From contig NZ_JXBW01000003.1 in the NCBI RefSeq assembly GCF_001447355.1, forward strand, positions 124,001 to 188,000: a stretch of 64,000 bases of DNA. Reading direction: 5' to 3'. The translations under genes were made by a program, and so were the position numbers. Under the pieces are notes generated by a model. It made no database searches, had not been told where the DNA came from, and saw only the letters and a list, made by a program, of their open reading frames with translations. Below, piece after piece: positions 1-64,000 of the stretch. Source of the DNA: Alicyclobacillus tolerans. Its GTDB lineage: Bacteria; Bacillota; Bacilli; Alicyclobacillales; Alicyclobacillaceae. Position 1 is the stretch's first letter, and the number at the start of each line of letters is the position of its first letter.

Positions 1-147
1 TTCCTCTGGGCTTGTTCCAACGCCCTTTCCCCCCATTGATGCCGGGGCAGAATAGACAACACCATCTTCGGCCAGGGTTACTACTCCTTCGCCATCTCTT
101 CCCATACCACGCCATTTTAAATGTGTAGAAAATTGTAAGTCTGCCAT
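1..147 (-). CDS. OsmC/Ohr family protein, N-terminal fragment
   Basis: The first 49 codons of a gene that runs off the left edge of the window. The translation (MADLQFSTHLKW, then a Gly-rich RDGEGVV segment and an APASMGGKG segment) resembles the N-terminal half of OsmC-family proteins, which reduce organic hydroperoxides with paired cysteines; those cysteines would lie outside the window. The start is well supported by AGGAGG about 10 bases upstream of the ATG. A possible -10 (TATACT) lies near base 170. The family call rests on a short N-terminus and is tentative. Confidence 0.6.
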   Translation of the reverse strand, partial: MADLQFSTHLKWRGMGRDGEGVVTLAEDGVVYSAPASMGGKGVGTSPEE

Positions 148-424
148 CGTAGTTTACGCCTCCTATTCATACGGAGTATATTCCTTTCGCCCAAATCAAA
201 GTGTGCGCTGCCGCACTATCGAGCGCCAAAGAAAACTAGCCACTGCCGTAGGACTGCTACCTACCCACCAAGAATACCCTGAGAAATCTAGATCGTATTG
301 AACCCGACTTTGTCAAGACAGAGGAGATGGCTTTTAAGAGAGAGATGGTAGACTTTCAAGTCAGACCGTCTAACGCTAAGTTCTATTGCATTTTCCAATT
401 TCTTATTCCAATGGCGAGCGATAC

Positions 425-1287
425 TTAGTGCGGAATGAGAGCGGTCCGTGTTGTAAAAATGGATGTACGACTGAACCGCTGCTTTAGCCTCGGAAAAGCT
501 GCTGTATTCCTGTAGCCGACCTCTTCTTCTTTCAGAGACCGGAAGAAATGCCCGATGTATTCGTCAGCATCAGGATTGTTGTAGCCCGTCCGCCCGTGGT
601 TGATTTGGCAGGCTTTCATCGATTCGATGAACCGGCGACTTGTCATCTGGCAATCGTTGTCCATTCGCAATTTCAATCCGGCACCTTAAACGCCGTGCGG
701 GAAGCGATAGTTCAGCGCCATATCCACAGCCTTCAGCAGGTACTCTGTACGGCAAAGCTGGGAAAACGAGTAGCCTATAATCTCGCGCTCACAAGCGTCA
801 ATCACAGCTATTCGTATGTGGGGAATTCTTCGCACGGTTTTTGGATCCACTGTTTGACCAGAGCGTCCTTGTCCACAGAAGGTCTGTTCGGATTTGGCGC
901 AGGCGGCTTCAGCAATCTGTAACAGTACGTCCGGTTCAGCCCTAATGCTTTACAATCACTGGGACCCGAAACCCTTCCTTAGCGAGCTGAGCAACCAAAG
1001 AACGGCTGCTTACTTCCGGCCCCAGTTCGAGTTTTTTCGCAACACATCGATTTCCATAGCCTGCTCGCCAATTTGACTCACGGCTTCCTGCAACCACTTT
1101 CCCAACTCCTGCTCCCTGGTAGAAGCAGCTGACTGAAGCCCTGCTCGTCCGCCAGTCATAAATGCGTCACGCCACTTGTAATACAGACTTGGGCCACACC
1201 ATGCTATCGGCAAACCTCGCTTATATTCGCCCCGGGAACCATCCCTTCCAACACAATGTCGCCCACTTTCCAATTACGCCCTAGCAT
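425..1287 (-). pseudogene. Decayed IS3-family transposase (OrfA and OrfB remnants)
   Basis: Remnant of an IS3-family (IS150/IS2-like) insertion sequence. An OrfA-like start at 1287 (MLGRNWKVGD) meets a stop after about 27 codons and resumes in another frame with the LYYKWRDAFM helix-turn-helix signature and a coiled-coil tail (1273-1010). An OrfB start with NRTYCYRLLKPP follows near 950 and runs into the DDE domain near 820, but the central catalytic part is deleted. The end, with DNDCQMTSRRF and NPDADEYIG...LKEEE (676-425), is again frame-shifted. At least three frame changes plus an internal deletion make it non-functional. Terminal inverted repeats were not identified. Bases 148-424 beside it hold no gene I can support. 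Confidence 0.8.
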
Positions 1288-1402
1288 GAGTCAAACACCT
1301 ACTACGTCTATTTTACCTTACGCCATCTGTCTGGGTCGGCTACGGGACCAATATAGATGACATCCCTCTTCGTTGTAACCCATATCACGTCACACCAGTA
1401 AC

Positions 1403-1436
1403 AATCCAGCTCAGGCTACAGTGGCTGAGCTGGATT
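1403..1436 (-). terminator. Stem-loop downstream of narI
   Basis: A perfect 12-bp inverted repeat (AATCCAGCTCAG / CTGAGCTGGATT) with a 10-base loop begins 28 bases after the narI stop. The following minus-strand bases are only moderately T-rich, so this is a likely but not strong intrinsic terminator for the nar operon. Confidence 0.55.
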
Positions 1437-1463
1437 GATGAAATGCCATCTTTGAACTTGAAA

Positions 1464-2144
1464 TCATTCGTGTACACTGTACCGTTTCCGATATTGGATA
1501 GGCGGCCTTGCAACGTAACCAACTGGCGCACTCCACACATGCACTAGGCGTGTAAAAGGAATCGAAGCCAATAGAATGAACGACGCCACGATATGCACCT
1601 GGAGCAATACAGGGACTGTGTGCATCAAATTCGGGTTTGGATGAAGCAGAACAATATCTCGAATCCAAGGACCCACTGTCGTTCGGTATTCATAAGGACC
1701 GACAACATTGTTATAACCCACAGTTTGCATTACACCAAGTCCAATGACAATCCACAATAAACCCAGACAGATAAAGTCAGATGGCGTGGAGTTATGTCGT
1801 ACACGCTTATTCACAATGCGTCTTATTAAAAGCAGTGAACAGCCAACAAACGTCACAACGCCAGCTAAACCACCGATTGTATCCGCAAGTACGTGGTGAT
1901 AAAACTCCGTTGAAATGTGGAAAAATTGATACACCGATATGGGAATGACAAGCCCCATCACGTGTCCGCCAATGACGGCCAGCATCCCAAAATGGAACAT
2001 GAGACTGCCTGGACGCAGCAGGCGCTTTTCAAGAATTTCACTCGATTTTGATCCCCAGCCTTTCGGCCGATAAACGAAGCGAAAAATAGAGCCTACAATC
2101 ATCAAACAGAGACACATATATGGAAAAATAACCCACAGAAACAT
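1464..2144 (-). CDS. narI: Respiratory nitrate reductase gamma subunit NarI
   Basis: Membrane cytochrome b subunit that oxidises menaquinol and passes electrons to NarH and NarG. At 226 residues it has the usual length for NarI, with about five hydrophobic spans. The haem-ligating histidine regions are seen in the GSLMFHFGMLAVIGGHVMGL segment and in LLQVHIVASFILL near the C-terminus. The ATG at 2144 has AAAGAGG 8 bases upstream. It is the last gene of narGHJI, 44 bases after narJ, and is followed by a stem-loop. Identification by sequence and operon position is firm. Confidence 0.96.
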   Translation of the reverse strand: MFLWVIFPYMCLCLMIVGSIFRFVYRPKGWGSKSSEILEKRLLRPGSLMFHFGMLAVIGGHVMGLVIPISVYQFFHISTEFYHHVLADTIGGLAGVVTFVGCSLLLIRRIVNKRVRHNSTPSDFICLGLLWIVIGLGVMQTVGYNNVVGPYEYRTTVGPWIRDIVLLHPNPNLMHTVPVLLQVHIVASFILLASIPFTRLVHVWSAPVGYVARPPIQYRKRYSVHE

Positions 2145-2188
2145 TTCCGACGCCTCTTTTCATTCACCATGAGCACTTCCCACGTCCA

Positions 2189-2851
2189 TCAGTCGTAAAC
2201 CAACGGGTACGGCATTGGAAGCGCGTCATCATGATCTGCTGACAATGCGCACGGGGCTGTAAGCGTTGGCTGACTTTGTTGCACGGTGCTTGATTCATCA
2301 AACCTTGCTGTTCGCTGTGATTCACTCGGAAGAGATAGCGCCGCTAAAGTGAATAAGCTTCGATACGGGTGTTCATCTTCCAATCGACCTTCAATTGCTT
2401 TGCAAACGATGCCTACACGATACTTCAATTCGTGAAGCATTTCGTCATCGTCCGCTTCAGCAAATAGCTCAAACAACGCCGGCAAGTAATCCGGTAACTC
2501 ACCCGTTTCAATTTCGTACCCCATGACTCGTAAAATCATGTGTAGCTTGACAAGTGCAGCACCTCGTTCACGACTCTCCCCTAACTCGTGCGCGGTGAGA
2601 TAGAGGGACGTTTTTTCGTTCATGTCAAACGCATTCACATAAACTTTTGCTAACTCTGGCAACGGCAGATGGCGCAAGTTATTTACGGATTTCGCCATAT
2701 CGACGTCTAACGCATTGAGCGAAACGTCAAGTGCATCCGCTAGCAATCCTTCAAACGCAGGGTGATCCGGATAGGAAAGCAGCACTGAGAGAATCTTCCA
2801 ACGTGTTTTCGAGCGTACTTCTTTGCTCGTTTGTGTAGCTGTCTCGAACAT
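2189..2851 (-). CDS. narJ: Nitrate reductase molybdenum cofactor assembly chaperone NarJ
   Basis: Dedicated chaperone of the TorD/NarJ (nitrate reductase delta) family. It binds the NarG N-terminus and helps insert the molybdenum cofactor before NarGH docks on NarI. The protein has 220 residues, is alpha-helical, and carries a central FDMNEKTSLYLT segment, a form of the NarJ-type D-x-x-x-x-x-S/T-L-Y-L-T motif. The C-terminal 35 residues are low complexity. Its ATG overlaps the narH stop by one base (TGATG), indicating translational coupling. Confidence 0.93.
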   Translation of the reverse strand: MFETATQTSKEVRSKTRWKILSVLLSYPDHPAFEGLLADALDVSLNALDVDMAKSVNNLRHLPLPELAKVYVNAFDMNEKTSLYLTAHELGESRERGAALVKLHMILRVMGYEIETGELPDYLPALFELFAEADDDEMLHELKYRVGIVCKAIEGRLEDEHPYRSLFTLAALSLPSESQRTARFDESSTVQQSQPTLTAPCALSADHDDALPMPYPLVYD

Positions 2852-4347
2852 CAGAATTCACCTCGCTGGCCTGCGCCAACAGGTGACACGATACCTTCTG
2901 GTGGCGCAATATCTTCAAGACTGCAAGCACCTTGTGCATAACCAAGGTCCGGTGTCGTTTCGCGATTGGCTGTTGGAATCACGAAACGCTCGTCGTACTT
3001 TGCAACACCAAACAATCTCGCCATCGCTTGCACCTGTTCCGTGGTTAAGTCGATTTGCTTGAGTAACTGACTCCCGTCGAGATCGTCAATGTTTTTTGCG
3101 CGCATGTACGCACGCATTGATGCAAGTTTTAATAAGGCCTTACGAACAGGTTGAACATCGCCAGCCGTGAGGATGGATGCCAGATATTCGACTGGAATGC
3201 GCATTTGATCCACCGTCGGTAGATAGCCGTCGACACTAAGATGCTCCTCATTTTTGACCATGCTCATCATTGGGCTCAAAGGTGGTACATACCACACCAT
3301 CGGCAACGTCCGGAACTCAGGATGCAGTGGCAATGCGATTTTCCATTCAACCGCCATTTTGTAAACAGGCGACCGTTGTGCAGATTCAATCCAAGCGTCA
3401 GAGATTCCGGCTTCTTTGGCCTTTTCAATCACTTCCGGGTCAAACGGGTCCAAAAATGCTTCCAACTGTGCTGAATACAGATCTTTCGGGTCTTCAACGG
3501 AAGCAGCTGCGCGGACTTTGTCCGCGTCGTACAACAGCACGCCAAGATAGCGGATGCGGCCAACGCACGTTTCTGAACAAATGGTCGGCAGTCCAGACTC
3601 AAGCCGTGGATAGCAGAAATGACATTTTTCTGCCTTGTGCGTGTTCCAGTTGAAGTACACCTTTTTGTACGGGCATGCACTGACGCAGAACCGCCAGCCG
3701 CGGCATGCATTTTGGTCTACTAAGACAATGCCATCTTCATCGCGTTTATAGATGGCGCCTGATGGACACGCGGCAACGCATGCCGGATTTAAGCAGTGTT
3801 CGCAAATACGCGGCAGGTACATCATAAATGTCTGCTCATAAGCGAATCTCACGTGCTGTTCAATCTGGTCAAAGTTTGGGTCGGTCGGTGCAATTTCCGA
3901 TCCGCCCGCTAAATCATCATCCCAGTTTGGACCCCACACAGGCTGATTCATAAAATCGCCTGTGAGAAGAGAACGCGGCCGAGCAACGGGTTGATGCTTT
4001 TTCTTTGGACTGTCAATTAAGTTTTCGTAGTCATATGTCCACGGTTCGTAATAATCGTCAATCGTTGGCAAATCCGGGTTATGAAAGATATTGGCTAGCT
4101 TCTGGACTGCGCCGCCAGCACGTAACTGGAGCTTGCCGTTCTTTAAGCGCCATCCACCCTTAAACTTTTCTTGGTCTTCCCAGCGCTTTGGGTATCCCGG
4201 ACCTGGCCGTGTTTCGACGTTGTTAAACCAGGCGTATTCGACACCGGGGCGGTTTGTCCAAGTATTTTTACAGGTAACACTGCACGTGTGACACCCGATA
4301 CATTTGTCAAGATTCATCACCATTGCAACTTGCGCCTTAATCTTCAA
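2851..4347 (-). CDS. narH: Respiratory nitrate reductase beta subunit NarH
   Basis: Iron-sulfur electron-transfer subunit, 498 residues. Ferredoxin-type cysteine groups are visible: CIGCHTCSVTC near residue 16, CEHCLNPACVAACP, and CRGWRFCVSACP, where Trp replaces one Cys, the hallmark of the [3Fe-4S] cluster of NarH. A fourth group is CHFCYPRLESGLPTICSETC. The start is a TTG at 4347, giving MKIKAQVAMV, which agrees with Bacillus NarH. It lies inside the last 11 bases of narG with GAGGTG upstream. The gene ends overlapping narJ. Confidence 0.96.
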   Translation of the reverse strand: MKIKAQVAMVMNLDKCIGCHTCSVTCKNTWTNRPGVEYAWFNNVETRPGPGYPKRWEDQEKFKGGWRLKNGKLQLRAGGAVQKLANIFHNPDLPTIDDYYEPWTYDYENLIDSPKKKHQPVARPRSLLTGDFMNQPVWGPNWDDDLAGGSEIAPTDPNFDQIEQHVRFAYEQTFMMYLPRICEHCLNPACVAACPSGAIYKRDEDGIVLVDQNACRGWRFCVSACPYKKVYFNWNTHKAEKCHFCYPRLESGLPTICSETCVGRIRYLGVLLYDADKVRAAASVEDPKDLYSAQLEAFLDPFDPEVIEKAKEAGISDAWIESAQRSPVYKMAVEWKIALPLHPEFRTLPMVWYVPPLSPMMSMVKNEEHLSVDGYLPTVDQMRIPVEYLASILTAGDVQPVRKALLKLASMRAYMRAKNIDDLDGSQLLKQIDLTTEQVQAMARLFGVAKYDERFVIPTANRETTPDLGYAQGACSLEDIAPPEGIVSPVGAGQRGEF

Positions 4348-7300
4348 GCCAATTCACCTCTTTAAGTGGTCGTACAAACGTCATAACATCACGTTGGTGT
4401 CCTGTCGGTCCGTAGTAGTTGAAACCGTAACTGAGTTGTGCATAGCCGCCAATCATGTGTGTCGGCTTCGGAATAATGCGTGTCACGCTGTTGTGCGTAC
4501 CACCTCGGTCGCCTGTGATTTGACTACCAGGTACACCGACGGTTCTGTCCTGCGCGTGGTACATCATCGCAATGCCCATGGGTAAACGGTAAGTCACCAC
4601 CGCACGCGCGGAAATAGCACCGTTGCGATTAAACACTTCGACCCAATCGTTATCCTTGATGCCAATTTTCTTCGCATCTTCTTCGCTCATCCAAATCGTC
4701 TGTCCACCGCGGAACAGCGTCAACATCCGATGGTTGTCGCTATAGGTTGAATGAATGCCCCACTTCTGGTGTGGCGTCAGATACCGAACCATCACCGTCT
4801 GACCTTCGCCAAGCGTTGCAGCATCTTCATCTGCAAATGGCATAATGCCAAGTGCCGGACGATAGAGCGGGAGAGTTTCGCCAAAGTCGTTCATGACTTC
4901 GTGGTCGACATAGAAGTGCTGGCGACCCGTTAAGGTGTGCCATGGAACCTTGAATTCCACATTGACTGTGAATGGAGAATAGCGTCGCTCTTCTCCTTCA
5001 AGCCCGCTCCAGACTGGTGTCGCGAACGATAGCCGCGGTTGCGCGGTGATGTCTGCAAATGTATAGGCTTCTTCGTGACGTCCTGCCGACACATCTTTCA
5101 AATTGAGACCCGTTGTTTGGCTCAAGGCCGTCCACTCTTCCACAGCACGGTGTCCATTTGTCGCACCAGACAAAGTCAAAATCGCCTCTGCCACCTGAAT
5201 TTCAGTGTGAATTTGCGGCCGCTGTGCGCCAAGCACCTCGCGGCTGCCGTTTCGTTTCACGACGTCTTCGTAGGCATGCTCGCCGGAAATCGAAATCCCT
5301 TTTGCGCCGTATCCTTTCTGGGATAACGGGCCGAGTGTCGTCATTTGATCAATGAGGTTTGGGTAATCGCGCTTCACAATTGTGATTTTTGGCATCGTCC
5401 TTCCAGGGATTGCGTCCACTTCACCCTTGCGCCAATCACGCACTCTCCCACCCACATTTGCGAGTTCATCGGCTGAATCATGCGCGAGTGGTGACATGAC
5501 AATGTCGTCGCAAGCGGGCAAATGGTCCTTTGCAAGTTTTGAAAACGTCTCTGCAATCGAGCGAAACGCAACCCAGTCGGTCCGCGTTTCCCACGGTGGT
5601 GAAATGGCCGGATTAAAGGGATGGATAAACGGATGCATGTCTGTCGAACTGATATCGTGCTTCTCATACCACGTTGCCGCAGGCAAGACGATGTCCGAAT
5701 AAAGTCCGGTACCTGTCATCCGAAAATCGATATCGACGAGCAAATCTACTTTGCCTTCAACCGGCGCATCTCGAATGACAATGTCGGACGGTTGCCAAGA
5801 TGCCTTTTCATCAGCCAACACGTGGCCACTTGCGCCTAAAAGATGTTTCAAGAAATACTCGTGGCCTTTACCGCTCGATCCCAGCAAGTTCGACCGCCAG
5901 ACAAAAAACACACGCGGGAAGTTGTCCTCGTTGTCCGGATCTTCGATTGCGAATTGGATATCCCCACGTTTCAACTGCTCAACCACCCACGACACAATTT
6001 CCTCGTTCGTCGTCGCACCGTGCTCTTTCGCCTCGTTAACGACAGACAACGAATTTTGCGTCCATTGCGGGAACGATGGTAACCATCCAAGTCGCGCAGC
6101 CATCGCGTTCATATCCGCTGGATGCATCTCGTGAAAACGCGATGCTTTCACGGGTGAACCCATCGTGCGTGTGTCTAACTCTTCATACCGATATTGATCC
6201 GTCGCAAAGTAGAAGAACGAGGTGCCATTCATCTGTCTCGGGGGACGCACCCAGTCAGTTGCAAACGCGATGGTGCTCCAACCCTCGAGCGGACGTACCT
6301 TTTCCTGACCCACGTAATGCGCCCATCCGCCGCCATTGACGCCTTGGCAACCCGTCAAAAGCACTAAGTTGATAATTGCCCGATAAATCATGTCACTGTG
6401 GTACCAGTGGTTCGTCCCAGCGCCAAGTGCAATCATCGACCGACCTTGAGTCTTTTCTGCGTTGTCAGCAAATTCTCGAGCGATTTGAATGACATCTTCC
6501 CGCCGTACGCCGGTAATCGCTTCTTGCCAAGCCGGTGTGTAAGGTGAAGATGCGTCGTCAAAATCGACCGGATAATCACCGACGAGTCCGCGCGAGACAC
6601 CGGTATGCGCCATCAACAAATCAAGTACAGTCGTAACTGCCACTGTTCGATTATCGGTCGTCGTCACGTACTTCACCGGAACATGCCGTGACAATACGGA
6701 CGGTTTGTTGTCGCCGAAGTAAGGAAAGCGAATCGGCAAGGTTGCGTCGGCTTGGTGAATAAGTGTTAAACTCGGCGAAAGCGGTGTGCCGTCATCACTT
6801 TCCATCCGAAGGTTCCATTGTTGCGATCCGTCGTATCGATAGCCGAGACTCCCTTTTGGCACCGCCAGTGCATTCGTCGTTTCATCCCAAACGACTGTTT
6901 TCCAGTCGCCCTGCGCGATAGATGCGTCGAAATCCGCTGCGTGCAAAAATGTACCGGCTGCGTAGCCATCTTCCGTTTCGTCGATTTGTACAAGAAACGG
7001 TAAATCCGTGTATTGTTTGACGTATTCTGCAAAGTACGGTGTCTCTTTATCGACATAAAACTCTTTCAAAATCACGTGTGTCATGGCCATTGCGAGTGCC
7101 GCATCGGTTCCTGCTTTTGCTGGGAGCCACTTATCGGCAAACTTGATGTACTCAGAGTAGTCTGGGCTAACCCCGACGACTTTTGTGCCTTTATATCTCG
7201 CTTCAACCATAAAGTGTGCATCTGGTGTACGCGTCATCGGTAAATTGGTACCCCAGATGATGAAGTAGCCCGCGTTGTACCAGTCCGCAGACTCCGGCAC

Positions 7301-8023
7301 ATCCGTTTGGTCTCCCCAGATTTGTGGGGACGCCGGCGGTAAATCCGCATACCAGTCATAAAAGCTGAGAATCGTGCCACCAAGAAGTGACAAAAATCGC
7401 GATCCGCCCGCATAACTCACCTGTGACATCGCCGGGATCGGACTGAAGCCAACAACCCTGTCTGGGCCATACTTTTGAATCGTGTGAATGATTGCAGCTG
7501 CGATAATTTCTGTTACTTCATCCCACGAGGTCCGGACGAAACCACCTTTCCCGCGAGCAGATCTATACGATGAACGCCTTTCTTTATCCGACACGATGTT
7601 ACGCCATGCTGTGACCGGATCATTGCCTAAATCTCTTTCGTGGCGCCAAAGGACCAATAGTTCGCTACGAATGTATGGATATTTGACACGTGAGGGGCTG
7701 TACTCGTACCACGAAAAACTCGCGCCACGAGGACAACCTCGCGGTTCGTATTCCGGTACATCCGCACCAAGCGACGGGTAGTCGGTCTGCTGTGTTTCAA
7801 ACGTGATAATTCCGTCCTTTACGTGAATCTTCCAACTGCACGAACCCGTACAATTTACCCCGTGTGTCGATCGAACCACTTTGTCAAAACGCCAGCGATT
7901 CCGATAGATTTGCTCCCAATCCCTTTTCCCTGCTGTCGCTTGCGACCAGTTTTCATTAAATGTTTCCGAGCGACGACGTAAATGATTTAGTCCATTAAAC
8001 AGCGATTTGCGCCGATTTTCCAT
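4337..8023 (-). CDS. narG: Respiratory nitrate reductase alpha subunit NarG
   Basis: Catalytic subunit with bis-MGD molybdenum and a [4Fe-4S] cluster (FS0), reducing nitrate to nitrite on the cytoplasmic face. The open frame extends to 8134, but the ATG at 8023 (MENRRKSLFNG) has AGAGAGG 9 bases upstream and gives 1228 residues, the length of Bacillus subtilis NarG. Visible motifs are the FS0 ligands in THGVNCTGSCSW, the Asp Mo-ligand region YDWYADLPPASPQIWGDQTD, and GVNGGGWAHYVGQEK. No twin-arginine signal is seen, as expected for cytoplasm-facing NarG. It is the first nar structural gene, after two accessory genes. Confidence 0.97.
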   Translation of the reverse strand: MENRRKSLFNGLNHLRRRSETFNENWSQATAGKRDWEQIYRNRWRFDKVVRSTHGVNCTGSCSWKIHVKDGIITFETQQTDYPSLGADVPEYEPRGCPRGASFSWYEYSPSRVKYPYIRSELLVLWRHERDLGNDPVTAWRNIVSDKERRSSYRSARGKGGFVRTSWDEVTEIIAAAIIHTIQKYGPDRVVGFSPIPAMSQVSYAGGSRFLSLLGGTILSFYDWYADLPPASPQIWGDQTDVPESADWYNAGYFIIWGTNLPMTRTPDAHFMVEARYKGTKVVGVSPDYSEYIKFADKWLPAKAGTDAALAMAMTHVILKEFYVDKETPYFAEYVKQYTDLPFLVQIDETEDGYAAGTFLHAADFDASIAQGDWKTVVWDETTNALAVPKGSLGYRYDGSQQWNLRMESDDGTPLSPSLTLIHQADATLPIRFPYFGDNKPSVLSRHVPVKYVTTTDNRTVAVTTVLDLLMAHTGVSRGLVGDYPVDFDDASSPYTPAWQEAITGVRREDVIQIAREFADNAEKTQGRSMIALGAGTNHWYHSDMIYRAIINLVLLTGCQGVNGGGWAHYVGQEKVRPLEGWSTIAFATDWVRPPRQMNGTSFFYFATDQYRYEELDTRTMGSPVKASRFHEMHPADMNAMAARLGWLPSFPQWTQNSLSVVNEAKEHGATTNEEIVSWVVEQLKRGDIQFAIEDPDNEDNFPRVFFVWRSNLLGSSGKGHEYFLKHLLGASGHVLADEKASWQPSDIVIRDAPVEGKVDLLVDIDFRMTGTGLYSDIVLPAATWYEKHDISSTDMHPFIHPFNPAISPPWETRTDWVAFRSIAETFSKLAKDHLPACDDIVMSPLAHDSADELANVGGRVRDWRKGEVDAIPGRTMPKITIVKRDYPNLIDQMTTLGPLSQKGYGAKGISISGEHAYEDVVKRNGSREVLGAQRPQIHTEIQVAEAILTLSGATNGHRAVEEWTALSQTTGLNLKDVSAGRHEEAYTFADITAQPRLSFATPVWSGLEGEERRYSPFTVNVEFKVPWHTLTGRQHFYVDHEVMNDFGETLPLYRPALGIMPFADEDAATLGEGQTVMVRYLTPHQKWGIHSTYSDNHRMLTLFRGGQTIWMSEEDAKKIGIKDNDWVEVFNRNGAISARAVVTYRLPMGIAMMYHAQDRTVGVPGSQITGDRGGTHNSVTRIIPKPTHMIGGYAQLSYGFNYYGPTGHQRDVMTFVRPLKEVNWLED

Positions 8024-8093
8024 TGTTTCCATCCTCTCTATGCGTGCGAAAGCGTAAGACAGTGCTTTATTAAGATTAGATTTCGTGTGTGTA

Positions 8094-8366
8094 TCAGACA
8101 GGTCGGTACTGTTCTCCGGCAATCCGAAACGCATTCACACTTTCCTGTAACTCGTTGAGAAAGCTTTTCCAATCTGGTACGTTCGACGCGACGAGAATGA
8201 GGCGTTCCAAGGACGTAGCATCACTCATTTTCATGATAAATGCCTTGGCATTAGGCGGGACTTCTCCGAAACGAATTCGCAAAATTGCAAGTAGATCTTC
8301 CTTGTCGGTCTCTAGTGCAAACTCGCGAAACTGTTCCTCAAACTGGTTGTTGTAGTTGGCGTTCAA
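8094..8366 (-). CDS. DUF4351-like small protein between hemerythrin and narG
   Basis: A 90-residue soluble protein of unknown function. The segment LLAILRIRFGEVP followed by LERLILVASNVPDWKSFLNELQ resembles the short helical DUF4351 unit (LL-RRFG-P ... LE-L...S...F...L). I chose the TTG at 8366 because GGAGGAG lies 10-12 bases upstream. An ATG at 8399 in the same frame would add 11 residues but has a poor site. Either start lies inside the end of the hemerythrin-like gene, so the two are probably translationally coupled. Only 70 bases separate it from narG. A role in nitrate reductase maturation or regulation is inferred from position only. Confidence 0.7.
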   Translation of the reverse strand: MNANYNNQFEEQFREFALETDKEDLLAILRIRFGEVPPNAKAFIMKMSDATSLERLILVASNVPDWKSFLNELQESVNAFRIAGEQYRPV

Positions 8367-8832
8367 GCGGTTCACTCTCCTCCAAGGTTTGTTTGACATC
8401 GTTTGTTCGTAAAGCCTGCCCGTCGAGCAAGCATCGTTCTTCGTCGCGGCTATGTATTTCGTTCACCCACAGTAGTGCGTCTAAACGAAACGAAATGGCC
8501 CGGCTATCGAACGTGTGTGACAAAAGTTGTTCGAGTTCGGCGACAAGGTTGCGCATTAAATCGTGATCGCGAATCAATTGCGCAATTTCCTCGGCACGAT
8601 GAGGCATTGCCTCGCGGCATTCTTGGTAAAAACCGATTTCTTCGTCCGCCGCATGGCGAAGCGTCCGTGTTTTCCAGTGATCGAGGATGGCTTCAGCGAG
8701 TGCAACGGCGCGTTCGCTGTCCCCTTTCTCCACCAGGTGGTGGAACAATACCGTCATCTCCTGTGCCTCGTGAAACGCTGCTTCGTGTATCGCGTGGTGC
8801 GCATCTAGTTGTTTCAATGCCGGACCTGACAA
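8338..8832 (-). CDS. Hemerythrin-like (HHE domain) protein in nar operon
   Basis: A 164-residue protein with the histidine and glutamate pattern of a di-iron hemerythrin HHE domain: HHAIHE near residue 12, HH at 31-32, HWKTRTLRHAADEE around 52-65, RDHDLMR around 89, and a late HSRDEE. Such domains bind O2 or NO or take part in iron-sulfur repair (YtfE/ScdA types); which applies here is unknown. The start is TTG at 8832 with AAGGAGG 7 bases upstream. It follows narK by 60 bases and overlaps the next gene. Placement in a nitrate operon suggests sensing or detoxifying NO/O2 during nitrate respiration (inference). Confidence 0.85.
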   Translation of the reverse strand: MSGPALKQLDAHHAIHEAAFHEAQEMTVLFHHLVEKGDSERAVALAEAILDHWKTRTLRHAADEEIGFYQECREAMPHRAEEIAQLIRDHDLMRNLVAELEQLLSHTFDSRAISFRLDALLWVNEIHSRDEERCLLDGQALRTNDVKQTLEESEPLERQLQQPV

Positions 8833-8892
8833 AATAAAACCTCCTTGATACCTTCATCGTGATGACTTATGTGTTCTCAACATACATAAAAC

Positions 8893-10095
8893 TCAAGCAG
8901 CGACACGTACCCTTTTCGTCGGCGCGCTTTTCCTCGTGCGGTACTGGATGAGTAGAACAACCAGCGCAATCACGCAAGAAAGTGCAAGGAACAACATACC
9001 GACCAAGTAACTACCTGTTGCTTGTTTCAGAGCACCCATGACAAGCGGAGGGAAAAATCCACCCATACCACCGATGGCACCAATGATGCCGGTTGCCTTC
9101 CCAGTTGTATGTGGGAAATAGGTTGGCACCAACTTGAACACTGCACCGTTGCCGATACCAAGCATGATAGAAATGACTAATGCAGCAATCGTCGCGACAG
9201 CCATATTCGCCATACCAAAGCCGAATACAGCGGCCATGATTGCAATTACGGCAAATGTCATGATGAGCAAGTTCTTTGGTGCAATCTTATCTGCGAGATA
9301 ACCACCGACAGGACGCAACGCGGTAGCGAGCACAACAAAGCCTGATGCACGAAGTCCTGCACTGACTGGCGGCATGTGATAAATGCTCTGTAAAAGTGTC
9401 GGGAGATAATTGCCAAAAGCAACGAACCCACCGAACGTAATAAAATAGAACATGGATAAAACCCATAGGTTTGAGGTGGTCCAGAAACCTTTGGCGTCTA
9501 GTTTCATGGCGTTTGCTTGATTTACGGTAGGCTCTAATGTTGCCTTTTCGGATTTCGCGTCTCTCGTGAACAGCCACAAGCATGCAGCCATGATGAGCAC
9601 TGGGATAACTAATACGCGTGCCGTGTTCGCAAAGCCAAGATGTAAGAACATCACGGGGATGGAGAAACCAGCGACCGCAGTACCAATGTTACCAAGTGCG
9701 GTAATCCCCAGCACCAAGCCTTGTTGTTTTGGAGGATACCATGCTGAAACGTGGCCAATGCCGACTGCGAATGACGTTCCGGCGACGCCCAGTAGAATCT
9801 CCCAAAACACAAACGTGCCGAAGTGATGTGCAAATGAAATTCCGAACAACGGAATGACGAGATAAACCATTAAAACAGTGTAAACAATTCGACCGCCAAA
9901 TCTGTCTGTCAGCATGCCAATTGGAATGCGGAAGAGTGAACCAAGAAGTACGGGTGTTGCTACGAGTATGCTTTTGTCAAACTCACTAAGATGCATGGCC
10001 TTGGTCATCTGTGGTGCAACTGGGGAAATCATGGACCACACTACAAAGGAAACAATCATTGCAACCATCGACATCATCATGACGGAACGTCGCAT
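8893..10095 (-). CDS. narK: Nitrate/nitrite transporter NarK (MFS)
   Basis: A 400-residue major facilitator protein of the nitrate/nitrite porter family with about 12 membrane spans. Family features are the early LLGSLFRIPIGMLTDRFGGR loop and Gly-rich ITALGNIGTAVAGF and IIGAIGGMGGFFPP stretches that match the nitrate-signature helices. The open frame begins at 10161, but the ATG at 10095 (MRRSVMMMS) has GGAGG 8 bases upstream. It is the first gene of the minus-strand nitrate block and probably imports nitrate and/or exports nitrite. An FNR-like palindrome lies about 305 bases upstream. Confidence 0.93.
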   Translation of the reverse strand: MRRSVMMMSMVAMIVSFVVWSMISPVAPQMTKAMHLSEFDKSILVATPVLLGSLFRIPIGMLTDRFGGRIVYTVLMVYLVIPLFGISFAHHFGTFVFWEILLGVAGTSFAVGIGHVSAWYPPKQQGLVLGITALGNIGTAVAGFSIPVMFLHLGFANTARVLVIPVLIMAACLWLFTRDAKSEKATLEPTVNQANAMKLDAKGFWTTSNLWVLSMFYFITFGGFVAFGNYLPTLLQSIYHMPPVSAGLRASGFVVLATALRPVGGYLADKIAPKNLLIMTFAVIAIMAAVFGFGMANMAVATIAALVISIMLGIGNGAVFKLVPTYFPHTTGKATGIIGAIGGMGGFFPPLVMGALKQATGSYLVGMLFLALSCVIALVVLLIQYRTRKSAPTKRVRVAA

Positions 10096-10399
10096 CTTGC
10101 AGTCCTCCATTCGAAAAAGAGAAGGCAAAGTGCCAGTGGTAGAACTATATCTTAGATGCAATTATTGCGGCAGACACGATGGGACCATCTCTGAACTGAA
10201 ACGTACTAGTCTCTTCAGACTAGGACCGACGCAATGGGGCCCTCCAATCGTCTAGGCTTTGGAAACAAGTCCACTCACTCCTTCCCGTGATGTGCGATCT
10301 TCGGATGTCGGATTAGTTCAGCAGGGCCATGAACCCTCGTCCTTCCGGACTCCCTCAATTCGTGCGGTACAAAATAACGTCCCCCCATGACGGGCGACG

Positions 10400-10415
10400 T
10401 GTGCGCTAAATCACA
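10400..10415 (-). promoter_or_regulatory. FNR/CRP-like operator, narK side
   Basis: TGTGCGCTAAATCACA matches the TGTGA-N6-TCACA consensus of FNR/CRP-family regulators at 9 of 10 defined positions. On the minus strand a weak -10 (TATTTT, 10375-10370) lies 32 bases from the centre, close to the class II activator spacing. It is probably the anaerobic control site for narK. Confidence 0.6.
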
Positions 10416-10476
10416 CCTTTATCCGAAGCAAAGGTGTTGTTACAAACTGTTCTAGTTTCACGTGAGCATCGGTCAC

Positions 10477-10519
10477 CGTGACGCTACTCACAGTGGCAAA
10501 CACGAGATCCGCGTACACT
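10477..10519 (+). promoter_or_regulatory. FNR/CRP-like operator with -10 of the Rieske operon
   Basis: CGTGACGCTACTCACA (10477-10492) matches TGTGA-N6-TCACA at 9 of 10 positions. A TACACT -10 element sits at 10514-10519. If transcription starts about 7 bases after it, near 10526, the operator centre is at -41.5, the classic class II activator position. No good -35 hexamer is present, as expected for an activator-dependent promoter. Confidence 0.65.
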
Positions 10520-10560
10520 GACACAGTAGTTAGTAGATGGAAGAGAGGAAGTGCGAGCAG

Positions 10561-10812
10561 ATGAGGATTCGGGAACATTTTCTCCTTGGTACAGAACAGG
10601 CGACGATTTCAGTGACGGCAAAAACCGACTGCGAGCGGCCAGCGCTGTTCCGTCACGCCGTGGACAGCATCCTCACCAGATATCAAGAAGAATTCGGCGT
10701 GGACGCGTGTCAGGCCCTAGTCCAGTCGCTGAAATCGACGAAGCGCCCGGACATCAACTGGCGGCTTCGGCCTGAGGACTCGTGTTGGAACCACGTGGAG
10801 GGATCGCGATGA
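10561..10812 (+). CDS. Unknown 83-residue protein, first gene of Rieske operon
   Basis: Not recognised. The ATG at 10561 (MRIREHFLLG) has AGAGAGG about 12 bases upstream; an in-frame ATG at 10537 lacks a site. The protein is soluble and polar, with three cysteines (DCE, DAC, SCW) and a central helix (HAVDSILTRYQEEFGVDACQAL). Its stop overlaps the next start (ATGA), so it is co-translated with the methyltransferase. It could be a small partner protein of that enzyme, but nothing in the sequence shows this. Confidence 0.65.
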   Translation: MRIREHFLLGTEQATISVTAKTDCERPALFRHAVDSILTRYQEEFGVDACQALVQSLKSTKRPDINWRLRPEDSCWNHVEGSR

Positions 10813-11600
10813 AAATCCCAAACTTCAAAACTGAACAAGGCAGCATCCTGTACAAGGACACCGTCGGCAGGCTGATCTCGCCGCGCGTTGCGGGTATCCT
10901 GCTCGAACAGGCACAGTTTCAATTGGGATATCTCAATGCGAGACAAGTTCTCGATCTCGGCTGCGGGCCCGGGACTCTCACACTCCCGCTTGCCGTTGGA
11001 AACCCGGAGCTCGCTATCACTGCCGTGGACGCTTCCAAGTCGATGGTTGGTCTCGCCGCTGCTGAAGCCGCAAAGCTTGGCGTTTCAAACATCCGTTTTG
11101 CACAGATGGACGCAGGTCACATCTCGTTAGCTCCTGGTTCCTTTGACCTCGTCCTCTGCAACCTGGCATTTCCCTTCTTCCCAAGGCCGGAACAGAGCAT
11201 GTCTGAGGTCTTTTCTGTCCTTCGCCCCGGAGGCGTAGCCTGCTTTACCGTGCCGGGCCGAAAGACGTGGGGTGAATTTTTCGAAGTGGCCGCTGCCTCC
11301 CTCGGTGACATGATCAGTCTCGCGAGGCCGTTTCTCGTCAAATTTTCGCAGGCGGATGCGCTTCCCGATGCCATGCACGCGGTCGGCTTCGAGCAGGTCG
11401 CACAGCAAAAAACACTGCTTCCTTTTTCCTTCGCGAACGGTCAGGCCGTTCTCGACTTTTTTGGAGAGCTGTTTCATTTGCTTGACTATGCGACGCCGGA
11501 CATGAAGTCGGAGATCGCGGATGCGATTGACCGGGACCACGCAGACGGATTTACGATGCACTACGAGGCAGTTTTGCTAACAGCACAGCGGCCGTCGTAA
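10809..11600 (+). CDS. Class I SAM-dependent methyltransferase
   Basis: A 263-residue Rossmann-fold methyltransferase. SAM motif I is VLDLGCGPGTLTLP around residue 50, an acidic motif II follows in ITAVDASKSMV, and motif III/post-I regions are FAQMDAGHI and FDLVLCNLAFPF. The C-terminal half (VLRPGGVACFTVPG, then helices) is typical of UbiE/Methyltransf_11-like small-molecule or quinone methyltransferases. The substrate is unknown. The ATG at 10809 has GGAGGG 5-6 bases upstream and overlaps the upstream stop by four bases. Position under an FNR-like site suggests a role in low-oxygen or nitrate-respiring cells (inference). Confidence 0.88.
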   Translation: MKIPNFKTEQGSILYKDTVGRLISPRVAGILLEQAQFQLGYLNARQVLDLGCGPGTLTLPLAVGNPELAITAVDASKSMVGLAAAEAAKLGVSNIRFAQMDAGHISLAPGSFDLVLCNLAFPFFPRPEQSMSEVFSVLRPGGVACFTVPGRKTWGEFFEVAAASLGDMISLARPFLVKFSQADALPDAMHAVGFEQVAQQKTLLPFSFANGQAVLDFFGELFHLLDYATPDMKSEIADAIDRDHADGFTMHYEAVLLTAQRPS

Positions 11601-11621
11601 AGGTGTAGAGGGGGACGAAGC

Positions 11622-11927
11622 ATGTCTGTTTGCAAATCAAGCGCCACAACTGTCCGCTTCAAGCTGGTTTGGCATGACAGCGAATTGGCGCACTTGACGA
11701 CTTATCTGAACGCGTACTTCGAACGAACTGCAGACTGGACGAATGCTGTGCAGGACATGCCGCTTGAGTACAAGCGGGATCGGCCGTACGCTCGGCTTGT
11801 CGCAAACGGAGACTTTTATGTTGAAGCCGGCTGGCGGATCGACCATTTTGCGCTGGACTGCGGCGGTCAGCCTGTTCTGATTGCGGTCGATGACGAGGGA
11901 AATCGGTCATACTACCCACTACCATGA
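11622..11927 (+). CDS. Unknown 101-residue protein, Rieske operon
   Basis: Not recognised. The start at 11622 follows GAGGGGGA and lies 21 bases after the methyltransferase stop. The protein begins with a beta-rich segment (TTVRFKLVWHDSELAHL), then an aromatic helix (YLNAYFERTADW), then two more beta-rich parts ending in DEGNRSYYPLP. There is no signal peptide or membrane span. It is followed 40 bases later by the Rieske ferredoxin gene, so it is probably part of one four-gene transcript. Confidence 0.7.
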   Translation: MSVCKSSATTVRFKLVWHDSELAHLTTYLNAYFERTADWTNAVQDMPLEYKRDRPYARLVANGDFYVEAGWRIDHFALDCGGQPVLIAVDDEGNRSYYPLP

Positions 11928-11967
11928 GGAACACAGAATAGTGTTTGAACGAAGGAGGAGACCCGAG

Positions 11968-12276
11968 ATGGCATGGGTGTCAATTGCAGATGAGTCGGAG
12001 ATCGCTGTGGGAGATATGAAATACTTTTCCGCTCTAGACGTACCAGTGACCGTGTACCACCTCGAAGACGGCTGGTATGCGACGTCGGATGTTTGCACGC
12101 ATCAGGACTGTTCACTTTCTGAGGGGGAGATCGAAGAAAACGAAATCGTCTGCTGGTGCCACGGCGGGGCGTTTAACATCCGCACTGGAGAGGCCACGCG
12201 GATGCCGTGCGTGATTCCGGTAGAAACCTTTGCAGTGCGCATCCGGGAAGGACGCGTCGAAGTCGATGTGGAATGA
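11968..12276 (+). CDS. Rieske-type [2Fe-2S] ferredoxin
   Basis: A 102-residue soluble Rieske protein of the BphA3/NirD-like ferredoxin type. The cluster ligands are complete: CTH, then 16 residues, then CWCH, i.e. C-x-H-x16-C-x2-H. The rest follows the family (VPVTVYHLEDGWYATSDVCTH; GGAFNIRTGEATRMPC). The open frame runs back to 11881, but the ATG at 11968 has AAGGAGGAG upstream and gives the normal ferredoxin length. It would shuttle electrons to a dioxygenase or reductase; no such partner is adjacent. A distant ring-hydroxylating dioxygenase lies at 58595-60463, but a link is speculative. Confidence 0.92.
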   Translation: MAWVSIADESEIAVGDMKYFSALDVPVTVYHLEDGWYATSDVCTHQDCSLSEGEIEENEIVCWCHGGAFNIRTGEATRMPCVIPVETFAVRIREGRVEVDVE

Positions 12277-12294
12277 CCCTCTGGTGGAGGGTCA
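12274..12294 (+). terminator. Hairpin at the end of the Rieske operon
   Basis: TGACCCTC / GAGGGTCA forms an 8-bp perfect stem with a 5-base loop that starts in the stop codon of the ferredoxin gene. There is no T-run after it, so it may stabilise the 3' end rather than act as a strong intrinsic terminator. Confidence 0.45.
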
Positions 12295-13172
12295 CCGAAC
12301 CACCGATATGATGCCAAGCACCAACACCGTTACGCCAGCCAGTGAAATAACTGCTATGAGCAGTCTGTTCAGCCAGCTAGGCAGTAAACGCGCTCCGTTT
12401 CCATGAAACAGCGGACCGTGACTTTCTATCCAAACTCCCCTCCGGTCTCTGTTGAGATTCGCGACCCCGGGACAGCTTAAGCGCGAACTGCGGACTCCCC
12501 GGCAGTGCCCATCAGGATTGGCAGCGCATGCTCTGACATCACACCGAGCCAATCCGTTTCATTCGGCGAAAGCTCAGTCAAAACGGACTTCAAGAGGCCC
12601 AGACACCGTATTAACAGCATATACCGCGCCTGGAGTCGAAACAACTGCTGTGACCGCAGGCGACGGATGAGGTTGGCATTTAGTCGTCCGGTAACCGGAC
12701 CAATGTCGCGCAGCCACTCGGCAGGATTGACCTCTGCTGGCAAGTAACCCAACTCCTGCAAATCTTCAACAACACCGAGCGCATCTCTGAGAAAAACGCT
12801 CTGAATCAAGCGGCGAAAGGTTTTCCGTTCCGCTTTGCTGTACTCTGCCACCATACCAAAGTCGAGCAGAGCCAACTTGCCGTCTGTTTGTACGAGTGAG
12901 CTTCCAGGATATAGATCGATGTGAACAAAACCCGTTTCGAGAATTTGCTTCAGGTAGACCTGAAGCAACGTGTTCCGTACTTTTACCGTGTCCACATGCC
13001 AGTCCTGCAGTTGCGCACGATTCCCCACATTTGCACCTGTGAGGAAGGTGACGTCCTGTAGCAGTCCACCCAGTCCACCACAAAGCACACCGTCTAACCA
13101 CTCGAAACCCAACGGCTGGGTCATTGTTCCGAGCACAACTGTCAGTTCACTGACCCTTCCATCATGGTGCAA
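12292..13172 (-). pseudogene. Remnant of an ABC1/UbiB/AarF-family atypical kinase
   Basis: The 231-codon frame 13172-12477 contains GFVHIDLYPGSSLV and KLALLDFGMVAEYS, matching the catalytic HADPHPGN and DFGM regions of AarF/UbiB-type kinases. The usual Asp and Asn of the HxDPHPGN loop are altered (HIDLYPGS). The N-terminal two thirds, including the KxGQ region, is missing. The C-terminal membrane segment expected for the family (LLIAVISLAGVTVLVLGII) lies in a different frame at 12552-12292. Truncation, frameshift and altered motif together suggest a pseudogene. Bases 13173-13410 upstream show nothing clear. Confidence 0.65.
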
Positions 13173-13410
13173 TATGGTATATGAGCTGCAAATTCTATCG
13201 CATGTCGATTTGCGAACAGGCCCAAGTGAGTACGGGAAGCCCTATTGTCGTGTGCCGCCTACTTAACCACATCGTTATATCTGCTTCATGCACTAGGCCA
13301 GGATAGCCAAAGCTTGACCTCAAAAGCGCGGAGATGCACTATCCTACAATCGTATAAACCGCGCTTATATCCCATTTTCTTGCAGGCGCACCTGAGCCAC
13401 ACCAAATACT

Positions 13411-13457
13411 AAAAATCGGGGTTTTTGCGATCCGAATTCCAGATCGAAAAACCCCGA
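13411..13457 (-). terminator. Terminator of the Ser-Met-Thr tRNA operon
   Basis: On the minus strand, a stem of TCGGGGTTTTT (13457-13447) and its complement (13426-13416), extended by GATCG pairing inside, is followed by five T residues (13415-13411). It lies 28 bases after the tRNA-Thr gene. Confidence 0.85.
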
Positions 13458-13484
13458 AAAGCCGGTCTTTGCGGCATTTCATTA

Positions 13485-13559
13485 TGGAGCCACCTGTCGG
13501 ATTCGAACCGACGACCTGCTCATTACGAGTGAGCCGCTCTACCCCTGAGCCAAGGTGGC
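13485..13559 (-). tRNA. tRNA-Thr(CGT)
   Basis: Full cloverleaf with acceptor GCCACCT / AGGTGGC and encoded CCA. The anticodon loop is CTCGTAA with anticodon CGT; the T-arm is GTCGG TTCGAAT CCGAC. Last gene of a three-tRNA operon. Confidence 0.95.
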
Positions 13560-13572
13560 ATCTGTTTTGGTT

Positions 13573-13649
13573 TGGTAGCGGCGGAGGGATTTGAACCCCC
13601 GACACCACGGGTATGAACCGTGTGCTCTGACCAACTGAGCTACGCCGCC
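13573..13649 (-). tRNA. tRNA-Met(CAT), elongator type
   Basis: Cloverleaf with acceptor GGCGGCG, anticodon stem CACGG / CCGTG and loop TTCATAC, anticodon CAT, CCA encoded. The sequence is close to Bacillus elongator tRNA-Met, and the anticodon stem lacks the three G-C pairs of initiators. Confidence 0.92.
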
Positions 13650-13703
13650 ATCCTCTACACAGAGTTGTTCGGCCAGCGAAGACACTGGCCGAACCATAAA
13701 CTT

Positions 13704-13796
13704 TGGCGGAGAGAGTGGGATTCGAACCCACGAGACGGTTTTACCCGCCTACACGATTTCCAATCGTGCTCCTTCGGCCAACTCGGACATCTCTCC
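13704..13796 (-). tRNA. tRNA-Ser(GGA)
   Basis: 93-base class II tRNA with a long variable arm, acceptor GGAGAGA, anticodon loop TTGGAAA (anticodon GGA) and encoded CCA. First gene of the tRNA operon, directly downstream of the serine biosynthesis operon. Confidence 0.95.
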
Positions 13797-13829
13797 ACAA
13801 CTGTCCTCGCGTATCGCGCGACAGTTGAT

Positions 13830-13858
13830 ATATTAACACGGATCTTTAGGATTCGCAA
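13830..13858 (-). promoter_or_regulatory. Promoter of the Ser-Met-Thr tRNA operon
   Basis: TTGCGA (-35) and TAATAT (-10) with a 17-base spacer lie between the HAD gene stop and tRNA-Ser, about 33 bases before the tRNA 5' end. The tRNAs can therefore be made independently of the upstream ser operon. Confidence 0.65.
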
Positions 13859-13861
13859 GAC

Positions 13862-14968
13862 TTAAAACAACGACTTAATACCCAACACGTTTTCGAAGAT
13901 ATAATCCGCACCCAGGCGCTCGAACTTCGGACGTGCCCCTTCTCCTTCAAGCCCTGTCAAGACCGCTGCAAACGAAGCACCAAGGCGTTGTGCGGCAAGT
14001 CCATCCGCAATCGAATCGCCTACAATGAGTACCTTGTCCTTCATATCGAATAAAGGCAATTCGCAAGCCAGCAAGCTTTCCACATCGTGATCGCCCGTCA
14101 ATGAACGCAGATAAGAGAACGGATGCGGTTTCGACAGTGGCCGCGCCGAGGGACATTGCTCCTCCGCTTCAACGACATCAGAAGCGGTGGTGACGTGCGC
14201 GAGATCGAAATGCTGCAGCCACCCGAAGTGTGTGAGTGGTACATGAGTTTCGATGCGCGGCCGTCCTGTGGCAACGCCCATCGCAATACCCTTTTGCTTC
14301 AACTCGGTAAGCAATTCCGAAAATGCGTCCGGGGGGACGATGGCGTACTCGCTCGTGAGAAAACCTTGTTTACCTGTCGTTTTGCCCGTGTAGCCATCCC
14401 CCAAGTACCACTCCTGAAAAGTGGCTTGTCCGATGTTCCAGAGATCGTGCGGATCGCCACCGGAGCAGTGCTGGGAAAGAGCCTTGGCCGCCGCATCCAT
14501 GAGCTCAGCCCGCGAGTGGCAGCCCGCATACAAAGTGTCATAAGCGTCCCAACGGACAATGTGCTCAATTCCATTTGCCCGTGCAGCGTCGCCGATTGCT
14601 TGCAACGCTTCGACAGTCCATCCGCCAGTCAACGCGCTCGCTATTTGCATGGCAAACGCGCGATCACTGACACTTTGTCGCAGGAGTGCGTCTAATTCAG
14701 CGACGAAGACAAAATAAACCATGTCCCAATTTGCGTTCACACCCACGTTTTTGAGGCGCTCGAGTACCTGATCGCGCTGAAAGACGTCCTTGCGAATCTG
14801 GCCGATCACGCTGTCATCCGGCGCCGGAGAAAATGCCGGCGAGATCGAACGCAAGCCAAGGAACGATGTACTGGTCAACAATTCGTGCACCGTGAGTGCA
14901 GAAGCATCAAAATACCGTTCCTCGCTTAACATGACGCCATCGATATCGAACAAAACCGTCGTATACAT
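13862..14968 (-). CDS. HAD-superfamily hydrolase, last gene of serine operon
   Basis: A 368-residue haloacid dehalogenase-type phosphatase. Motif I is FDIDGVML at residues 7-14 (nucleophile and acid Asp). Motif II is the Thr of GVATGRPR. Motif III Lys is in SKPHPF, and motif IV is VGDSIADGLAAQ. A large insert of about 180 residues between motifs I and II forms the cap. The gene starts 12 bases after serC with GGAGG before the ATG, so it is in the serA-serC operon. It may be the phosphoserine phosphatase that completes serine synthesis (inference from context; it is longer than classical SerB). Phosphoglycolate-type activity is an alternative. Confidence 0.85.
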   Translation of the reverse strand: MYTTVLFDIDGVMLSEERYFDASALTVHELLTSTSFLGLRSISPAFSPAPDDSVIGQIRKDVFQRDQVLERLKNVGVNANWDMVYFVFVAELDALLRQSVSDRAFAMQIASALTGGWTVEALQAIGDAARANGIEHIVRWDAYDTLYAGCHSRAELMDAAAKALSQHCSGGDPHDLWNIGQATFQEWYLGDGYTGKTTGKQGFLTSEYAIVPPDAFSELLTELKQKGIAMGVATGRPRIETHVPLTHFGWLQHFDLAHVTTASDVVEAEEQCPSARPLSKPHPFSYLRSLTGDHDVESLLACELPLFDMKDKVLIVGDSIADGLAAQRLGASFAAVLTGLEGEGARPKFERLGADYIFENVLGIKSLF

Positions 14969-14980
14969 CCAAAACCTCCA

Positions 14981-16060
14981 TCAGCCATTGCGGCGCGCAA
15001 AATCTTGCATAAACTCAGCGAACCGCAGAGCGGCTTCAACAGGTACCGCATTGTAGAGCGAGACGCGCACACCACCCACGGTGCGGTAACCCTTGACGCC
15101 CACGAAACCGCGCTCTGCAGCTTCTGCCAAGAACGACTTCGTCAACTCGTCACTTGGGAGACGGAACGTGACGTTCATTTCAGAACGAGCCCGCTTTTCC
15201 GCATGTCCGAGGTACAGATTCGGATGTGTATCGATCACGTCATACACAGCAGCCGCCTTTTTCTGGTTGCGTTCGACGATCCCGGCCAAGCCACCGGTCT
15301 CCTCCACCCACTGCAAAACGCACGACATGACATAAATCGCGAAGGTCGGCGGCGTGTTATAAAGCGAATTCGCTTGCGCATGAGTGCTGTACTTCAGAAC
15401 GGTCGGAACATCGCTGTTTGCCGTTTGTAAGAAATCATCGCGAACGATCACGACGGTGACGCCGGACGGTCCGATGTTTTTCTGAGCACCTGCGTAGATC
15501 AGCGCAAAATCCTCCACCCGGACAGGCCGCGACAAGATGTCACTCGACATGTCCGCAACGAGAGGCGCCGTGGTCTTTGGCAACGCTCGCCACTGCGTCC
15601 CGTAAATGGTATTGTTCGACGTAATATGAACATACCGCAACGACGGGTCATCTCCTGCAATCGATGTAGGAATGTCCCGATAACCGCCCTGTTTGGCCCA
15701 ATCGTCGATCAGCAACTCGCCGTAGCGCCCGGCTTCATCTGCCGCCTTCTGCGACCATGATCCGGTCAACACGTATAGTGCCTTCTCGCCCGGTTTCAGA
15801 AAATTCATCGGCAACATCGCGAATTGCAAGCTCGCGCCGCCTTGTAAAAACAACACCTGATAGCCATCAGGGATGCCAAGCAGTCGCCGCAGGCGTGTTT
15901 GGGCATCGTTGTGAATGGCTTCATACTCCGCGCTACGATGGCTGAATTCCATGACGCTCATGCCCGTCCCGCTGTAATTGGGGAGCTCTGCTTGAATGCG
16001 CTCGAGTACCGGCAACGGTAAGGCTGCTGGCCCTGCGTTAAAGTTGTCCGCTCGTTTCAC
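14981..16060 (-). CDS. serC: Phosphoserine aminotransferase SerC
   Basis: PLP enzyme converting 3-phosphohydroxypyruvate and glutamate to phosphoserine. The N-terminus NFNAGPAALP, LFLQGGASLQFAM, and the PLP-lysine region IYAGAQKNIGPSG are diagnostic. I place the start at the GTG at 16060, because GAGGAG lies 8 bases upstream and the 359-residue product has the family's usual length; the open frame extends to 16093. It follows serA by 66 bases and precedes the HAD gene by 12. Confidence 0.96.
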   Translation of the reverse strand: MKRADNFNAGPAALPLPVLERIQAELPNYSGTGMSVMEFSHRSAEYEAIHNDAQTRLRRLLGIPDGYQVLFLQGGASLQFAMLPMNFLKPGEKALYVLTGSWSQKAADEAGRYGELLIDDWAKQGGYRDIPTSIAGDDPSLRYVHITSNNTIYGTQWRALPKTTAPLVADMSSDILSRPVRVEDFALIYAGAQKNIGPSGVTVVIVRDDFLQTANSDVPTVLKYSTHAQANSLYNTPPTFAIYVMSCVLQWVEETGGLAGIVERNQKKAAAVYDVIDTHPNLYLGHAEKRARSEMNVTFRLPSDELTKSFLAEAAERGFVGVKGYRTVGGVRVSLYNAVPVEAALRFAEFMQDFARRNG

Positions 16061-16126
16061 GAACTCCACTCCTCTATCTGTCGTTCTTACCACACGATAC
16101 GACCGGTCTATCGACCGCCATCGGAC

Positions 16127-17716
16127 TTACAGTTCAATCGCACGCACCATGCGGATTCCATCATGGGAAGCAATCTCGTCGATCACGTTGTTTGGCACGC
16201 TCTTGTCCACAGTGAGCAGCATAACCGCCTCGCCGCCCGTTTCGCGACGTCCCACCTGCATACCGGCAATATTGATTTGTGCATCGCCGAGCAACGTCCC
16301 AATGCGCCCGATCATACCAGGCTTATCTTCATGCCGCGTATAGACCAAGATGCCCTCAATTGGCATGTCGATGGGATAGCCGTCAAGTTCGACAATGCGC
16401 GGCCCAGATTCGCTGTACAGGGTGCCAGAGACACGGTGGCTACCCGCGTCGGTGGCAAATGAAATGGAAATCTCATTCGTATACACGCGCCCGCGCGACT
16501 CACGTACCTCTTGCACGCGCAAGCCAGCATCCTCCGCGTAGCGCAAAGCGTTGACGTAGTTCACTTCACCGCTGTATTGGAAGCCGAAAAAGCCCTTAAG
16601 TACCGTGCGCGTCAAATATCCGCCATCTGGATCAGCCGCATCGCCTGCGTATGTGACTGTCATCTGCGACGGCGCTCCTTGTGCGAGTTGCGCGGCAAAC
16701 AAACCGAGTTGCTCCGCAAGAGCCAAATATGGCGCCAAGCGCTCTTTCTGTCGCGGGCTTAGACTCGGGAGATTGACCGCATGTTCGAAGGTGTCATCGC
16801 GAAGAACCTGGACAATTTCCTCCGCCACTTGAATAGCTACGTTTTCCTGTGCCTCAACGGTCGAGGCGCCAAGATGTGGCGTCAGGATTACATTCTCACA
16901 TTGACGCAACGGATGATCTAAAGCGAGCGGTTCACTCTCGAACACGTCAATGGCCGCACCTGCTACCTTGCCAAGCCGCAAAGCATCCGCTAACGCACGC
17001 TCATCGATGATGCCGCCCCGGGCACAGTTGATAATCCGCACCCCTTCTTTCATCATCGCTATCTTCCCTGCGTCGATCATGTGGTGCGTCTCTTTTGTTA
17101 GCGGTGTGTGGACTGTGATAAAATCGGCTGCTCGAATGGCCGAATCGAGATCCGATTTTTGTACACCGAGGCTCTGTGCCCGATCTTCGGTCAAAAACGG
17201 ATCGTACCCTAGCACCGTCATGCCAAAGACCTTGGCACGCTTTGCCACTTCCGTGCCAATGCGACCCATTCCAAGAATGGCGAGGGTCTTTCCGCGAAGT
17301 TCGACGCCCACCCACTTTTTTCGATTCCAGTTGCCCGCGAGCAAGTCCCGATTGGCCGCCGGAATGTGGCGTGCAAGGCTGATCATCATGGCGAAGGTGT
17401 GTTCGGCGGCGGCAATTGTGTTGCCGTCCGGCGCATTAATGACGAGAATGCCACGGCGCGTGGCAGCCTCGAGATCGATATTGTCGACACCGACACCAGC
17501 TCTGCCAATCACCTTCAACCGCTTCGCAGCAGCAATCACCTGCTCTGTGACAGTCGTCTGCGAGCGGACGACGAGTGCGTCCGCGTCTGCAATCGCAACA
17601 AGCAACTCAGATGGAGAAAGTCCCGTCTGGACATCGACAGTGGCATCAGGCAAGGTCGACAACACATCAATACCAGCGCTTGAAATGTCATCCGTTACAA
17701 GAATTTTCGTCGTCAT
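16127..17716 (-). CDS. serA: D-3-phosphoglycerate dehydrogenase SerA (long type)
   Basis: First enzyme of serine synthesis, oxidising 3-phosphoglycerate with NAD. The 529-residue long form has a substrate-binding domain, an NAD domain with GMGRIGTEVA, and catalytic residues around INCARGGIIDE and LTPHLGAST. An intervening ASB domain and a C-terminal ACT domain (VYTRHEDKPGMIGRIGTLL) suggest serine feedback. The ATG at 17716 has AAGGAG 8 bases upstream. An in-frame ATG at 17839 lies inside a riboswitch and is rejected. The gene is under ZTP-riboswitch control and heads serA-serC-HAD. Confidence 0.97.
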   Translation of the reverse strand: MTTKILVTDDISSAGIDVLSTLPDATVDVQTGLSPSELLVAIADADALVVRSQTTVTEQVIAAAKRLKVIGRAGVGVDNIDLEAATRRGILVINAPDGNTIAAAEHTFAMMISLARHIPAANRDLLAGNWNRKKWVGVELRGKTLAILGMGRIGTEVAKRAKVFGMTVLGYDPFLTEDRAQSLGVQKSDLDSAIRAADFITVHTPLTKETHHMIDAGKIAMMKEGVRIINCARGGIIDERALADALRLGKVAGAAIDVFESEPLALDHPLRQCENVILTPHLGASTVEAQENVAIQVAEEIVQVLRDDTFEHAVNLPSLSPRQKERLAPYLALAEQLGLFAAQLAQGAPSQMTVTYAGDAADPDGGYLTRTVLKGFFGFQYSGEVNYVNALRYAEDAGLRVQEVRESRGRVYTNEISISFATDAGSHRVSGTLYSESGPRIVELDGYPIDMPIEGILVYTRHEDKPGMIGRIGTLLGDAQINIAGMQVGRRETGGEAVMLLTVDKSVPNNVIDEIASHDGIRMVRAIEL

Positions 17717-17787
17717 TCGAATTCTCCTTACCACTCCGGCATGTACAGCAACGGCCGCTGAGACTTTTACGCAGAACGCGTCAAAGT

Positions 17788-17860
17788 GCCCAGGCGGCCG
17801 GCAACTGTATACATCGCACTCCCCTGTGGTCATTCCCACAATCCGCCAGTCATGCGACGT
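17788..17860 (-). promoter_or_regulatory. ZTP (pfl) riboswitch in the serA leader
   Basis: The conserved core of the pfl/ZTP-ZMP riboswitch is present on the minus strand. GACTGGCGG (17851-17843) is followed by a GTGG/CCAC hairpin, AGGGGAG, a variable linker, then GGCCGCCTGGGC ending at 17788. The P1 helix pairs ACGTCGCAT (17860-17852) with GTGCGATGT around 17819-17811. The pseudoknot pairs GGCGG with CCGCC. Downstream, GCGGCCG (17758-17752) can pair with CGGCCGC of the core, a plausible switch before the AAGGAG site. Known members sense the folate-stress signal ZTP and control purine and one-carbon genes. Confidence 0.92.
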
Positions 17861-18018
17861 CCGTGTCTATCTGTACTCTCAATGCAACGATGAATCAAGA
17901 ATAACACATGCGCTCACTTTCGCACAATACAGACTACTGTGGACCACTCGGATTCAACATGGGCAACGTGCATGAAAAAGTAGGCCGCGTCTTGGGCCTG
18001 CTTATAGCCATAAAGGGC

Positions 18019-19689
18019 TCAGTGTACTGGGTGCAGGTGCATGACCGTGATAGCGGCACCCTCGTAATTCCAGATTGATGGAGAGATATACGCGTTACTG
18101 GCCGATGGCCAATTCGTGTACTTGCTTGTGTTGTATTCATACCATGTCGCGCCATACATCAATGGAATGGTCGGCAATTGTTCGGCGACGATTTGCTCCA
18201 CCTTATAGATGTCCTGTTTCTGACGAGCCGCGTTGGTCGTCTGAGCGAAATCTTCCAAAGCCTGATTTACGCCCGGGTTGTTAAACTGCATCCAATCGGC
18301 GTCTCCATGCGGATCGTAATTTTCCTGGTACACATAGTATGGATTTGGACCACCATAGGCTGCATTGATGGCCAATTGGAATTGATGGGACGAGAGTTGC
18401 GTTTGGTAAGCACTGTCCGTGACCTCGTGGACGTTGACCTGGATACCGACCTGCTTTAACTGGTTTGCGATGAGCGCAGCATCCGTGTCTTCGTCCGACC
18501 ACCCGGATACAACAATCAGGGTAAAGCTGAGCGGTTTCCCACTCGGAGAGACAAAAATACCTTGAGCGTTCTTCTTATAGCCAGCCTTCTTCAACAAGGC
18601 GACAGCTCCGGCGGGATTATACGTAAACGATTTGTCCTGTGCCGGCAAGTTTGGATCTTGCCAAGAGCTCATGTTATAGGGAACGGCATCAGGTTCCGCC
18701 GGCTTGTCATAGCCATATTCGCCTTTGGTTGCAAGAACATTACGATTGATAGCCATACTCATGGCTTGCCGAACGACGGTCTGGCTTTAGAGAGGGTTTT
18801 TCAAATCAACGGACAAATTGAGGGTGACGCCAAGCGGGAACCAGTAATGGTTGTTCGGACTTTTTGCGGCGTAGGCCTGCTGGATACCGGGCATGAACAC
18901 GGCGGTCCAATCGATTTGGCCTTGAATCATAGCCAGGTTCGCACTTTCATTAGAGTTGAAAGACGGGAAATTGAGCTCTGGAACAGGTGGTTTACCTCGA
19001 TAGTAATTGGCGTTCGCCTTCAGCTTGTAATCTTGTGGAGAGAATGTGTCGAGAACATAGGGACCCGTGCCAATCGGTTTCGTGACGGTTACTTTTGTCG
19101 GATCGGTGATCTTGGACCAAATGTGTTCCGGCACAATGTACGTCCCTAAGACATACTCCAGACCAAACGGGATATTAGGGTGTTTAAATGTGAAGACCAC
19201 GGTATCTCTACCCTTCGCAGCAACACTTGCAAGCTGCGTCCACACGCCGTTGGTGTCTGCCGAAGAGTACTTCTTCAATAAGTCAAAGGTGAAAACTACA
19301 TCCTGTGACGTAAATGCCTGTCCATCTGTCCATTTCGCCTTCGGGTTGAGCGAGACGGTTAGGGTCTTATTGCCATTGCTCCATTTGTAGGAATCCCCCA
19401 GAACACTCCACATCTTCCCGGTCTGCGTATCATAGTAGAACAGCGTTTCATAGATGAATCCAAAGGTACCGTAGTCACTGGTGACCGCAAACGGATTAAA
19501 ATTGTCCGCAAACGTTCCAGATGGAGTTGGTACAATCGTCAATGGTTGCCCTTGGCTCACGGCTGTCGATGCAGCCTTCACCGGTGCCACCGAAGCTGCT
19601 GCCGACTGTTGTGACGAACAACCAGCAAGTGCGCTGATACACCCAAGTGCAAGAACTGCAGAAACGCCTTTCTTCCAGGTAACCGTCAT
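18019..19689 (-). pseudogene. Peptide ABC transporter substrate-binding lipoprotein, split by a nonsense codon
   Basis: An extracellular solute-binding protein family 5 (OppA/DppA-like) gene of 557 codons. The start ATG at 19689 follows GGGAGGG. A lipoprotein signal with lipobox LAGC (Cys24) is present, followed by the family segments KWTDGQAFTSQDVVFTF and GTGPYVL. An in-frame TAA at 18789-18787 interrupts it after LKNPL. The same frame continues without shift as SQTVVRQAMSMAINR to 18019, with all family features intact. One base change therefore explains the break. No permease or ATPase genes are adjacent. The 278-base leader (19690-19967) shows no element I could name. Confidence 0.85.
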
Positions 19690-19967
19690 CACAATCCCTC
19701 CCAAATCATTGAAACCAGTAGAACGGTCCGTCTCTCACGGCTATCCAACGATGAACGAGAAGCGGGAACTCAGCGGAAACTTTATGACAGGAAGCATTCA
19801 GCGGTACAGAAGGCGACCGTTCAACAGCTTGAAGGTGGCTCACCTCCTCAAAGAGCGCATCTCATGAACCAAACCTCATGTATACGCTTTCCTTTAACTA
19901 CAATGTGGATAGTCAAGTCGCATGCAGATCCCCCATGCTGTTTCACGCAACAGGAGACAACAGCTAT

Positions 19968-21203
19968 TTAGATAACCAAGTCGAGATGGCCATCATTGCC
20001 TGTCAAACGGAAGCGCGACACCTTGTCTTGACAAACGAGTTCATAGTCTCCGAGAAACCCTTCGACAAGTGCCGCTCCATTTCCGTCCGTCTTTATCACG
20101 CATTCTGTGTGCCAGTCCTTTGTAATCAAGCGCTTAAGCACGTCATAGGACGGTTTTGGACTATTATCCTTTCGGATCAATCCTGCTGGCGCTCCTAGCC
20201 AAGCCCCGTGGTCACTAAACGACCAAGACGTAATGGCTTGCACCTGCGGATGTTCAAATAAAATCGTATACATTTCTTCAACTTCTCGCGCCTGACGTTC
20301 CTCGTACTCGGGTGTCGACGGCCATTCCGCAATCTGATAATCATTCAGATCCTCAATTTCAGGCGGCATCAAATGGCCGGATGTCAATGTGTTCTCTGTG
20401 AAATGAATAGGAACCCCAAAGTGCGAAAACCGCTCCAAAACTTCTTCGAGCTTCTCTCGCCCCCAATAACCTTGGTGTTGATGTGACTGGATTCCAATCG
20501 CGTCAATCGGAACCCCTGCATGGAGGCACCCGTCAATCAAAATCTCGTAATTCGTCGTCGTATTAAAATCATTTAATAGTAATGTCGCGCCGGGATTAGA
20601 CGCCTTGGCCGCTGCAAAGACCTGTTTAATCAGTTCAATACGCCCAAGTTCCTTACAAATCCGGGTGATTCCATTGTCATACTTATCAAAGATCGGCATA
20701 ATCACAACTTCATTGATCACGTCCCACATGTCGATGACGCCTTGGAAATTCGACACCTCTCGCTCAATTCTGGAGAGTTGGGCACGCAAGATTTGCTCGT
20801 TACTCATGTCCAAAAGCCATGGTGCTGTAACCGTATGCCAACAAAGAGGATGTCCTTTGACAATCACGCCCTTTTGCTGTAGCCATTCGGCAGCCCGCTT
20901 TAACGCCTCTGTCTGCGGCTTACCTTGTTCAGGCTCAAAACGCCCCCAATAAAACGGTAACGTGGCAAAATTGAATACCTCTAAAAATCTACTGATTTCC
21001 TCTTCCAAAAACGTAAGCTTCTCTTGCGGAACGCTTTGATTGACAAAAGGAACAACATCAAATATCCCGGCACCAAACAAAAAACTGTGGTTGATCTGCC
21101 GAACCCGTACCTCTTGATCCGCGATAGCAACCCCAGATCCATCGACGAGTCGAATGACACGCTTTCCCATACGATGTGCAAGACGATCATTCACTTGCTT
21201 CAT
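19968..21203 (-). CDS. GH10 endo-1,4-beta-xylanase, predicted intracellular
   Basis: Glycoside hydrolase family 10 protein of 411 residues. The signatures are GHPLCWH (substrate His/Trp), WDVINEV (acid/base Glu) and HFTENTL (nucleophile Glu). The N-terminal VRVRQINHSFLFGAGI is a common GH10 lead-in. No signal peptide is seen, so it probably acts on imported xylo-oligosaccharides. I favour the ATG at 21203 (MKQVNDRL) with GGGGGA upstream. In-frame ATGs up to 21269 would run into a cre-like operator. It is monocistronic by context, with sugar-type operators upstream. Confidence 0.88.
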   Translation of the reverse strand: MKQVNDRLAHRMGKRVIRLVDGSGVAIADQEVRVRQINHSFLFGAGIFDVVPFVNQSVPQEKLTFLEEEISRFLEVFNFATLPFYWGRFEPEQGKPQTEALKRAAEWLQQKGVIVKGHPLCWHTVTAPWLLDMSNEQILRAQLSRIEREVSNFQGVIDMWDVINEVVIMPIFDKYDNGITRICKELGRIELIKQVFAAAKASNPGATLLLNDFNTTTNYEILIDGCLHAGVPIDAIGIQSHQHQGYWGREKLEEVLERFSHFGVPIHFTENTLTSGHLMPPEIEDLNDYQIAEWPSTPEYEERQAREVEEMYTILFEHPQVQAITSWSFSDHGAWLGAPAGLIRKDNSPKPSYDVLKRLITKDWHTECVIKTDGNGAALVEGFLGDYELVCQDKVSRFRLTGNDGHLDLVI

Positions 21204-21272
21204 GGAACCATGTCCCCCAATCCCTGCTCCCGCTTCAGGTACGCGGTTTCGTTCCATTCCCATTGGCAACCG

Positions 21273-21286
21273 TGTAACCGTTTACC
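21273..21286 (-). promoter_or_regulatory. cre-like / LacI-family operator upstream of the GH10 gene
   Basis: TGTAACCGTTTACC is a partial palindrome close to the CcpA cre consensus TGWAANCGNTNWCA, with a mismatch at the last base. It sits about 70 bases before the chosen GH10 start and downstream of a possible promoter (TTGAAT, 17 bases, CATAAG, near 21354-21326). A pathway-specific LacI-family repressor is an alternative binder. Confidence 0.55.
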
Positions 21287-21308
21287 CCCCCAACAAAATG
21301 CACATGTA

Positions 21309-21325
21309 TTTGTTCGTCGAACAAA
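21309..21325. promoter_or_regulatory. Perfect 17-bp palindrome upstream of the GH10 gene
   Basis: TTTGTTCGTCGAACAAA has two perfect 8-bp arms around one base and lies between the possible GH10 promoter and the cre-like site. The half-site TGTTCG recurs as an inverted pair with a wider gap at 21419-21440. The binder is unknown. The arms are in the wrong order for a LexA box. Confidence 0.45.
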
Positions 21326-21520
21326 CTTATGTTATGTCTATGATAAGTATTCAAACACGTCGACTCTATATGACCAATCGTAAAAAAATAGTCTTAATCA
21401 ATTGTTTATTGAACTGAACGAACAGGCTCCGTTTGTTCGCTCATTTAACCTCCCCACAGCACGAGCGATAACCCTCCCCACCCCGATGATGTCGGGTCAA
21501 TATAGGCGTTCATGAAAAGA

Positions 21521-21560
21521 ACATCAGCCATCCCCGGCAAGTGCCAAAGATGGCTGATGT
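21521..21560 (-). terminator. Terminator of lysC
   Basis: A perfect 12-bp stem (ACATCAGCCATC / GATGGCTGATGT) with a 16-base loop lies 27 bases after the lysC stop and is followed on the minus strand by TCTTTTC. The rest of the gap to the GH10 promoter (21330-21520) holds no gene I can support. Confidence 0.7.
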
Positions 21561-21587
21561 GGTCGCGAAACCGCTTTTGGTTTTGCC

Positions 21588-22826
21588 TTATACGTTGGTC
21601 AACGGCGTCACCATATCTGCTTCGATGAAGGTCTTGTGCAGCGCCTGTACTGCCTTTTCGACCAAATCTGCAGGGATGACACACGAAACCTTGATCTCCG
21701 ATGTGCTCACCATGTGAATCGGCACCTGTGCGTCGCGAAGCGCAACAAACATCTGCGCGGCCACGCCCGGATTGCTAATCATGCCCGCACCGACGATGGA
21801 CACTTTGGCAAGGGGTGCCTCGCGTTCAATTTTGCGAAACCGCAAGCTTGGCTGCAATGCCGAAACAACTTCTACGGCGCGACCGAGATCGGACTCATTC
21901 ACCGTAAAAGACACATCAACCGCGACTTCGTCGACGACGCTTTGGACGATCACGTCGACATTCACGCCATTTTCCGCCAAAGACGAGAAAATCGCCGCCA
22001 GTGCGTGCTCCTCAAGTGGCACCCCAACAACTGCCAACCTTGCAACATGCCGTTCAAACGCAATGCCGGTCACTACGCGCCGGCCTTCCATCCGATTCTC
22101 TGTCATTGCCACGACGTTCGTTCCGTCCCCTTCCGTGAAACTAGAGCGCACGACCAACTGCACCGCAAAATGTTTGGCGTTTTCTACCGCGCGTGGATGC
22201 AAAACCTGGGCACCAAGGTTGGCCAACTCCAGCATTTCATCATATGAAATGTCATCCAACTTCTTTGCATTGGGTACGACGCGCGGGTCCGTCGTGTAAA
22301 CGCCATCGACATCCGTATAAATTTCACAAACGTCCGCACCGAGTGCCGCAGCTAACGCCACTGCCGACGTATCCGATCCACCGCGGCCCAGCGTCGTCAC
22401 CTCACCGTCGGCGATTCCCTGAAATCCCGTCACAATAGGCACAGTTCCGTTCGCAATCAAGTTTTGCAAGACCCTTGTATCGATCTGCGAAACACGCGCG
22501 TTGCCATGAACCGGTTCTGTCGCAATCCCTGCTTGCCATCCTGTGAGCGACTTGGCCTGTATGCCCATCGTCAACAACCGCATGGCGACCAAGGCTGCCG
22601 ACACTTGCTCGCCTGTTGCAAGCAATTGATCCATTTCGCGCAGATCTGGGCTGTCGGCCAACTCGGCCGCCAAGTCGACCAATGCATCGGTGCTGTGCCC
22701 CATCGCCGACACCACGACGACCACAGCATGTCCCGCGCTCGCGGTAGACGCAATTCTATCCGCAACGGCGCGAATCCTCTCCGTGGATCCGACCGATGTG
22801 CCGCCATATTTCTGTACGACCAGCAC
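21588..22826 (-). CDS. lysC: Aspartokinase LysC
   Basis: Phosphorylates aspartate, the entry step to lysine, threonine, methionine and diaminopimelate. The 412-residue protein has the kinase motif KYGGTSVG at residues 6-13, the central LGRGGSDTSAVALAAAL, and two C-terminal ACT domains (VGVPLEEHALAAIFSSLAE; VSIVGAGMISNPGVAAQMF). The start is GTG at 22826 with GGGAGTGGAG upstream. The 126-base gap from argH may hold a promoter (TTTCAC, 18 bases, TATGAT). It is too short for a lysine riboswitch and none is seen. Confidence 0.95.
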   Translation of the reverse strand: MLVVQKYGGTSVGSTERIRAVADRIASTASAGHAVVVVVSAMGHSTDALVDLAAELADSPDLREMDQLLATGEQVSAALVAMRLLTMGIQAKSLTGWQAGIATEPVHGNARVSQIDTRVLQNLIANGTVPIVTGFQGIADGEVTTLGRGGSDTSAVALAAALGADVCEIYTDVDGVYTTDPRVVPNAKKLDDISYDEMLELANLGAQVLHPRAVENAKHFAVQLVVRSSFTEGDGTNVVAMTENRMEGRRVVTGIAFERHVARLAVVGVPLEEHALAAIFSSLAENGVNVDVIVQSVVDEVAVDVSFTVNESDLGRAVEVVSALQPSLRFRKIEREAPLAKVSIVGAGMISNPGVAAQMFVALRDAQVPIHMVSTSEIKVSCVIPADLVEKAVQALHKTFIEADMVTPLTNV

Positions 22827-22952
22827 GTTTCTCCACTCCCTGTTTCAAGCTACCCAACTATTTTATCTATCATACCGTACAACTGTGCATACGTGAAAGA
22901 TCGGCGGACGTGTCGAAAGATGGAACCTTTCGATCCGCCGCCGATTCTCCCA

Positions 22953-24329
22953 TCAAGACAAGCCGCACTGCTCTTTAACCAGTGCCAACTGTAGTCGTAC
23001 TGCTGAAGGAGCCGTGCCGCCGCGCGACGCTCTCGCCTCGATCACGGCGCGTTCTGGCAACACATCATACACATCTTCCCGGATCAGCGGACAACGCGCC
23101 TGCATGTCCGTAAGTGCCAACCCGGCCAAATTCGTCCCCTTGCCAATGGCGTCGCTCACCAGTTGCCCGACCACGGCATGCGCTTCGCGGAACGGCAAAC
23201 CGAGACGCACTAAATAGTCAGCGAGATCGGTCGCGTTGGAAAAATCAGAGGCAAACGCGCGAGCGAGTCGATCTCGCTTGATCCGCATCGTCTGAATCGA
23301 GCCGGCTAACAACTCCAATGCGGGGAGCACCGTGTCAACCGCGTCAAAGACGCCCTCTTTGTCCTCTTGCAAATCCTTATTATATGCCAGGGGCAAGCCT
23401 TTCAGAACCGTGAACAGCGCGATCAGGTGCCCGTACACGCGCCCCGTTTTACCACGCACCAACTCCGGAACATCCGGGTTTTTCTTTTGCGGCATAATGC
23501 TCGATCCGGTCGCGTAGGCGTCGGATAACTCAATCCAACCAAACTCTTCGCTTGACCACAATACGAGTTCTTCGCACAAGCGAGACAGATGCGTCATCAT
23601 GGTCGCACAGGCAAACAGGAGCCCGAGTAAATAATCGCGATCGGATACGGCGTCCAGAGAGTTTTCATAAAGGCGGGAGAAGCCAAGTTCCTCTGCGACT
23701 GCCTCTCGCGAAATGGGAAAGGTCGTTCCGGCCAGTGCAGCCGCTCCAAGTGGCATTTGATCGATCTCGTCGAGAACCCCACGCAATCGCCGTTCGTCGC
23801 GTAGAAGCATCCATACGTACGCCAGGAAATGATGTGCCAACAAGATGGGTTGCGCACGTTGCAAATGCGTGAAACCTGGCACGATGACGTCGAGATGCGC
23901 TTCCGCAGCCTCCACAAGCGCCTGCTGTAACTTGCGCACGCCGTCAATCAGCGCCTTGACCGCATCACGGGCCCACAAATGCATGTCCAGCGCAACCTGG
24001 TCGTTACGGCTACGCGCCGTGTGGAGCTTGCCTGCCACCTGGCCGATGCGCTCAGTGAGGATGCGCTCGACGTTCATATGCACATCCTCATCGTCGAGGC
24101 GGAACTCGATCTGTCCCGCCTCGTAATCCCGCAAAATGCCTTCCAGACCGTCTATGATACTCCGACTCTCCTCCGGCGTGATGATGCCGGAGGTGGCCAG
24201 CATGCGAGCGTGAGCGATCGATCCCCGGATGTCGTATGGCAATAGCCTGACATCAAACCCGATAGACGATGTATATTGCAGAACCAGTTGATTGGTATCT
24301 TCGCTGAAGCGACCGCCCCACAACTTCAT
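22953..24329 (-). CDS. argH: Argininosuccinate lyase ArgH
   Basis: Final enzyme of arginine synthesis, splitting argininosuccinate to arginine and fumarate. The 458 residues are normal for the fumarase/aspartase superfamily. The signature [16 protein letters not shown] carries the catalytic Ser loop, and [12 protein letters not shown] and the N-terminal LWGGRFSED are also diagnostic. The ATG overlaps the argG stop by four bases (ATGA) with GGTGGAG upstream. Third gene of argF-argG-argH. Confidence 0.97.
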
Positions 24330-25591
24330 GCCGTCGTCTCCACCTCATCTTTACTGAGGACCGAAACGGAGCTATCGACAAGCTCGGCAGACGGGCCATT
24401 CGCCTGATGCAACGCTGCGTACACCGATGTCGGTAGGCCGAACAACGAAATGAAACCGACGGCGGCCATGTGGTCAAATTTGTCCCCAGTTTCATAGGTG
24501 GCGAGATCGTGCCGATAGAGTGAATATGGAGACTGTCTTCCCGTCGCCTGAGCCTGACCCTTGTACAATTTGACGCGCACGTCCCCTGTCACATGCTTTT
24601 GCGTCGCGTCGATAAAGGCATCGAAAGCCTGTTTGAGCGGCGAGAACCAAAGGCCGTTATAGATGAGCTTGCTGTACTCCAGTTCCAGCCCCATCTTATA
24701 CTGCAATACCTCACGTGTGAGTGTTAAATGCTCCAGCTCTTGGTGAGCCATGATGAGAACCCGTCCCGCAGGAGACTCGTAAACCTCGCGCGATTTGATG
24801 CCAACCAATCGATTTTCCACGTGATCGATCCGGCCAACGCCGTGCTTTCCACAGATTTGATTGAGTTGCTGGATGAGCTCGGCAAGCGGTAGCTGCTGGC
24901 CGTTAAGCGCGATTGGCACGCCTTCGGCAAACGAAATCACGATTTCCTCGGGTTCATTCGGTGCTTGCTCGGGTGCAACTGTCCACTCAAACGCCCCCTC
25001 TGGCGCAGCCTGCCATGGATCTTCGAGAACACCACACTCAATCGCGCGGCCCCACAGATTGGCATCAATGCTAAAGGGATTGTCGAGATTGACGGGAATC
25101 GGCACATTGTGTTGTGCAGCGTAACGAATTTCGTCGTCCCGCGTGAATCCCCATTCCCGCACAGGCGCCACGACCTTTAATTGCGGGTTGAGGGCGTTGA
25201 TGGATACTTCAAAGCGAACCTGGTCGTTGCCCTTTCCCGTACAACCGTGCGCGACGGCGACCGCTCCTTCGCGCACCGCCACCTCGACCAGCAGTTGTGC
25301 GATGAGAGGGCGTGACAACGCAGATGCAAGCGGATATTTGCCTTCGTAAAGGGCATTCGCCTTTAAGGCCGGCGCGATGAATTCCTTCGCAAATCGCTCT
25401 TTGGCGTCAATCCGATACGACTTCACCGCTCCTACTTGGATGGCTTTCGCCTGCGTCAAGTCTAAATCTTTGCCCTCGCCAACATCGACGCACATGGCGA
25501 TGACATCATAGCCATAGTGATCGCGAATCCATGGAATGGATACGGATGTATCGAGACCTCCGGAATATGCAAGTACGAGTGTTTCAGCCAT
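24326..25591 (-). CDS. argG: Argininosuccinate synthase ArgG
   Basis: ATP-dependent ligase joining citrulline and aspartate. The 421-residue protein opens with the PP-loop AYSGGLDTS (residues 9-17), followed by [20 protein letters not shown] and the C-terminal [14 protein letters not shown]. The start ATG overlaps the argF stop by one base (TAATG) with GGAGG 7 bases upstream. Length is slightly above the 400-410 typical of the family. Confidence 0.97.
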
Positions 25592-26658
25592 TACAAGTCC
25601 TCCCCGAACGCGCCTGCATCTGCCATGGTTGCGGCCAGCACGGCTTTTTGCGCATGTAATCTGTTTTCAGCCTGGTCAAAAATGATGGAGTGCGAGCCGT
25701 CAATAATCTCCGGTGCTACTTCTTCTCCGCGATGGGCTGGTAAGCAGTGCATAAAGACATAATCCGCTTTGGCATATGCACACAATTCTGCATTGACTTG
25801 ATAACCTGCAAACCGCTCTAAACGCTCTTCGGCTTCTGCCTCGTCGCCCATCGACACCCAGGTATCGGTATAGATGACATCTGCGTCGGCAACGGCCCGC
25901 TCTGGGTCGGTCGTGACCAATACTTGTGTGCCGCTTTGCACCGCGTGGAACTTGGCTTCTTCAACAACCGCCTGCAACGGCCCGTACCCTGCTGGCGTCG
26001 CTACGCGAATATTCATGCCGAGCTTTGGAGCGAGTTGCAACCAAGAGTTTGCCAAGTTGTTGCCATCGCCGACATAGGCGACCGTGACTCCCTCAAGGCG
26101 ACCCTTATGTTCCAGAATCGTGAGCGCATCCGCCAGCAACTGACACGGATGAAATTCGTCCGTGAGTCCATTGATGACCGGCACAGTCGCACAGTCCGCA
26201 AACTCCTCGACATCGGCTTGCCGATAAGTACGAATCATGACGCCGTCAACATAGCGCGACATGACCTGCGCCGTGTCCGAAATCGGCTCGCCGCGCCCAG
26301 TTTGCAATTGGCTTCCCGGCAAAAACAACGCATGCCCGCCCAGTTGCAGCATACCTACTTCAAACGAGACCCGCGTACGAGTCGAGGATTTATCGAAAAT
26401 CATACCGAGTGTCTTCCCAGCTAGCAGGGTGTGCGTAAAATGCGTTTTCTGCGCTTCTTTAAGGAGTCCGGCAAGGTGAACCAAGTTGCGAAGATCTTCA
26501 CCGCCAATATCACTGAAGTGGAGCAAATCTCTGCCGGCCATCACCCGGTGTGACGCCCATAATGCGTTTTGCAGCCGGACCGACAGATAATTAGAGCCCA
26601 AGGGCACAACTGCAGACGATCCGCGCCCTACAGCGCCGTTCATATCCCACACTGCCAC
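25591..26658 (-). CDS. argF: Ornithine carbamoyltransferase ArgF
   Basis: Makes citrulline from ornithine and carbamoyl phosphate. The carbamoyl-phosphate loop STRTRVSFE, the [12 protein letters not shown] motif and the ornithine-binding [12 protein letters not shown] are intact. The best start is the GTG at 26658 (AGGAG 9 bases upstream), giving 355 residues. This is about 40 more at the N-terminus than usual, since the family normally begins near [11 protein letters not shown] later ATG before that point has only a weak site. First gene of argFGH, preceded by a good promoter with an ARG box. Confidence 0.95.
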
Positions 26659-26732
26659 AGCCGAAAACTCCTTCCCACTCCATATCGTTGTCGCATCTCT
26701 CTCATGTTCTAGCGAAATTGCGTCTCTGTATT

Positions 26733-26760
26733 ATTATACACACGAATGTATATATATCAA
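26733..26760 (-). promoter_or_regulatory. argF promoter with overlapping ARG box
   Basis: TTGATA (-35, 26760-26755) and TATAAT (-10, 26738-26733) have a 16-base spacer. TGTATATATATCAA (26747-26760, plus strand) matches the ArgR/AhrC box TGNATWWWWATNCA with one mismatch and overlaps the -35, consistent with arginine repression. Confidence 0.75.
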
Positions 26761-26796
26761 TCGCTTGTACGCTTAGATTTACAATTCGTTCATCAT

Positions 26797-26824
26797 AAAA
26801 GGCCACCCAGCCGGGTGGCCTTTA
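26797..26824 (-). terminator. Terminator of gltB
   Basis: GGCCACCC / GGGTGGCC forms an 8-bp GC-rich stem with a 4-base loop, flanked by A and T runs. It is 21 bases past the gltB stop, separates gltB from the argF promoter, and could work in both directions. Confidence 0.88.
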
Positions 26825-26844
26825 TAGACAGGGACCAACGCAAA

Positions 26845-29800
26845 TTATTCCGTCGCGATGTCCTGATCTGTAATTTCATGAGCAGGTTCAATCATCAAGA
26901 AGTGCAACGCTGGATTATCAATGAAGCGCTGTAAACCGCGAGCCGTTTCTTGCTGTCCGTAGCGTCGCAACTCCAACTGATAGGCGCCAAGCAATTCAAC
27001 GATGTCATTCCTGCCTTGGGCATCAAGCACGCGCAAGGCAACCTTGGCTCCCTTCGCAATCCGCCGGCGCAGAGCTGTTTCGGTCAGTCCCATTGCCGGA
27101 TCGTGCCGGAGATACACGCGTCCACCCGTCATGCCAGAACAGATCCATGGTCCTGGATCTCCGAGGACCACCGCACGGCCGCCTGTCATGTATTCGAAGG
27201 CGAAACCCTTGATGTTCGCCCGGTTGCCAATGTGCGAGTGATGGTCCCGCACCGGTTCCGTAAGCTCGCCACCAATCACAATGTCGGCCCCAGACAAACG
27301 GATTCCCGCGCGTGCATCTGCATTGCCCTGAACGATAAACAGTCCGCTTGCAGCCCCGTATGCCAACCCTTTGCCGACAGAACCGCCGCGCCAAACACCA
27401 TCGGCACACAGCCCTTTTAAGACAACGACTTTGCCGCCGAAGGCTGTTTTGGCCACGCCGTCCTGCGCGCCGCCGAGCGCGACGGATGTCATGCCGGTCG
27501 TATGGTAGGCCGCAAATCCCGCACCAGCGACACCTTCGTGCACAATCGGACCGACGTCACCGCCTTGGCCAGCCCGAACGCTCTCTCCGCTCACCCGTGT
27601 ACCCAAGGCGCGCGGTACCGCGCGAATCGCCTTTACCTGTGCGCCAACCGTCGCGACAATACCATCGGTGCCAGTCGCCGCCCCGATCGCCGCGACATCC
27701 TGTATCACATCGCCATACGCCTCTTCAAAGGTACGTGCCTTGACGACACAACCCTTTCCGAGATGCTCCTCGCTTACGCGCAACAGCCACGAAGTATCAA
27801 GGCGAGCGTCGCGATGAAGCTGGACGAGCAAGTCGCTGCGCCCAACGAGATCCTGCGTCCGACTTGCGCCGAGCTTGCGGGTCAATTCGCCAACATGTTG
27901 GCCGACGGCCGTAAAGAACGTGACCAACTGCGCAACTGCCGAATCGAAGTCGCGCGGCTCAAAAGCCTTCAGCCCTTTCGCATGCGCTTCTTCGAGATCG
28001 TGCATCTGCGTTGCAATGCCAACGTGGCACGTGTCTTTGTGGCACGCGCGACAAGCGGTACATCCAATGGCAACCATGGCCATCGTGCCAAAACCGACGC
28101 GATTGGCTCCGAGCAAAATGGCCTTCATCACATCGTGCCCTGACTTGATGCCACCGTCTGCCCAAATTTCAACGACATCGCGCAATCCAGCTTCACATAA
28201 AGCCTCATGCGCCAACTTTACGCCGATTTCCATCGGTAAGCCGACGTGCCGAATCGCATGCGATCTCGCCGCACCCGTGCCACCGTCGAAACCGGAGAGC
28301 GTGATGACATCCGCCCCCGCCTTCGCGATGCCCACCGCGATGGTACCGATATTTGGAACAACCGGCACCTTAACCGAAACTTTCGCATGTGGGTTGATTT
28401 CCTTCAATTCGTAAATGACCTGCGCCAAATCCTCAATCGAATAGATATCGTGGTTGTTTGACGGCGAGATGAGATCGACGCCAGGTGTTGCATTGCGCGC
28501 ATTCGCAACCTGCACCGTGACCTTGGATCCCGGCAAGTGCCCGCCTTCTCCAGGCTTTGCTCCTTGACCAATCTTGATCTCCAGCACATAGGCACCGTTG
28601 CAGAGATCTGCATTGACACCAAAGCGCCCAGACGCAATCTGACGCCCGCGATTGCGCGGATACTTGTCAAGCAGGTCTTTAATTTCACCGCCCTCGCCGT
28701 TCAGGCAGACGATGTTCATCCGGTAGGCCGCTTCAGCGTATGCTCGATAGGCCGTTTCATTTTGCGACCCAAACGACATCGAGCTGATGACGATTGGATA
28801 CGCATGGCCATCGACCGTCGTATCGATCTCGCCCTCCACCTGTGCCAAATCCTCGCGGAAACCTAGCAGATGACGGATCGACAACGGATTATCCCCTTCA
28901 AACTGGGCCAATTTCGCCACAAAGTCTTCGTAAGGGACCGTGCCATCGGCAACCGACCCGGCAGATTTCCAGATGCGCGGATACAGTTGGAACAGCTTGT
29001 TTGGACGAACGCTCTTGCGATCCGCCGCCGCATACCAGGTTTGACGCAGTTCCGACAAGGCTTCCATGCGAGCGAACGTCAGGCCGGCGTTGTCTGACCC
29101 ACAGAAATTCGGAATAGCAAGATACTGGCTGACTTGATCCGACAGCCCAATGGCACCAAACAACCGCTCATAGCCGCGTACTTCGTGGATGCCAAGCGTC
29201 GAGATAACTTTCTCAACACCTTTGGTCAACGCCTTATACAAATTTTCTACAGCTTGCAAATCGCCCTTAGACGCGGCCAGTTCCCACATGAGATACGGCA
29301 CAACCGCGTCTGCACCGAGTCCAAGCGCAACCATAATGTCATGTAAGTTGCGCAGGCCGCCGCTGCGCAGGATTAAGCTGCAACGCCGCCGCAAGTGCTC
29401 GCCCTTTTCCTTCGCCGCCGGCCGTAATAACGCGCGATTGACGGCTGCCGTGACGAGGAAAGGATCAATATGTTGTCCGCGCTTAAACTGGAGGCGGTCG
29501 TCGAGCACAATCGCATTGGCACCTGCCTGAACGGCCTCTAACGCCTCCAGTTCAAAACGCGCCAGCGCAGCCGAGACGGACTCGCCTTCTTCGCGGTGAA
29601 TCAAAATTTCAACTGTGCCGTTAGGACTCGTGTGCAACATGGCCAAAGCGTCTTCGTAGCAAACCGTCCCGAACCGGTGTGCCAGGTTTTGAATCTCCTG
29701 ATACTCGACACCATAAGCCTCCGGCAACTCTTCAAGCAGAATGGGCGCCTGAACCTCGACTCGCGGCGCTTCGCGATACAAGCCGTCGAACGACGGACGT

Positions 29801-31347
29801 CGCCCAAGCACGGCTCGCGTGCTAAAGTGTTCAATTTCGCGCTCGCGATCGATAGCAGGGTTGGTGACGACCGCGACCGTTTCGTGTAAGAAGTCGGACA
29901 ATAATGTCGCCTCTTCCGACAGCGCCGCCAGTGGGCTGTCAAAACCGAGCGATTTAATGGGTTCTGCCCCGGTTTGCAGCTCTTGCTCAATGAGTTTGAT
30001 GTCGTCATCGCGGAAGCCAAACGCTAACATGCGAATGTCGAGCGGGCGGTCGTCGCGCTTCGGATGCGCCACATCTGACTTCACGCCGTAGGGAACCGCA
30101 AAATGAAGATTGCGGTGCTCGCCGCGGAAGTCAAAACGCTGCTTGGCAGCCGCCAGCACTTCCTGTTGCAACTCGTCGTACGAATACAGCTTTGCTCCGG
30201 TTTCCGTCCATTTGACGCCCACTTTCTCGCCTGGTGCCAGCGGCTTGGGCTCAGCGACCCAGGTCGATTGTGGGACGATGCCTTGCTCCGAGGCGAAAAA
30301 GTATGCACGCTCCGTCTCGATCAACCACATGGGACGCAGTCCCAACGCGTCTACGCTATAGACAGCCGCATTGCCGTGCCGCATGATGACGCCGGCAGGC
30401 CCTTGCGCAAAAGGCCCCCAAAGCGACCGAAAATACATATACAAGTCCGACAATTCGTCTGACATATGTTTGATTTCATTGACAATTGGCGGAAAGATGA
30501 GCTCCGCCGCTTCAAACAACGACCAATCGCGAGTCGAGACGAGCGACAACAGCGTCCGGTCCACCATCTGCGAGTCGCTGAACTCCGGCCGCAAGGGAAC
30601 GTTGATCATCTTCGACTCCGTGTAAAAGCGCAAAATGGTGTTGATTTCACCGTTATGCCCAATGCTTGAGAACGGCTGCACACGCGGGAACGACGTCGTC
30701 GTATTTGTCGAGTAACGCGTGTGTGCAAGCACAAACACCGAACGGAAAAGCGGGTTTTGCAAGTCTTGATAGAATTTGTACAGCGTTTCGTCGTTACCGA
30801 TAACTTTGTATACAACCTGCGAATGCGACAAAGATGCGACGTGTGTGCCAGGTAGCTCATCGATAACCGCGAATGCATCGTGCAAGCGGGCGTCATCAGG
30901 CGTACCTGAACGCCCAGCAATCTGCACAAACCGCGGACATACAGCCTTCGCCATAGGTCCCAATGCGGTCTCGTCTGTACCGTCTTCGATTTGCACAAGC
31001 ACTTCGAGGTTCTGAGCGGCCAATTCGGCCAATACTGCCTCTACAGAGCCGGTTGCTTTGTCAACCATAAAGTGACCGACAAAGAAATCATCCTCGTAAG
31101 CGAGGCGTGGGTTCAGCCCTGCACCTTCCAGCCGCGAAGCCCACAGCGCCCGCGGAATGTCGAGCAGTAGACCGCAGCCATCCCCCTCACCCTGTACGTA
31201 ACCTGCGCGGTGACGCATGGCGCGAAGGGCGTCAAGTCCATTGCGAACCGTTTCGTATGAAGGTTGTCCCGATTTCTCAATCTGCGAGAAAATGCCACAG
31301 GCATCATGTTCGCGTCGAATGTCCATGGACAATTTGTCGAAATCCAC
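26845..31347 (-). CDS. gltB: Glutamate synthase large (alpha) subunit GltB
   Basis: Transfers the glutamine amide to 2-oxoglutarate to give two glutamates. The 1500-residue protein has an N-terminal class II amidotransferase domain whose catalytic Cys lies in HDACGIF. A central domain and an FMN-binding synthase domain (SGFDGGTGAARSHAIRHVGLP) follow, then a [3Fe-4S] cysteine cluster CTACRACHKDTCHVGIATQ and a C-terminal GXGXG beta-helix domain. The start is GTG at 31347 (AAAGGAG 8 bases upstream). No gltD follows, so the NADPH-oxidising small subunit must be encoded elsewhere, or the enzyme uses ferredoxin. Confidence 0.96.
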   Translation of the reverse strand: MDFDKLSMDIRREHDACGIFSQIEKSGQPSYETVRNGLDALRAMRHRAGYVQGEGDGCGLLLDIPRALWASRLEGAGLNPRLAYEDDFFVGHFMVDKATGSVEAVLAELAAQNLEVLVQIEDGTDETALGPMAKAVCPRFVQIAGRSGTPDDARLHDAFAVIDELPGTHVASLSHSQVVYKVIGNDETLYKFYQDLQNPLFRSVFVLAHTRYSTNTTTSFPRVQPFSSIGHNGEINTILRFYTESKMINVPLRPEFSDSQMVDRTLLSLVSTRDWSLFEAAELIFPPIVNEIKHMSDELSDLYMYFRSLWGPFAQGPAGVIMRHGNAAVYSVDALGLRPMWLIETERAYFFASEQGIVPQSTWVAEPKPLAPGEKVGVKWTETGAKLYSYDELQQEVLAAAKQRFDFRGEHRNLHFAVPYGVKSDVAHPKRDDRPLDIRMLAFGFRDDDIKLIEQELQTGAEPIKSLGFDSPLAALSEEATLLSDFLHETVAVVTNPAIDREREIEHFSTRAVLGRRPSFDGLYREAPRVEVQAPILLEELPEAYGVEYQEIQNLAHRFGTVCYEDALAMLHTSPNGTVEILIHREEGESVSAALARFELEALEAVQAGANAIVLDDRLQFKRGQHIDPFLVTAAVNRALLRPAAKEKGEHLRRRCSLILRSGGLRNLHDIMVALGLGADAVVPYLMWELAASKGDLQAVENLYKALTKGVEKVISTLGIHEVRGYERLFGAIGLSDQVSQYLAIPNFCGSDNAGLTFARMEALSELRQTWYAAADRKSVRPNKLFQLYPRIWKSAGSVADGTVPYEDFVAKLAQFEGDNPLSIRHLLGFREDLAQVEGEIDTTVDGHAYPIVISSMSFGSQNETAYRAYAEAAYRMNIVCLNGEGGEIKDLLDKYPRNRGRQIASGRFGVNADLCNGAYVLEIKIGQGAKPGEGGHLPGSKVTVQVANARNATPGVDLISPSNNHDIYSIEDLAQVIYELKEINPHAKVSVKVPVVPNIGTIAVGIAKAGADVITLSGFDGGTGAARSHAIRHVGLPMEIGVKLAHEALCEAGLRDVVEIWADGGIKSGHDVMKAILLGANRVGFGTMAMVAIGCTACRACHKDTCHVGIATQMHDLEEAHAKGLKAFEPRDFDSAVAQLVTFFTAVGQHVGELTRKLGASRTQDLVGRSDLLVQLHRDARLDTSWLLRVSEEHLGKGCVVKARTFEEAYGDVIQDVAAIGAATGTDGIVATVGAQVKAIRAVPRALGTRVSGESVRAGQGGDVGPIVHEGVAGAGFAAYHTTGMTSVALGGAQDGVAKTAFGGKVVVLKGLCADGVWRGGSVGKGLAYGAASGLFIVQGNADARAGIRLSGADIVIGGELTEPVRDHHSHIGNRANIKGFAFEYMTGGRAVVLGDPGPWICSGMTGGRVYLRHDPAMGLTETALRRRIAKGAKVALRVLDAQGRNDIVELLGAYQLELRRYGQQETARGLQRFIDNPALHFLMIEPAHEITDQDIATE

Positions 31348-31452
31348 TTGCGCCACTCCTTTTAGCATAATATTTTGACACTATCTCTTTCTGTTCGTCA
31401 ATGCGCCGTCGTGGAATTTTTAAAAAACTACTGTGAAACATTATACGGTTTC

Positions 31453-31482
31453 TTGAATAATCATGCTATCCCGTGTTATAAA
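31453..31482 (+). promoter_or_regulatory. Promoter of the N-acetylglutamate synthase gene, possible ARG box
   Basis: TTGAAT (31453-31458) and TATAAA (31477-31482) are separated by 18 bases. TGAATAATCATGCT (31454-31467) is a weak ARG-box match with two mismatches overlapping the -35. On the other strand TTGACG near 31400 could serve gltB. Confidence 0.5.
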
Positions 31483-31512
31483 ATAAATGCAATGTGAGAG
31501 GAGGGTCCGGAA

Positions 31513-32001
31513 ATGGAGATCCGGAAAGCGACCTCGACGGATGTAGAAGAGATGCAACAACTCATCCAGCAGTTCGCAGATATCGGCCTTATGCTGCCAA
31601 GAACGATAAAATCACTGTGTGAACATTTGCAGTGTTTCACCGTCGCCGTCGAAGACGGCAAAGTTATCGGTGTTGCCGGCTTACATGTGCTGTGGACGGA
31701 TCTCGCTGAAATCCGCTCGCTCGCCGTCGCACCGGAAGCGCACGGTCGCGGCGTCGGACGCCAGATGGTTACCGCACTATTGCAGGAAGCGGAACATTTG
31801 GGCATCGCACAGGTACTGTCGCTCACTTACCAAACGGGCTTTTTCGAGAAGCTCGATTTCCATATCGTGCGGAAAGAAAGTTTGCCGCATAAAGTGTGGA
31901 AAGACTGCATTTACTGCAATAAATTCTACCATTGCGACGAAGTGGCGATGGTTTACTATACCAGTCACCATCAAGTGCTGCGGCCGGCGCGGGAAGCCTG
32001 A
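31513..32001 (+). CDS. argA: Short GNAT-type N-acetylglutamate synthase (ArgA-like)
   Basis: A 162-residue GNAT acetyltransferase. The acetyl-CoA loop is VAPEAHGRGVGRQMV, preceded by HVLWTDLAEIRSLAV. The C-terminal SLPHKVWKDCIYCNKFYHCDEVAM is typical of the short ArgA/Rv2747-type enzymes that acetylate glutamate, the first step of arginine synthesis. It may bind metal or redox partners through its C-x2-C...C cysteines. GGAGG lies 11 bases before the ATG. It is divergent from gltB and convergent with argD, in the middle of the arginine genes, which supports the assignment over a generic acetyltransferase. Confidence 0.85.
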   Translation: MEIRKATSTDVEEMQQLIQQFADIGLMLPRTIKSLCEHLQCFTVAVEDGKVIGVAGLHVLWTDLAEIRSLAVAPEAHGRGVGRQMVTALLQEAEHLGIAQVLSLTYQTGFFEKLDFHIVRKESLPHKVWKDCIYCNKFYHCDEVAMVYYTSHHQVLRPAREA

Positions 32002-32095
32002 CGGACAGCGTCTGCCAAGCTTAACTACAACTGACGACACAGGGAAAGAGTTAGCGATAGTATAACAAATGCATGAAAAGCGCGAAAGTGCATAC

Positions 32096-32119
32096 AGGCA
32101 TGGCCAACTGGCCATGCCT
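32096..32119. terminator. Hairpin between argA-like gene and argD
   Basis: AGGCATGGCC / GGCCATGCCT is a perfect 10-bp stem with a 4-base loop between two convergent genes. T-runs are weak on both sides, so it is probably a bidirectional terminator of modest strength. Confidence 0.55.
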
Positions 32120-32131
32120 CATTGTATCGTG

Positions 32132-33307
32132 TCAAACCACCTTCGCGATACTGGAAATCGCATCTTCAAACAACGTCAGGTGTGAATCATCTATCACGAG
32201 CGGTGGCACAATCCGAATCCGTTTCGGCCCGCAAACCGTCACCAGCAAGCCGCTATCGATCGCTGCTTGCCGCCATGCTTGGGCATCAGGCACGTCGAAG
32301 CCCCACATCAAGCCAAGCCCCGTGACATTGTCATAAGAATTGTGCAAAATGCGTTGAATCCCTGCCCCCATGCGCCGAACGTGGGCTAAAAACGCCGGAT
32401 CGGAAACCGTGTCAACCACGTAATTCGCCACGGCCATTGCAAACGGGTTGCCGCCGAATGTCGAACCATGCATACCGGGCGTGAACGCGGAAGCGATCTC
32501 CGACTTTGCGAGAATGGCTCCGGTGGGAATGCCATTGCCAAGCCCTTTTGCCATGGTGATGATATCCGGTTCAATGCCGAACTGTTCGTATCCAAAAAAT
32601 GTACCCGTTCGGCCTACACCCGTTTGCACTTCGTCGACAATAAGAAGCCCCCCAACCTCCCGCAGGCGCAGGGCAAGGCGCTGCAGAAAGTCCGTAGCGA
32701 CCGGCTGTACTCCGGCCTCTCCCTGCACAACCTCGACGATGCACGCAGCCACTGTCTCATCAATGCTTTCGATCACGCCTTCGTACGAATTCGCAGTCTC
32801 AAATCCTGGCACCAAAGGACTCATACCTTCGCGGTACTTCGCATTCGCCGTGACCGACAGGGAACCCATCGTACGACCGTGAAAACCGTTGGGCAGACCG
32901 ATGACACGCGTTTTTTGCGGTTGTCCAGAGACGAACTGATATCTGCGCGCCAACTTAAGCGCACCCTCATTCGCTTCGGTTCCGCTATTGACAAACATCG
33001 CTCGATACGACGTCCTTGTGGAAGCGAGCCGCGCCAACTTCTCGGCAAGCGAAACCTGCCCCTCAATCAGAAACAAATTGGAGGTATGCAGAAGCGTCTT
33101 CGCCTGTTCTGCAATCACGCTCGCAAGTCCTGGATGCGCGTGTCCGAGATTACAGACCGCAATGCCAGCTGTGAAGTCCAGAAAGCGCCGACCATCGCGA
33201 TCGTATAAAAATGCGCCGTCGCCTCGCACAAAAGCAAGATCGCGCTTTCCATAGTTCGGAAAAAGGACGTCGTCTGCCAATTCCATCATCGTCACTTCCC
33301 GCTTCAT
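32132..33307 (-). CDS. argD: Acetylornithine aminotransferase ArgD
   Basis: PLP-dependent class III aminotransferase of 391 residues converting N-acetylglutamate semialdehyde to N-acetylornithine. Motifs are FVNSGTEANEGALKLARR, GFHGRTMG, LIVDEVQTGVGRTG and the PLP lysine in ITMAKGLGNG. GGAGTG precedes the first ATG and the gap from argB is 4 bases. Last gene of argC-argB-argD. Confidence 0.96.
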   Translation of the reverse strand: MKREVTMMELADDVLFPNYGKRDLAFVRGDGAFLYDRDGRRFLDFTAGIAVCNLGHAHPGLASVIAEQAKTLLHTSNLFLIEGQVSLAEKLARLASTRTSYRAMFVNSGTEANEGALKLARRYQFVSGQPQKTRVIGLPNGFHGRTMGSLSVTANAKYREGMSPLVPGFETANSYEGVIESIDETVAACIVEVVQGEAGVQPVATDFLQRLALRLREVGGLLIVDEVQTGVGRTGTFFGYEQFGIEPDIITMAKGLGNGIPTGAILAKSEIASAFTPGMHGSTFGGNPFAMAVANYVVDTVSDPAFLAHVRRMGAGIQRILHNSYDNVTGLGLMWGFDVPDAQAWRQAAIDSGLLVTVCGPKRIRIVPPLVIDDSHLTLFEDAISSIAKVV

Positions 33308-33311
33308 ATCG

Positions 33312-34103
33312 TCACTCCTTTTGGATAACGGTCGCCAGCAGTCTCGTACCGTTACGTCGCGGGCGATTTGCGGCGTCGGCTAGCACAGCTGCCGAGACGC
33401 TCTCTTTGTCGCGTCCATCGACGACCCAAACCTCGCCCACGCCCTGCCGCGCGGCATACAACATGGCATTCACTTTTGGAATCATGCCTGCCGTAAACGA
33501 TCCCGCCAGCAACAAATCCTCAAGCTCAGCCGCTGTCGTTTCCATCAGCAGATCGCCGGTTTCGTAGTTGCGGTATACGCCGGCGACATCGGTAAGGAAG
33601 ACGAGCCGCGCGGCATTCATGGTTTGTGCGACATGCGCAGCCACAGCATCCGCGTTCAGGTTGTAAAACGCTCCCGCGGAATCTCGCCCGAACGGCGTTA
33701 AAAGCGGCACAAAACCGTGCCGACAAGCCTCTCTCACACGCGACGAATCAATGCTCGACACTTCCCCGGTGCGTTCGGCACCGATGTCCCGGGCCTGTAC
33801 AGTCCACCCGTCGGTCAAAGGCGAGACGGGTATGCCCGCACCCGAAAGAGCATCTGCCAGTTCGCTGTTACAAGTCTGTAAAGCGGCGACGACGTGATCG
33901 ATGGCTTCGACCGTAGTCGCACGAAGACCGCGAATGAAAGGTAACTGTATGCCGTATGCCGTGAGCCGCCGCGTGATGGCAGGGCCTCCGCCATGAACGA
34001 GAATGGGATTCCATCCCCGGACCAACGCCCCATGCAACGCGGCGGCTAAAGCTTCTGTTCCTTGTCCATCGAGCGATCCGCCCAGTTTCACAACGACGTT
34101 CAT
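33312..34103 (-). CDS. argB: Acetylglutamate kinase ArgB
   Basis: Amino-acid kinase of 263 residues that phosphorylates N-acetylglutamate. The Gly-rich ATP loops KLGGSL and LVHGGGPAI are present, as are LNADAVAAHVAQTM and the late GMIPKVNAML. GAGGTGATTGC precedes the ATG. The short N-terminus suggests the arginine-insensitive or weakly inhibited class, since the extra N-terminal helix of sensitive enzymes is absent (inference). Confidence 0.96.
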   Translation of the reverse strand: MNVVVKLGGSLDGQGTEALAAALHGALVRGWNPILVHGGGPAITRRLTAYGIQLPFIRGLRATTVEAIDHVVAALQTCNSELADALSGAGIPVSPLTDGWTVQARDIGAERTGEVSSIDSSRVREACRHGFVPLLTPFGRDSAGAFYNLNADAVAAHVAQTMNAARLVFLTDVAGVYRNYETGDLLMETTAAELEDLLLAGSFTAGMIPKVNAMLYAARQGVGEVWVVDGRDKESVSAAVLADAANRPRRNGTRLLATVIQKE

Positions 34104-34112
34104 GCAATCACC

Positions 34113-35153
34113 TCATGTCCACAACGAGGTCCCAGTTAGTCCCGTGGTCTCGTCGAAGCCACACATCAGATTGGCATTTTGCAGAGCTTGGCCGGCCGCT
34201 CCCTTGCCTAGATTGTCTATGGCCGAGAAGACTTGCAAGATGCCGGTACGTTCGTTCCACGCGACAGACACTTGACAATCGTTCGTGCCGGCGACCGATT
34301 TGATGTGCGGCACATGACCGGGTGGAAGGACGTCGACGAAAGGCGCCGACTCGTAAAATGACGCATACCGTGCATGAATATCCGCCGCTAAATCGGGATC
34401 GAGCGCGACATATGCCGACACAAAGATGCCACGTGGTATCGGTAGCAACTGCGTCGTCAAAAGAATCCGAAAGACACCGTCGAGCCCCTGCTCGATTTCG
34501 GGTGTGTGTTGATGCGCCCCAACCCGGTATGGGTAAAAGTCGTTTGCCAATTCCCCTAACTGCAGGTTTTGCTTCGCCGCACGCCCCGCGCCTGTGGCAC
34601 CAGATTTGGCGTCGATGGCAACGGGGCCAACGCGTTTGCTCTTCACCCAGTCAACAAGTGGCCGCAGGGCCAATATGGCAGCCGTCGCATAGCACCCTGG
34701 GTTAGCAACCAAACTGGCCGCGCTCACGTCCGCGCGATTCAACTCCGGTAAACCATAGACAGCGCGTGCCAACACGTCATCGGCCACCGGTTCACGTTGG
34801 TACCATGTTCGATACACATCGCCTGGCAAGCGCAAATCGCCAGACAGATCAATGACCCGCGCGCCCCTGCGGGCCAGTTCAACGGCGATCGCGCCAGATT
34901 CACCAGAAGGTAGCGCGACGAAAGCGAGATCGCACGACTCCGCGCAAGCGTCAGCGGAGAATGCCGAAACAGGCGGCAGTTTGGACAGCCGCCGCAAGTG
35001 TGGCAAGGCGTCGCCGATGGGGCCTGTGTGGGCGCCGGAACCCGCAAGATAGGTGATGTCCATGTAGGGGTGTTGCGCGAGCAACCGGACGAGTTCCATG
35101 CCCGCGTAACCTGTCGGGCCGACGATGCCGACGCGTACGCGCTGTTGCTCCAT
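34113..35153 (-). CDS. argC: N-acetyl-gamma-glutamyl-phosphate reductase ArgC
   Basis: NADPH-dependent reductase of 346 residues. The Rossmann loop is VGIVGPTGYAGMEL and the catalytic Cys is in VANPGCYAT. The GAHQHTPEIEQ and HVPHIKSVAGTNDC segments are typical. GGAGG precedes the ATG at 35153. First gene of the argCBD operon; argJ, which usually follows argC in Bacillus, is absent here. Confidence 0.96.
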   Translation of the reverse strand: MEQQRVRVGIVGPTGYAGMELVRLLAQHPYMDITYLAGSGAHTGPIGDALPHLRRLSKLPPVSAFSADACAESCDLAFVALPSGESGAIAVELARRGARVIDLSGDLRLPGDVYRTWYQREPVADDVLARAVYGLPELNRADVSAASLVANPGCYATAAILALRPLVDWVKSKRVGPVAIDAKSGATGAGRAAKQNLQLGELANDFYPYRVGAHQHTPEIEQGLDGVFRILLTTQLLPIPRGIFVSAYVALDPDLAADIHARYASFYESAPFVDVLPPGHVPHIKSVAGTNDCQVSVAWNERTGILQVFSAIDNLGKGAAGQALQNANLMCGFDETTGLTGTSLWT

Positions 35154-35172
35154 GTATAAACATCCTCCATTC

Positions 35173-35191
35173 TGTATTTATATTCATTATA
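35173..35191 (-). promoter_or_regulatory. argC promoter -10 with perfect ARG box
   Basis: TGTATTTATATTCA (35173-35186) matches the ArgR/AhrC operator TGNATWWWWATNCA at every position. It abuts a TATAAT -10 (35191-35186, minus strand). The -35 is poor. Arginine repression of argCBD is strongly suggested. Confidence 0.82.
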
Positions 35192-35326
35192 GCTTAGGGA
35201 GAATGGAAAGAGAAGTTGGAAATCAGGCGGGATAGGCGCCCACCATCAGAATATCTGTGCGGATGCCCGTATCGGCGGGCATTTGTCCTAACATTTCATG
35301 CACTAACTTCGGAGGAGGGATTTCTG

Positions 35327-35557
35327 ATGGGTGTATTCGGTGGATATACGAGATGGGCAGTCGTGTTTTTGATTATCTTTGTACTCTTTTTCCTGTTGTG
35401 CCCGGCATACGGATATGCCGTAGGGGCTCCGGTAGGCACGGTTGCCTACACAGAGTACGACACCATCACGCAGACTGGCTACATGTATGAAGGCTATGGC
35501 ACGTATGACGGCTACAGCAGTCCGCATGATGGTGACGTAGAGAGTAGCAGTTTGTAA
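35327..35557 (+). CDS. Small YjcZ-like membrane protein with acidic Tyr-rich tail
   Basis: A 76-residue protein. The N-terminal GGYTRWAVVFLIIFVLFFLLC resembles YjcZ/SscA-type small sporulation proteins (Gly-Tyr-rich start and one hydrophobic helix). Unlike them, it has a further 45 residues rich in Tyr, Gly, Thr and Asp (YEGYGTYDGYSS). The ATG at 35327 follows GGAGGAGGG; upstream in-frame starts lack a site. A hairpin (ATGCCCG / CGGGCAT, 35263-35282) lies in its leader. Spore association is inferred from family resemblance only. Confidence 0.6.
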   Translation: MGVFGGYTRWAVVFLIIFVLFFLLCPAYGYAVGAPVGTVAYTEYDTITQTGYMYEGYGTYDGYSSPHDGDVESSSL

Positions 35558-35610
35558 TGCCGACTTGTTATGAACATATATAGTTAAAACCATAAAAATG
35601 TTTCCGGACA

Positions 35611-35651
35611 GCCGCCTGCGATGGCATACGCCATCGTCCGGCGGCCATTTT
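35611..35651 (+). terminator. Terminator of the YjcZ-like gene
   Basis: GCCGCC-TG-CGATGGC pairs with GCCATCG-TCC-GGCGGC around an ATAC loop and is followed by ATTTTG. The stem is long and GC-rich with one internal mismatch. Confidence 0.75.
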
Positions 35652-35776
35652 GTGTTCGAGGCGAGCCTGGACGAGCAACTTCATTATTGCTCCCTAAGCG
35701 ATTGGTTCCTAAACCAAACACAATCCCAAAGGGCTTCAACAGGTCAGAGGTTGGGAGCGATTTGACGAAAATCACA

Positions 35777-35804
35777 TTGTAATCATATCGGAAAACACTA
35801 TAAT
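35777..35804 (+). promoter_or_regulatory. Promoter of the YeeE/TsuA-like gene
   Basis: TTGTAA (35777-35782) and TATAAT (35799-35804) are separated by 16 bases, 41 bases upstream of the GTG start. Bases 35652-35776 before it contain no gene I can support. Confidence 0.65.
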
Positions 35805-35844
35805 AACCATGTTGTTATTTATTTTAGTTAGGAGGTTGACGGAT

Positions 35845-37092
35845 GTGGCGAAAACAGAGTCAAACATTCTTCAATTAGACGCCTTTGGCTACGCCGCAGA
35901 GAAAGAAATCAATGGCGCGCCAAGAATCCAGGCCAGTGTTGTTCTTGTGAGTTTACTGCTGCTTGTTGCGGGAGCTCTTTACCTCGGCCGAGTTGTTACA
36001 GTTTCACAAGCTTTCATATATTTGATTTCCGGCGTGCTCGGCCTCGGTCTATATCACGCCCACTATGGGTTCACCAGTTCTTTCCGAAGATTTCTCGTGC
36101 ATGGTCGAGGCGTCGGTCTTCGTGCGCAAATGGTGATTTTTCTTATCGCCAATCTTTTATTCCTGCCACTTTTGATTCAAGGTCATGCACTGGGGCACGC
36201 GATTACAGGCTACGTTTCACCTGTTGGATTGTCGGTTCTAATCGGATCTTTTCTCTTTGGCATCGGCATGCAACTGGGCGATGGCTGCGCATCCGGCTCC
36301 CTATATCACACCGGTGGTGGTGATTTTCGCGGCATCTTGGCCATCGCAGGTTTCGTCATTGGATCTGTTTTAGGTACCATCAATTTTACGTGGTGGATGG
36401 CAACGCCTCACTTTCAACCGGTATCTTTCCTTCATACGTTTGGGATCGTCGGTGGATTTGCGTTTAACCTTCTTCTCATGGCGATTGTCTTTGGGGTTAC
36501 GTGGTTCGTCGAAAAGGCACGCCGTGGTCAGGTTGAATCGTTTACGAAGGTGGCTGGTGGCTTTTCCTTCTCCAAAGTATGGCGCGGCCCATGGTCATGG
36601 ATCGCCGGAAGCGTATTACTAGCCTTCGGCAACGCCGCCATCTTGTTACTATCGGGAAAACCGTGGGGTGTCACCTCTGCTTTTGCACTATGGGGTGCAA
36701 AACTTGCACGCCCAATTGGCATTCCAGTCACACACTGGGGCTACTGGACCACCCCAGCGAACGCAGCCGCGCTCAACGCCCCTTTGTCACACGACGTCAC
36801 GACCGTCATGGACGTTGGCATCGTGATTGGCTCGCTCTTAGCAGCCGGCCTTGCTGGCAAGTTTCCGCGTCGCTACTTTCATGCAATTCCACTCAAGATG
36901 GCGATTGGCGTTTTGATCGGCGGCGTATGCATGGGCTATGGTGCACGCATCGCGTTTGGCTGCAACATCGGTGCCTTTTTCTCTGGTATCGCATCATTTA
37001 GCTTACATGGCTGGGAGTGGTTCCTCGGGGCTCTCATCGGCAGTGCTGTCGGAATCGTCATCCGACCTTACATCGGTTTAAGCAAGGAATAA
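35845..37092 (+). CDS. YeeE/YedE (TsuA-like) thiosulfate/sulfur transporter
   Basis: A 415-residue polytopic membrane protein with about ten spans and a two-fold internal repeat typical of YeeE/YedE. The conserved cysteine loops are GMQLGDGCASGS and ARIAFGCNIGAF, which carry the sulfur-relay cysteines in TsuA. The start is GTG at 35845 with AGGAGG 9 bases upstream; the open frame back to 35809 is rejected. Transport of thiosulfate or a related sulfur species into the cell is expected. No TusA/YeeD partner is adjacent. Confidence 0.85.
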   Translation: MAKTESNILQLDAFGYAAEKEINGAPRIQASVVLVSLLLLVAGALYLGRVVTVSQAFIYLISGVLGLGLYHAHYGFTSSFRRFLVHGRGVGLRAQMVIFLIANLLFLPLLIQGHALGHAITGYVSPVGLSVLIGSFLFGIGMQLGDGCASGSLYHTGGGDFRGILAIAGFVIGSVLGTINFTWWMATPHFQPVSFLHTFGIVGGFAFNLLLMAIVFGVTWFVEKARRGQVESFTKVAGGFSFSKVWRGPWSWIAGSVLLAFGNAAILLLSGKPWGVTSAFALWGAKLARPIGIPVTHWGYWTTPANAAALNAPLSHDVTTVMDVGIVIGSLLAAGLAGKFPRRYFHAIPLKMAIGVLIGGVCMGYGARIAFGCNIGAFFSGIASFSLHGWEWFLGALIGSAVGIVIRPYIGLSKE

Positions 37093-37101
37093 TCACCATG
37101 C

Positions 37102-37143
37102 AAAAAGGCTGTCCCAAAGCGCAACTTCGGGGACAGCCTTTTT
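37102..37143. terminator. Strong bidirectional terminator
   Basis: AAAAAGGCTGTCCC pairs with GGGACAGCCTTTTT over 14 bases with a 14-base loop. It serves the convergent transporter gene (plus) and icd (minus). Confidence 0.92.
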
Positions 37144-37198
37144 GACCTATCTGCATTGTATGCCTACACTACGCTTACTCGACGCACTCAGATCCGTA

Positions 37199-38638
37199 TT
37201 AACCGTGCACAGCGGAAAACCCGGGTACTCCATCAAAGGTGTACAGATTCTCCGTCTTAATCACATCAAATCCCGCTTCGACGATCCGCCTTTGCAACTC
37301 GACGACTTCGCTCCGTTCCACGCTTGCTCCATCGGGCTTGCGGAACCGACACCGCCAGTGATCTGTACAAAATGTCTCAGGAAGGCCATTTGGCCACACT
37401 TTGATACCACGGTTGGTCATCACTTCAAGCCGGAGATCGCCCACGCGGACGGTGCTTAATTGCTCGCCGAGATCGTTCGGGCTGCCTGGTTGCCAGTCCA
37501 AAAAGACATCGACACCAACCAATTGCTTGTTCGCCTTAGGCGCTGGATGCCACGCGCGATGGGCAATGGCCGCATCTTCGCGGTAAGACACTGGCTTTAA
37601 CACCTTTGGCTGTTGGCCAAGCCGCGCGATGACAGCGTCAGCAAACTCCGTTGTGCCAACCAGCTGGTTGCTGACGCCTTCGCGGAAAATATCACGGGTA
37701 TGCACGCCGTCTTCTATCGTTCGCAACCAAGCCTGATGTACGCGCTCGGCCACCGAAGCCTGGCCAATGTGAACCAACATCATCACGGACGCCAGTAACA
37801 GCCCGGATGGGTTCGCGACGTTCTGGCCAGCAATGTCGGGCGCAGAGCCGTGGATAGCTTCAAACATGGCAAAACCGTCGCCGATGTTTGCAGACGGCGC
37901 CAAGCCAACCGATCCTGAAATTTCAGCCGTCACATCAGACAAAATATCGCCATACAGGTTGGGCATGACGACGACATCAAACCGCTCTGGAGTGTTGGCC
38001 AGGCGAGCTGCGCCAATGTCGACAATCAGCGTTTCATGCTGTAAGTCCGGGTATTCGGCCGCGATTTGGTCAAACACCTTGTGAAACAGCCCGTCTGTCA
38101 GCTTCATGATGTTATCCTTGACGAAGCACGTGACCTTTTTGCGGCCATTTGCGCGGGCGTAATCAAAAGCATAGCGGATGACGCGCTCCGAACCGGGTTG
38201 CGTAATCAGCTTGAGGCACTGATAAACCTGGTTCGTTTGGCGGTGCTCAATGCCCGCATACAAGTCTTCTTCGTTTTCGCGAATGATCACCAAATCCATC
38301 GTTGGATGCTTGGTTTCAACAAACGGACTGTACGCAATGGTCGGGCGGACATTCGCGTACAAGTTCAAAGCCTTTCGCATGGTGACGTTCAGACTTTTGT
38401 ACCCGCCACCTTGTGGTGTCGTGATGGGAGCCTTCAGAAATACCCTCGTGCGGCGAAGGCTATCCCAAGCACCGGGATCCATCCCCGTGTCCACGCCACG
38501 CTTGTACACTTTCTCTCCGATCTCGACTGTTTCTATATCCAATTCCGCACCAGCTGCCTCCAACACGCGCAGCGTCGCACTCATGATCTCAGGACCAATA
38601 CCATCTCCATACGCGACTGTGATCGGTGTTTTCGCCAT
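37199..38638 (-). CDS. icd: NADP-type isocitrate dehydrogenase (long, Thermus-like form)
   Basis: TCA-cycle enzyme converting isocitrate to 2-oxoglutarate. The 479-residue protein has YGDGIGPEIM at the N-terminus, the phosphorylation-loop region KAPITTPQGGGYKSLNVTMRK, and the signature NLYGDILSDVTAEISGSVG. A C-terminal extension of about 140 residues is typical of the type II Thermus/Rickettsia-like enzymes. The ATG at 38638 has AAGGAG 8 bases upstream. The TTG two codons earlier is rejected. Confidence 0.93.
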   Translation of the reverse strand: MAKTPITVAYGDGIGPEIMSATLRVLEAAGAELDIETVEIGEKVYKRGVDTGMDPGAWDSLRRTRVFLKAPITTPQGGGYKSLNVTMRKALNLYANVRPTIAYSPFVETKHPTMDLVIIRENEEDLYAGIEHRQTNQVYQCLKLITQPGSERVIRYAFDYARANGRKKVTCFVKDNIMKLTDGLFHKVFDQIAAEYPDLQHETLIVDIGAARLANTPERFDVVVMPNLYGDILSDVTAEISGSVGLAPSANIGDGFAMFEAIHGSAPDIAGQNVANPSGLLLASVMMLVHIGQASVAERVHQAWLRTIEDGVHTRDIFREGVSNQLVGTTEFADAVIARLGQQPKVLKPVSYREDAAIAHRAWHPAPKANKQLVGVDVFLDWQPGSPNDLGEQLSTVRVGDLRLEVMTNRGIKVWPNGLPETFCTDHWRCRFRKPDGASVERSEVVELQRRIVEAGFDVIKTENLYTFDGVPGFSAVHG

Positions 38639-39004
38639 TCTCAAAACTCCTTTTTTAGCTCAAACCTGAATTTCTGCCTTCACGCCTTAGTATTGAGACC
38701 AAACTGTGGGTTGGCACACCTGTACGACGCACCCTTTATCATGCCCTGCAAAACATACAGATCATGTTCCGGTTGCGTCAGCAAAAGATTCTCTCCGGTA
38801 GAAAGTGCAACCAGGTTTCCGCGTGCATAACCTGCTTTTAGGCAATACAAAATCGCATGAACGGATAAACCAGCGCGACGTCTACCAAGCTTTATGATCC
38901 CTTTACCAAGCCATGATAGATAGCTAAATGCCGTGTCATCCTTAGGTTGCCAATCGAAAGAAAGTATATCATAGTTGCCAACCAGGATAACAAGCCGGAC
39001 TTTT
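38639..39004. other. Intergenic region with an ATG-less open frame
   Basis: 366 bases between icd and the thioredoxin-like gene. On the minus strand one frame stays open for about 110 codons (about 39010 to 38680) and encodes plausible protein (HAILYCLKAGYARGNLVALS, then QPEHDLYVLQGM). It has no ATG, GTG or TTG near its beginning and no ribosome binding site. It may be a gene remnant or chance. Nothing else is seen. Confidence 0.4.
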
Positions 39005-39580
39005 TTACTTTATACGGTTGAGTAATGCCTGCAACTCGGAGACAATCAGCGATTGATACTCGGTTCCCTCACCATAGCGTCGCATCATCTCGCTTCTTGC
39101 ACGTGTAAGGCTGTCCTGATAATCTGGCGCCGATCGATCCGGATGTTTGTTTTTAAAATCCACCATGACTTCTTGTATATAGCTGGGTCGTGGCCCCCAC
39201 TTTCCTAGGATCTCGCCGTTTTCCCGCACGAATAGCACAATCGGGATCGAACGCCCGCCCATCGTCAAAAAATGAGTGTCAACGAGTTCAAAATGTTCCT
39301 CTAACACAAGAATTTCAACCGGAATGGCGGCTTCCTCCATAAGACGAAGGACCACTGGCACGTTCCGCACAACATCACCACACCAATCCGCGCCAATGAT
39401 GATGCAATGTAAACCTGTCGCTGTCTCAGACAAACCGCCAAAAAACTGTCTACTTTCCGCTGATGGCCACGTAAACTGATTATACCAACTCGTAAATGCA
39501 TCCTGGTTGCGGGTCATGCCGGTAATGAAATCTTGCGGCGACAGACCCTTCCCAATGTAGCCAGCCATATTGACACTCAT
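39005..39580 (-). CDS. Thioredoxin-family protein with a single active-site Cys
   Basis: A 191-residue thioredoxin-fold protein as found in many Bacilli. The active-site segment is IIIGADWCGDVVRN, so the usual CxxC is CxxV with only the N-terminal Cys kept. The cis-Pro loop is GGRSIPIVLFV. The start ATG at 39580 (MSVNMAGY) follows GGGAGG. The open frame to 39703 overlaps a tRNA terminator and is rejected. With one Cys it cannot act as a classical disulfide reductase; a bacillithiol-mixed-disulfide or monothiol role is possible (inference). Confidence 0.8.
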   Translation of the reverse strand: MSVNMAGYIGKGLSPQDFITGMTRNQDAFTSWYNQFTWPSAESRQFFGGLSETATGLHCIIIGADWCGDVVRNVPVVLRLMEEAAIPVEILVLEEHFELVDTHFLTMGGRSIPIVLFVRENGEILGKWGPRPSYIQEVMVDFKNKHPDRSAPDYQDSLTRARSEMMRRYGEGTEYQSLIVSELQALLNRIK

Positions 39581-39679
39581 GCATCCCGACCTCCCAAGCA
39601 AATTGTACAGAATCGTGCAGCCGAGCACCAACATGTGTGAAATGTGTTCCAATCTCATGTGCTGTTTGGAACAGTATGA

Positions 39680-39713
39680 TAAAACAAAGAGCCTCTCGGA
39701 CAATACCGAGAAG
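39680..39713 (-). terminator. Terminator of tRNA-Arg(CCG)
   Basis: A 9-bp stem (GCTTCTCGG / CCGAGAGGC with one G-T pair) and a 6-base loop are followed on the minus strand by TCTTTGTTTT, 35 bases past the tRNA. Confidence 0.82.
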
Positions 39714-39747
39714 CCCTCTGCTCAGTCAGGTTTTCCCTGATCAAGTA

Positions 39748-39823
39748 TGGCGCGTCCGGAGGGATTCGAACCCCCGACCTCTGGCTCCGGAGGCCAGCGC
39801 TCTATCCACTAAGCTACGGACGC
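39748..39823 (-). tRNA. tRNA-Arg(CCG)
   Basis: 76-base cloverleaf with acceptor GCGTCCG / CGGACGC, anticodon loop CTCCGGA (anticodon CCG) and encoded CCA. It stands alone with its own promoter and terminator. Confidence 0.95.
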
Positions 39824-39839
39824 AAGCGACGACCTATAT

Positions 39840-39867
39840 ATTATCATAAGGCCGTCCAAAGATGCAA
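39840..39867 (-). promoter_or_regulatory. Promoter of tRNA-Arg(CCG)
   Basis: TTGCAT (39867-39862) and GATAAT (39845-39840) with a 16-base spacer lie 17 bases before the tRNA 5' end, in the short gap after trpE. Confidence 0.55.
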
Positions 39868-39870
39868 GTG

Positions 39871-41421
39871 TCATTTCGCAATCAGTGTCTCAGGCTCGTA
39901 ATCGCCCGTGAGTACGTCGAGGATGGCGCCAGCCTTGTGGTGACATTCCTGCCACTCGCGCTCCGGCACTGAGTCGAGGACAATCCCTGCCCCAGCCTGC
40001 ACGTACTGCACCTCCCCGACTACGACCACAGAACGGATGACGATGGCCGTGTTGGCATTAGCCCATGCATCAACCATACCGACAAAGCCGCCGTAAGGCC
40101 CTCGGCGCACCGGCTCAAGTTCGTCAATAATTTCCATAGCCCGAATCTTTGGCGCGCCAGACAACGTGCCGTTTGGATACGTGGTCAACAGGGCGTGAAA
40201 TACACTTATATCGTCGCGCAGTTCGGCCTCGACGCGCGACACCAGGTGATAAAGGTGCGAGTAACGCTCGACCACCATGAAGTCGGGTACACGAACCGTC
40301 CCACTCTTCGCGATCCGCCCCAAATCGTTCCGGCACAGGTCAACCAACATCACATGCTCAGCACTCTCTTTGGCATCAGCTTTCAACTCCGCAACCAAGC
40401 GCGCATCCTCATCAGCGGATTGGCCGCGCCCCCGGGTTGTACCCGCAATGGGCTTCATCTCGGCCAAGCCCCCAATACACCGGAATTGCACTTCCGGACT
40501 TGCGCCATAGAGCATCATGCCAGTATATTCCGCCACGAACATGTAAGGTGAGGGATTGAGCCGTCGCAAACGGTTATAGGCGACAAATGGATGCAATCCA
40601 CCCTCGATACGAATCCGTGTAGAAAGCACGACCTGAAAGATGTCGCCAGCCCGAATATAGTCCTTCGCCGTTCGCACGTTCTTACAGAACCATTCCTCCG
40701 GAATATCGTAGGTAACTTGCGACACGCGCTTCGACTGCAACGCCAACTCGGCAAGACTCTTCGGGGCACCAAGGCCACGCGCTACGACGTCTTCCAACTC
40801 AGCTTGCACGCGGTCAAGAGCCCGCTTGATGCCACCGTGATTCCGTAACCGCTCTGCATCATCCTGCCGATAAAAGCGCAAGGTACCATCGACAAGCTGA
40901 ACGATCCCAGCATGCCATTGCAGGCGAATTTCCGGCAATTCGCGGTCATCCACGGTCGTCTGTGGCAGTCGCTCGAGGTAACGAATGGCATCATACCCCA
41001 CGTATCCCAAAAAACCGGCACTAAACGGTTGTTCCCCGCCGGCTGCGCACAAGTTGCGCAATAGCTGACGCATCTGCTCCAATACAGCGAACGGATCCGC
41101 TACTTTGACATGCAAAACATCGCCCACGATCTCGCTCGCCCACGAAACAGGAGCTTGCGGAACCACTTCCCCGTGGGACCTGATATTCGAAAACAAATCC
41201 GCTGCCAATTCCGGTACGGCAAACACCGAAACAACGTGATCCCTCACCTGTGCTTCGACGATTGGACAAACGCCGACAAGACTCATCTGATAAGCTCGTT
41301 CCATATCTTCGCGTCCGGCTTCCAGCAAAAAGGCCTGGCCACTGCCCAATTGCTCACGGAATCGCATGTATAGGTAAAACGGATCCACCGCCTCAGATGG
41401 CGAATACTCCACGTACTTCAC
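39871..41421 (-). CDS. trpE: Anthranilate synthase component I TrpE
   Basis: Chorismate-utilising enzyme of 516 residues that makes anthranilate with ammonia from TrpG. The core motifs are YGASPEVQF, MKPIAGTTRGRG (the PIAGT form favours TrpE over the PIKGT of PabB), HVMLVDLCRNDLGR and TTYPNGTLSGAPKIRAMEII. The start is GTG at 41421 with AAAGGAG upstream, 38 bases after trpG. No other trp genes follow; tRNA-Arg lies next. Dual use in folate synthesis is possible for the TrpG partner. Confidence 0.92.
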   Translation of the reverse strand: MKYVEYSPSEAVDPFYLYMRFREQLGSGQAFLLEAGREDMERAYQMSLVGVCPIVEAQVRDHVVSVFAVPELAADLFSNIRSHGEVVPQAPVSWASEIVGDVLHVKVADPFAVLEQMRQLLRNLCAAGGEQPFSAGFLGYVGYDAIRYLERLPQTTVDDRELPEIRLQWHAGIVQLVDGTLRFYRQDDAERLRNHGGIKRALDRVQAELEDVVARGLGAPKSLAELALQSKRVSQVTYDIPEEWFCKNVRTAKDYIRAGDIFQVVLSTRIRIEGGLHPFVAYNRLRRLNPSPYMFVAEYTGMMLYGASPEVQFRCIGGLAEMKPIAGTTRGRGQSADEDARLVAELKADAKESAEHVMLVDLCRNDLGRIAKSGTVRVPDFMVVERYSHLYHLVSRVEAELRDDISVFHALLTTYPNGTLSGAPKIRAMEIIDELEPVRRGPYGGFVGMVDAWANANTAIVIRSVVVVGEVQYVQAGAGIVLDSVPEREWQECHHKAGAILDVLTGDYEPETLIAK

Positions 41422-41459
41422 ACCAATCGCTCCTTTGCTCGATCTCGCAACGGTTCATC

Positions 41460-42026
41460 TCATGCAACTTCCCGCAGGAAATTGGCGATCATCAGCCTTC
41501 CCTCGTCTGTCAAAATGCTCTCGGGGTGAAACTGCACACCGACAGCACCCGTGGGTATATGGCGCATAGACATGATCACATCATCAACTTCGGCCGTGAC
41601 AGAAAAGCTGGAAGGCAAGCTAGCGCGATCGACGACTAGCGAATGGTAACGCGTTGCACGAAATGGAGAAGGAACATTGAAGAACAATGGATCCGTTCCG
41701 GAATGGGCAATCATTGAGGTTTTCCCATGCATCGGCGCACTGGCGCGTACAACTTTTCCGCCAAAAGCAACCGCGAGTGACTGATGGCCCAGGCAGACAC
41801 CCAGTAGTGGAATACGCCCAGCAAAGTGCTGAATGGCCTGCACGGAGACTCCGGCTTCGTTGGGTGAGCATGGACCGGGGGATACAATGACGGCAGAGGG
41901 CTGAAGGGCTTTCAACTCGTCCAAAGGCACATCATTGCGGCGAACGACTACATCAGCACCTAATTCAGCACAATATTGCACTAAATTGTAAGTAAATGAA
42001 TCGAAGTTGTCGATCATCAACAGCAT
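41460..42026 (-). CDS. trpG: Anthranilate synthase component II TrpG (glutamine amidotransferase)
   Basis: Class I glutamine amidotransferase of 188 residues. [15 protein letters not shown] is at the N-terminus, the catalytic Cys in LLGVCLGHQ, and the His-Glu pair in VQFHPESIL. The start ATG at 42026 follows AGAGGAG; the open frame to 42071 is rejected. TrpG and PabA cannot be told apart by sequence, and one protein often serves both. A promoter with TTGACG near 42120 is possible. Confidence 0.92.
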
Positions 42027-42162
42027 GTACTCGACTCCTCTCATCCGAGCAGACAACGTCTGCCCACTCAACTCGGCTCATCCCGATAACGTTACCGTAC
42101 CCCGAGGCGCTCGTTCCGTCAAGCGGGTAATTGTTCGGGATATGGGATGGGAACAACAAAAA

Positions 42163-42183
42163 ACCCGCTGCATAAAGGCGGGT
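42163..42183 (-). terminator. Terminator of the lac operon
   Basis: ACCCGC / GCGGGT with a 9-base loop is followed on the minus strand by TTTTTTGTTGTT, a standard intrinsic terminator 57 bases after lacZ. It also lies about 140 bases upstream of trpG. Confidence 0.82.
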
Positions 42184-42202
42184 CTTGTGCGTACGGACAA
42201 AC

Positions 42203-42228
42203 GCGATCGCTGGTTATCCAGCGATCGC
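42203..42228 (-). terminator. Second hairpin after lacZ
   Basis: A perfect 11-bp stem (GCGATCGCTGG / CCAGCGATCGC) with a TTAT loop begins 12 bases after the lacZ stop. The following GTTTGTCC is a weak T-tract, so it probably backs up the terminator at 42163-42183. Confidence 0.65.
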
Positions 42229-42239
42229 CGAAGATTACT

Positions 42240-46270
<4,031 letters not shown>

Positions 46271-46278
<8 letters not shown>

Positions 46279-47236
46279 GGTAGTCGCCTCCTTTGGACGC
46301 CCGTATTTGTAGATAAGATAAAATGCCAATAATAGTTGTAAGAATATACGTACCAGCTGATGCCAGGCCGAAATTATAGTTTTGGAACCCGATCCCATAC
46401 AGGTAAAGCATCGGCGTTTCGGTCGCAGTTCCCGGCCCACCGGCCGTCAAAATATATGGCTCCGTGAAAAGCTGCAGCGTTCCTACAGTTGACAATATCG
46501 CACAAAAGAGTAGGATGGGACGCAACATCGGGATGGTGATTCGAAAGAAGGATGTTACTTTTCCAGCGCCATCAACAACAGCCGACTCGTACAATTCATC
46601 AGGTACGGACTGCAAGCCCGAAAGTAGAATAATCGCATTGTAACCAGTCCATCTCCAGGTAACCACGATAAAAATGGCCATACGAGCAGCCCACGGGTTT
46701 CCTGTCCAATTGATATTTCCAATACCAAGAAAGTGGATTAGATAGTTCAGTACACCAAAGTTAGTATTAAAGATGATTTGAAAAGCTATTGTGTACGTCA
46801 CTGCGTCAACTAGTACAGGGAAGAAAACCAGTAGACGAAACAACCACTTAAAGCGTATGGACTTGTTATTTAGTGCGACGGCTAAAACTGTTGCGATAAA
46901 CAACATGACAGGAACTTGAACCAGAAGCACGAAAGCGTCGTTTAAGAGAGAGGTCCAAAACCCGGGATCCGTAATGATAAGTTTGTAGTTCTGCAAACCA
47001 ACCCATTTACTACCCATGGATGACCAGTTTTCAAAGCTTAAGACAAATGTATCAATGATGGGGTACAACATAAAAATTATAAAAATAACGAAAAATGGTA
47101 TTATAAATGCATAAGGAACCCAGATAGGGATTGACACAGTTCCGAATCGGAAGCGCCGATTCCCCCATCTCTTTAAAACTGAGCTTTTTGATTCCATTGC
47201 AACCGATTGCGAGTCAGCTACCCGCATTAGTCTCAC
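46271..47236 (-). CDS. Sugar ABC transporter permease (MalF type)
   Basis: A 321-residue permease with six predicted spans after a 40-residue cytoplasmic N-terminus. The EAA loop is DELYESAVVDGAGKVTSFFRITIPMLRP. The start is GTG at 47236 with GGAGG 9 bases upstream. It pairs with the MalG-type permease. No ATPase gene is present in the operon, so a shared MsmX-like ATPase elsewhere is expected. Confidence 0.93.
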
Positions 47237-47284
47237 CCCATTTGTCCTCCCGTGAGTGTTACCCCACGGGAGACTAGATGTTGA

Positions 47285-48640
47285 TCAGTTGCTTGCAATT
47301 GATTGACCAGAAATTCGTGCCGCACTCTGCTCCGCCGTCTTTAACGCTTGAATTGGGTTAGTACCCTGGATCACCGCTTCATAGGCTTGAGCAAGTGGCT
47401 CCGAATAGTCTGCAAAATAGCCGCCATAGTTTGTAGTCGGAATGTGCTTGGATACACCTGCAAAAAATTTATAAATAGGCATTCCGAAATAGCTGAAATT
47501 CTGGTTAAAGCTTGTTCCAGGTGCAGTGTAATAAGTTTGCCATGACGGGAACAGCCCGTATTTTAACTGCACATTTTCTCCCGGAACTGTATAAAGGCAA
47601 TAATTGATGAAATCCCACGCCGCTGTTGGGTTCTTACTATCCTTTGTAATTGCCAGCACCGATCCTCCGGTATCTGCCTCATTTGGTCCTCCTGGTGTGA
47701 ATGCCGGAAGAGGAATAATACCCCATTTACCACTTTGCTTAGGAGCACTATTCATCATCGTTCCAGCATACCAGACAGCCGACAAGATAGTTGCTACCTG
47801 TCCGTTTGAGAAGGACGCGATTTGATCATTCCATGTAGGAGAATCAGCTATTATCCCCGCTTTGCCCCAAGATTGAATCGTACTCATCGCCTTTTGTAAT
47901 TGGGGTGTGGTGAAGTCAATTTGATCTTGCTTGTTGACGTAGCTACCCCCGAGTTCGTTCACAAGTAACATCAATGTCGTCTCAATGCCCTGGCCAGGTT
48001 CAGATATGTTATCAGCCAGCATTTTTACTTTCCCATGAAAATGGGCAGTAAGTTTCTTACCTGCAGCTAAGTAATCCGCCCAGGTTTTAATACTATTCGG
48101 GTTAATTCCGGCCTCTTTAAACAAATCCTTCCGATAATAAACTGCAGCAGGCCCCAAATCCCACGGTGCAGCGTAAATAGAACCGTTTTGCATGGTTGGG
48201 TTAAGGGCGACAGGTGCAATTTGATTTTTGATCTTGCCCATGAACGAGTTTAACTTCACAAAATCGCCGGGAAATTTATTGAGGAAATAGGGAAAGTCGC
48301 GTTGCTGAGTTTGGATTATATCCGGAGCATTTCCTGCTACTAATTCCGGTGTAATCTTTTGATAAGTTCCATCGACATACTCAATATTCACCTTAATCCA
48401 AGGATACTTCTTCTCAAATCCAGGTATCTCGGCTTTGAGTGAATCTGCCGCGTCATTCCATGCAGCAACGGTAATTGTTACAGGACTATGTGTTGACGCT
48501 GCTCCCTGTGTAGGCGAAGATGTTGCGGCTGTGGCCGGAGACGACGACGCTCCGGAGGAATTCGCTGTGCCACATCCACTTAAAATCAGTCCTGCTAATG
48601 CAACCGATGAAATCCCTATGCTCACTTTCTTCATTCCCAC
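47285..48640 (-). CDS. Sugar ABC transporter substrate-binding lipoprotein (family 1)
   Basis: A 451-residue solute-binding protein. The lipoprotein signal ends in lipobox LSGC (Cys23), followed by a Ser/Thr/Ala-rich linker of about 30 residues. The mature domain has ITVAAWNDAADSLKAEIPGFEKKYPWIKV and YAAPWDLGPAAVYYRKDLF, typical of SBP_bac_1. The start is a GTG at 48640 (GGGGGTG upstream); an ATG two codons later is nearly as likely. First structural gene of the operon; its promoter carries a cre-like site. Confidence 0.92.
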   Translation of the reverse strand: MGMKKVSIGISSVALAGLILSGCGTANSSGASSSPATAATSSPTQGAASTHSPVTITVAAWNDAADSLKAEIPGFEKKYPWIKVNIEYVDGTYQKITPELVAGNAPDIIQTQQRDFPYFLNKFPGDFVKLNSFMGKIKNQIAPVALNPTMQNGSIYAAPWDLGPAAVYYRKDLFKEAGINPNSIKTWADYLAAGKKLTAHFHGKVKMLADNISEPGQGIETTLMLLVNELGGSYVNKQDQIDFTTPQLQKAMSTIQSWGKAGIIADSPTWNDQIASFSNGQVATILSAVWYAGTMMNSAPKQSGKWGIIPLPAFTPGGPNEADTGGSVLAITKDSKNPTAAWDFINYCLYTVPGENVQLKYGLFPSWQTYYTAPGTSFNQNFSYFGMPIYKFFAGVSKHIPTTNYGGYFADYSEPLAQAYEAVIQGTNPIQALKTAEQSAARISGQSIASN

Positions 48641-48760
48641 AACTTTGCACCCCCGTTATGCTATTTACGTCCATTCAAATCCAAGAAAAGATTACATATG
48701 GCCTCGAGACCACATCAGTGAAATCGCATCCCTCCAAAACAGACAAAATGAAATCACTAT

Positions 48761-48811
48761 TGAAAACGCTTACTTACGGAATATTATAGTTATCTAGTTT
48801 GATAGAGTCAA
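48761..48811 (-). promoter_or_regulatory. lac operon promoter with cre-like operator
   Basis: TTGACT (48811-48806) and TATAAT (48788-48783) have an ideal 17-base spacer. TGAAAACGCTTACT (48761-48774, plus strand) fits the CcpA cre pattern with only the last base off and lies at about the transcription start. The local LacI-family repressor is an alternative binder. The promoter overlaps the end of the repressor gene. Confidence 0.8.
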
Positions 48812-49812
48812 CATTTTCTTGGAGCTGTTGATTCACGCACTACTAGTTCTGTGGAGAAAGGCTTTGATATATGAGCTGTGGTCAAGTTTTCTATCTGATC
48901 TACCAACATTCGAACAAGTTCAATCCCGATTAGGGTTTTGGGTATACGTGCTGTTGACAGGGCAGGCGTGGAAATACGCGACAATTCAACATCATCGATC
49001 CCCAATACGGACACTTCAGACGGCACCTTGATTCCAAACTCCATCAGAGCGCGGATAGCGCCTAATGCCAACAAATCATTGGACGCCGCCACCGCAGTGA
49101 AGTTAACACCTAGCTCCAACATCCGAATTACACGTTCATATCCAGCAGACATCGTATCCTTCAAATAAGGGATCAGTTGGATCAGTCCGGACTCCACGGA
49201 AATCCCGTGCCTACACATGGCATCTATATAACCTGCGTAACGGGGATTTTCCTCCTTGTTGTCGTACTCGCCAAGAAATGCAATCTTGGTATGCCCCAAA
49301 CCGACTAAGTAGTTAATGTTTTCGGTCATGGCATTGTATAGATCTACATGAACATTCGGAATTCCAAAGTCCATACTTCGATCTCGATAAATACAAATGG
49401 GTATTTGCGCAGAGAGCTCGGTGAGGTTTACAACATTCATCACTTCGTATGGTGTAAGTATAATAAGCCCATCATAAAAGCCCTCTAAAATGAGCCGCAT
49501 GTATCCCTCTTTCTCACGAGTCATATTGTATAAAGAAAATGTATAGCCACGTCGTAAGGCCTCCTCCTCAATTCCCATAAGCATTTCATGATAGAACGGG
49601 TTGCTCAGCGATGAGATGACACAGGCAAACTGTCCACAGCGTTTCATCTTTAAGCTCCGCGCTATTCGATTTGGGACATAATTAAGTTCGCTGACGGCCT
49701 GGAGCACACGTTTGCGGACATCCGGCGCAACGTAACCGCTTTCGTTTAGTACCCGAGAAACCGTCGATGGAGAAACCCCAGCCCTTTTCGCAACATCAAC
49801 TCGCGTCGCCAT
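48808..49812 (-). CDS. LacI-family transcriptional regulator
   Basis: A 334-residue regulator. The N-terminal helix-turn-helix VDVAKRAGVSPSTVSRVLN (residues 5-23) and hinge helix region YVPNRIARSLK are canonical, followed by a periplasmic-binding-like effector domain (VAASNDLLALGAIRALMEFG; VSVLGIDDVELS). The ATG follows GGAGGGG. It lies just upstream of, and in the same direction as, the sugar transporter and lacZ operon, so it probably represses it until a galactoside is present. A possible promoter (TTGCGG, 18 bases, TATAAT, 49891-49862) overlaps the tRNA terminator. Confidence 0.93.
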   Translation of the reverse strand: MATRVDVAKRAGVSPSTVSRVLNESGYVAPDVRKRVLQAVSELNYVPNRIARSLKMKRCGQFACVISSLSNPFYHEMLMGIEEEALRRGYTFSLYNMTREKEGYMRLILEGFYDGLIILTPYEVMNVVNLTELSAQIPICIYRDRSMDFGIPNVHVDLYNAMTENINYLVGLGHTKIAFLGEYDNKEENPRYAGYIDAMCRHGISVESGLIQLIPYLKDTMSAGYERVIRMLELGVNFTAVAASNDLLALGAIRALMEFGIKVPSEVSVLGIDDVELSRISTPALSTARIPKTLIGIELVRMLVDQIENLTTAHISKPFSTELVVRESTAPRKC

Positions 49813-49877
49813 ACGACCCCTCCATATCTATATAACATCTACGGCAATAATCGTTTTGGCAATTATAATCATATGCA

Positions 49878-49911
49878 CAAAAAAGCCGCAACCATATCGA
49901 TTGCGGTTTTT
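49878..49911 (-). terminator. Terminator of the seven-tRNA operon
   Basis: CCGCAA / TTGCGG with flanking A and T runs and a 9-base loop is followed on the minus strand by CTTTTTTG, 8 bases past tRNA-Ile. Confidence 0.85.
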
Positions 49912-49918
49912 CACCATA

Positions 49919-49995
49919 TGGTGGGCCCAGGTGGACTCGAACCACCGACCTCACGATTATCAGTCGTGCGCTCTAGCCGACTGAGCTATGAGCCC
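49919..49995 (-). tRNA. tRNA-Ile(GAT)
   Basis: 77-base cloverleaf, anticodon stem CACGA / TCGTG with loop CTGATAA (anticodon GAT), T-arm GGTGG TTCGAGT CCACC, CCA encoded. Last of seven clustered tRNAs. Confidence 0.95.
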
Positions 49996-50013
49996 ATATA
50001 TCTTGAAATCTAA

Positions 50014-50088
50014 TGGTGGGCGGTGGCAGGATCGAACTGCCGACCCCTCGCGTGTGAAGCGAGTGCTCTCCCCCTGAGCTAACCGCCC
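50014..50088 (-). tRNA. tRNA-Val(CAC)
   Basis: 75-base cloverleaf with acceptor GGGCGGT, anticodon stem CTCGC / GCGAG and loop TTCACAC (anticodon CAC), CCA encoded. Its 5' end touches the CCA of tRNA-Glu with no spacer. Confidence 0.95.
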
Positions 50089-50163
50089 TGGTGACCCCAG
50101 CGGGATTCGAACCCGCGTTACCGCCGTGAAAGGGCGGTGTCTTAACCACTTGACCATGGGGCC
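50089..50163 (-). tRNA. tRNA-Glu(TTC)
   Basis: 75-base cloverleaf, acceptor GGCCCCA, anticodon loop CTTTCAC (anticodon TTC), CCA encoded and directly abutting tRNA-Val. Confidence 0.95.
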
Positions 50164-50170
50164 GGTGCCT

Positions 50171-50245
50171 TGGCTCCCCGAGTAGGATTCGAACCTACGA
50201 CCCTCCGGTTAACAGCCGGATGCTCTACCGCTGAGCTATCGAGGA
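50171..50245 (-). tRNA. tRNA-Asn(GTT)
   Basis: 75-base cloverleaf, acceptor TCCTCGA, anticodon stem TCCGG / CCGGA with loop CTGTTAA (anticodon GTT), CCA encoded. Confidence 0.95.
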
Positions 50246-50248
50246 TCA

Positions 50249-50324
<76 letters not shown>

Positions 50325-50357
50325 GCAAATCGTAACACCATGAATATGTAACATCGA

Positions 50358-50440
50358 TGGTCCCGGAGGCCGGACTCGAACCGGCACGGTTTCCCGCACG
50401 ATTTTGAGTCGTGTGCGTCTGCCAATTCCGCCACTCCGGG
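50358..50440 (-). tRNA. tRNA-Leu(CAA)
   Basis: 83-base class II tRNA with variable arm, acceptor CCCGGAG, anticodon stem CACGA / TCGTG with loop CTCAAAA (anticodon CAA), CCA encoded. Confidence 0.95.
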
Positions 50441-50446
50441 ATTTTA

Positions 50447-50523
50447 TGGCGTGCCCGGAGAGATTCGAACTCCCGACCTTTTGATTCGTAGTCAAACGCT
50501 CTATCCGGCTGAGCTACGGGCAC
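50447..50523 (-). tRNA. tRNA-Arg(ACG)
   Basis: 77-base cloverleaf, acceptor GTGCCCG, anticodon stem TTTGA / TCAAA with loop CTACGAA (anticodon ACG, normally edited to inosine), CCA encoded. First gene of the seven-tRNA operon. Confidence 0.95.
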
Positions 50524-50546
50524 GCAGAACAAAATCGACGTTGAAT

Positions 50547-50575
50547 AACTTATCATGATTTGCGAAAGAGTGCAA
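50547..50575 (-). promoter_or_regulatory. Likely promoter of the seven-tRNA operon
   Basis: TTGCAC (50575-50570) and TAAGTT (50552-50547) with a 17-base spacer lie 23 bases before the tRNA-Arg 5' end. The -10 is a poor match, so this is tentative. Confidence 0.5.
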
Positions 50576-50688
50576 GCCCTTCTCGCGAAAAACTTTAAAA
50601 TGGCGGCGGACCGTATCAGGTGGTCGGACATAAGTGCCATCCCGAAGCTTCGTTTGGGCAAACTCCAGGTTTTAAAACGATCGTAAAC

Positions 50689-51825
50689 TCAGGGTTTTAG
50701 TACGACTTTGATACAGTTATCCTCCTTAGCATCAAAAACTTCGTATCCGCGCTTTGCCTGCGCAAGCGGGAGGCGGTGTGTAATGATGTCCGTCGGGTCA
50801 ACTCGCCCATCGACGATCATCTCGAATAGCGAAGGCATGTAGTGTATAACCGGAGCCTGCCCCATTTTCAAGGTAATGTTTCGCGCGAAAAAGTCCCCTA
50901 AAGGAAACTGGTTGTAGCGCGTACCATACACGCCAACCAACTGCACGGTACCACCTTTACGAACGGCCTGTGCAGCTTCTTGGATGGGTCCGAGTGTACC
51001 CCCTTGCAGTTTCAAGAGACTCTCAACCTGCTCCACAATGGTCTTTTTGCCGTCCATGCCGACACAGTCGATCACGACGTCCGCCCCACCGCCGGTGATT
51101 TCGCGAATATATTCGCCAAAATTCTGCTCCTCTGTGAAATCAAGCGTTTCAACATGATTGGTTCGCTTCGCGTGTTCGAGCCTGTAACCAATATAATCAA
51201 CTGCGATCACGCGGTTTGCTCCTTTCATCCAGGCAAACTTCTGGGCTAGCAATCCGACGGGTCCGCACCCGAGCACAACGACTGTATCACCGTTTTTCAC
51301 GCCGGCGTTATCAACTCCCCAGTAGGCAGTCGGTAAAATATCGGAAAGGAAAAGCAACTGCTCATCCTCGAGATCGCACGATTCCGGGACAACAAAAGGT
51401 GTAAAGTTTGCGAATGGCACGCGTAAATACTCAGCCTGTCCGCCAGGATAGCCACCGAACGTACCTGAATACCCGAAATACGCCCCTGCTTCCCCATTTT
51501 GATTTGATTCGTCACACTGACTTTCCAGTCCATGCTGACAATAGTAGCAACGTCCGCATGCGATATTAAAAGGGATTACAACACGGTCTCCCCTTTTTAC
51601 CTTGGTTACGTGTTGCCCCACTTGCTCCACAATACCCATGGGTTCGTGTCCGATTATGAAATCCGGTTGCATATTGTCCATCATGTTGTGTATGAGGTGG
51701 AGATCAGAACCACAAATGGCCGTTGAAGTGATTTTTACAATAATGTCCTCAGGATGTTCGATTTCAGGTTCCGGAACGTCCTTTACTTCTACGTTTCGCA
51801 TGCCTTGGTACGTCACCGCTTTCAC
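50689..51825 (-). CDS. Zinc-dependent alcohol dehydrogenase (formaldehyde-dehydrogenase-like MDR)
   Basis: A 378-residue medium-chain dehydrogenase. The catalytic zinc region is TAICGSDLHL with IIGHEPMGIVEQVG. The structural zinc ligands are in CGRCYYCQHGLESQC, and the NAD loop is VLGCGPVGLLAQ. The late insertion and length fit the glutathione-independent formaldehyde dehydrogenase-like subgroup common in Bacilli. Substrate is uncertain. The start is GTG at 51825 with GGAGGG upstream; the open frame to 51888 is rejected. Monocistronic. Confidence 0.9.
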   Translation of the reverse strand: MKAVTYQGMRNVEVKDVPEPEIEHPEDIIVKITSTAICGSDLHLIHNMMDNMQPDFIIGHEPMGIVEQVGQHVTKVKRGDRVVIPFNIACGRCYYCQHGLESQCDESNQNGEAGAYFGYSGTFGGYPGGQAEYLRVPFANFTPFVVPESCDLEDEQLLFLSDILPTAYWGVDNAGVKNGDTVVVLGCGPVGLLAQKFAWMKGANRVIAVDYIGYRLEHAKRTNHVETLDFTEEQNFGEYIREITGGGADVVIDCVGMDGKKTIVEQVESLLKLQGGTLGPIQEAAQAVRKGGTVQLVGVYGTRYNQFPLGDFFARNITLKMGQAPVIHYMPSLFEMIVDGRVDPTDIITHRLPLAQAKRGYEVFDAKEDNCIKVVLKP

Positions 51826-51886
51826 GCGTATCCCTCCACTCTCATCGCAGACGTAGCTTACCCATACAATGACGCTGACATAAGAC

Positions 51887-51912
51887 AAAGGACGGCGTTA
51901 CTGCCGTCCTTT
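51887..51912. terminator. Hairpin upstream of the alcohol dehydrogenase
   Basis: AAAGGACGGC / GCCGTCCTTT forms a perfect 10-bp stem with a 6-base loop. T-runs exist on both sides. It lies 62 bases before the dehydrogenase start, so it may terminate upstream transcription or act in the leader. Confidence 0.6.
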
Positions 51913-52063
51913 TGCTAAGGCTGTTGATACCACCACATCAACGAACACTTAAGATTCGTTACTGCGGTACATCAACCTCCTGTGCTCATATTATGGACCG
52001 TTGCTCGTGCCTTTATGCATATGGGTTACTTTTTTCTATAAACACGTTCGCACAAAAATTTGC

Positions 52064-52092
52064 TTGACAAACGTCGACGGACCTTGTAATTT
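52064..52092 (+). promoter_or_regulatory. Promoter of tRNA-Gly, copy 1
   Basis: TTGACA and TAATTT with a 17-base spacer, 28 bases before the tRNA 5' end. Confidence 0.8.
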
Positions 52093-52120
52093 AATTAGTG
52101 CAGTTTGTTGTGCATGACAT

Positions 52121-52195
52121 GCGGAAGTGGCTCAGGGGTAGAGCATCGCCTTGCCAAGGCGAGGGTCGCGGGTTCGAATCCCGTCTTCCGCTCCA
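52121..52195 (+). tRNA. tRNA-Gly(GCC), copy 1
   Basis: 75-base cloverleaf, acceptor GCGGAAG / CTTCCGC, anticodon stem TCGCC / GGCGA with loop TTGCCAA (anticodon GCC), CCA encoded. Identical to the copy at 52461-52535. Confidence 0.96.
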
Positions 52196-52204
52196 GAGAG
52201 TTCG

Positions 52205-52234
52205 GATGGGGTTGTATTCAACCCCATCTTGTTT
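52205..52234 (+). terminator. Hairpin after tRNA-Gly, copy 1
   Basis: GATGGGGTTG / CAACCCCATC forms a perfect 10-bp stem with a TATT loop, followed by TTGTTTC. It lies between tRNA-Gly and tRNA-Ser in both repeat copies. A second copy is at 52545-52574. Confidence 0.8.
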
Positions 52235-52239
52235 CACCT

Positions 52240-52273
52240 GGAGAGGTGGTCGAGTGGTTTAAGGCAGCGGTCT
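52240..52273 (+). pseudogene. tRNA-Ser(TGA) 5' half, truncated in the anticodon loop
   Basis: The first 34 bases match tRNA-Ser(TGA) at 52580 exactly, then the sequence changes right before the TGA anticodon. The 3' half is missing, so it cannot give a functional tRNA. Confidence 0.92.
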
Positions 52274-52403
52274 CCACACGGAACGAACACTTGGATCGTT
52301 ACTGCGGTACATCAACCTCCTGTGCTCATATTATGGACCGTTGCTCGTGCCTTTATGCATATGGGTTACTTTTTTCTATAAACACGTTCGCACAAAAATT
52401 TGC

Positions 52404-52432
52404 TTGACAAACGTCGACGGACCTTGTAATTT
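52404..52432 (+). promoter_or_regulatory. Promoter of tRNA-Gly, copy 2
   Basis: Same TTGACA - 17 bases - TAATTT as in copy 1. Confidence 0.8.
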
Positions 52433-52460
52433 AATTAGTGCAGTTTGTTGTGCATGACAT

Positions 52461-52535
52461 GCGGAAGTGGCTCAGGGGTAGAGCATCGCCTTGCCAAGGC
52501 GAGGGTCGCGGGTTCGAATCCCGTCTTCCGCTCCA
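52461..52535 (+). tRNA. tRNA-Gly(GCC), copy 2
   Basis: Identical to tRNA-Gly(GCC) at 52121-52195, with anticodon GCC and encoded CCA. It is followed by the same hairpin (52545-52574). Confidence 0.96.
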
Positions 52536-52579
52536 GAGAGTTCGGATGGGGTTGTATTCAACCCCATCTTGTTTCACCT

Positions 52580-52669
<90 letters not shown>

Positions 52670-52683
52670 AAAAACCAGCGCGC

Positions 52684-52724
52684 TGCGGATTCCTGGGACA
52701 TGCCTTGGGGTCCGCATTTTTGTT
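52684..52724 (+). terminator. Terminator after tRNA-Ser(TGA)
   Basis: TGCGGATTCC pairs with GGGGTCCGCA (two G-T pairs) and is followed by TTTTTGTTT. From here to 53181 (about 460 bases) I see only one possible small open frame (53025-53111). Confidence 0.85.
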
Positions 52725-53024
52725 TGCTAACAGACTTCTACCATATTTCTTCCGCTAAAGCGCGACGTACTCTACACATCTTGCATAAGCCCCTCGTGTA
52801 TCCGACATCTTATACATCATACGAGATAGCACCACCACAAAATATTTCAGATTAAAACAAACACCCGTATTATGTTGATGCACAATTATTATCTAAATTT
52901 TTGTTGCTCTATAGCAGCGTGATCAAAACTCCTATGCGGCCTGGAAATTTCGTCATCGGTTACGGAAAGCGCGCGACTGTTAGTCGATCAAATGTGATGC
53001 TGACTCTGGACGGAGTGAAACTCG

Positions 53025-53111
53025 ATGGTTCAGCTACTACTTGACTTGCTAACTGGTGCATGGCCAGCCATCTACGAACAATTCTTGCTTTGGCTTGGTA
53101 TTGCGTCCTAA
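53025..53111 (+). CDS. Possible 28-residue hydrophobic small protein
   Basis: ATG at 53025 preceded by GGACGGAG 9 bases upstream; the product MVQLLLDLLTGAWPAIYEQF plus eight residues is a single amphipathic or membrane helix. It could be a real small membrane peptide or chance. There is no homology call. Confidence 0.25.
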   Translation: MVQLLLDLLTGAWPAIYEQFLLWLGIAS

Positions 53112-53181
53112 CCACTAACTCACGATGCCATGTCCCGGCAAGCTCTCATTCGGATAACGGGACACCATCTACAGGACAGCT

Positions 53182-54417
53182 TCACAGGGTTTCGTCAGCA
53201 ATTGTCTCACCCGCTTGCGTTGTGTAGGCTGCGAATTCCGGTATAGACACGGAGAGAATAACGATCGCGACGAGCGATGAGATACCGCTGATCAAAATCG
53301 AGGTACCAGGGGGAAGAACAGTCCCGATTAAACCTGCACGTACGCTACCTAATCTAGGACCTCCAGTCCCCACGACATAGTCCATACCGCTGACACGCCC
53401 CCGATATGAATCCGGCGTGCTCACTTGGACAAGCGTCGAACGTAACACAACAAGTATGGTGTCTGCAGCGCCAGCGATGGCAAGCAAAAGCAGCGTTAAC
53501 CACAAACTCTTAACGAGTCCGACCCCCATCACGCTCATACTCCAAAACGCACAGGCAAATAAAATGCCACGACCCTCGCGCGAGAGGTGACGAAGCGGGC
53601 CGGATATGATAAGAGACATGAGCCCACCAATGCCTGTCGCAGCCATGAGAAATCCCAGGGTATCGGGCCGCCCCTCGAAGCGGGCCGCATTGAGAGCTGG
53701 CAACAGGGGTGTGATAGCCCCAAGCACGGTCACATTGAGGTCAGCCAAAAAGGCCCCCAACAAAACGGGTTGCGTGACAACGAAGCGCAGGCCTTCACCA
53801 ATAGACCGCAAGTTTCTGGGGATGGCTCCCCCCTCCGGAGGCATCGCAGGTAAACGAGCGACACCGTAAAGCGCCGCAGCAAAGCTGATTGTGTCTATGG
53901 CATAGCATACTTGAAATCCCCATAGCGAAGCCAAAATGCCGGCCAAAGACGGCCCAGCCACTTCGCCAAAACGAGTGAACGCGGTGTTTAATGCGGCACC
54001 GGCCTGTATCCGGTGTTTCGGTAAAATACGGGGCAAAAATGTCCGACGTGCCGGTGCGTTGATTGCCCCGAATAACGACTGCGCAATCAATAGAATGTAG
54101 AGAAGCCACTGCAACTTCACTCCGATAAACGCTTGCGCCGCAAAGAGTGCGGATACTGCCGTTTGCCCGCTCGTCGCGGCGAGAACAAGTTTCCGTCGAT
54201 CCATAGAATCACCGATGCTGCCGCCGAGCAAACCGAAAGCCATCGTAGGGATTCCGCTGCACAATCCCGCCAAACCAATGGCTAGCGAACTATGTGTGAG
54301 GTTGTACAGTTGAAGCGTTACCGCAAATGTGTTCATATAACCGCCGAAGGTGGATATACCAGTCCCCAACCAGAGCCGACGAAACGCTGGGGACTCGCGC
54401 AGGGGACTCGTATCCAT
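53182..54417 (-). CDS. MFS exporter (EntS-like)
   Basis: A 411-residue major facilitator protein with about 12 spans, of the MFS_3/EntS-type exporter group. It opens LRESPAFRRLWLGTGISTFGGYMN, has the GGSIGDSMDRRKLVL motif-A loop, and the group-typical FGAINAPARRTFLPRILPKH segment. The open frame extends to 54636, but the sequence before MDTSPL is not family-like. The ATG at 54417 or a TTG at 54438, which has the better GGGGGAG site, are likely starts. Substrate unknown (drug or siderophore). Confidence 0.85.
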   Translation of the reverse strand: MDTSPLRESPAFRRLWLGTGISTFGGYMNTFAVTLQLYNLTHSSLAIGLAGLCSGIPTMAFGLLGGSIGDSMDRRKLVLAATSGQTAVSALFAAQAFIGVKLQWLLYILLIAQSLFGAINAPARRTFLPRILPKHRIQAGAALNTAFTRFGEVAGPSLAGILASLWGFQVCYAIDTISFAAALYGVARLPAMPPEGGAIPRNLRSIGEGLRFVVTQPVLLGAFLADLNVTVLGAITPLLPALNAARFEGRPDTLGFLMAATGIGGLMSLIISGPLRHLSREGRGILFACAFWSMSVMGVGLVKSLWLTLLLLAIAGAADTILVVLRSTLVQVSTPDSYRGRVSGMDYVVGTGGPRLGSVRAGLIGTVLPPGTSILISGISSLVAIVILSVSIPEFAAYTTQAGETIADETL

Positions 54418-54876
54418 AAACCAATGCCATCGCAACAACAGAAATACTCCCCCTTCAGCCACATCGGAACTGCACACGGCTACCGCGATAACGTTGCACT
54501 GTACCAGGATGGCACACTCACAAACAAATTCTGTGCATTTCAATAAATCCCTTCCTGTGCTGAGTTCGTCATATTCATTCCCGAACTCATCCGTTGAGCA
54601 AGGCAGAAAGCCCACCGACCTTGTTTGCGATCGCACACATGTTCAGCGTTACCTAGCCAAAAAGGCGTGACCTAACGAAGTAGCGTGATGTCCTCAGCCT
54701 CTGAACCCAGTCTAGCCATGCTGACAAATCGGTTCAGTGCCAAATCAAATTTATATGCAACAACCAAGCTTTTCGACAATTATCCAAATAAATCCGCTCT
54801 GAAGGGTATAAGAGTTGAGGCGCAACGAGCTATAATATTTAAGCCGGAGCTGGCACTTGGTGAGGGGGAATCCGCG

Positions 54877-55323
54877 TTGCCGCCTATACCGCATTGGCTT
54901 GTTTACGCATCTGCTGTCGTCCTGCCGCTGGGCGCCTTTTTGCTGACTCCGCCCAGCTTGTTGATGAACAAGTTGATTTCAAAATTTGAGATACATCCTA
55001 AGCTTGAAAATCCGCAGATTTCTTCCGTTAACGTATACGGCACGGAACTACGCGGTCGGGATCGAGATCGGTTCATTGTGGCGTTTAATAACGCAGATTT
55101 TCTGTTCGAGTATGGCACAATTCCTGCCTTGAACAAAAACCCAATTTTCATTCGCGTAAAGCAAGGTAAACGCATGTATGAGTTTACTGCATACCTGTAT
55201 GGTGATGGGATGATTCAACTGGTGCGGCACAAAGGAAAGCGACAGGTAACCTATCGGGTGTCTTCAGAAATTCTGGAACTCGTACTTCAATCGTGTATTC
55301 GCGATGCTTGGTGGGTCACTTGA
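54877..55323 (+). CDS. YfmQ-like membrane-anchored protein
   Basis: One N-terminal membrane span (VYASAVVLPLGAFLL) followed by a soluble domain with LISKFEIHPKLENPQISSV, RFIVAFNNADFLFEYGTIP and RKGKRQVTYRVSS-like segments that resemble Bacillus YfmQ. The open frame begins at 54685, but a TTG at 54877 with GAGGGGGA upstream gives 148 residues, about the length of YfmQ. Function unknown. The family match is from memory of the pattern and is moderate. Confidence 0.6.
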   Translation: MPPIPHWLVYASAVVLPLGAFLLTPPSLLMNKLISKFEIHPKLENPQISSVNVYGTELRGRDRDRFIVAFNNADFLFEYGTIPALNKNPIFIRVKQGKRMYEFTAYLYGDGMIQLVRHKGKRQVTYRVSSEILELVLQSCIRDAWWVT

Positions 55324-55521
55324 ATATTCCGCGAGCCAAGATTTGCATGGCTAGCAGGTACTTACTGCGCCTGCGTGTATGCGGCTCGCCTCTCATCCCC
55401 ACCGTCCCCCTACTGACCACAATGTTTCTAAACCTCACGCAACCGCTTATGCATGATCTTGAACATTCTCTTACAATCTCGTGGCCTTTGCTTTAACGTT
55501 TTAGCAAATCTGAGCCGGCGT

Positions 55522-55545
55522 GGAGGTGGTGTAAGGCAGCGGTCT
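55522..55545 (+). pseudogene. Degenerate tRNA-Ser 5' fragment
   Basis: GGAGGTGGT then TAAGGCAGCGGTCT matches the 5' half of tRNA-Ser(TGA), with about 8 bases of the D-arm lost, and stops at the same base of the anticodon loop as the fragment at 52240-52273. A GTCTGC string shortly after may be a trace of the variable arm. The match is short, so chance cannot be excluded. Confidence 0.45.
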
Positions 55546-55617
55546 ACGTCTGCGTTAACGTACTATTCATGTCTGCACCTCTTTACAAACTATGAGAACC
55601 AGGGGGATGGTTTGCCC

Positions 55618-57486
55618 ATGCAAATTCGATGGTGGCTCAGTGCAGTTGGATGCGTGTCCCTTGTGTGCAGTCCTGGATTGACCGTGATCAGTGCCGATAC
55701 ACCTGCTATGCCAATACCTAACGCCAATCATACGATCTTCGGCCCTAACGTGTATGTGTTCGATCCTTCTATGCCGAGTTCCAGTATCCAGCAAGTTGCA
55801 GATACAATCTACAGCCAGCAGGAGACCAACGAATTCGCCAGCCAGGGATATGCATTGCTCTTTAAGCCGGGTAGTTATCAAGTCGACGTTAAAGAAGGAT
55901 TTTACACACAGGTTGCCGGACTAGGCCAGAATCCTGGAGACGTCACCATTGACGGCAACATTAACGCCAACGCACAGTACAATGATGGCAACGCCACAGA
56001 CAACTTCTGGCGCTCAGTCGAAAACCTTACGGTCGATCCAACCGCTGGCGTTACCGATAACGGCGTCAAGTGGGATCCGCAAGGAATGCAATGGGCTGTC
56101 TCACAAGAAGCCCCAATTCGGCGGGTGCATGTCGAAGGAAACCTAGATTTATTCGATTTCACGTCTTCATGGGGAGCTGGCTATGCAAGCGGAGGTTTTA
56201 TGGCTGACTCCGTGGTCGATGGCAAAGTCGTTCCTGCGTCCCAGCAGCAGTGGTTGTCGCGCAACAATCAGTACGGCAACTGGAGTAACGGCGTATGGAA
56301 TATGGTTTTCGTCGGTGACACAAATCCACCGAGCGGAACATGGCCCGCAGAGCCGTATACGGTGGTTCAGCAGACGCCCGTGATCGCTGAAAAGCCGTAC
56401 CTGTACATGGACAATCAAGGCAAGTTTAACGTCTTTGTACCTGCATTGCAGACAAATCGCCAAGGTGTGAGTTGGGAGAATGGTGCGACGCCCGGGCGCT
56501 CGATTCCCATCGATCAATTCTTCATTGCATTCCCAAATACACCGGTCGCTCTTATTAACCGTGCACTCGATCAAGGCAAAAACCTCATTTTCACACCAGG
56601 TACCTATCAGATTACGGATACGATCCGGATCACCCATCCAGACACGATTGTGATGGGCCTTGGCTTTCCGACTCTGGTTGCGGCTAACGGGCAACAGGCC
56701 ATGTCCGTCGCCGACGTTGGAGGCGTCCGCATTGCTGGCCTCATCATCGATGCTGGCGCAAAACGCACCCCGGCCCTGATGACCATTGGGTCAGATCATG
56801 GTCAGGCACAATTTCATTCGCCGCACTTTGACTACGCAAGTAATCCCACCATACTATACGACCTGACCTTCCGTGTCGGTGGAGCGCGCCCCGGAACGAC
56901 CGATGCTTCCCTGGTCATCAACAGTAATCATGTTATCGGCGACGACATTTGGCTATGGCGGGCCGATCACGGCACAGGAGTTGGCTGGAATCAAAATGTG
57001 GATGCCAACGGATTGGTTGTCAATGGCGATGACGTGACCATGTATGGCCTGTTTAATGAACATCACGAACAATATCAAACCTTATGGAACGGAAACGGCG
57101 GACGTGTCTACTTCTACCAATCAGAGGATCCCTACGATGTGCCGAATCAGGCCGCGTGGATGAGCCACAATGGAACCGTAAACGGTTACGCCTCGTACAA
57201 AGTCGCGGCCAATGTCACGTCAAACCAGGTTTTCGGGATCGGCGTCTATTCCTACTTCCGGGATGCTGCCGTCGTGCAAAACAGCGCGATCGAAGTGCCA
57301 GACGCACCTGGCATTAGCATAACGCATGCAACGACGGTGTGGTTAAATGGTCAGCCTGGTAGCGAGATTGCACACATCGTGAACGACATCGGCAATCCTG
57401 TGTACGCGAACTCACCGAGCGACGCCATGCGTCAGACGCTTGATGCGTTTCAAGGAAGTGGCAGTCCAAGCGACGTCTCCCCTTAA
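55618..57486 (+). CDS. Secreted right-handed beta-helix protein (pectate-lyase/GH55-like)
   Basis: A 622-residue exported protein. The signal peptide spans residues 1 to about 27 (MQIRWWLSAVGCVSLVC...VISA). The mature part has repeated beta-helix turns (VTIDGNINANAQ; KNLIFTPGTYQITDTIRI; VADVGGVRIAGLIIDAG; SLVINSNHVIGDDIWLWRADHG) as in secreted glycan-active proteins sometimes annotated as GH55 or adenylyl-cyclase-like. No catalytic residues could be assigned. The ATG at 55618 has GGGGGA 10 bases upstream; the open frame to 55453 is rejected. The next gene, 128 bases downstream, is also secreted. Confidence 0.75.
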   Translation: MQIRWWLSAVGCVSLVCSPGLTVISADTPAMPIPNANHTIFGPNVYVFDPSMPSSSIQQVADTIYSQQETNEFASQGYALLFKPGSYQVDVKEGFYTQVAGLGQNPGDVTIDGNINANAQYNDGNATDNFWRSVENLTVDPTAGVTDNGVKWDPQGMQWAVSQEAPIRRVHVEGNLDLFDFTSSWGAGYASGGFMADSVVDGKVVPASQQQWLSRNNQYGNWSNGVWNMVFVGDTNPPSGTWPAEPYTVVQQTPVIAEKPYLYMDNQGKFNVFVPALQTNRQGVSWENGATPGRSIPIDQFFIAFPNTPVALINRALDQGKNLIFTPGTYQITDTIRITHPDTIVMGLGFPTLVAANGQQAMSVADVGGVRIAGLIIDAGAKRTPALMTIGSDHGQAQFHSPHFDYASNPTILYDLTFRVGGARPGTTDASLVINSNHVIGDDIWLWRADHGTGVGWNQNVDANGLVVNGDDVTMYGLFNEHHEQYQTLWNGNGGRVYFYQSEDPYDVPNQAAWMSHNGTVNGYASYKVAANVTSNQVFGIGVYSYFRDAAVVQNSAIEVPDAPGISITHATTVWLNGQPGSEIAHIVNDIGNPVYANSPSDAMRQTLDAFQGSGSPSDVSP

Positions 57487-57614
57487 CCTCTCATGGTCAT
57501 GTACATGGGTACCGAGGAATATCTTTGCCTACTTCGATCAAAATTCAATACTTGGGTGTTATGTTCATGTCGAGCCACGAAGCTCCCAATTACGGTATCG
57601 AGGTGGTAACAGAC

Positions 57615-58469
57615 ATGGCGTATCACTTCACACGCAAAACCATTCTAGGCACCCTAGCAACTGCACTCACGTTCGGGCTTGGTTCGACGGCAGTATTCGC
57701 ATCTGTGTCACACTCATCTCACCACACTGTGCTCGCATCGACCCAGACGGGTTCTAAGAGCACGTCCAGCAACCGACAAGCCGAAAGGCGTCGGGATCCA
57801 TTGGAACTACGGCAACTCTTGCTTGCAACAGCCGCTAAAGATCTCAATATAAGCACTGCGACACTGAAAAATGACTTGCGGTCAGGCAAGACACTGGCTG
57901 ACATCGCGTCGGCGCAAGGTGTTTCAACATCTACGTTGACATCGGACTTGAATGCAAGCGTGCAAACACAGCTAAAGACCGAGGTTACCGATGGGAAAAT
58001 TTCGAGTGCACAGGAGACGATGCTTACATCTCATCTCGATACATGGATAAGCGATTGGGTCAACGGCAAGTTGCCAAACCATCCCGCCAGATTCCACCGC
58101 GTAGGATGGGGTGCAAGGTTTGCCCTTGAGGGAAGCCTCATTTCAACTGCGGCTCAAGACCTGAATCTGAGTACATCGGCGCTGGAAAGCGACCTAAAAG
58201 CGGGCAAGACACTGGCCGATGTTGCGTCGGCACAGGATATCGCAGTATCTACGCTGATTTCCGATTTGGAATCGACGATTCAGTCCGATTTGAATGCGGC
58301 TGTCTCCCAGGGAAAGTTGACATCGTCGCAAGAGACCAATATCCAATCGCACCTTGATTCGTGGATTACGAACTGGGTGAATGGGACCTTCCCGCAAGGT
58401 GCTCATATTCAAGGAGCTCAATCGACAACATCGCCTTCTGACACCACTTCTACCAATGCCCAGGCATAA
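57615..58469 (+). CDS. Secreted protein with two 86-residue internal repeats
   Basis: A 284-residue exported protein, not recognised. The signal peptide runs to about residue 29 (ending STAVFA). Two tandem units, residues 68-154 and 174-260, share the pattern TAA-DLN-ST, DL-GKTLAD-ASAQ, then DL, a G-K-SS-QE turn, SHLD-WI--WVNG. The two differ at about a third of positions. A His/Arg-rich linker joins them and the tail is Ser/Thr-rich. The ATG at 57615 follows GAGGTGG. It may be a cell-surface or spore-envelope protein (inference). Confidence 0.75.
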   Translation: MAYHFTRKTILGTLATALTFGLGSTAVFASVSHSSHHTVLASTQTGSKSTSSNRQAERRRDPLELRQLLLATAAKDLNISTATLKNDLRSGKTLADIASAQGVSTSTLTSDLNASVQTQLKTEVTDGKISSAQETMLTSHLDTWISDWVNGKLPNHPARFHRVGWGARFALEGSLISTAAQDLNLSTSALESDLKAGKTLADVASAQDIAVSTLISDLESTIQSDLNAAVSQGKLTSSQETNIQSHLDSWITNWVNGTFPQGAHIQGAQSTTSPSDTTSTNAQA

Positions 58470-58475
58470 GTGCCT

Positions 58476-58509
58476 CATGAACCCCGCTTCCCCTGCAGCG
58501 GGGTTCATG
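58476..58509 (+). terminator. Terminator of the secreted repeat protein
   Basis: CATGAACCCCGC / GCGGGGTTCATG is a perfect 12-bp stem with a 10-base loop, followed by TTCTTCT, six bases after the stop. Confidence 0.85.
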
Positions 58510-58532
58510 TTCTTCTACTCTCTGCGCCACGT

Positions 58533-58558
58533 AAAAACGCCCACCGACATGGGTGGGC
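58533..58558 (-). terminator. Terminator of the aromatic operon
   Basis: GCCCACC / GGTGGGC with a 6-base loop is followed by GTTTTT on the minus strand, 37 bases after the dioxygenase beta gene. Confidence 0.85.
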
Positions 58559-58594
58559 AGCGAGTTTTGGTCGAGAGAAAAAGCAGCTTGCAGA

Positions 58595-59086
58595 TTACAC
58601 AAAGATACTCAAGTTAAGCATGGATAAAACCGTCTGATCTGGATGAACGGTTCGTTCCACCAGTTTTAGCGCCCCGTCCACACGGCGAATCACGTCGATT
58701 CGCTCGCCGAAGAGCTGCTCCACATCAGGTTTGTCACGAATGCTGCGGAGGATTAACACATAGCTTTGCACGGTCGCCTCATCCGGGCCATTCTCCCCAG
58801 TCACGAGGATATTTGTGACCACGTGACGCGTGCGGGTATGGGGATTCTCTGCCCATGCGGAGGTTGTACGAAGTCGTTCCACCCGAGTGCGAAGACTTTG
58901 CTTTGTCTCGTCAAAAAACGTCATATCATTCACGATGTCACAAGGGTCTTTGAAGTCCCGCGTTGCACGCAACGGCATTCGATAGCGGATATTGTCATCC
59001 AACAGATCCAGCCACTCCTCATATTTGCGTGCATCGAGTAGTGAAGCCTCGGTATACAAGAATCTACAAATGTCATCATAGTGCAT
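58595..59086 (-). CDS. Aromatic-ring-hydroxylating dioxygenase beta subunit
   Basis: Small, non-catalytic subunit (163 residues) of a Rieske dioxygenase alpha3beta3 complex. It has the family's N-terminal FLYTEASLLDARKYEEWLDLL and central TRHVVTNILVTGE, with an NTF2-like fold expected. The ATG at 59086 has GAGG 8 bases upstream; a GTG six codons earlier is an alternative. It follows the alpha subunit gene by 33 bases and ends the operon. Confidence 0.92.
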   Translation of the reverse strand: MHYDDICRFLYTEASLLDARKYEEWLDLLDDNIRYRMPLRATRDFKDPCDIVNDMTFFDETKQSLRTRVERLRTTSAWAENPHTRTRHVVTNILVTGENGPDEATVQSYVLILRSIRDKPDVEQLFGERIDVIRRVDGALKLVERTVHPDQTVLSMLNLSIFV

Positions 59087-59119
59087 ATGCTCCACCTCTT
59101 TCACGTGCAGCTATCGAGG

Positions 59120-60463
59120 TCAAATCGCGTCATCGAGTAAACATTCGATCCAGCGCTCGTAAAAGGCCCGCGAAATGGCGTCTAGATAACACGTTGGATA
59201 CGCCACGCCCGGCCCCGGCCATGATGGATCCGGTTCAACTCTGTCTAAACCCATTAAATAGTTGAGAACATTGTTGTAATGAACGTCTTTGTCCTGCGTC
59301 ATCCATCCCTGGCTAGCCTCGGCGACGCGCGTCCAGATTTCCGCATCATCCTGCTCTAGCGTGCCTGCCGGGCCAAAGGAACCGACGTAGCTAAGGTAGG
59401 ATGCTTCTTTGAACGCTTCGGGGGCATCCTTATCTACCATCAACCACGATGTCACTTCAATCGAAGTCGGCGTGAGCGGCCTCCATACCCTAAAATTGAC
59501 AAACGATGTCAGTGGCTCATCCGGCCCTCCTGTCCCATGCATCGGACTGACGAATGACAGGTTCGGGAAACAGTTACCGACCGTAATCATCGTGTTGCGA
59601 AAGACGTCTAGTTGCACCGGATCGAGGTTGCGTTCAAACATTGGCCACATGTCTTGTGGAAGTCCCTGAAACGGCGGCACATTCATGTCTTTGCGGCGCG
59701 TAACGATGTTGATGCCGTGCCCGTTATCCAAGACGATTTGATATCCGTAGCTTGCATACATAGGATCTTTTGGGCTGATCCCTAATTCAACGGTGGACCG
59801 ATGCGTCATCGCCGTATGATAAGGATCTCCTCCAAAGTTGTCGGCACTAATTTTCCAATTGGTGTGGATGATCCATCGCTGAGGAATGCCGCGTACCTCC
59901 ATGCCGTGATCGCTACGACCCAGCATCAAGTCAAAATACCACTTCATGTCCCCTAGAAATGTTTCGAGAGGTTCTACATGCTCGTTCAGCGATCCAAATA
60001 TCATGCCTTGATAACTTTCAACCCGTGGGATCTTCCGCAATGACCATTGACTGCGATCCATCTCCTCGCCGTAGACTTTATTTCCTGCGACAATGCCGGT
60101 GAGTTCCCCCGCAAGATTGAACGTCCAGCCGTGGTACGGACAGGTGAAGGCTTTTTTGTTTCCAAAGTCGGCTGTACACAGTTTCGTACCGCGGTGTGTG
60201 CAGGAATTGAGGTAAGCTTGCACTTTGCCTTCTGCATCACGAACCAACAAGACGGGATCATGCGCAATCCAGCGTGTGACATAGTCCCCCGGACGTGCGA
60301 CCTCAGATTCGTGCCCGAGGAAATTCCACGTCCTTGCGAAAATGCGCTCGAGCTCTACCTGAAACACATCCGGATCGGTAAACGCCCATTGTGGCAACAA
60401 TCCGCGCTGCACTTTCGCACGCACGTTTTCGAGAAGCGATCGGTCAAGTTTGCCATACTTCAT
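59120..60463 (-). CDS. Aromatic-ring-hydroxylating dioxygenase alpha subunit
   Basis: Catalytic subunit of about 447 residues. The Rieske centre is CTHRGTKLCTADFGNKKAFT followed by CPYH (C-x-H-x17-C-x2-H). The mononuclear iron ligands are in DNFGGDPYHTAMTH (the D-x2-H-x4-H facial triad). It would add O2 to an aromatic ring to give a cis-dihydrodiol. The start is uncertain: ATG at 60463 or GTG at 60475. The electron-transfer ferredoxin and reductase are not in this window's operon. The substrate cannot be read from sequence. Confidence 0.94.
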   Translation of the reverse strand: MKYGKLDRSLLENVRAKVQRGLLPQWAFTDPDVFQVELERIFARTWNFLGHESEVARPGDYVTRWIAHDPVLLVRDAEGKVQAYLNSCTHRGTKLCTADFGNKKAFTCPYHGWTFNLAGELTGIVAGNKVYGEEMDRSQWSLRKIPRVESYQGMIFGSLNEHVEPLETFLGDMKWYFDLMLGRSDHGMEVRGIPQRWIIHTNWKISADNFGGDPYHTAMTHRSTVELGISPKDPMYASYGYQIVLDNGHGINIVTRRKDMNVPPFQGLPQDMWPMFERNLDPVQLDVFRNTMITVGNCFPNLSFVSPMHGTGGPDEPLTSFVNFRVWRPLTPTSIEVTSWLMVDKDAPEAFKEASYLSYVGSFGPAGTLEQDDAEIWTRVAEASQGWMTQDKDVHYNNVLNYLMGLDRVEPDPSWPGPGVAYPTCYLDAISRAFYERWIECLLDDAI

Positions 60464-60490
60464 ATCCTTCACCACCCATTGTAAGCGTTA

Positions 60491-61756
60491 TTAAACGGAA
60501 GGCATCGATGCATTGGCCTGGTTTCCCCCGCGACGAGTCTGACCGACTTTACGTGGCGCTGTTTCACGAACGCCAAAGCCAATCAAGAAAACGAGGAACG
60601 ATCCCGCTGCTGCAATGAACATCGGCATTGTCAATCCGAAATGATCGGCTGCGACGCCCGCAAGCGTAGGCACGACAGTACCACCAAAAATTTCGCCAAT
60701 CATCATCATCAATCCGATGGTCGATGCCGCAAACACGGCCGGCACAGACTCACTGGGAATGATGGACATCACGACAGGAGAAAAGCCTTGACCGATGGCA
60801 AGCACGAACAGAAGGACAATCAGCACGCCGATTCCCGTGTGCACCTCCGCAAGCACGAGTGGCGCCAATGTCGCTAAGAGGCCAGAGGCGATCAATGCGG
60901 GTTTGCGGCCGATGCGATCGGAGATGAATGGGACGACAAATCCCCAAATCCATGATCCGAAGCCGAATGCACTCATGGCCCAGCTCATTTGTGTCGTGCT
61001 GATGTGGTCAACCTCGGTCATCAGTACAGGGGCAAAGGTCGCAAATGTAATCAACCATGTGATAAAACCAATAGAACAAATCAGGCACAGCCACGTGTTC
61101 CGATTGCGGAAGATCACCTTGTAGTCGGACCAGCGCAACCGATGCACTTCTGCCTGTGTATCTTCATACCGAATTTGCGGTTCACGCATGTATTTCGCCA
61201 CTATCAGCGTGAGAATAAGTGCCGGGATCGCCAATAGATAAAAGGCGACACGCCAATTGAACGCATTGGCCAATCCGACGACGACGAGCGGCGCGATCGC
61301 GCTGCCAAGTAAACCACTGGCGCTTTGCACAAAACCGATGTTAAAGCCCTGTCGACTTGGCGTCGAGACGGATTTGACCGCTGTTGCGCCGATGGGAAAC
61401 ACAGGTCCCTCGGAGAGCCCCATCAGGGCGCGGACGAAAAACATCGCCAAAAACGACCCCACGACGCCCGATAGCACAGATGTCAGGGCAAAAATAACCA
61501 TGAAGATGACGAGAATAGGTTTGCGATGGCCGATGAGATCGGAATAGCTTGAGAAAAACCACGCAGATACGCCCCAGCAAACGGACAACGCAGAAGCGAA
61601 CATACCTATTTGCGCGTTATTCAAATGCAGCGCGGGAATAATAAAAGGCTCAAGAAACGTAATGCTCTGGCGGTCCATAAAGACAAGACCGAAGGCAAAA
61701 AACATCATCACAATAATGCCATTCTGATACGTCCAGAAAGACGATTTGGACTTCAT
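60491..61756 (-). CDS. MFS transporter, aromatic operon
   Basis: A 421-residue major facilitator protein with 12 spans. MDRQSITFLEPFI in the first helix, SSYSDLIGHRKPIL and ISDRIGRKPALIA loops fit anion/aromatic-acid symporters (AAHS/ACS-like). The ATG overlaps the hydrolase stop by four bases (ATGA) with GGGGGA upstream. Probably imports the operon's aromatic acid substrate. Confidence 0.9.
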   Translation of the reverse strand: MKSKSSFWTYQNGIIVMMFFAFGLVFMDRQSITFLEPFIIPALHLNNAQIGMFASALSVCWGVSAWFFSSYSDLIGHRKPILVIFMVIFALTSVLSGVVGSFLAMFFVRALMGLSEGPVFPIGATAVKSVSTPSRQGFNIGFVQSASGLLGSAIAPLVVVGLANAFNWRVAFYLLAIPALILTLIVAKYMREPQIRYEDTQAEVHRLRWSDYKVIFRNRNTWLCLICSIGFITWLITFATFAPVLMTEVDHISTTQMSWAMSAFGFGSWIWGFVVPFISDRIGRKPALIASGLLATLAPLVLAEVHTGIGVLIVLLFVLAIGQGFSPVVMSIIPSESVPAVFAASTIGLMMMIGEIFGGTVVPTLAGVAADHFGLTMPMFIAAAGSFLVFLIGFGVRETAPRKVGQTRRGGNQANASMPSV

Positions 61757-62583
61757 GGTCCATCCCCCTTCGCGTACTCCCGTAAAAACGGGATGAGTGC
61801 CTGGTGAAAGGCATCAGGCTGTTCCTTTACACAGTCGTGGCCGCAAGGTAGGACGACCATATGTGCGGCAGGTAAGGCCTGATACATTTCCTTGCCAAAT
61901 TCGACGCTATTGACCAAATCAAACTCCCCCCAGACGATGAGCGTCGGTGCCTTGATGTATCGCAATCTTCGGCGGAGATTATATCGGGCTCGGTGTATCG
62001 GATGTGTCATGTGCCGCATGATGAGCGTGTACGCAGCCACTGCATCGGGCCGTTCGACACGCGCGAGCCATCTTTCTACGGCCTCGTTGATTTCGCTCTC
62101 ACGCATCTGCCCGATTCCCCGGGCATACTGCACAAGCTCCTCACGAGTAGGCACCTGCACCTGTTTCATCATGTGCGGCGTGGAAGTGGACATGCCACCA
62201 TTCGCCACCAATGTAAGCGTGCGAACTCGCTCTGGGCTCTCATAGGCGAGCAGGGCCGCGACCCAACCGCCCATCGAGTGACCCACGATGTGAGCAGATG
62301 TAAGTCCCAGCGCATCCTGCAGTTCTCGCACGAAATCGACAAGGTATGCGAACGAATATTCGACAAACAGCCTCTCCCCATCGCCCCACCCCATCAGATC
62401 GGGCGCATACACGTGAAACTGTGCGGAGAGTGCTTGAATCGTGGAAATCCAATAATCCCCTCCTTCCCAAAATCGAACACCGTGCAATAGCACCACGGGG
62501 TCCCCCGATCCGGCCTCCCAAACGACTGTCTTGCCGTGACTCAGCTCAACAGTCCTCCGCTCAATGGTACGGATGTCATTCAT
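61753..62583 (-). CDS. Alpha/beta hydrolase, meta-cleavage-product type
   Basis: A 276-residue hydrolase. The oxyanion region is VVLLHGVRFWEGG, the nucleophile elbow VGHSMGGW, the acid in IVWGEFDLVN and the His in LPCGHDCV. Such enzymes (MhpC/BphD/CarC) split C-C bonds of ring-cleavage products, and its place next to an extradiol dioxygenase supports that. The ATG follows GAGGTGAC and lies 16 bases after the dioxygenase gene. Confidence 0.9.
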   Translation of the reverse strand: MNDIRTIERRTVELSHGKTVVWEAGSGDPVVLLHGVRFWEGGDYWISTIQALSAQFHVYAPDLMGWGDGERLFVEYSFAYLVDFVRELQDALGLTSAHIVGHSMGGWVAALLAYESPERVRTLTLVANGGMSTSTPHMMKQVQVPTREELVQYARGIGQMRESEINEAVERWLARVERPDAVAAYTLIMRHMTHPIHRARYNLRRRLRYIKAPTLIVWGEFDLVNSVEFGKEMYQALPAAHMVVLPCGHDCVKEQPDAFHQALIPFLREYAKGDGP

Positions 62584-62599
62584 GTAACCATGTCACCTC

Positions 62600-63559
62600 T
62601 TATCTCCAGATGGCAAACGTCATACCCACACCCGTACCGGCTGGTGAGCGATAGCCAGACACATATTCGAGATACTCAAGCTGCAGGTGTTCAACGGCTC
62701 CTGCGGCCGCGATCCAATTCAGAATTTCACCCGAAGCCCCCTCCAGCCGATCCCTGGGAAGCGCTTTCAAAATGCTTGCATCTTTATTTTGGAGTCCCCG
62801 GATGACCAGTTCATCCAAAGATTCATCCAACTTGAAATGACTCAAGCCTCCCGATCCGATCACGGCCACGCGCAGATCGGCATCCCATGATTCGATTGCC
62901 CTCCGCAGCGCCTGCCCGAACTCATAACAACGCGCCGGAGTCGGTTGATTCGGTTGAAAGAAGCAGTTAATAAAGACCGGTACCATTGGGATGTCTTGTG
63001 GCACCAACCTCCGTTTCACAAACGTGTACGCGTGTCCCAAAGACCGATCTCGCAGTTGCGTCCTGCTTTGTGCAACGTCAAACCCTTCTTCCGTCATGCG
63101 CAGCAAGATGTGCTTGCCCAAGTTGCTTTCGGTCCGGTAGCGCACAGGCTCATCCGTCGTGTGCCAGGCCCAGATCACAGGGCGAAGAGAAGGATGTAAG
63201 TCTTCCAAACGGTGTGGTAAATCGACGATTTCGTCTCCCCAGTACACGGCGAACGCCGGCTTCACCTCGTCCCAAAACAGTTCCTCTTGGTCGTCTCCGA
63301 TGACGACGATGACATCAGGGCTTACTTGTGCAATCACCGTTTGTAAGTGGTCGATTGCCATTTGGCACTGCTCGTACTTACGTTGCCAAACCTCCGGCCG
63401 AAGTTGTGGTGCCAGGACGTTCGCGTACTGTAGCTCCCGCTGTTCATACTGTGTGTCCGGATTTTCGCGATCCCGCTGGGCATGCAAGGGCCACACCTCG
63501 GACGGACTACTTACTTGCGGGCTATGGGAGGAACCAACACCTAAGACGATTTTCGCCAT
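62600..63559 (-). CDS. Class III extradiol ring-cleavage dioxygenase (LigB family)
   Basis: A 319-residue LigB-superfamily protein. Fe(II) ligand and catalytic His regions are visible: VGSSHSPQVS at residues 7-16, then VVIGDDQEELFWD, VPVFINCFF and GSGGLSHFKLDES. The length and one-chain form resemble MhpB/CarBb-type catechol-cleaving enzymes. The ATG at 63559 has AGGAGG 7 bases upstream and lies 2 bases after the RidA gene. It would open a dihydroxylated ring for the hydrolase. Several family His positions should be checked by alignment. Confidence 0.88.
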   Translation of the reverse strand: MAKIVLGVGSSHSPQVSSPSEVWPLHAQRDRENPDTQYEQRELQYANVLAPQLRPEVWQRKYEQCQMAIDHLQTVIAQVSPDVIVVIGDDQEELFWDEVKPAFAVYWGDEIVDLPHRLEDLHPSLRPVIWAWHTTDEPVRYRTESNLGKHILLRMTEEGFDVAQSRTQLRDRSLGHAYTFVKRRLVPQDIPMVPVFINCFFQPNQPTPARCYEFGQALRRAIESWDADLRVAVIGSGGLSHFKLDESLDELVIRGLQNKDASILKALPRDRLEGASGEILNWIAAAGAVEHLQLEYLEYVSGYRSPAGTGVGMTFAIWR

Positions 63560-63561
63560 CT

Positions 63562-63954
63562 TTAAACCTCCTGCGCGATGACCGCGATGATTTCTAGTTG
63601 AACGCGTGCACCCCGTCGCAACGGCCCGCAAATCGCGTGTCGTGCCGGTCTGGATGCCGGGTCAGGAAACATCTTGACCCACTCCTCATTGACCAGGGCT
63701 CGCATGTCGTCATCATCGACGTAGACCGTCATCTTGATGATGTCATCGGGCCTGCCTCCAGCATTGCGCATAAAGGCGGCGACGTTTTGAAACGCCAACT
63801 CCACCTGTCGCGACGGGTCGGGCGGAATTTGTTTTGTCGCGGGATCGACACCGGCAATCGCTGAGGAAAAAACGAATGGCCCTATCCTGGCCCCTTGCGG
63901 GATCGGCGTCTGACCGTGCGTAACACCTTCGATTTCAATACTTGTGCGCCGCAT
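63562..63954 (-). CDS. RidA-family enamine/imine deaminase
   Basis: A 130-residue YjgF/YER057c/UK114 protein. Family features are the N-terminal THGQTPIPQGARIGPFVFSS, VELAFQNVAAFMRNAGG, and the C-terminal RPARHAICGPLRRGARVQLEIIAV with the conserved Arg. The ATG at 63954 follows GGGGGTG. Family members hydrolyse enamines or imines, or act as 2-aminomuconate deaminases in aminophenol breakdown. Being directly coupled to the extradiol dioxygenase gene, it may deaminate a nitrogen-bearing ring-cleavage product (inference). It is the first operon gene visible; more may lie past 64000. Confidence 0.92.
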   Translation of the reverse strand: MRRTSIEIEGVTHGQTPIPQGARIGPFVFSSAIAGVDPATKQIPPDPSRQVELAFQNVAAFMRNAGGRPDDIIKMTVYVDDDDMRALVNEEWVKMFPDPASRPARHAICGPLRRGARVQLEIIAVIAQEV

Positions 63955-64000
63955 ATACGAACACCCCCTAAGAACGAATCCACCTGTCACATGCTCCCTT

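Follow-up and report, generated by a model that had tools for sequence, protein, structure and literature searches.

In Thermus, the drpAB genes encode DUF2249 proteins, adjoin the nar operon within mobile regions for nitrate respiration and are DnrT-dependent, and the DUF2249 proteins act in nitrate respiration (PMC6282519). DUF2249 proteins are also induced in haloarchaeal denitrification (PMC11218638), and in P. stutzeri DnrD activates ric (PMC9268430). Here we describe a four-gene operon, P83-MT-P101-Rieske, located beside a nar block within a 64-kb stretch of DNA (hereafter the window) of genome G000. Literature searches returned no description of a Rieske/methyltransferase/nitrate module, and we consider it probable that these genes form an accessory operon of the denitrification/NO regulon of the Alicyclobacillaceae, carried together with nar on a tRNA-adjacent island.

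Gene content of the locus

The four genes are tightly packed on the plus strand and point away from narK and the nar block, as a first-pass annotation made from the sequence alone had described. P83 and MT overlap in ATGA, and gaps of 21 bp and 40 bp separate MT from P101 and P101 from Rieske, respectively. A hairpin without a T run spans the last stop codon of the operon and is a possible 3′ end of its mRNA. The features are as follows.

294..13480: island of about 13.2 kb (nar block and operon), absent from congener G003
1464-2144: narI
2189-2851: narJ
2851-4347: narH
4337..8134, minus strand: narG, followed by narH, narJ and narI
8338..8832, minus strand: hemerythrin-like protein, part of the nar block
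8893..10161, minus strand: NarK-type nitrate/nitrite transporter, divergent from the operon and on the same island
10561..10812, plus strand: P83, 83 aa, uncharacterised family
10809..11600, plus strand: MT, class I SAM-dependent methyltransferase, 263 aa
11622..11927, plus strand: P101, 101-aa alpha+beta protein, uncharacterised family
11968..12276, plus strand: Rieske, stand-alone [2Fe-2S] ferredoxin, 102 aa
12273..12294, plus strand: hairpin, 9-bp stem, -13.8 kcal/mol
12480..13052, minus strand: ABC1/UbiB-like kinase, C-terminal fragment (residues about 237-426 of about 430)
13485..13796, minus strand: tRNA-Ser, tRNA-Met, tRNA-Thr array at the island edge

A further, uncharacterised minus-strand ORF of 101 aa (window 8094-8399) lies between the hemerythrin-like gene and narG, and a homologue (56%) occurs in the nar operon of G017 (L044:1711-2058).

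The methyltransferase

Matches to Pfam and NCBIfam models bear out the earlier identification of a SAM methyltransferase and a Rieske protein. MT is matched by general SAM methyltransferase models and has the class I fold and SAM motifs of the BioC/UbiE-like fold family, with signatures of its own in an N-terminal (K/R)IPNF and a conserved NLAFPFF motif. It scores far below every equivalog cut-off, and identification as the BioC malonyl-ACP methyltransferase (TIGR02072, 83 vs a cut-off of 185 bits) or as UbiE/MenG (TIGR01934, 47.7 vs 158 bits) was rejected.

In several genera MT neighbors DUF2249, hemerythrin-cupin, Mrp and ABC1 genes. In G147, which belongs to another family outside the order, NorB, a small protein, MT and a Crp/Fnr regulator are encoded in a row; MT there has a perfect CRP/FNR-type box (TGTGA-N6-TCACA) at -91, and the small protein beside NorB is also encoded on contig C25 of G000. 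No other single locus ties MT to NO as strongly. Elsewhere (L058:4395-10738), MT lies downstream of an operon that encodes a non-nar molybdopterin oxidoreductase and includes a hemerythrin-like gene; this position suggests a wider role in anaerobic respiration. In G037 (L006:9921-12635) the reading frame of MT extends unbroken across an upstream ClC-type channel that has a CBS-like region (904 aa); since a box lies between channel and MT, and the two are separate genes in G016, a channel-MT fusion is doubtful.

One alternative is a quinone-pool module, in which MT and the ABC1/UbiB-like kinase methylate or tune quinone for anaerobic nitrate respiration while the Rieske protein handles electrons. 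A full-length ABC1 kinase gene lies beside MT, convergent with it, in G020, G039 and G041, ABC1 and MT share CRP/FNR boxes in L059 and L060, and UbiE/UbiG models match MT weakly. However, the window retains only the C-terminal fragment of the kinase, the UbiE-type models fall far short of their cut-off (47.7 vs 158 bits) and the adjacent genes include neither a quinone hydroxylase nor an oxygenase; we regard this alternative as unlikely.

The two small proteins

The first-pass annotation had matched neither the 83- nor the 101-residue protein to anything known, and this held in Pfam, NCBIfam and the PDB, by sequence and by fold. Predicted structures matched no PDB fold (P83, pLDDT 76, best E 3.2; P101, pLDDT 84.5, best E 0.35), and the profile searches proposed at that stage, run with alignments of both proteins against the PDB, yielded chance matches only. 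Judging from their conservation across genomes, both are real genes. P83 orthologs from 15 genomes share 41–66% identity and the motifs LLGT..T...TA and, C-terminally, DSCW; a class-wide search found the family in this order only. P101 homologues are 39–54% identical, with none found outside the family/order in a class-wide search. Scanning genome contigs with the single P101 sequence gave no match, and an alignment scan of the contigs gave two loci, in Alicyclobacillus mengziensis and A. tolerans.

In relatives, P83 is found next to OsmC, DUF2249, ScdA/RIC or Mrp genes, with Mrp following narI. A second P83 copy lies beside OsmC just outside the window (L055:9246-9502; G000:C23:123345-123601). 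This resident copy, at the opposite side of the island, is split across two frames (frameshifted) and the island copy is intact, as if the latter had replaced the former. An uncharacterised family of 115–140 aa (PxGHxxHGYRRVF...MPYE), with no Pfam or NCBIfam match, adjoins DUF2249 genes at L112:4128-4550 and at L044, L059, L060 and L119.

Neither P83 nor P101 is a DUF2249/Drp protein, as neither has a PF10006 match in Pfam. A nitrate/nitrite sensing module resembling Thermus DrpA/DrpB, with P101, P83 and MT tuning the expression or maturation of nitrate reductase, would suit an operon that shares its island with narK, is oriented away from it and has DUF2249 neighbors in relatives, much as drpAB adjoins nar and is DnrT-dependent (PMC6282519). 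Yet none of the four proteins has a DUF2249 or DUF1858 match in Pfam, and MT-P101-Rieske lies away from nar in other genera; we find this as improbable as the quinone-pool module.

The Rieske ferredoxin

The Rieske protein (PF00355, E 9e-21; below every equivalog cut-off) carries the ligands C43-x-H45-x16-C62-x2-H65, in agreement with the CxH-x15-17-CxxH pattern and invariant in five homologues. Two extra cysteines, C48 and C64, are likewise invariant in all five. In the Rieske proteins of bc1/b6f complexes (CTHxxC ... CxCH), the equivalent positions are held by the disulfide cysteines. The corresponding residues are Ala and Phe in CarAc and Trp and Leu in the toluene dioxygenase ferredoxin. 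These two proteins are the best PDB matches (CarAc 1vck, E 8e-20; toluene dioxygenase ferredoxin 3dqy, E 4e-15), and the bc1-type entries 3fou and 1nyk were also among the matches. On alignment, C48 and C64 form a pair at the bc1-type disulfide positions and are a candidate disulfide.

No partner oxygenase or reductase genes of a ring-hydroxylating dioxygenase occur among the neighbors examined. A role as electron donor to NirK is unlikely, because the NirK-like protein has a lipoprotein-like start and the Rieske protein no export signal (both by eye). The nirK-like locus encodes a second, 60% identical Rieske ferredoxin (L112:716-1036), preceded by a CRP/FNR box and a 176-aa gene that is uncharacterised.

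Regulatory boxes and the candidate regulator

Two boxes and a candidate -10 element were located upstream of P83.

10400..10415: box 1, TGTGCGCTAAATCACA, one mismatch to TGTGA-N6-TCACA
10477..10492: box 2, CGTGACGCTACTCACA, with its centre at position -41.5 relative to a putative +1 near 10526
10514..10519, plus strand: candidate -10, TACACT, weak (4/6 of consensus)

The first-pass annotation had placed a single FNR/CRP-like palindrome at about -41.5. The palindrome, box 1, exists, but that position leaves it no usable -10 (best 3/6, lacking TAnnnT), and the second box, for which the -41.5 position gives TACACT as a candidate -10, had been missed. A scan for generic sigma-70 promoters was negative in this region. 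Within the 64 kb, four sites match TGTGA-N6-TCACA with at most one mismatch, near the chance expectation of 2.35; two of the four fall inside the 399-bp narK-P83 intergenic region, an arrangement seen in 1 of 3000 dinucleotide shuffles. The reverse complement of box 1, TGTGATTTAGCGCACA, fits a conserved MT-upstream motif, NGTGANNNNGCGCACA, that is common to 7 of 15 MT loci and appeared in none of 500 shuffles.

A box with at most two mismatches lies upstream of 14 of the 15 MT orthologs, within 400 bp (shuffled mean 3.0, maximum 10 in 500 runs). At the same threshold 47 of 167 neighboring genes also have a box; these are mostly DUF2249, hemerythrin-cupin and ABC1 genes, i.e. members of the same regulon as MT. 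With at most one mismatch, boxes were found at 5/15 MT orthologs (shuffled mean 0.3) and 6/14 P83 orthologs (shuffled mean 0.27, maximum 3), and seven P83 orthologs are without a box. Together with the gene neighborhoods, the ortholog boxes support the proposal that this is a box-controlled accessory module tied to nitrate respiration, of which the searched sources give no description.

The 99.8% complete genome G000 encodes only one strong Crp/Fnr-family (HTH_Crp_2) protein, on contig C25; its conserved region contains a single Cys, and it lacks an FNR-type cysteine cluster. This Crp/Fnr regulator devoid of Fe-S cysteines is encoded in a nir/nor-type locus, which also holds a NirK-like gene, DUF2249 genes and polytopic membrane proteins that appear NnrS-like by eye. 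Six boxes occur in 18.6 kb of C25, flanking the nirK-like, DUF2249 and second Rieske genes. With 184 bits, the NirK-like protein does not reach the 296-bit cut-off of TIGR02376, and a PF00115 search of G000 recovered two cytochrome oxidase subunits with no separate NorB match.

The FNR control that had been assigned at first pass thus loses its support. True [4Fe-4S] FNR responding to oxygen alone would suit the box type and the nar neighborhood; however, the sole strong HTH_Crp_2 match in this near-complete genome has no cysteine cluster, and box type by itself cannot separate the FNR, CRP and Dnr families; we consider such control quite improbable. A search for E. coli-type FNR sites (TTGAT-N4-ATCAA) gave none near the operon. 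The absence of the cysteine cluster and the nirK/DUF2249 location favor a Dnr/NnrR-like regulator, possibly NO-responsive, which is more likely than an oxygen-sensing FNR on present sequence evidence.

Conservation of the gene set and the island

Among 101 relatives, MT was found in 15 genomes (E≤1e-20), P83 in 15 and P101 in 5, and the complete P83-MT-P101-Rieske set in this genome only. The first-pass annotation had made its proposal depend on the four genes recurring together; as a foursome they do not, whereas the MT-P101-Rieske trio is kept in two other genera, represented by G037 (Alicyclobacillus mengziensis) and G020, and the genes remain linked through shared boxes, co-occurrence and neighbors. 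An A. tolerans contig (G021) carries an MT-P101 pair. In G016, MT has an internal deletion and P101 is gone, and the P101 of G019, which is separated from MT, appears degraded. Among the loci examined P83 adjoins MT solely in the window. The four genes are therefore not one conserved unit; P83 is a separate regulon member that has been joined to the others here. In most genomes MT is present but P101 and Rieske are not with it, so the three need not share one reaction, and the many genomes that have MT without P101 or Rieske argue that MT can act alone.

Co-occurrence was evaluated across the 59 genomes of the order, with Fisher and hypergeometric p-values that are optimistic because related genomes are not independent: all five P101 genomes carry MT (hypergeometric p=0.0006), MT co-occurs with P83 (p=0.001), and DUF2249 accompanies P83 in 15/15 genomes (p=0.002) and MT in 14/15 (p=0.025).

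The congener G003 matches the window at positions 13481-22505 (95.5%) and 2-293 (87.5%), and the 13.2 kb between is missing from it. One junction lies a few bases from the tRNA-Ser/Met/Thr array and the other edge carries an IS3-like transposase remnant (by eye); no integrase was obvious among the annotated ORFs. A tRNA at the edge and absence from a close relative with conserved flanks identify the segment as a genomic island. That the four are unrelated passive hitchhikers caught on this mobile island with no joint role, as the uniqueness of the set and the IS3-like remnant and gene fragment at the island edges might imply, is very unlikely given the ATGA overlap, the short gaps, the MT-P101-Rieske order kept in G037 and G020, and the fact that MT and P83 are each independently linked to one and the same regulon.

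Proposed role of the operon

Taking genes, boxes, neighbors, co-occurrence and island together, we return to the accessory operon of a denitrification/NO regulon. We propose that the two TGTGA-N6-TCACA boxes bind a regulator of the CRP/FNR family, probably the cysteine-poor, Dnr/NnrR-like protein encoded in the nirK locus, with box 2 acting from the class II (-41.5) position and reinforced by box 1, so that transcription of the operon would be induced when nitrate is respired and nitrite and NO accumulate. Because G000 appears to have a NirK-like protein but no NorB, pressure from NO is expected, and the most likely role of the operon would be protection or repair. The Rieske protein, with its bc1-like cysteine pair, may supply single electrons, and MT, with P101 as a dedicated partner or carrier, may methylate a small molecule or cofactor and so limit damage by NO; P83 would be a small accessory factor of the NO response. 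A bolder version, which we hold to be rather doubtful, is a new NO-response pathway in acidophilic Bacilli that lack an NO reductase, in which a dedicated MT-P101 complex, powered or gated by Rieske through a redox-active, bc1-like cysteine pair, would chemically modify a cofactor or metabolite so that these denitrifiers withstand NO, and P83 would be a further component.

The proposed operon would add to the denitrification/NO regulon of a Gram-positive acidophile two protein families without a library match, P83 and P101, and a methyltransferase, and it points to a stand-alone ferredoxin-type Rieske protein with a bc1-type cysteine pair. The defined operator makes the regulon claim directly testable. 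As this bacterium appears to make NO without NorB, the question arises of how it copes.

Comparison with known systems

Like Thermus drpAB (PMC6282519), the locus combines small uncharacterised nar-tied genes with a Crp/Fnr-type regulator and mobile DNA; unlike drpAB, none of its four proteins belongs to DUF2249, and it includes a methyltransferase as well as a Rieske ferredoxin. With the NO-response genes of Dnr/NnrR/DnrD systems, e.g. RIC/YtfE/NorA (PMC9268430), it shares (predicted) Crp/Fnr-type control and the neighbors hemerythrin, RIC (beside P83) and NorB (beside one MT), but the proteins are different and the operon itself is without RIC. MT has the class I fold and SAM motifs of BioC/UbiE-type methyltransferases, yet its own signatures and denitrification context set it apart. 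Finally, the Rieske protein resembles CarAc (1vck) and the toluene dioxygenase ferredoxin (3dqy) in size, fold family and CxH-x16-CxxH ligands, and differs from the dioxygenase ferredoxins in having no adjacent oxygenase and an extra invariant, bc1/b6f-like cysteine pair.
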